Shown here: positions 1 through 15,017 of the stretch, one piece after another
How positions within the stretch are numbered: position 1 is the stretch's first letter
Layout of the letters: every line of letters starts with the position of its first letter
DNA from: an uncultured Fretibacterium sp.
Lineage (GTDB): Bacteria; Synergistota; Synergistia; Synergistales; Aminobacteriaceae
Reading direction: 5' to 3'
DNA length: 15,017 nt
Assembly (NCBI GenBank): GCA_937892105.1
Contig: CALAUZ010000139.1
Span: forward strand, 1-15,017
Translations under genes and position numbers: made by a program
Notes under the pieces: generated by a model
What the model was told of the DNA's origin: nothing
What the model saw: the letters and a program-made list of their open reading frames with translations, nothing else
Databases searched by the model: none

Positions 1-507
1 TCTGCTCGCGACGCTTTCTCCTGCTCGGCAATATAACGCTTGAAAGTATTCACAAGATAACCCATGTCCGTCATCGCCATGATGTCACGGGAATACAAGA
101 TATTTCTATTCTCGCCCATCATGGCACCTCCCGCACTGCGGAAGTTGCGCATAAGCGACTGCATACCCTCTGCCCACGTCTTTATCTGCTGCAACTTGTC
201 GAAAGCCTCAGTACCCTCTTTCGTGTTCTGCAAAGCGGCATTGACACGCTTCAATATTGCCTCTACCGTCTCTAACGCACGTCCTGCGTTGTTTACGCTA
301 TAATAAAGGGCATCAATTTTTACCTCGTCAAGGTTTTGTGCTGAATTTGCTTTCAACTGCTGCGCTCTCTGCACAAGGCTTATAAAAGTGTTGGCGTAGT
401 TCTCCAACATACTTGCACCACCGCCCGCAGTATTGAAACCACTGAACATCTTCTGTGCGCTTGCAACAGCCTCGCTGACAGCACGTTCCGCAATAGCCCT
501 TGAAGCG
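1..507 (-). CDS. Partial phage-like coiled-coil protein, both ends missing
   Basis: The minus strand is open in one frame from about base 593 down to base 1, with residues such as AQKMFSGFNTAGGG, LVQRAQQLKANSAQ and YSRDIMAMTDMGYLVNTFKR. The composition (Ala/Gln/Glu-rich, long helices, Met clusters) looks like an internal piece of a large helical phage protein, but I recognise no family. The C-terminus lies beyond the window. There is no ATG, GTG or TTG with a ribosome binding site at the upstream end. Sequence past about 507 in this frame stops looking like protein and instead codes on the plus strand for a DnaC-like ATPase, so the N-terminus is lost at the junction. Function unknown. The coding call rests on open frame and composition. 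Confidence 0.5.
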
Positions 508-1500
508 ATGAGGGCGGGACGGCAGGCGTTGTTCAGGAGTGTGCCAGAAATGCTAGACGAATTGCGGCAGACATTGCGGGAGCATGGAGATTTTTACGGA
601 GCGATGAGACGGCTAAAAGATGTGCCGTGCCTTGTGCTGGATGATTTAGGCAAAGAGAAAACAACTCAGGCAGGCCTAGATTACTTGTACCAGATAATAG
701 ATTATCGTTACAGGAATGGGAAGCAGACGGTAATAACCACGAATGCGCTGACGATGTCGGAGCTGAAGAATCCATACAACGCTGACAAGATAGAGCCGAT
801 TATGTCTCGTATTCTTGAAGGTGGAGATTGGGTAAGCATCCAGAGCGCGGAGAATTACCGCTTGCGCAAACGGCCTAAAGCAGAGTCAGTGAAGGCAGAA
901 ATTGAGCCGAAGGTAGAGCCGGAGACTACTATGTGTGAGCCTGAAACACTCTCCATGCCCACAGAAATACCCGCCACACCAGAGCTTGATAGCTTGCCCG
1001 AAGATGACTACAGCCCAGAGCAAGAGAGGCAGTTTCAAGTTGCAGATGAGGCAATGAAAGAACTCTATGATGAGCTTCGAGCTGAAATAGGAGTAGAGCC
1101 GCGCAAGCCTAAGCCTGATACAGACAGCTGGGAGGATGACGGCTACGAGCAAGAACTAGCGGAGCGAGAAAGGCGAGAGTATGAGAGGCTGGAAAAGTTA
1201 ATACCATCGCATAAGGAATGTACGCCCGAAGAGCGCGACCAAGATATAGAATATAGGTTGCAGAAGGTAGATGAAATGTTGCGTACGTATGAGCTATCGC
1301 CTGCAGAAAAAGAAGGAATTGAGCGGTACAAGGAAGAACTAGAACGTCATAGGCAGTCGCAGGACGAAATGAAATTGCCAGCAGGGATGTTGCCAGCAGG
1401 TACGATAATGGTGGTGAAGCCCTTAGATGACGGCTTGGATGATGATGATGACGAGGACGAATACAGGCTGTACGGTGATACTGGGATACGTGGATGGTAA
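490..1500 (+). pseudogene. 5'-truncated DnaC/IstB-like helicase-loader ATPase
   Basis: DnaC-family proteins are AAA+ ATPases that load the replicative helicase. The visible part begins around AIALEAMRAGRQALF, which in this family normally follows the Walker A GxxGxGKTHLA. It continues through Walker B (PCLVLDDLGKEK), the sensor I strand (QTVITTNALTMSEL) and the arginine-finger region (IMSRILEG). The N-terminal domain and Walker A are absent, because upstream bases belong to an unrelated antisense frame. The nominal TTG start at 433 is therefore not believable. After the ATPase core (about residue 140 of the open frame) comes an unusual 200-residue hydrophilic tail rich in Glu/Pro, then Glu/Arg helices, ending in an acidic DDGLDDDDDEDE stretch. 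Without Walker A this copy should not bind ATP. It would be a full-length gene if the left junction is an assembly error. Confidence 0.75.
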
Positions 1501-1733
1501 AGGAGCATAATCCTGAGACTGAATAAAATCATGACTTCAGGTAACTATTGCTGTTTTTATCTCTAATTTTGCATTTTTATGCATTTTTAGCTCATAAAAT
1601 CAACTGAACACACTTTTTATCCTAAAAGGCGTGCTTGTCTTTGGCTTGTCAGTTTTTGCCCGTTTTGATAACATCTACGCATAAGCCTGTCAGTTTTATC
1701 GATTTTTGACACTCATTAAAAGGGGATTTTCTT

Positions 1734-1817
1734 ATGCCGGACAGCCTGCCCAAAATTTTTTACTCCAACCCTAAAATTCACAAAGCCACTTATCTCACTA
1801 AATACCGAAACAATTAG
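1734..1817 (+). CDS. Possible 27-residue small protein
   Basis: ATG at 1734 is preceded by AAAAGGGG with 8 bases between the G run and the start, which is good ribosome-binding-site spacing. The frame (MPDSLPKIFYSNPKIHK...) runs 27 codons to TAG. The product is basic and aromatic, with no membrane segment. It sits 41 bases upstream of the ATPase on the same strand. The only evidence is the ribosome binding site; no family is recognised and it could be chance. Confidence 0.25.
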   Translation: MPDSLPKIFYSNPKIHKATYLTKYRNN

Positions 1818-1841
1818 TTCCTTTTTCTCCTTTCAATCTTA

Positions 1842-1850
1842 TGTTATAGT
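1842..1850 (+). promoter_or_regulatory. Extended -10 promoter, likely leaderless ATPase mRNA
   Basis: TGTTATAGT matches an extended -10 (TGnTATAAT) with one mismatch. The hexamer ends at 1850 and the ATPase ATG is at 1859, about where transcription would begin. There is no purine-rich ribosome binding site between them (only AAAAAAAG), so a leaderless or near-leaderless transcript is inferred. The -35 region is only T-rich. Confidence 0.4.
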
Positions 1851-1858
1851 AAAAAAAG

Positions 1859-3250
1859 ATGATTGAGATGAAAATACATAATGTCAGAATTTCCAGTATC
1901 AACATAAGAAACTTTAAAAACGTTATTTCGGGTAACTTGGACTTGCATCGCTCAATAGAACATGGTAATGCTTCTGTGCTTGGCCTTTACGGGCAAAACG
2001 GCTCTGGCAAAACCGCTCTCATTGACACAATCGAGTTACTACAATACTTGCTATGCGGACGTTCTATCCCCGATAAATTTGCCGATTACATTAACATAGA
2101 TGCTGAGACCGCCACAATATGCTTTGAGTTCTGCGTGGAAGAGCTGGTTGCGTCATACAGTTTTGAGATTGCTGGTGTTCTTGATGACACGGAACAGAAT
2201 ACTCAATACACACTCAGTAACAGAAAAAAAATACGTGTGTTCAACGAAATCATTAAATGCTCCATGCCAGCAGAAAGACAAAACAGAATTGGTATACTTA
2301 TCAGCACTCAATCAAGCAAGATATTTGCTCCACAAAATAAACTGGCTCTGCTCACTGGTAAATCAGAAAATAACACGGATTTGATTGTCGCTAAGAAATT
2401 CACTGAAGCGTCTTCTCGTTCTTTCGTATTCTCAAAAGAGCTTCTTAATACTATTCGCGCTCAGGCTAAAAACTGCCCAAGCTATGAACTGGATTTCTTC
2501 TCGTCTATCATTGAAAGCCTTGTCTATTTCGGCAACAAATGTCTCTTTGTCATTAATACCGCTAACTCAGGGCTGATTAGCCTTAACACTCAGACTTTCG
2601 TATTTAAGAAAGAAAACGCGAAAGGTACTATTATTTTTCCGTTGGACACTCCGGCTGTCATTCCGCTCTCTCAAAAAATGCTCGTTCAGAAAATTATCGA
2701 AAGCATGAATATCGTACTCAAACAAATTATTCCAGGCTTAACCGTCAACATTAAGGATTTGGGTACTCAGGTAGCAGATAACGGCGATACAGAAATCAGA
2801 ATACAGCTCATGACACGAGACGGCAAAATTCCCTTGAAGAATGAATCGGAAGGCATAAAGAAAATCATCTCCGTGCTTCAGCTCTTGATTGTCGTGTACA
2901 AACAGCCTTCTATCACTGCCGCTATTGATGAATTAGATTCGGGCATCTTTGAATATCTACTGGGTGAAATTCTCAGGATTATTTCGGAAAAGGGTAAAGG
3001 ACAGCTCATTTTCACTTCTCACAACCTGCGTCCTTTGGAAACTCTGGATAAAAACTTTGTCGCCTTCACTACCACTAACCCGCAACATAGATATGTGAGA
3101 ATGAAAAACGTTAAGAGCAACAACAACCTGCGGGATTTCTATTACCGCGATATTATGCTAGGCGGGCAGAAAGAAACTCTCTATGAAGCTACACATAATG
3201 CCGAAATAGCTTTCGCTTTCAGGGAAGCAGGATTGTACGATGCCACGTAA
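1859..3250 (+). CDS. AAA_15/AAA_21-type ATPase, RecF/OLD-like defence ATPase
   Basis: A 463-residue single-domain ABC/SMC-like ATPase. N-terminal IRNFKNVISGNLDL is the typical RecF/OLD-type start. Walker A is GQNGSGKT at residues 45-52. A signature-like NESEGIKK lies near 328-335, Walker B TAAIDELDSG is at 353-362, and the H-loop FTSHNL is at 385-390. The hundreds of residues between Walker A and the signature would form the helical insertion. Proteins of this class usually pair with a nuclease or other effector in phage-defence operons (OLD-like, RloAB-like and PARIS-like architectures). No nuclease domain is fused here. The next gene overlaps its end by 11 bases but is truncated. Start choice: ATG 1859 fits the promoter, and ATG 1868 is an alternative. 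The exact defence system cannot be assigned from the ATPase alone. Confidence 0.85.
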   Translation: MIEMKIHNVRISSINIRNFKNVISGNLDLHRSIEHGNASVLGLYGQNGSGKTALIDTIELLQYLLCGRSIPDKFADYINIDAETATICFEFCVEELVASYSFEIAGVLDDTEQNTQYTLSNRKKIRVFNEIIKCSMPAERQNRIGILISTQSSKIFAPQNKLALLTGKSENNTDLIVAKKFTEASSRSFVFSKELLNTIRAQAKNCPSYELDFFSSIIESLVYFGNKCLFVINTANSGLISLNTQTFVFKKENAKGTIIFPLDTPAVIPLSQKMLVQKIIESMNIVLKQIIPGLTVNIKDLGTQVADNGDTEIRIQLMTRDGKIPLKNESEGIKKIISVLQLLIVVYKQPSITAAIDELDSGIFEYLLGEILRIISEKGKGQLIFTSHNLRPLETLDKNFVAFTTTNPQHRYVRMKNVKSNNNLRDFYYRDIMLGGQKETLYEATHNAEIAFAFREAGLYDAT

Positions 3251-3311
3251 GAAAAAAGTATCTAAGCATGAAAGCTATTGCCTGTATCCTGCATACTGTA
3301 ATCTGACTTAG
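3240..3311 (+). pseudogene. Truncated partner gene of the ATPase, 23 codons left
   Basis: ATG at 3240 lies inside the last codons of the ATPase (11-base overlap, different frame), an arrangement that normally means translational coupling of two subunits. The frame reads MPRKKKVSKHESYC, then a short tail ending in TAG at 3309-3311. A basic Met-Pro-Arg-Lys opening is plausible as the start of an effector, but the sequence stops before any domain. The stop overlaps the end of the opposite-strand SieB-like gene, so the partner was probably cut off when the two blocks were joined. An intact micro-protein is the alternative. Confidence 0.45.
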
Positions 3312-3679
3312 TCTTTAACCTTCTCAGGGATTGTCGCCAATATACACACTTCACGACCGCTGTACCAGTCTTCCCAAATGCTCGCGTATCCTATTCGCTC
3401 TAATAATCCCTTGTGCATCAGCGTCAACACTCCTGCATCATTCTTCGGCAACCACATTCCACAATTGTCTCCGGCTTTCACATAGTCCAACATATTACGC
3501 TCCATTGGTGAAAGGTTATTCAGCTTAGCTTTTATCTCCGCTTTCTGTTCTCGCTCCTTCCTTGCTTTACTCATACACCCTAGAAAATATGCTGTCCCTT
3601 CGTATGATACCTTGTACAGAAAAACTATCACGCTTACAAAAAATACCCAGCTTAATGGCTCTCTTATCGTCTCTATCAT
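3308..3679 (-). CDS. SieB-like superinfection exclusion membrane protein
   Basis: 123 residues. The N-terminus carries a membrane segment (PLSWVFFVSVIVFLYKV, about 7-23) and a second weaker hydrophobic stretch to residue 35. A charged region (KARKEREQKAEIKAK) follows, and then a compact C-terminal domain. That domain starts LNNLSPMERNMLDYV and continues through DAGVLTLMHKGLLERIGY, resembling the SieB-type pattern (LS..E...L..., then a block like V..L..KGIL.R). SieB proteins are prophage membrane proteins that abort or exclude superinfecting phages. This is the last gene of the leftward block. It appears to have its own promoter: TATAAT 7 bases before the ATG and no ribosome binding site. Family assignment is by motif only. 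Confidence 0.65.
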   Translation of the reverse strand: MIETIREPLSWVFFVSVIVFLYKVSYEGTAYFLGCMSKARKEREQKAEIKAKLNNLSPMERNMLDYVKAGDNCGMWLPKNDAGVLTLMHKGLLERIGYASIWEDWYSGREVCILATIPEKVKD

Positions 3680-3686
3680 GGGCTTT

Positions 3687-3692
3687 ATTATA
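3687..3692 (-). promoter_or_regulatory. Perfect -10 box 7 nt before the SieB-like start
   Basis: Read on the minus strand, TATAAT is followed by AAAGCCC and then the ATG at 3679-3677. That puts the expected transcription start at the ATG. No Shine-Dalgarno sequence is present, so a leaderless mRNA is likely. The -35 region is weak. Confidence 0.45.
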
Positions 3693-3753
3693 GTGCCAAA
3701 TACACGAATACCGCACAGCTATACGCTTATGGGCTGATTGTTTTGTTTCCACT

Positions 3754-3882
3754 TTATTGATAAAATTTACTCGCAGGCAAGCGTGAGAAGAACCCTCTGG
3801 CCGTCTCAGACGGTAGCGCAATGTGCGTGGAAACCAGTGGCTCAGGGTCTGCCCATTTATCTCTTATCAAGCCAGCTGTCAT
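3754..3882 (-). CDS. Possible coupled 42-residue protein
   Basis: The minus-strand ATG overlaps the stop of the upstream coiled-coil membrane gene as TGATG, with AAGG just before it, a standard coupling arrangement. The frame encodes MTAGLIRDKWADPEPLVS through GFFSRLPASKFYQ and ends in TAA. It has no membrane segment and no family I recognise. The rest of the 200-base gap toward the SieB-like gene shows only a short CCGTC/GACGG hairpin near 3800 and that gene's promoter. Coupling supports it, but its short length leaves doubt. Confidence 0.4.
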   Translation of the reverse strand: MTAGLIRDKWADPEPLVSTHIALPSETARGFFSRLPASKFYQ

Positions 3883-4253
3883 CACCTTCGAAACAAAGAC
3901 AAAAGCAAAACAAGAAAACCCGTAACTCCATAGCCCGCCAATATCCACTCGGTTAAAAGATATTTTTCCAGCAAAGGATATACCGCCACAGCTGCCCCGC
4001 AGAAAGTAAACATCGCTCCAAACCAGCCTACCTTCCACGAACCTTGTTGCTGTATCGTGTCAAGACGTGCATTCATTGCCTTTACTTCACCCTTCAGTTC
4101 AGAGAAATCTCCTTTCATTTCCGCTAAATCTTTCAACATCAATGCTTGCAACTTCTCTAAGCGTTCAGCCAAAAGACGGTCAGACATTTCAAGCCTCTGG
4201 TCTATCCTCTGCATATGCGCTTCAAATACATCGCGGCTCACACACTCGTACAT
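3882..4253 (-). CDS. Small coiled-coil protein with C-terminal membrane hairpin
   Basis: 123 residues. The first 70 form a long charged coiled coil (RIDQRLEMSDRLLAERLEKL, then EMKGDFSELKGEVKAMNARL). Two hydrophobic segments follow, about 76-93 (WFGAMFTFCGAAVAVYPLL) and 103-121 (ILAGYGVTGFLVLLLSLF), ending in RR. A ribosome binding site AAGGAG lies 7 bases before the ATG, and the gene starts 14 bases after the 585-residue gene, so they share an operon. The layout resembles XhlA-like and other phage coiled-coil membrane proteins, but the genomic position (behind cI, not by lysis genes) argues for an immunity or conversion role. Function unknown. Confidence 0.75.
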   Translation of the reverse strand: MYECVSRDVFEAHMQRIDQRLEMSDRLLAERLEKLQALMLKDLAEMKGDFSELKGEVKAMNARLDTIQQQGSWKVGWFGAMFTFCGAAVAVYPLLEKYLLTEWILAGYGVTGFLVLLLSLFRR

Positions 4254-4267
4254 TTTCTCGCTCCTTC

Positions 4268-6025
4268 CTAATGTTTATCCGCAAATCTATCATGCTCCAC
4301 CTTTAGTCCGTCATGCACATACCTATACACCGCATAAAGCCCGCCACTGAATACTCGCTCCTTCATACCGTCAGGCAGTGTCTCCCAGAATGAACGCTCT
4401 AACGCTCCTGACAATTTACCAGTACTCTTGATTGTTTCAGTGAATAATTCCGACATTGCACGGAAAATCTCATTACGCTTCTTCAACACGTCTACCGACA
4501 ACCCTTCATTCAGACACCCTTTCAGCTTGGCAACAATCTGGGTATGGAGCGATTTATCGGACTTCAGGACTCGCGAGAACGCCAAAAAAAGCACTAGCTC
4601 TTTCCAAAGCATAAAGTGTTGAGACAGATATTTGCGCTCGGATTTGTCTGGGAATTTCTCGGCTAAGGACGATAAAAATGGGCGTTCGGCTTCATGGCGG
4701 GATTTCGTCATTGCCGGAGTTAGATATTTATTCTCATGGAGTGTGGGACGGCCTATTAGGGCTAGGGCGGTGGCGGTGAGTTCGGCGGGCTTATCGGGCG
4801 GTGTGGGGTGATGGGGTGGCGGTGAAGGTTCGGGAGGCTCTGGGTGCGTGGCTGGTATAGCATGGCCTTCGTAGTCTAATGCACAGACAGGAGCGTCATA
4901 TATATTCAGCACTTTATGAAAGACTAGAAGATAATCTATCGCCAAAACATTATCAGTCGCTACCAGTATATGCTCTTGACAACCAATATTTACACACTTA
5001 CCACCACAATCAAGAACTCCATTACGATATTTACCTTCAAGCCCATGTATTTCAATGTAGTCGCGTCCAGAGTATTTCACCGTTTCAAATACTAATCCAT
5101 AGCTGAGATTTATCTTCACGCCTTTCTTCAGTTTATCCAGTAGGTAGGGAGCGGAAAGATATGGATTAAAGGCTGTTTGCTTTGGGACAATTTTAGCCTT
5201 CTCCGCTTCGTAATAGTGTTTTGCCACCAGCTGCTTATTGATAATTTTTGAATTGTTGCGGATTAGTGGTAAGCAAGTGCAGGTCAATACATCTCTCAAA
5301 CATTTCAGGTAAGTCTTTAAGGCTTCATCTCTCAATCGCTGAAACCTGCGGGCTGGCTGGCCTTCACATCGAATTTGCCTAATACGCTCTTCACGTCCAA
5401 TATAATAAAGTTCATCCCTATCATCAAAACTAGGCCCCAATCCGATTATATACCTTTGTGGCTGTTGTATAGATTGTTTATACGTCTCCACATCAGTATC
5501 AGAAGCATAAGATACTTCCTTACTATATCTATCTTTATCTCTGATATATATCTTTCGCCTTATTTCTCCAAGCACTTCTACATGACTACGATAGCTACCG
5601 AACATCCTTTCGCATTCATCAAGTAACCATTCTCTCTTGAAATGCTCTGTACAAAGTGGATACCCAAACCTATAGAAAAAATTCTGGACTTCAGAAAAAT
5701 AACTTATCAAGTTTTTTACCACTTTATCGCGCTTATCTCCTAAAGATGCCTTAACACCTATAAAAGCCAAGCAAAACTTACCGACTTCCGTTATGTCCAA
5801 CTTCAACGGACGCTTCATATATTCCGCAATAATATTTTCTAATCTATTACATACAGCTCGCGCTTGTTGCTCATATTCCGACATATGGTGTTCAAAGAAA
5901 TTGCCATCTTCAAAATATAACCATGATGCTCCAAACTGCTCATGCTCTTGCCGTTTCCCTTTTCCCAACATATACACCAAGACAACGAACGTTATAACAA
6001 TAATCATTACCCAAAAATCACCCAT
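4268..6025 (-). CDS. Large membrane-anchored protein of unknown function
   Basis: 585 residues. It opens with one membrane anchor (WVMIIVITFVVLVYMLGKGK, about 5-24), and the following Lys/Arg suggest the bulk is cytoplasmic. A largely helical domain runs to about residue 300. A beta-rich section follows (about 300-385, with YIEIHGLEGKYRNG). Then comes a Pro-rich linker (HPEPPEPSPPPHHPTPPDKP) near 395-415, and a helical C-terminal domain of about 165 residues. I see no nucleotide-binding or catalytic motif. A ribosome binding site AAGGAG sits 10 bases upstream of the ATG. Anchor, linker and two soluble domains resemble the layout of membrane-tethered sensors or exclusion proteins; that is inference. 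It is the largest gene in the accessory block and the least explained. Confidence 0.8.
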   Translation of the reverse strand: MGDFWVMIIVITFVVLVYMLGKGKRQEHEQFGASWLYFEDGNFFEHHMSEYEQQARAVCNRLENIIAEYMKRPLKLDITEVGKFCLAFIGVKASLGDKRDKVVKNLISYFSEVQNFFYRFGYPLCTEHFKREWLLDECERMFGSYRSHVEVLGEIRRKIYIRDKDRYSKEVSYASDTDVETYKQSIQQPQRYIIGLGPSFDDRDELYYIGREERIRQIRCEGQPARRFQRLRDEALKTYLKCLRDVLTCTCLPLIRNNSKIINKQLVAKHYYEAEKAKIVPKQTAFNPYLSAPYLLDKLKKGVKINLSYGLVFETVKYSGRDYIEIHGLEGKYRNGVLDCGGKCVNIGCQEHILVATDNVLAIDYLLVFHKVLNIYDAPVCALDYEGHAIPATHPEPPEPSPPPHHPTPPDKPAELTATALALIGRPTLHENKYLTPAMTKSRHEAERPFLSSLAEKFPDKSERKYLSQHFMLWKELVLFLAFSRVLKSDKSLHTQIVAKLKGCLNEGLSVDVLKKRNEIFRAMSELFTETIKSTGKLSGALERSFWETLPDGMKERVFSGGLYAVYRYVHDGLKVEHDRFADKH

Positions 6026-6094
6026 TATGCTTGCTCTCCTTCTAGCATGTCGGGAAAATATTTGCGTCTGTCTGATTTTGAAGGTTATCGCCTT

Positions 6095-6286
6095 TCACTT
6101 CATAAACATCTGCAACAACGTAAGCACTATCTGCACACTGCCTACCAATATCGCCGTCCAGATTGCTGCCTTTGTCAATCCCTGCGAGGCTTCGTGCTTT
6201 CGGCTTTCGCTCCTCTCGGCTTCACGCTGTTCCAGTTTCTCCACTCGCTTTCTTATCTCTCGAATATACATTGACATATTTGACAT
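6095..6286 (-). CDS. Small XhlA-like coiled-coil plus single TM protein
   Basis: About 63 residues: a short coiled coil (IREIRKRVEKLEQREAERS), a polar hinge, and one C-terminal membrane segment (AAIWTAILVGSVQIVLTLLQMF). This is the layout of the hemolysin XhlA-like family and related phage membrane-anchored coiled coils. Start choice is uncertain. ATG at 6313 adds nine residues but has no ribosome binding site; ATG at 6286 has AAGGG four bases upstream and TAGGAG farther away, and I chose it. It lies 69 bases upstream of the 585-residue gene in the same direction. Confidence 0.6.
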   Translation of the reverse strand: MSNMSMYIREIRKRVEKLEQREAERSESRKHEASQGLTKAAIWTAILVGSVQIVLTLLQMFMK

Positions 6287-6366
6287 CTTGCCCTTATCTT
6301 TTTCTCCTAGCATTCAGGTTATTCGGTTATATACCGCGAGTTCATTCTACCAAAGAACATTTCCTA

Positions 6367-7176
6367 TCATGCTTGGCTTTTACCGTGCGTGAACTTTACT
6401 GTCTCATATGCAGGCGGACGAGGCGCAACTGCTTCAGGACAAAGATATTTGAAGTAGTCTTCTAGCGTGTCATATATCGCTGACAATACAGATGGCAATC
6501 CCTGACAGCATAAAAGCTCAGGCGACTTCTTCAAGTACGGCAACATTTCGGGCAACTTACCTTCACGCATAAATCTCTCCATTCCAGTATCATGCTCTGG
6601 AAATAAGTCCCATGCCGTTGTCGCTGCCTTCCAGAAACATGCTCCCAGCCTTACTGTTCGTGAAAAATCGTTGTCCATTAAGTGCTTGCCCATAAAATAA
6701 CGCAGGTACGGTACAAACTCCATTCCATACTCGTAATTTGCCCGCTTGTGCTGTTCAGTGTCTTCGTTCTGGAAGCCGAACATGGCCGCGTCATACACCT
6801 TCATGCAATAGTCATGGAGCTTCTTGTCCCGCCCTAATATCGCATCGCATGAGCAGACTACACATGTTTCCTTGAACACGTAATAGTTATTCTCCAATGC
6901 GTAATATCTGCGTTCATCTCCGTTTTTATAGTCCGAGAAAAAACTCTCAAACGCTCCATTCGTCAATAATTCTCGCCTAGCTATCATGTGTTGGGACGTG
7001 TGCCGGAGTTCGGGAAACTGGTAGCTGCCTATCATGTCAAGTATCATGTTTATCAAGATTGGCATGTAGTTTTCTGGCTCTTTCAGGTATTTGAACACTG
7101 GCAGTATTTCGGATGGTTCACGCTCTTGGCTTCCATCTATGTCTTTGCCCTTTATGTGTATTCCGTACGCTCGCAT
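6367..7176 (-). CDS. Soluble protein of unknown function
   Basis: 269 residues, with AAAGGAG 7 bases before the ATG. It has no signal peptide or membrane segment, many aromatic and acidic residues, and a Cys cluster (ETCVVCSCDAILG) near the middle. Predicted helical segments include FVPYLRYFMGKHLM and LPSVLSAIYDTLEDYFKYL. No catalytic signature is recognised. It lies between two coiled-coil membrane genes in the leftward block, so it may be the cytoplasmic component of a membrane-associated system, but nothing in the sequence shows that directly. Confidence 0.75.
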   Translation of the reverse strand: MRAYGIHIKGKDIDGSQEREPSEILPVFKYLKEPENYMPILINMILDMIGSYQFPELRHTSQHMIARRELLTNGAFESFFSDYKNGDERRYYALENNYYVFKETCVVCSCDAILGRDKKLHDYCMKVYDAAMFGFQNEDTEQHKRANYEYGMEFVPYLRYFMGKHLMDNDFSRTVRLGACFWKAATTAWDLFPEHDTGMERFMREGKLPEMLPYLKKSPELLCCQGLPSVLSAIYDTLEDYFKYLCPEAVAPRPPAYETVKFTHGKSQA

Positions 7177-7260
7177 GGCTGCTCTCCTTTCAGTCTGCGT
7201 TGTCTTTAGGCGGTTACTTGTATTGCATTCTTGGTAATGACTACATTATCGGTATCATGT

Positions 7261-7713
7261 TCATTTTCTGGCTGGGCTAATGTTACTGGCTGTTTCGGAC
7301 ATAATCTCCCTTACTATCTCTTGCACTTTTTCACGGGTTAATGCTGGCTCTTGTTGCCTCTCTTTGCGCTCTCTCCTGAACATAGGCACAAAGGCTACTA
7401 TTAGCGCAAGAATTGCAAAGCCCCAGTAGAATGTATGTTGGAGCATTTCTATCTTCACCGAGTTCACATTAACCTGTGTCGATAATGCTTGTATTTCCGT
7501 ATGAAGACTAGCCTGTACACCTTGTATTTCTGAATGAAGGCTCGTTTGTACACCCTGTATTTCTGAATGAAGGCTAGACTGTACACTGTCTATCTTGGAA
7601 TTTAGCTTATTACGCAGGCGTTCATTATCAAGCCTAATCTGGGCTAGGAATGTCTCCATCTTAGAATTAAACAGTTCTATCGTGATGTATTGCTGGTTAT
7701 CTTGGCTCGTCAT
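7261..7713 (-). CDS. Membrane-anchored coiled coil with 11-residue repeats
   Basis: 150 residues. A charged N-terminal segment (ELFNSKMETFLAQIRLDNER) leads into 11-residue repeats (LHSEIQGVQTS, LHSEIQGVQAS, LHTEIQALSTQ), a hendecad periodicity typical of long right-handed coiled coils. One membrane segment follows (FYWGFAILALIVAFVPMF, about 94-111), then a basic RRERKERQQ and a short amphipathic C-terminal helix (REKVQEIVREIMSE). The layout resembles Bdr-like or XhlA-like phage proteins. A truncated copy of the N-terminal third lies at 8392-8538. Function unknown; oligomeric membrane attachment is inferred. Confidence 0.75.
   Translation of the reverse strand: MTSQDNQQYITIELFNSKMETFLAQIRLDNERLRNKLNSKIDSVQSSLHSEIQGVQTSLHSEIQGVQASLHTEIQALSTQVNVNSVKIEMLQHTFYWGFAILALIVAFVPMFRRERKERQQEPALTREKVQEIVREIMSETASNISPARK
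7501..7599. repeat. Three tandem 33-base repeats in coiled-coil gene
   Basis: Units at 7501-7533, 7534-7566 and 7567-7599 each begin ATGAAG on the plus strand. The first two match closely (..TGTACACC.TGTATTTCTGA) and the third has diverged. A decayed fourth unit precedes them. They encode 11-residue hendecads in frame, so gain or loss of a unit would change coiled-coil length without a frameshift. Confidence 0.8.
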
Positions 7714-7771
7714 TATGTTTTTTCACCGCCTTCTTTATGCCGTTGCCAGAACTGCGTTCTTGATGATTGCG
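7612..7771. repeat. Direct repeat copy 1 flanking higBA
   Basis: About 160 bases align without large gaps, at roughly 80% identity by eye, to 8436-8596. Shared blocks include ATGTCTCCATCTT, TGATGTATTGC, CTCGTCATTATGTTTTT and TTGATGATTGC. The repeat spans the antitoxin tail, the spacer, and the first 40 or so codons of the coiled-coil gene. Confidence 0.75.
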
Positions 7772-7800
7772 ACAAGCCCTCTACGGTATTCATACATCAT
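7735..7800 (-). pseudogene. Remnant of antitoxin C-terminal tail
   Basis: Starting directly after the HigA stop, the minus strand reads MMYEYRRGLVAIIKNAVLATA and stops. Its last 11 residues (AIIKNAVLATA) match, codon for codon and in the same position relative to the next gene, the tail of the antitoxin at 8561-8857 (AIIKDAVPATT). It is thus the end of a second antitoxin copy whose body has been replaced by higBA. Confidence 0.6.
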
Positions 7801-8076
7801 TTAAGCGTATTCAGTAACTCTTGGGAATGTAGCTATTTCTTTGCGGGTATTTATATCGCATTGAATGTTATAGAAAAGCATGGGAGAAATCCCGAACACT
7901 GCGCCTAACTTGGCTGATATTTCCGGCGTGATTTCTGTCTCATCAGCAAGAATACCGCGAATGTCTGCAAGTGGTATATCGGCCATATTGGATACAGTCA
8001 GCGCATCTAGACACAGAGGAAGCATGAAATCTTCATAGAGAAATTCGCTGATAGGCGGTATAGGTATCCTATTCAT
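7801..8076 (-). CDS. higA: HigA-type antitoxin (XRE family)
   Basis: 91 residues with the arrangement of HigA antitoxins: an N-terminal PPISEFLYEDFMLPL..., then a helix-turn-helix region (LADIRGILADETEITPEISAKLGAVFGISPMLFYNIQCD) that matches the family pattern of a late-placed XRE domain followed by an ISP..W/F.N.Q-like motif. HigA neutralises HigB by direct binding and represses the operon. It follows the toxin by 13 bases, with TAGGAG 10 bases before the ATG. Toxin-first order is the HigBA norm. Confidence 0.85.
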   Translation of the reverse strand: MNRIPIPPISEFLYEDFMLPLCLDALTVSNMADIPLADIRGILADETEITPEISAKLGAVFGISPMLFYNIQCDINTRKEIATFPRVTEYA

Positions 8077-8089
8077 CTAATACACACTC

Positions 8090-8374
8090 CTAATGATAAT
8101 CAGTAATTTCAACGTCATCAAAACCATCCTCACAAACAGTAAAACATACTCTAAACTGTTCATTAATCCTGATTGAGTACTGTCCTTCCCTATCGCCGTG
8201 CAACTGTTCAAGCCTATTGGCTGGTGGTACTCGTAAATCATTTAGGCATTGAGCGTTATCTATATAAATGAGCTTGCGCAGTGCCGTACCTTGAATGTAA
8301 TGAGGTAGTTTGCGTGAGAATTGCCCATTAAAAATTTTTTCAGTTTCCTTGTCTGAAAACCTTAGAATAGCCAT
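8090..8374 (-). CDS. higB: HigB-type mRNA interferase toxin (RelE superfamily)
   Basis: 94 residues. Family features visible are SDKETEKIFNG at the N-terminus, ALRKLIYIDNAQCLNDLRVPPANRLEQLHGDREGQYSIRINEQFRVCF in the core (the conserved L..L..PP.N.LE.L.GDR.GQ.SIRIN.Q.R..F pattern), and DVEITDYH at the C-terminus. This is the plasmid-maintenance/HigB toxin family, which cleaves mRNA at the ribosome. It is full length. There is no clear ribosome binding site; a TATTAT box 6 bases upstream suggests an almost leaderless message. The promoter overlaps an inverted repeat that is the likely HigA operator. Confidence 0.9.
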   Translation of the reverse strand: MAILRFSDKETEKIFNGQFSRKLPHYIQGTALRKLIYIDNAQCLNDLRVPPANRLEQLHGDREGQYSIRINEQFRVCFTVCEDGFDDVEITDYH

Positions 8375-8375
8375 A

Positions 8376-8403
8376 GCTCAATAATAATTACTCAAACTTG
8401 AGC
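8376..8403. promoter_or_regulatory. Inverted-repeat operator at the higB start
   Basis: GCTCAA at 8376-8381 pairs with TTGAGC at 8398-8403, and a nested palindrome CTCAA-AC-TTGAG occupies 8391-8402. On the minus strand, TATTAT lies between them, 6 bases before the higB ATG. Palindromes over a toxin-antitoxin promoter are typical of autorepression by the antitoxin or complex. Confidence 0.5.
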
Positions 8404-8538
8404 CGAAACAGCCTGAATTTCCGAACGAAGCTCATTGCGTAAGTGTTCATTGTCCAGCTTGATTTGCGTTATAAATGTCTCCATCTTGAAATTGAATAAT
8501 TCAACAGTGATGTATTGCGTGTTATCTTGTCTCGTCAT
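8392..8538 (-). pseudogene. Truncated duplicate of the coiled-coil membrane gene
   Basis: 48 codons beginning MTRQDNTQYITVELFNFK, clearly paralogous to the start of the intact gene (MTSQDNQQYITIELFNSK). It continues through LDNEHLRNELRSEIQAVSAQV and stops. Compared with the intact copy, the repeat array has collapsed to one unit and everything after the equivalent of QALSTQV, including the membrane segment, is missing. The stop lies within the higB operator, so loss of the 3' end coincides with the higBA boundary. It could still be translated as a soluble coiled-coil fragment able to bind the intact protein. Confidence 0.7.
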
Positions 8539-8596
8539 TATGTTTTTCTCACTGCCTTCCTTATGTCGTTGCCGGAACTGCGTCCTTGATGATTGC
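8436..8596. repeat. Direct repeat copy 2 flanking higBA
   Basis: This is the partner of 7612-7771 in the same orientation. It covers the antitoxin tail, the 22-base spacer and the opening codons of the truncated coiled-coil copy. higBA lies wholly between the two copies. Confidence 0.75.
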
Positions 8597-8857
8597 TGCT
8601 GCCTTATTGAGCAGTGCTAGAGTTTGTTCTAGGTTGTAGCCGGATTGCGCTGTATCCTCTGCATGGGAGATGAGTGTGTCCCAGTATGTTGCGCCCTGCC
8701 GTCTGCGGGTTGCTTCGTCATACCATGCCTTTATACATGAAATCTCTTCTGCGTCTCCATCGGCTATAACGGTATCAAGATATAAGTCTGCAAACTCAGG
8801 GTCTTCTATGAAATGCTGTATTACTGCCTCGTCATGAGTTATTGTATCGGTAATCAT
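8561..8857 (-). CDS. Putative antitoxin of the RelE/ParE-type pair
   Basis: 98 residues. It overlaps the toxin stop as ATGA, the usual arrangement for this toxin class. The N-terminal half (EAVIQHFIEDPEFADLYLDTVIADGDAEEI) fits the opening of HigA/antidote proteins that follow Gp49-like toxins (..L.DPE.A..YL..AL..GD...). The C-terminal half (ATYWDTLISHAEDTAQ..LEQTLALLNKAAAIIKDAV) does not show the helix-turn-helix expected there. Either this is a variant antitoxin, or the C-terminus was replaced through the repeated segment that begins in its last codons. The assignment rests mainly on position and the N-terminal match. Confidence 0.6.
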   Translation of the reverse strand: MITDTITHDEAVIQHFIEDPEFADLYLDTVIADGDAEEISCIKAWYDEATRRRQGATYWDTLISHAEDTAQSGYNLEQTLALLNKAAAIIKDAVPATT

Positions 8858-9186
8858 GCGCGGTGTTCCTCCTTGTATTTTCTCAGGTACTCAATCGCCC
8901 TATTTATATCTTTCTGCTGTGTTCGCTTGTCTCCGGCGCAAAGAAGCATTACAACTGTTTTCCCGATTATGGAGTAATAGACACGGTAGCCCAGACCGTA
9001 ATCAATAATGAGTTCCCAGACACCTTCACGGCATGGTTTGTGTTCTCCAAAATGGCCGTTTTCTATGCGCTTCACCACTCTGTCGATTGCAACTGCACCC
9101 TTTTTGTCTTTTAGAGCCTTCAGCCAATCTTCGAATATGTCTCGACCGCTCTCCCTGTAATGGACTACTCTATACTGTTCTGGCAT
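8854..9186 (-). CDS. RelE/ParE-family toxin (phage Gp49-like, PF05973)
   Basis: 110 residues from ATG 9186, the usual family length. A GTG at 9252 would add 22 atypical residues. Family features are YRESGRDIFEDWLKALKDKKG, IDRVVKRIENGHFGEHKP, GVWELIIDYGLGYRVYYS and VVMLLCAGDKRTQQKDINRA. The last matches the conserved LL.GGDKxTQ.KDI signature, with Ala replacing one Gly. Such toxins are ribosome-dependent mRNA interferases held in check by the adjacent antitoxin. No strong ribosome binding site precedes the chosen start. The approximately 100 bases between it and the membrane gene hold no other ORF. Confidence 0.85.
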   Translation of the reverse strand: MPEQYRVVHYRESGRDIFEDWLKALKDKKGAVAIDRVVKRIENGHFGEHKPCREGVWELIIDYGLGYRVYYSIIGKTVVMLLCAGDKRTQQKDINRAIEYLRKYKEEHRA

Positions 9187-9291
9187 GACTATTCTGTTGT
9201 CGTGCCGTTGGCTTTCATAGCTCGTCCGGCGTTCGTGAGGGCTGTCGTACACTGCGCTGTCGATAATAGTAACCTGTTTCTTGGTGCTTCC

Positions 9292-9981
9292 TTAAAACAT
9301 TAGTCGCGTATCTTCGCGTATTATAACTAAGCCATAACAATGTATAGGCACAGCAAAAAGTCCTACAAATACAAAAGTACATATCACTACAACGTGAATA
9401 TACTCTACCCGCTCAAAGAAAACCGAGAACACCAACAACGAAATGATAGATGCTAGTTCAACAAAGGCAGTAATAATTATGCAGATAAAACCTGCTTCAT
9501 CCTTATCACGCCTCAATGTATCTACCAGCACTCTAAAAAAAGGCAATGTACACATTGCAGAACATAAAGCCAATGTAGGCAAAATGTCCAATGATAACAA
9601 TACCCCATATTCTATCCCCACAGCTATCGTTATATAGCCCCATATCATGGCGACAACCCAATGCACCAGAGCTACCAAGAATGATGATATTTCCACATCA
9701 TCTATTCCTGAAAACAACTTCGCAGAATATGTCAGAAGGCCAATAACGTACGGGCCAAAAACATACGAACACACAGCACATAAAGCAAACTGCCACCCAT
9801 TAGAAAACAAAAGCCATAGAGCAGCTATTATGGGTACAGGAACATTCATGACAAAGACTATAGGCCCCAAATAGTTCAGGTACGTCATGCATCTTTCCAT
9901 GACATCTAGCCTCTCGTAACTATCTATTGACTTCTTCAAATCACTCTTCAGTTTTTCAAATTCTTCATCTATCTCACTCAT
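9292..9981 (-). CDS. Six-segment integral membrane protein linked to cI
   Basis: 229 residues. A charged, helical N-terminus of about 30 residues (EIDEEFEKLKSDLKKSID) is followed by about six hydrophobic segments. Examples are IVFVMNVPVPIIAALWLLF, FALCAVCSYVFGPYVIGLL, LVALVHWVVAMIWGYITIAV and VVVICTFVFVGLFAVPI. Polar loops separate them, and the end is EDTRLMF. It has AAAGGAG 6 bases before the ATG and starts 20 bases after the repressor stop, so it should be co-transcribed from the lysogenic promoter. No transporter family is recognised. A constitutively expressed membrane protein right behind cI is a common position for superinfection exclusion, but that is inference from context. Confidence 0.75.
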   Translation of the reverse strand: MSEIDEEFEKLKSDLKKSIDSYERLDVMERCMTYLNYLGPIVFVMNVPVPIIAALWLLFSNGWQFALCAVCSYVFGPYVIGLLTYSAKLFSGIDDVEISSFLVALVHWVVAMIWGYITIAVGIEYGVLLSLDILPTLALCSAMCTLPFFRVLVDTLRRDKDEAGFICIIITAFVELASIISLLVFSVFFERVEYIHVVVICTFVFVGLFAVPIHCYGLVIIREDTRLMF

Positions 9982-10001
9982 AATGCTCTCCTTTCATCAT
10001 G

Positions 10002-10418
10002 CTAACCTGCTGCAAGTTTAGCTTTAATCACGCTCGCAGATAATTCTTTAAACCATGCTTGATTGGAAGGTGTATCTGGTACTTCTATGTAGCAATCCCC
10101 TTGTTTAAAGACAAGTTTACCAGGTGTCTCTTTGTGCAATGTCTCCTTTGAAGGCTCTTCAAGCAATGCTATATCAGGCGTAAACGAACTACTCCCAACT
10201 CCAGTCTCGGAGATGTTTGGGTTATCCGTCTCACCTATAAGATAGGCCACTGACGTGTTTAGCAACTTTGCCAGTGCTATTTTTGTCCTATCATCAGGCT
10301 CGCTCGTATCCGATTCCCAACGCGAGACTGTTACCCTTGTCGTTCCTAATACCTCTGCTACTTTCTCGCCTGACAAACCTAACTCCTTACGTCTCCTTTT
10401 CGCTCTTTCTCCGTACAT
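10002..10418 (-). CDS. CI-type phage repressor (XRE family, no S24 domain)
   Basis: 138 residues from ATG 10418, chosen because AAAAGGAG lies about 10 bases upstream; a longer frame to 10469 has none. The helix-turn-helix is at residues 5-60 (RRRKELGLSGEKVAEVLG, then GTTRVTVSRWESDTSEPDD). A linker follows, and then a short C-terminal region (KLVFKQGDCYIEVPDT, ELSASVIKAKLAAG). There is no S24/LexA peptidase domain, so induction by RecA-stimulated self-cleavage is not expected. An antirepressor, such as the BRO protein downstream, is the more likely trigger. It is divergently transcribed from the Cro-like gene, with operator palindromes between them. It should repress both the early rightward genes and its own synthesis. 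Confidence 0.85.
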   Translation of the reverse strand: MYGERAKRRRKELGLSGEKVAEVLGTTRVTVSRWESDTSEPDDRTKIALAKLLNTSVAYLIGETDNPNISETGVGSSSFTPDIALLEEPSKETLHKETPGKLVFKQGDCYIEVPDTPSNQAWFKELSASVIKAKLAAG

Positions 10419-10441
10419 TCTTACATAACTCCTTTTTTTAT

Positions 10442-10469
10442 ATGATACGCGAAATGTTACAAAAAACAA
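10442..10469 (-). promoter_or_regulatory. Repressor (PRM-like) promoter
   Basis: On the minus strand, TTGTTT (10469-10464), a 16-base spacer and TATCAT (10447-10442) form a reasonable sigma-70-type promoter leading to the repressor. The -35 lies inside the palindrome at 10465-10484, so an operator-bound protein would control it directly. Confidence 0.5.
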
Positions 10470-10484
10470 CGAACGTTATTTGTT
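10465..10484. promoter_or_regulatory. Operator palindrome 1 of the lysogeny switch
   Basis: AACAACGAACGTTATTTGTT has two-fold symmetry: AACAA, two free bases, AACGTT, two free bases, TTGTT. It covers the -35 of the repressor promoter. Size and position fit a CI/Cro half-site pair. Confidence 0.55.
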
Positions 10485-10537
10485 GCATAATCTCATGATA
10501 CGTACATTATTTGTTATTAAATAAGCCTTATTACGTA

Positions 10538-10552
10538 TTACATAAAATGTAA
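10538..10552. promoter_or_regulatory. Operator palindrome 2 of the lysogeny switch
   Basis: TTACAT-AAA-ATGTAA is a perfect inverted repeat lying 36-50 bases before the Cro-like ATG. It sits just upstream of a TATAAA (10558-10563) that may be the -10 of the rightward promoter. It differs from palindrome 1, so two proteins or two site classes may be involved. No good -35 could be assigned. Confidence 0.5.
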
Positions 10553-10587
10553 CATTGTATAAAATATCGGCATGAAAGGAGGAAGAC

Positions 10588-10770
10588 ATGAGCTTCAGAG
10601 AGGCAAGAAAAAAGCGTAATCTCACTCAGAAGCAAGTTGCACAAAGACTAGGGACAAGTCGTGTTACAGTCGCAAGATGGGAATGCGGAGTTAATAACCC
10701 AAAATTAAACACTATAAGGGAACTCGCAAAGCTATATCAATGCACGGCTGACGAACTGATTAATCCCTAA
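10588..10770 (+). CDS. Cro-like XRE regulator
   Basis: 60 residues, essentially a bare helix-turn-helix: FREARKKRNLTQKQVAQRLG, GTSRVTVARWECGVNNP, then LNTIRELAKLYQCTADELI. AAAGGAGG lies upstream of the ATG at the right distance. It is the first gene of the rightward block and divergent from the repressor. Its recognition segment (GTSRVTVARWE) is nearly the same as that of the repressor (GTTRVTVSRWE), so both probably read the same operators and compete as CI and Cro do. Confidence 0.85.
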   Translation: MSFREARKKRNLTQKQVAQRLGTSRVTVARWECGVNNPKLNTIRELAKLYQCTADELINP

Positions 10771-10962
10771 GCAACAACAAACTGTATATTGACAATTCAC
10801 TCTCCATGACGGGAAGGAAGCAATCCGGCCAGTGTCTTGAAGGCTAAAAGTGATACATACAAGGCTCAACAAACCCTCGTAACTACCTGCCCTTCACCTG
10901 CCCGCTGAGGATGAAGGTGTATAAAAAGGCGGGATTTGCTCTTACTCCATTACTGAAAGAAG
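10771..10962 (+). other. Leader between Cro-like gene and first small ORF
   Basis: 192 bases without a supported gene. Two short ATG frames (13 and 23 codons) have no ribosome binding site. A TTGACA at about 10787 has no -10 at the right distance. The right half carries stem-loop element D. Confidence 0.4.
10901..10945 (+). terminator. Terminator-like stem-loop, element D
   Basis: CCCGC at 10901-10905 pairs with GCGGG at 10929-10933 across a 23-base loop, followed by ATTTGCTCTTACTCC. It lies directly before the GAAAGAAGG ribosome binding site of the next small gene. The stem is shorter than in elements A-C, but the tail (TCTTACTCCAT) is shared with them. Confidence 0.4.
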
Positions 10963-11136
10963 GTGATTGCTCTGTCGGATGAAGATAAAATAACTGTCCT
11001 TAACTCTATACGTGATTTCGTGGTACGCGTTCTGGCGGACACAGATAACAAAAAGCCGGAAGAAATACATATACTCCCGGCAATTACGAAAATTCTGCTT
11101 GATGAAAATTACTTGCTGGAAGTGTCAAAGAAATAA
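10963..11136 (+). CDS. Small early protein, paralogue of 13337-13591
   Basis: 57 residues or fewer. The sequence (LSDEDKITVLNSIRDFVVRV, then EEIHILPAITKILLDENYLL) matches the C-terminal half of the product at 13337-13591 (LSEMELANIKHALVDFVLRV, EIEILPAVLDTLLDN). The conserved skeleton is LS..., DFV.RV, EI.ILPA and LLD. It is helical and acidic, with no known domain. Start: the GTG at 10963 overlaps the GAAGG ribosome binding site and is unlikely to be used. The in-frame CTG at 10972 is exactly 8 bases after GAAGG and is probably the real start. The outer limit is given here. Confidence 0.6.
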   Translation: MIALSDEDKITVLNSIRDFVVRVLADTDNKKPEEIHILPAITKILLDENYLLEVSKK

Positions 11137-11179
11137 TCCGTCAGCTAATTCACAAGACGAACATTAATCAGTACTAAAC

Positions 11180-11240
11180 CCGCTCCTTTGCTGTGGTTTG
11201 GCTTTCAACTTAATTATAGCAAGGGCGGTCTTTCTCTCTC
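11180..11240 (+). terminator. Repeated intergenic stem-loop, element A
   Basis: CCGCTCCTTTGCT (11180-11192) pairs with AGCAAGGGCGG (11218-11228) through about 11 pairs with a 2-base bulge. A pyrimidine tract TCTTTCTCTCTC follows, and then the ribosome binding site GAAAGAAGG. Arms, the TGTGGTT after the left arm and the ATTATAGCA before the right arm recur in element B. It looks like an intrinsic terminator or attenuator placed at the gene entrance. The conserved loop also contains TATAGC, so a promoter role is possible. Confidence 0.6.
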
Positions 11241-11248
11241 GAAAGAAG

Positions 11249-11431
11249 GTGAGAAAAATAGCTATTATCCATATTGAACTCAAAAAGCATGTAGGCAAAA
11301 ACTTGTCCGCTATCGTGGCCGCTGACTTTGACCCCGATATTGACGACAAAAATGAAATCTGCAACATCGTCAATAACTTGTTCAACAACGCTGGCTACCT
11401 GCCACAGGATAACGAAACTCAATCGCGCTAG
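11249..11431 (+). CDS. Small early protein of unknown function
   Basis: 60 residues or fewer: IAIIHIELKKHVGKNLSAIV, an acidic DFDPDIDDKNE segment, then NIVNNLFNNAGYLPQ. It has no membrane segment and no family recognised. The first GTG (11249) is part of the GAAGGTG ribosome binding site. The in-frame ATA at 11258 lies exactly 8 bases after GAAGG, the same spacing as the near-cognate codons of two other genes in this block, and no ATG exists in the frame. It is preceded by element A and followed 20 bases later by the BRO antirepressor. Confidence 0.6.
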   Translation: MRKIAIIHIELKKHVGKNLSAIVAADFDPDIDDKNEICNIVNNLFNNAGYLPQDNETQSR

Positions 11432-11451
11432 AAAGGAACGTGATTTATATC

Positions 11452-12222
11452 ATGAACGACATTCAACTTTTCAACAACGGAGACTTCACTGCCCGCGCCA
11501 TTCAAGATGAAGATGACGGGCAAATCTGGTTCGTTGCTAGGGACGTTGCAAAGGCTCTCGATTACTCAATGGCCGGAAGCATTCAGTCTTTATTCGAGAA
11601 AGTGCCGGAAATTTGGAAGGGTAGCAAACGGATTGCTACCGTCACCAGGGGAGAACAGAATATGCTTTGCATTACGGAGCAAGGGCTGTACTTCTTTCTC
11701 GGACGCTCGGACAAGGAGAAGGCTCTGCCATATCAGATGTGGATTGCTGGTGAAGTTGTACCATCCATTCGCAAGACAGGAAGTTACAGCCTGCACGATG
11801 ACGAGAAACTCACTAAGACTATCATGTACGCGGCCAGAATGATTTTTGACGCAGCTGGCATTAAGGATAACCAAATGGCTCTGGCTCTCGATAAGGTTGC
11901 TAAGCACTACATCGGCAAAAGTCTGTTGGCTATGTCTGGCATTGAGCTTGTCGCTCCGAATAAGTGCCAGCTTCTTACTCCAACTGAAATCGGTAAACAC
12001 TTCGGCGTGTCGGGCAGGAAGATTAATACTCTGCTGTGTGAGGAAGCGTATCAGAAACGTGTCGGCAAAAACTATGAACCGCTTGAAATTGGTGAGCCGT
12101 TCGCCGTTATGCTGGACACTGGTAAGGCGCATTCTGATGGAACACCGATACGCCAGCTCAAATGGGAAAGCACTATCATTGATGAGATTTCGGACTTGTT
12201 CCCACTGATGGAGCGCAAATAA
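11452..12222 (+). CDS. BRO-family phage antirepressor
   Basis: 256 residues. The N-terminal BRO-N domain, about residues 1-115, is clear: IWFVARDVAKALDYS, then LCITEQGLYFFLGRSDKEKA and YQMWIAGEVVPSIRKTGSYSL. The C-terminal half (about 130-256) is a separate domain with TPTEIGKHFGVSGRKINTLL, a winged-helix-like stretch, and FAVMLDTGK..DGTPIRQLKW. BRO/Ant proteins bind DNA or inactivate CI-type repressors, driving induction. Because the local repressor lacks a self-cleavage domain, this is its best candidate antagonist. ATG 11452 is preceded by AAAGGA at a long 14-base spacing; GTG 11440 is an alternative. A stand-alone relative of the C-terminal domain is at 14259-14699. Confidence 0.9.
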   Translation: MNDIQLFNNGDFTARAIQDEDDGQIWFVARDVAKALDYSMAGSIQSLFEKVPEIWKGSKRIATVTRGEQNMLCITEQGLYFFLGRSDKEKALPYQMWIAGEVVPSIRKTGSYSLHDDEKLTKTIMYAARMIFDAAGIKDNQMALALDKVAKHYIGKSLLAMSGIELVAPNKCQLLTPTEIGKHFGVSGRKINTLLCEEAYQKRVGKNYEPLEIGEPFAVMLDTGKAHSDGTPIRQLKWESTIIDEISDLFPLMERK

Positions 12223-12223
12223 C

Positions 12224-12430
12224 ATGGTTATGTTCGTGGGACAAGAAAATATGACACCCGTTCAGCTCGCTTTGGAGACTGCCAGATTCCATCTCTCCAT
12301 TCTGCACGGATGCCATCTCTCCTCTTCGGATACTCACACATTCTTACGTGTTATCGACAACAACGAGGCTGTTGAACGCATTGATGACGCTCTCCGCTCT
12401 TTAGGGCTTATGGATACACGCGCGAATTAG
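12224..12430 (+). CDS. Small protein of unknown function after the antirepressor
   Basis: 68 residues, starting one base after the BRO stop (TAACATG), so probably translationally coupled; a GGAG in the end of the BRO gene lies 10 bases upstream. The sequence is helical and hydrophilic (TPVQLALETARFHLSILHGC, then NNEAVERIDDALRSLGLMD). It resembles the helix-loop-helix layout of the other small early proteins, but no clear paralogy is visible. Its last 23 bases overlap the end of the convergent KTSC gene. Confidence 0.6.
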   Translation: MVMFVGQENMTPVQLALETARFHLSILHGCHLSSSDTHTFLRVIDNNEAVERIDDALRSLGLMDTRAN

Positions 12431-12623
12431 CATATACACTCTCAATTTCGGACATAAAATACGCGTAAGGCATATCCGCTCTCAGTAAAGACGCGTACAC
12501 TTCGGCTGATACTCTCGTAAACTGGTACACAGTGTGATTGCTCAACTCCACTTCTAGTACCTGAATTTCTGCGTCATAACCCACTGAGATAAGCTCGCCG
12601 GAGTTTATTGGCGTTCGTTTCAT
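12408..12623 (-). CDS. KTSC-domain protein on the opposite strand
   Basis: 71 residues: INSGELISVGYDAEIQVLEV, then HTVYQFTRVSAEVYASLLRA and YFMSEIESVY. This fits the KTSC pattern (S..I..IGYD...L.I.F..G..Y.Y..VP..VY..L..A.S.G.YF...I...Y). KTSC domains occur alone in phages or fused to RNA-processing and other enzymes; their biochemical role is unsettled. The ribosome binding site GGGAGG lies 7 bases before the ATG. It is the only minus-strand gene in the rightward block, converging on the preceding gene with a 23-base overlap. Its ribosome binding site forms the left arm of stem-loop B. Confidence 0.85.
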   Translation of the reverse strand: MKRTPINSGELISVGYDAEIQVLEVELSNHTVYQFTRVSAEVYASLLRADMPYAYFMSEIESVYANSRVYP

Positions 12624-12630
12624 TTTATCA

Positions 12631-12682
12631 CCTCCCTTGCTGTGGTTGTTCTCGCAAATCGATTATAGCAGGGAGGCTTTTT
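12631..12682. terminator. Repeated intergenic stem-loop, element B
   Basis: CCTCCCTTGCT (12631-12641) pairs with AGCAGGGAGG (12667-12676), ten pairs with one bulge, followed by CTTTTT. It shares TGTGGTT and ATTATAGCA with element A and TCGCA.AA with element C. The left arm read on the minus strand is the KTSC ribosome binding site, so any antisense transcript folds that site into the stem. The right side leads into ACTCCATGAAAGAAGG before the next plus-strand gene. Confidence 0.6.
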
Positions 12683-12697
12683 ACTCCATGAAAGAAG

Positions 12698-12934
12698 GTG
12701 AAAATCATTCTCTATAACATGTCGCAATCTCAGGTTGAAAGCGTCAAGACTGCTATTGAGCGCATTAAGGACGCTAAAGAGGCTCTGTGTACTGCTGTCG
12801 GTATGCCTAACGCTGAGCCGGATGATAAAGCATGGGATGAGTTTTTCAGAAAGCCCGCAGCTGATAGGGTTACTCACATTATCTCCCTGCTTATTGACGC
12901 GGAGAATTTCGCTCTACCACTCACTGCTGACTAA
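12698..12934 (+). CDS. Small early protein, family with 12956-13195
   Basis: Up to 78 residues: MSQSQVESVKTAIERIKDAK, then PDDKAWDEFFRKPAADRV and DAENFALPLTAD. It is a close paralogue of the next gene. Shared positions include VK.AIE.IK.AKEA, DK..D.F..RP and L.D.E.F.LPL. It is predicted to be all helical and acidic, with no known domain. Start: GTG 12698 overlaps the GAAGG ribosome binding site. The in-frame ATT 12707 is exactly 8 bases after it. ATG 12719 has no ribosome binding site at usable distance. The outer limit is given. Confidence 0.65.
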   Translation: MKIILYNMSQSQVESVKTAIERIKDAKEALCTAVGMPNAEPDDKAWDEFFRKPAADRVTHIISLLIDAENFALPLTAD

Positions 12935-12955
12935 TTCATGAAAGGAGGTGTTACC

Positions 12956-13195
12956 GTGCAGACTGCCTCAGAAACCAAATTATCACAGAAACAAATTGAA
13001 AACGTCAAAAAGGCCATTGAGCATATCAAGAACGCTAAAGAGGCTATCACTGACGCTCTCGATATTCCGTTCGCTGCTCCGGGAGATAAAGAATATGATG
13101 ACTTCTGGAAAAGGCCGGGCATTCATACCTTGTTCCGCTTATCCTTCATGCTCGATGACACGGAAAAATTCTCCCTCCCGCTTATAGCTCCTTAA
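12956..13195 (+). CDS. Small early protein, paralogue of the preceding gene
   Basis: 79 residues from GTG 12956, seven bases after AAAGGAGG; ATG 12938 lies upstream of that ribosome binding site and is not credible. The sequence LSQKQIENVKKAIEHIKNAK, then PGDKEYDDFWKRPGIHTL and DTEKFSLPLIAP aligns end to end with the 12698 product, so the pair arose by tandem duplication with considerable divergence. Function unknown. Confidence 0.7.
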   Translation: MQTASETKLSQKQIENVKKAIEHIKNAKEAITDALDIPFAAPGDKEYDDFWKRPGIHTLFRLSFMLDDTEKFSLPLIAP

Positions 13196-13206
13196 CTTCT
13201 GCTTTT

Positions 13207-13272
13207 CGACACCGCTGTCGATTGGCACTTACTCAACTTCCCGCTAATTTTGGCGCAATGTTGTCTGCAACA
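13207..13272 (+). promoter_or_regulatory. Two short hairpins before the next small gene
   Basis: CGACA-CCGC-TGTCG (13207-13220) and TGTTG-TCTG-CAACA (13259-13272) are perfect 5-base stems with 4-base loops. The second ends four bases before AAAGGAGG. They do not match elements A-E in sequence but sit in the same kind of position. Confidence 0.35.
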
Positions 13273-13290
13273 CTGAAAGGAGGTGATTAC

Positions 13291-13344
13291 GTGCCACAGT
13301 TTTTTGGGGAACAAGCTCTTGATGGACAGAGGCAAAATGATTAG
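13291..13344 (+). CDS. Possible 17-codon leader peptide
   Basis: GTG 13291 is 7 bases after AAAGGAGG, the best-placed start in this gap, but it opens a frame of only 17 codons (VPQFFGEQALDGQRQND). Its TAG overlaps the region of ATG 13337 of the next gene. This could be a leader whose translation feeds ribosomes to the next start. The alternative is that the main frame starts at GTG 13283 inside the ribosome binding site. Confidence 0.4.
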   Translation: MPQFFGEQALDGQRQND

Positions 13345-13591
13345 AAGGTTCAATCCTACCAGACGGCTCTATAGGCTCTCGAAATTCTCTCACTCCAAGC
13401 ACGGCAAAAGCATATGCCCTGTGAAATGTGATAACCCGCACAGGCTATCTGAGATGGAATTGGCAAATATCAAACATGCTCTCGTTGACTTCGTTCTGCG
13501 TGTCTCGGTAGAAGATGAAAGAGAAAGATACACATCGGAAATCGAGATACTGCCCGCTGTCCTAGATACCCTACTCGATAACTTCACTTAA
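13337..13591 (+). CDS. Small early protein, basic N-terminus, paralogous C-terminus
   Basis: About 84 residues from ATG 13337. The first 35 are strongly basic (RRFNPTRRLYRLSKFSHSKH) and include CPVKCDNPH, so nucleic-acid contact is conceivable. The rest (LSEMELANIKHALVDFVLRV, EIEILPAVLDTLLDN) is paralogous to the 10963-11136 product. It thus looks like that small domain with an added basic arm. AGAGG sits four bases before the ATG, and a leader frame with a better ribosome binding site ends across it. Starts at 13322 (ATG) or 13283 (GTG) are possible. Confidence 0.55.
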   Translation: MIRRFNPTRRLYRLSKFSHSKHGKSICPVKCDNPHRLSEMELANIKHALVDFVLRVSVEDERERYTSEIEILPAVLDTLLDNFT

Positions 13592-13610
13592 CCTGAAAGG
13601 AGGTGTCTGC

Positions 13611-13844
13611 TTGGAGGATAAAAACTCAAACCCTATTGATGACCTGCAACAACGCTTCATTGACTTGCGCGAACAACTCGCTACCGTAAGGGACGCTCTC
13701 TTCGCCATTTACTCGGACGGAGACCACATTCTCTCTGGAAAATCTTACACTACCACTAAAGACTTCATTACCGTTTCCGGCATTATGAGAGATTGCATTG
13801 ACTTGCTAAAGGCTCTTCACTTAAACGAGTACCCGCCTATTTAA
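13611..13844 (+). CDS. Small early protein, TTG start
   Basis: 77 residues from TTG 13611, seven bases after AAAGGAGG; no ATG lies near. The sequence DLQQRFIDLREQLATVRDAL, then KSYTTTKDFITVSGIMRDCI and LLKALHLNEYPPI suggests two helical hairpins. No known domain. It follows the previous gene by 19 bases and is followed by stem-loop E. Confidence 0.65.
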   Translation: MEDKNSNPIDDLQQRFIDLREQLATVRDALFAIYSDGDHILSGKSYTTTKDFITVSGIMRDCIDLLKALHLNEYPPI

Positions 13845-13854
13845 CTTTTCACTC

Positions 13855-13913
13855 GCTCCCTGCTTGCTTTTACACACAGCCTTCTTGGCGGGCAGGGACG
13901 CTTTCATTATTCT
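13855..13913 (+). terminator. Terminator-like stem-loop, element E
   Basis: GCTCCCTGC (13855-13863) pairs with GCAGGGACGC (13892-13901), seven continuous pairs plus two after a bulge, followed by TTTCATTATTCTT. It then runs straight into AAAGGAGG. It is analogous in form and position to A-D but with less sequence similarity. Confidence 0.5.
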
Positions 13914-13930
13914 TAAAGGAGGTGTTATTC

Positions 13931-14137
13931 ATGGATGTTACTGTCGTTACTGAAAGCTCGAACTTCGTCAATTGCAGAAAATTGTTCTACAACGCTTGCG
14001 GCTCCCTCGCTGACGTGTACAAGGAAATCTGCAAGGTTTTGGGTGAGGGTTCTTACAACAGCGAATGGGAATTGAGGGTTCTTCGCGAATACCGCGAGAC
14101 TGTCGGCAATATGCTCAAAGTTACGTGGGAACGCTAA
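13931..14137 (+). CDS. Small early protein of unknown function
   Basis: 68 residues from ATG 13931, eight bases after GGAGG. The sequence NCRKLFYNACGSLADVYKEI, then EWELRVLREYRETVGNMLKV is helical and carries several Cys and Tyr residues. It has no known domain. Stem-loop E precedes it and stem-loop C follows. Confidence 0.65.
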   Translation: MDVTVVTESSNFVNCRKLFYNACGSLADVYKEICKVLGEGSYNSEWELRVLREYRETVGNMLKVTWER

Positions 14138-14177
14138 ACAAAAAAACTCCGCTACTGACTACCCGTATTACTTTTCA

Positions 14178-14238
14178 CCGCCTTTGCTATTAGGGTTCGC
14201 ACAAACTTGTTTTAGCAGGGCGGGTTTTCTCTCACTCC
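14178..14238 (+). terminator. Repeated intergenic stem-loop, element C
   Basis: CCGCCTTTGCT (14178-14188) pairs with AGCAGGGCGGG (14214-14224), about ten pairs with one bulge, followed by TTTTCTCTCACTCC and then ATGAAAGGAAGG. Arms are nearly those of element A, and the loop shares TCGCA.AA with B. It sits directly before the stand-alone BRO C-terminal gene, as A sits one gene upstream of the full BRO gene. Confidence 0.6.
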
Positions 14239-14258
14239 ATGAAAGGAAGGTTATATCT

Positions 14259-14699
14259 ATGCTCAACAATCTAAACTCTTTGCGCCCTATCGACTTCCTG
14301 GAAGCTGCTATGTTCATCTTCCTCACTGCTGGCATTAACGGAACACAGCTCGCAAAAGCCCTCGACAACGTTTTCAAGGCTCTCACGGGGTTTAGCACTC
14401 TCAAATACGCAAACATTCAGCCCGTCATAACAGAAACAGCTCTCACTCCGGCGGAAATCGCAAAGGCTATCGGCATGAGCGGCAACAAGAAATCCGCAAA
14501 GACTATCAACTTCATTCTCCAAGACGCTCAGTTTCAGGAATGGTTTAAGGGCAAAAACAATTGGAGACCTACCGAAAAGGGCAAAGAGTTCGCCGTTCTA
14601 CTCGATACAGGCAAAAAATACCCTGATGGCTCTCCTATCATGCAACTCAAATGGAGACCCGCCATCGTCCTTATCGTTCAAGACTTAATACCGTTTTAG
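14259..14699 (+). CDS. Stand-alone BRO C-terminal domain protein
   Basis: 146 residues from ATG 14259, eight bases after AAAGGAAGG. It aligns with the C-terminal half of the BRO antirepressor in this window. AAMFIFLTAGINGTQLAKAL corresponds to AARMIFDAAGIKDNQMALAL. Further matches are LTPAEIAKAIGMSG, EKGKEFAVLLDTGK, DGSPIMQLKW and QDLIPF. The BRO-N domain is absent, and since the gene has its own ribosome binding site and start it is a separate gene, not a frameshift. It could act as a competitor or partner of the full antirepressor, or as an independent DNA-binding protein. Divergence from the full-length gene is substantial, so the duplication is old or acquired. Confidence 0.75.
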   Translation: MLNNLNSLRPIDFLEAAMFIFLTAGINGTQLAKALDNVFKALTGFSTLKYANIQPVITETALTPAEIAKAIGMSGNKKSAKTINFILQDAQFQEWFKGKNNWRPTEKGKEFAVLLDTGKKYPDGSPIMQLKWRPAIVLIVQDLIPF

Positions 14700-14712
14700 G
14701 GAGGGATAATTC

Positions 14713-15017
14713 ATGCTCGAAACTTTCAGCCAAATTCAGCTCAAAGCTATTACTTACCCGATTATGTCTGACCTTATCGCCGCCGTTGAAAATTTAAGCT
14801 CCATTAAAGCGGATGAAGATGACGTTGCTAATACCGCCATCAAGTTACTGGATTGGATTGAAGTCCTTGACGCTGCTCACAATTTCGCTCATTCAGTCAT
14901 TCACGGCTTCGTCTCGCAGTTCGGCTACTCCGTCATGGAGGGCTTCACGCCGGAAAACAGCTACTCAGATACGGAAGGAGGCGATTACACATGCTCCCAT
15001 TCTTCAGACGCTTCAAA
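14713..15017 (+). CDS. Small early protein, open at window end
   Basis: From ATG 14713, seven bases after GGGAGGG and 14 bases after the preceding stop. 101 codons are visible without a stop: IQLKAITYPIMSDLIAAVEN, then AIKLLDWIEVLDAAHNFAHS. The first 75 or so residues are helical, like the other small early proteins. The last visible codons run over the ribosome binding site of the next gene, so the true end should be just beyond the window. Function unknown. Confidence 0.6.
   Translation, partial: MLETFSQIQLKAITYPIMSDLIAAVENLSSIKADEDDVANTAIKLLDWIEVLDAAHNFAHSVIHGFVSQFGYSVMEGFTPENSYSDTEGGDYTCSHSSDAS
14991..15017 (+). CDS. Start of the next gene, partial
   Basis: ATG 14991 is preceded by GGAAGGAGG with 9 bases of spacing and begins MLPFFRRFK before the window ends. 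It overlaps the preceding frame. Nothing more can be said of the product. Confidence 0.4.

Follow-up and report, generated by a model that had tools for sequence, protein, structure and literature searches.

A rumen-type bacterial virus and its relatives carry a small repeated DNA palindrome in their early region

Why do stable hairpins stand repeatedly at the entrances of genes in a viral early region, and which strand do they serve? The question is raised by a contig of 15,017 nt from an uncultured Fretibacterium sp. (the window, meaning the whole stretch analysed), in which the first-pass annotation had described five terminator-like hairpins, at 10901, 11180, 12631, 13855 and 14178, as one family of repeats. 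A CI-like gene, whose protein contains HTH_3, lies on the minus strand at 10002-10469, and the rightward region is headed by a small plus-strand HTH gene (ORF 10588..10770), probably Cro-like from its position and look. Downstream of the first element copy lies a plus-strand Bro-N antirepressor gene (11440..12222; Pfam PF02498, 4.8e-16; PHROG anti-repressor Ant, 1.2e-31). No DNA match for 10800-15017 was found in phage records; for 1-8000, one phage record and two plasmids matched, solely inside an AAA-ATPase-like gene (1859-3250). The antirepressor gave no match as a single query against IMG/VR; with its alignment A2, 79 and 80 loci were obtained, the majority distant. The 12938 protein, used as a query, hit a single cluster, the window's own.

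Folding of each hairpin was compared with 200 dinucleotide shuffles. A stable stem, as expected of an intrinsic terminator, was found in four of the five, with z values of -3.0 to -4.9: the hairpins at 11180..11228 (z -4.15, with two U bulges), 12631..12676 (z -4.92, followed by CTTTTTAC), 13855..13901 (z -4.70) and 14178..14223 (z -3.00), all read on the plus strand. The 12631 hairpin also has the lowest energy of all 60-nt stretches of the window, scanned every 10 bases on both strands. The sequence at 10901 folds no better than shuffled DNA (z -0.61; 60 of 200 shuffles fold equally well).

Smith-Waterman comparison restricted to the hairpins revealed that the scores of all pairs among 11180, 12631 and 14178 were matched by none of 1000 shuffles, which identifies these three, by sequence, as diverged copies of a single element. 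Against the same three, the score of the 13855 hairpin was attained by 73, 64 and 44 per 1000 shuffles, and that of 10901 by 245, 12 and 574. With flanks included, the values for 13855 were 121, 0 and 2 per 1000, and for this reason it may be a distant member: a strong hairpin in a comparable location, of doubtful kinship, scoring 12 bits with the covariance model R1 described below. The leader 3' of the hairpin, with a T-rich start and the SD of the rightward gene (12679..12705, plus strand, at the second copy), is alike at 10936-10972, 11230-11256 and 14226-14255, and all six pairs among these four leaders were matched by none of 1000 shuffles; the likeness of the 13855 leader to the others is marginal (2-11 per 1000). 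To judge from these alignments, 10901 has only the leader in common with the other hairpins. The repeat family is real, but of the five hairpins described it comprises three copies and one doubtful member.

The words shared by the copies acquire a meaning, overlooked in the first-pass annotation, when the minus strand is read. There ATTATAGCA becomes an extended -10 promoter, TGCTATAAT, and CACCTCCC becomes the SD (Shine-Dalgarno) of a leftward KTSC-domain gene. This ORF of 71 aa (12408..12623, minus strand; Pfam PF13619, E 2.7e-15, above cut-off) starts seven bases from the 12631 stem, and its SD, GGGAGGTG on the minus strand (12629..12636), is the complement of the outer 5' arm of that hairpin. 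The -10 motif TGCTATAAT is found on the minus strand at 12662..12670, ahead of the KTSC gene, and again at 11213..11221, within the 11180 hairpin, where a promoter scan also lists 11242-11213 with TG preceding the -10. Counting both strands of the window, TGNTAWAAT occurs four times, two of them within these two hairpins; a clear -35 is absent from the leftward TGnTAwAAT motif, and promoter activity is presumed from the motif. No leftward ORF is present at 11180 or 14178. At 14178 the leftward -10 is decayed (TGCTAAAAC, 14209-14217), and the leftward start sites of both copies appear decayed as well.

The three copies (11180, 12631, 14178) were used to build the covariance model R1. At E <= 0.01, some match was obtained in 13 of 81 Synergistaceae genomes; of the 15 places, four were used and the other 11 were read (with an assumed offset for L184). 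The convincing places were G040:C5 (6.0e-11), G001:C29, twice (3.4e-9, 4.3e-5), and G009:C11 (4.6e-7). Model R3, built with these places, yielded two more copies among 65 loci, one on the viral contig L102 (5.5e-6) and one that is the third of the G001 prophage (0.0044); its matches L106, L093 and L205 were left out of the copy count, and model R2 (8 pairs, poor alignment) was excluded from the analysis. A covariance search at E <= 1 listed 22 places in 11 genomes. Three of these places were used (two in G001, one in G009); the one in G007:C120 (1e-4) proved to be a simple GC hairpin that lacks the -10 motif and was set aside; of the 18 other, weaker places, one (L165) was read.

In total, 11 copies were collected across seven phages or prophages, and eight of them stand at the start of a leftward ORF whose SD falls within the hairpin arm. 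Among the nine window and model-found copies, six have such an ORF of at least 50 aa and all six carry TGNTAWAAT, a count biased towards both features, as the models include the complements of the SD and of the -10. The three copies that have no leftward gene (11180, 14178, G001c) all retain the hairpin. Folding is weak in G040 (z -1.32), G001c (-1.65) and L102 (-1.68); in G009 the T tail (ATATTTAA) is poor and a nearby rightward gene is lacking. Synteny can be read from the sequences too: in the window, G001b and G009 the KTSC gene lies behind a small gene that by eye is the same. In G006 and G005, a KTSC gene shows this geometry too, built on different arms (GCTTCACC/GGTGAAGC), with one change in G005 that leaves a G-U pair; here the -10 is TACAAT, without TG. 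Eight KTSC genes were found in 183 Synergistota genomes, five of them without such an element by eye. In IMG/VR, two strict element patterns gave no matches, and none of 19 pattern matches to the KTSC alignment was confirmed; the pattern TTGCTGTGGTTN{6,16}TTATAGCA hit one contig, L001, which has no arms and was judged a chance match.

The four stable hairpins end 14, 15, 14 and 20 nt (11180, 12631, 13855, 14178) before the rightward SD, which upholds for these four the earlier claim of a ribosome binding site within about 25 bases. The first eight bases 3' of the stem contain 4-6 T in each of ten scored copies (50/80 in total, against 23/80 on the opposite side of the hairpin; the T content of the window is 28%). 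The description as terminator-like is only weakly borne out, as the upper stems are long or broken (loops of 11 nt at 12631 and 18 at 13855; mismatches at 11180 and 14178). No uninterrupted U tract was found right behind a compact stem-loop, the tails reading, for example, TCTTTCTC and GTTTTCTC. A terminator scan requiring loops of 3-8 listed none of the five hairpins, and the E. coli terminator score was negative for all ten scored copies, among them the four stable hairpins of the window. No Rfam family matched over the elements at gathering score, the sole such match in the window being DUF3800-VII (3772-3858). An attenuation or antitermination network or put/nut-like RNA, as originally suggested, is unsupported: no Rfam family was found at the elements, the terminator features are weak, and a promoter and SD on the other strand account for much of what is conserved. 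With its T-rich tail the rightward hairpin may still stop or slow transcription.

The element could be viewed, in line with the first-pass annotation, as a rightward device only, a set of intrinsic terminators or attenuators in the early operon, passed by antitermination or partial read-through, the leftward motifs being incidental or confined to single genes. In favor of this, a hairpin with a T-rich tail precedes a rightward SD-like site in nine of ten scored copies (G009 standing outside the SD count), the hairpin persists where leftward promoter and gene are lost (14178, G001c), the doubtful member 13855 occupies a comparable location, and the mobile element Tn916 has insulating terminators together with a cis-acting antiterminator (PMC11658703). 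However, the broken upper stems, interrupted T tracts, negative scores and empty terminator scan argue against it, no rightward promoter was seen in the 14-20 nt between hairpin and SD in the window, and both the coincidence of the arm with the SD of a leftward ORF in eight of 11 copies and the conserved TGNTAWAAT are left unexplained. We consider this explanation unlikely.

A second possibility is insulation of translation: in rightward RNA CACCUCC, the antisense of the leftward SD, would pair with the rightward SD, and the 3' arm GGGAGG would act as a decoy that takes up CACCUCC and frees that SD. Of nine copies, five (w12631, G001a, G001b, G040, L102), all with leftward ORFs, responded when the 3' arm was barred: predicted pairing between rightward SD and 5' arm, 0.00-0.12 before, became 0.35-0.87, and the unpaired share of the rightward SD dropped in G001b, G040 and L102. 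In w12631 and G001a, however, this share stays the same or nearly so, the effect is absent in w11180, w13855 and w14178, and the G001c 5' arm is paired with the SD whether or not the 3' arm is available (0.86, 0.88). Such insulation is improbable.

Conservation of the pairing was evaluated on seven distinct sequences, in an alignment fitted to the structure, three rows of which built the model: nine pairs are changed on both sides, against 3.6 in shuffles, with 1 of 500 shuffles reaching nine. When the alignment is slid, only 0-3 pairs are changed on both sides, and 44-58% of cells pair, versus 88.5% in register. Compensatory change is also seen among the window copies, where columns 6-47 read UA, UG and GC. 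Pairing is thus maintained, as judged from the alignment, despite sequence change. The first-pass annotation had named a lack of conserved arms and of compensatory changes in relatives, searched with a model of three copies, as grounds for rejecting its idea; conserved arms and compensatory changes were both found.

The covariation bears on two further explanations. Copies without a leftward gene could be what is left of duplicated leftward cassettes, persisting solely because their homology serves cassette exchange; their location before rightward genes of unrelated look, and the decayed-looking leftward starts at 14178 and 11180, would fit, but pairing is kept among the window copies too, and this explanation is likewise improbable. 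Least probable is that the dyad serves as a DNA operator, overlapping the leftward promoter and recognised by a phage repressor: the 12631 dyad centre lies at most 2 bases from the predicted leftward start and several copies per phage would be expected, but the copies differ in the sequence of their arms and preserve complementarity, whereas a single DNA-binding protein would require the reverse.

The reading that we favor, at about even odds, takes the element for a compact regulatory cassette that lies between phage genes and works on both strands. For the minus strand, an extended -10 promoter (TGnTAwAAT) and an SD would both be set within the inverted repeat. RNA started at this internal promoter would retain only the SD half of the stem and be translatable; a putative leftward read-through RNA from further right would carry both halves and have its SD hidden. 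On the plus strand, in the early operon, the same inverted repeat would form a hairpin with a T-rich tail upstream of the next gene's SD, probably a weak terminator or pause site; any rightward termination is, like the hiding of the SD in vivo, something we infer. The SD lies within the hairpin arm in all eight copies with a leftward ORF, six of which were found by, or used for, a model containing the SD complement. At the motif level, a promoter inside the hairpin, whose RNA would lack the other arm, is present as TGNTAWAAT in six of the eight and as TACAAT in two. The predicted unpaired share of the SD in six copies is 0.00-0.11 in read-through RNA versus 0.31-0.56 in promoter-started RNA; in G006 and G005 the SD is predicted to be paired either way (0.01 vs 0.05). 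By folding, the SD is predicted to be freed in promoter-started RNA in six of eight copies, and not in two.

The same geometry is found at a few host-like gene pairs (G042, G046, G082), which were excluded from the 11 copies. Five further R1 places (L182-L185, L187) bear the complement of TGnTAwAAT, and one of them, L183 (G042), shows the whole geometry, with a hairpin of -16.8 kcal/mol, TGCTAAAAT and a 200-aa leftward ORF. Another model search gave nine places, of which four were model members; the other five were read. The geometry is present in L213 (G082; -17.7 kcal/mol; TGATAGAAT), where the arm holds the SD of a leftward ORF that looks like ribosomal protein S20, and in L212 (G046; weak fold of -6.4; TGCTACAAT), where the arm likewise holds a leftward ORF's SD. 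It is absent from L211, L214 and L180.

As a promoter control, the pattern TGCTAWAAT-N13-25-AAGGGAGGTG was searched in IMG/VR and gave 16 loci, about as many exact matches as chance alone would give by a rough estimate. Twelve precede an ORF of at least 50 aa (L195, L200, L205, L206 and L208 being versions of one site), and TTGACA lies upstream at four (L198, L201, L203, L207). The opposite strand is mostly without a strong hairpin; the exceptions, in which the SD complement is paired, are L196 (-13.5 kcal/mol), L209 (-17.3) and, partly, L203 (-10.9).

Early operons of lambdoid phages contain intergenic terminators with antitermination. Tn916 has intergenic terminators with canT antitermination (PMC11658703). 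The hairpins there lie inside an early or a transfer operon, and those described here similarly lie inside an early operon; the terminator features here are weak, and Rfam gave no antiterminator element. In T4, the SD and/or start codon of genes e, soc, 49 and I-TevI lie in a helix, and the late promoters of gene e are placed so that the RNA lacks the inhibitory 5' part (PMC3014915). An SD-hiding hairpin with an internal promoter, as in gene e and I-TevI, is predicted here at the motif level. The T4 leaders have a late promoter serving a gene in the same direction, whereas the extended -10 promoter here lies on the strand opposite the early operon, the dyad doubles as a hairpin ahead of a second gene, a rightward one, and up to three copies occur per phage. 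The extended start-associated sequences (ESAS) of cluster K mycobacteriophages are likewise imperfect inverted repeats in several copies, found in the non-structural half of the genome just upstream of start sites (PMC3203893). They are described there as having a sequence consensus and as mostly tied to a 13-bp SAS; in contrast, the arms here covary and contain the SD of the opposite gene, and the window lacks the 13-bp SAS even when 2 mismatches are allowed.

As a caution, a repeat that looks terminator-like on one strand can provide promoter and SD to a gene that runs the other way. A stronger version of the two-strand reading is a strand-selective gate: rightward polymerase would meet a brake hairpin, leftward genes would be translated only from internally started RNA, and Synergistaceae phages would reuse the palindrome as a plug-in boundary. 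This version is doubtful, and was made more so because the host-like pairs have the same geometry. If true, leftward accessory genes within a rightward early operon would escape silencing or mis-expression by read-through RNA from either side. The element would show how a single sequence of 60 bases allows accessory genes to be oriented against a phage early operon, and it gives phages of a bacterial phylum that has received little study a conserved regulatory element that can be tested.

In the window, two genes stand ahead of a rightward early region: one is CI-like (10002-10469, minus strand, HTH_3), the other a small HTH gene (10588-10770), Cro-like by position; an antirepressor gene (Bro-N, 4.8e-16) is found at 11440-12222. 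The antirepressor has 1275 homologues, and the named ones among 120 listed are four, all from Synergistaceae; the four best loci found with its alignment are Synergistaceae contigs from ruminants. A search of phage records returned no DNA match to 10800-15017. The window is taken as probably a phage or prophage of Synergistaceae. By eye, the C-terminal part of the protein encoded at 14259-14699 (+) is like the C-terminal domain of the antirepressor, without Bro-N, and the adjoining small genes 12698-12934 and 12938-13195 (+) look like a duplicated pair that has diverged; the product of the latter, used as a protein query, returned the window's own cluster alone. Outside the early region, a HigB-like toxin gene (8090-8374, minus strand, PF05015, 4.3e-16) is followed by a small gene (7801-8076, minus strand), which may encode the antitoxin and has no Pfam match. 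A Gp49-like protein is encoded at 8854-9252 (PF05973, 3.4e-5), and near the contig start, in coding-looking DNA, 68-130 is a strong inverted repeat that folds on either strand (z -4.8 and -5.6).

Of the five terminator-like hairpins reported by the first-pass annotation, those starting at 11180, 12631, 13855 and 14178 fold far better than shuffled sequences, whereas 10901 does not, and is tied to the others through its leader alone. When hairpins only were compared, the similarity of each pair among 11180, 12631 and 14178 was reached by 0 of 1000 shuffles, and these three are, as had been proposed, diverged copies of one element on sequence comparison. The 13855 hairpin was matched against them by 44-73 of 1000 shuffles (121, 0 and 2 of 1000 with flanks), and its membership is doubtful. 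The consensus structure predicted for 11180, 12631 and 14178 has 17 pairs, 3 of them with changes on both sides. Downstream of 10901 and 11180, the rightward genes (10963 and 11255, plus strand) have a Shine-Dalgarno sequence (SD) and no ATG nearby, and would need a GTG within the SD or a rarer start.

The words common to the copies had been read as RNA loop words. On the minus strand the common word is TGCTATAAT in 11180 and 12631, by motif an extended -10 element, and TGCTAAAAC in 14178. With both strands counted, the window has four TGNTAWAAT motifs, one each within hairpins 11180 and 12631. A third, at 12630, overlaps the spacer between SD and ATG of the KTSC gene (12408-12623, minus strand, PF13619); the fourth, at 3758, plus strand, lies directly ahead of a DUF3800-VII RNA (Rfam, 3772-3858, plus strand, 52.3 bits), a fitting promoter position. 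The outer 5' arm of 12631 falls within CACCTCCC, which is complementary to the KTSC gene's SD. Since arm and loop coincide with complements of SD and -10, the supposed shared loop words would at 12631 be the promoter and SD of the divergent gene. A short terminator-like hairpin (12596-12613, plus strand; 6 pairs, T-rich tail) lies within the KTSC gene, some 17 bases ahead of the 12631 stem; it may be a chance occurrence, because the scan yields fewer such sites than shuffles do.

A covariance model built on the three copies matched 13 of 81 Synergistaceae genomes at least once at E <= 0.01, with four convincing places in three of them (G040:C5, G001:C29 twice, and G009:C11). A later model, including these copies, brought the G001 prophage (goat-rumen contig JAFSUD010000065.1) to three copies and added one in the viral contig L102. 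In G001 and G009 a KTSC gene starts at the element, which lies behind a gene resembling, by eye, the small window gene 12224-12430; in G040 (136 aa) and L102 (59 aa) the leftward ORF at the element is a different one, and the G001a copy is at a 54-aa ORF. A KTSC search of 183 genomes detected 8 genes and, beyond G001 and G009, the geometry was seen by eye in G006 only, with other arms (GCTTCACC/GGTGAAGC); its near twin G005 has the geometry too. Altogether, seven phages or prophages account for 11 copies, the genome places being presumed prophages. Eight of the 11 head a leftward ORF of at least 50 aa, the exceptions being 11180, 14178 and G001c; TGNTAWAAT is present in all six such copies outside G005/G006, and in one of the three lacking a gene.

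In the alignment used for the pair-change test (7 distinct sequences), which was fitted to the model so that its figures lean towards it, 9 pairs are changed on both sides, against 3.6 in shuffles (as high in 1 of 500) and 0-3 with the partner slid, and 88.5% of cells pair, against 44-58% when slid. Both the family of repeats and its pairing are genuine and extend past the window.

By folding, the leftward SD of six copies is predicted unpaired at 0.00-0.11 in read-through RNA, against 0.31-0.56 in promoter-started RNA, and similarly at 0.20 against 0.63 in 11180. The difference is absent in the decayed copies 14178 and G001c, and folding gives none in G005/G006. On the rightward strand, T makes up 50 of the 80 tail bases pooled from ten copies, against 23 of 80 bases on the opposite side, and the hairpin is still present where the leftward promoter has been lost. 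The E. coli terminator score is negative in all 10 copies scored, from -7.8 (G001b) to -62.3 (G009, on a shortened stem); for comparison, a hairpin that looks strong, from a different Synergistota genome, scores -5.5 in the same way. Both strand faces are taken to matter, the leftward one being better defined, because folding predicts in six copies an SD that is hidden in read-through RNA and freer in promoter-started RNA, the tail is T-rich and the hairpin persists, while terminator features are weak. The rightward hairpin is predicted to be, probably, a weak terminator or pause. The idea that the 3' arm might be a decoy, leaving the rightward SD free, finds mixed support. The antitermination network suggested earlier is unsupported as such, given the negative scores and upper stems that are long-looped or broken; a two-strand promoter, SD and hairpin element is a better description.

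By predicted folding, the leftward face of this element would act in the manner of the leaders of T4 gene e and I-TevI, described as hiding the SD in a longer RNA and freeing it in RNA from a promoter inside the structure (PMC3014915). The ESAS of cluster K mycobacteriophages are similarly reported as inverted repeats recurring before start sites but, unlike the element, with a sequence consensus (PMC3203893); according to a 2025 follow-up their function still needs experimental verification (PMC12699233). The SAS of the same phages is absent from the window. For Tn916, insulating terminators and a processive RNA antiterminator, probably cis-acting, are described (PMC11658703). No description of the element was seen among the titles and abstract starts listed from an open-licence library.

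Three weaker model matches fall at host-like gene pairs with the same geometry: G042 (locus L183; 200-aa leftward ORF, TGCTAAAAT), G082 (L213; TGATAGAAT), whose leftward ORF looks like ribosomal protein S20, and G046 (L212; TGCTACAAT, weak fold). In all three, the loop has an extended -10-like motif and the arm contains the leftward ORF's SD; the model that picked them itself includes these motifs, and they are left out of the 11-copy count. The arrangement may therefore not be confined to phages, which suggests that compact divergent gene pairs in Synergistota may habitually be built in this way, a pattern multiplied by phages.
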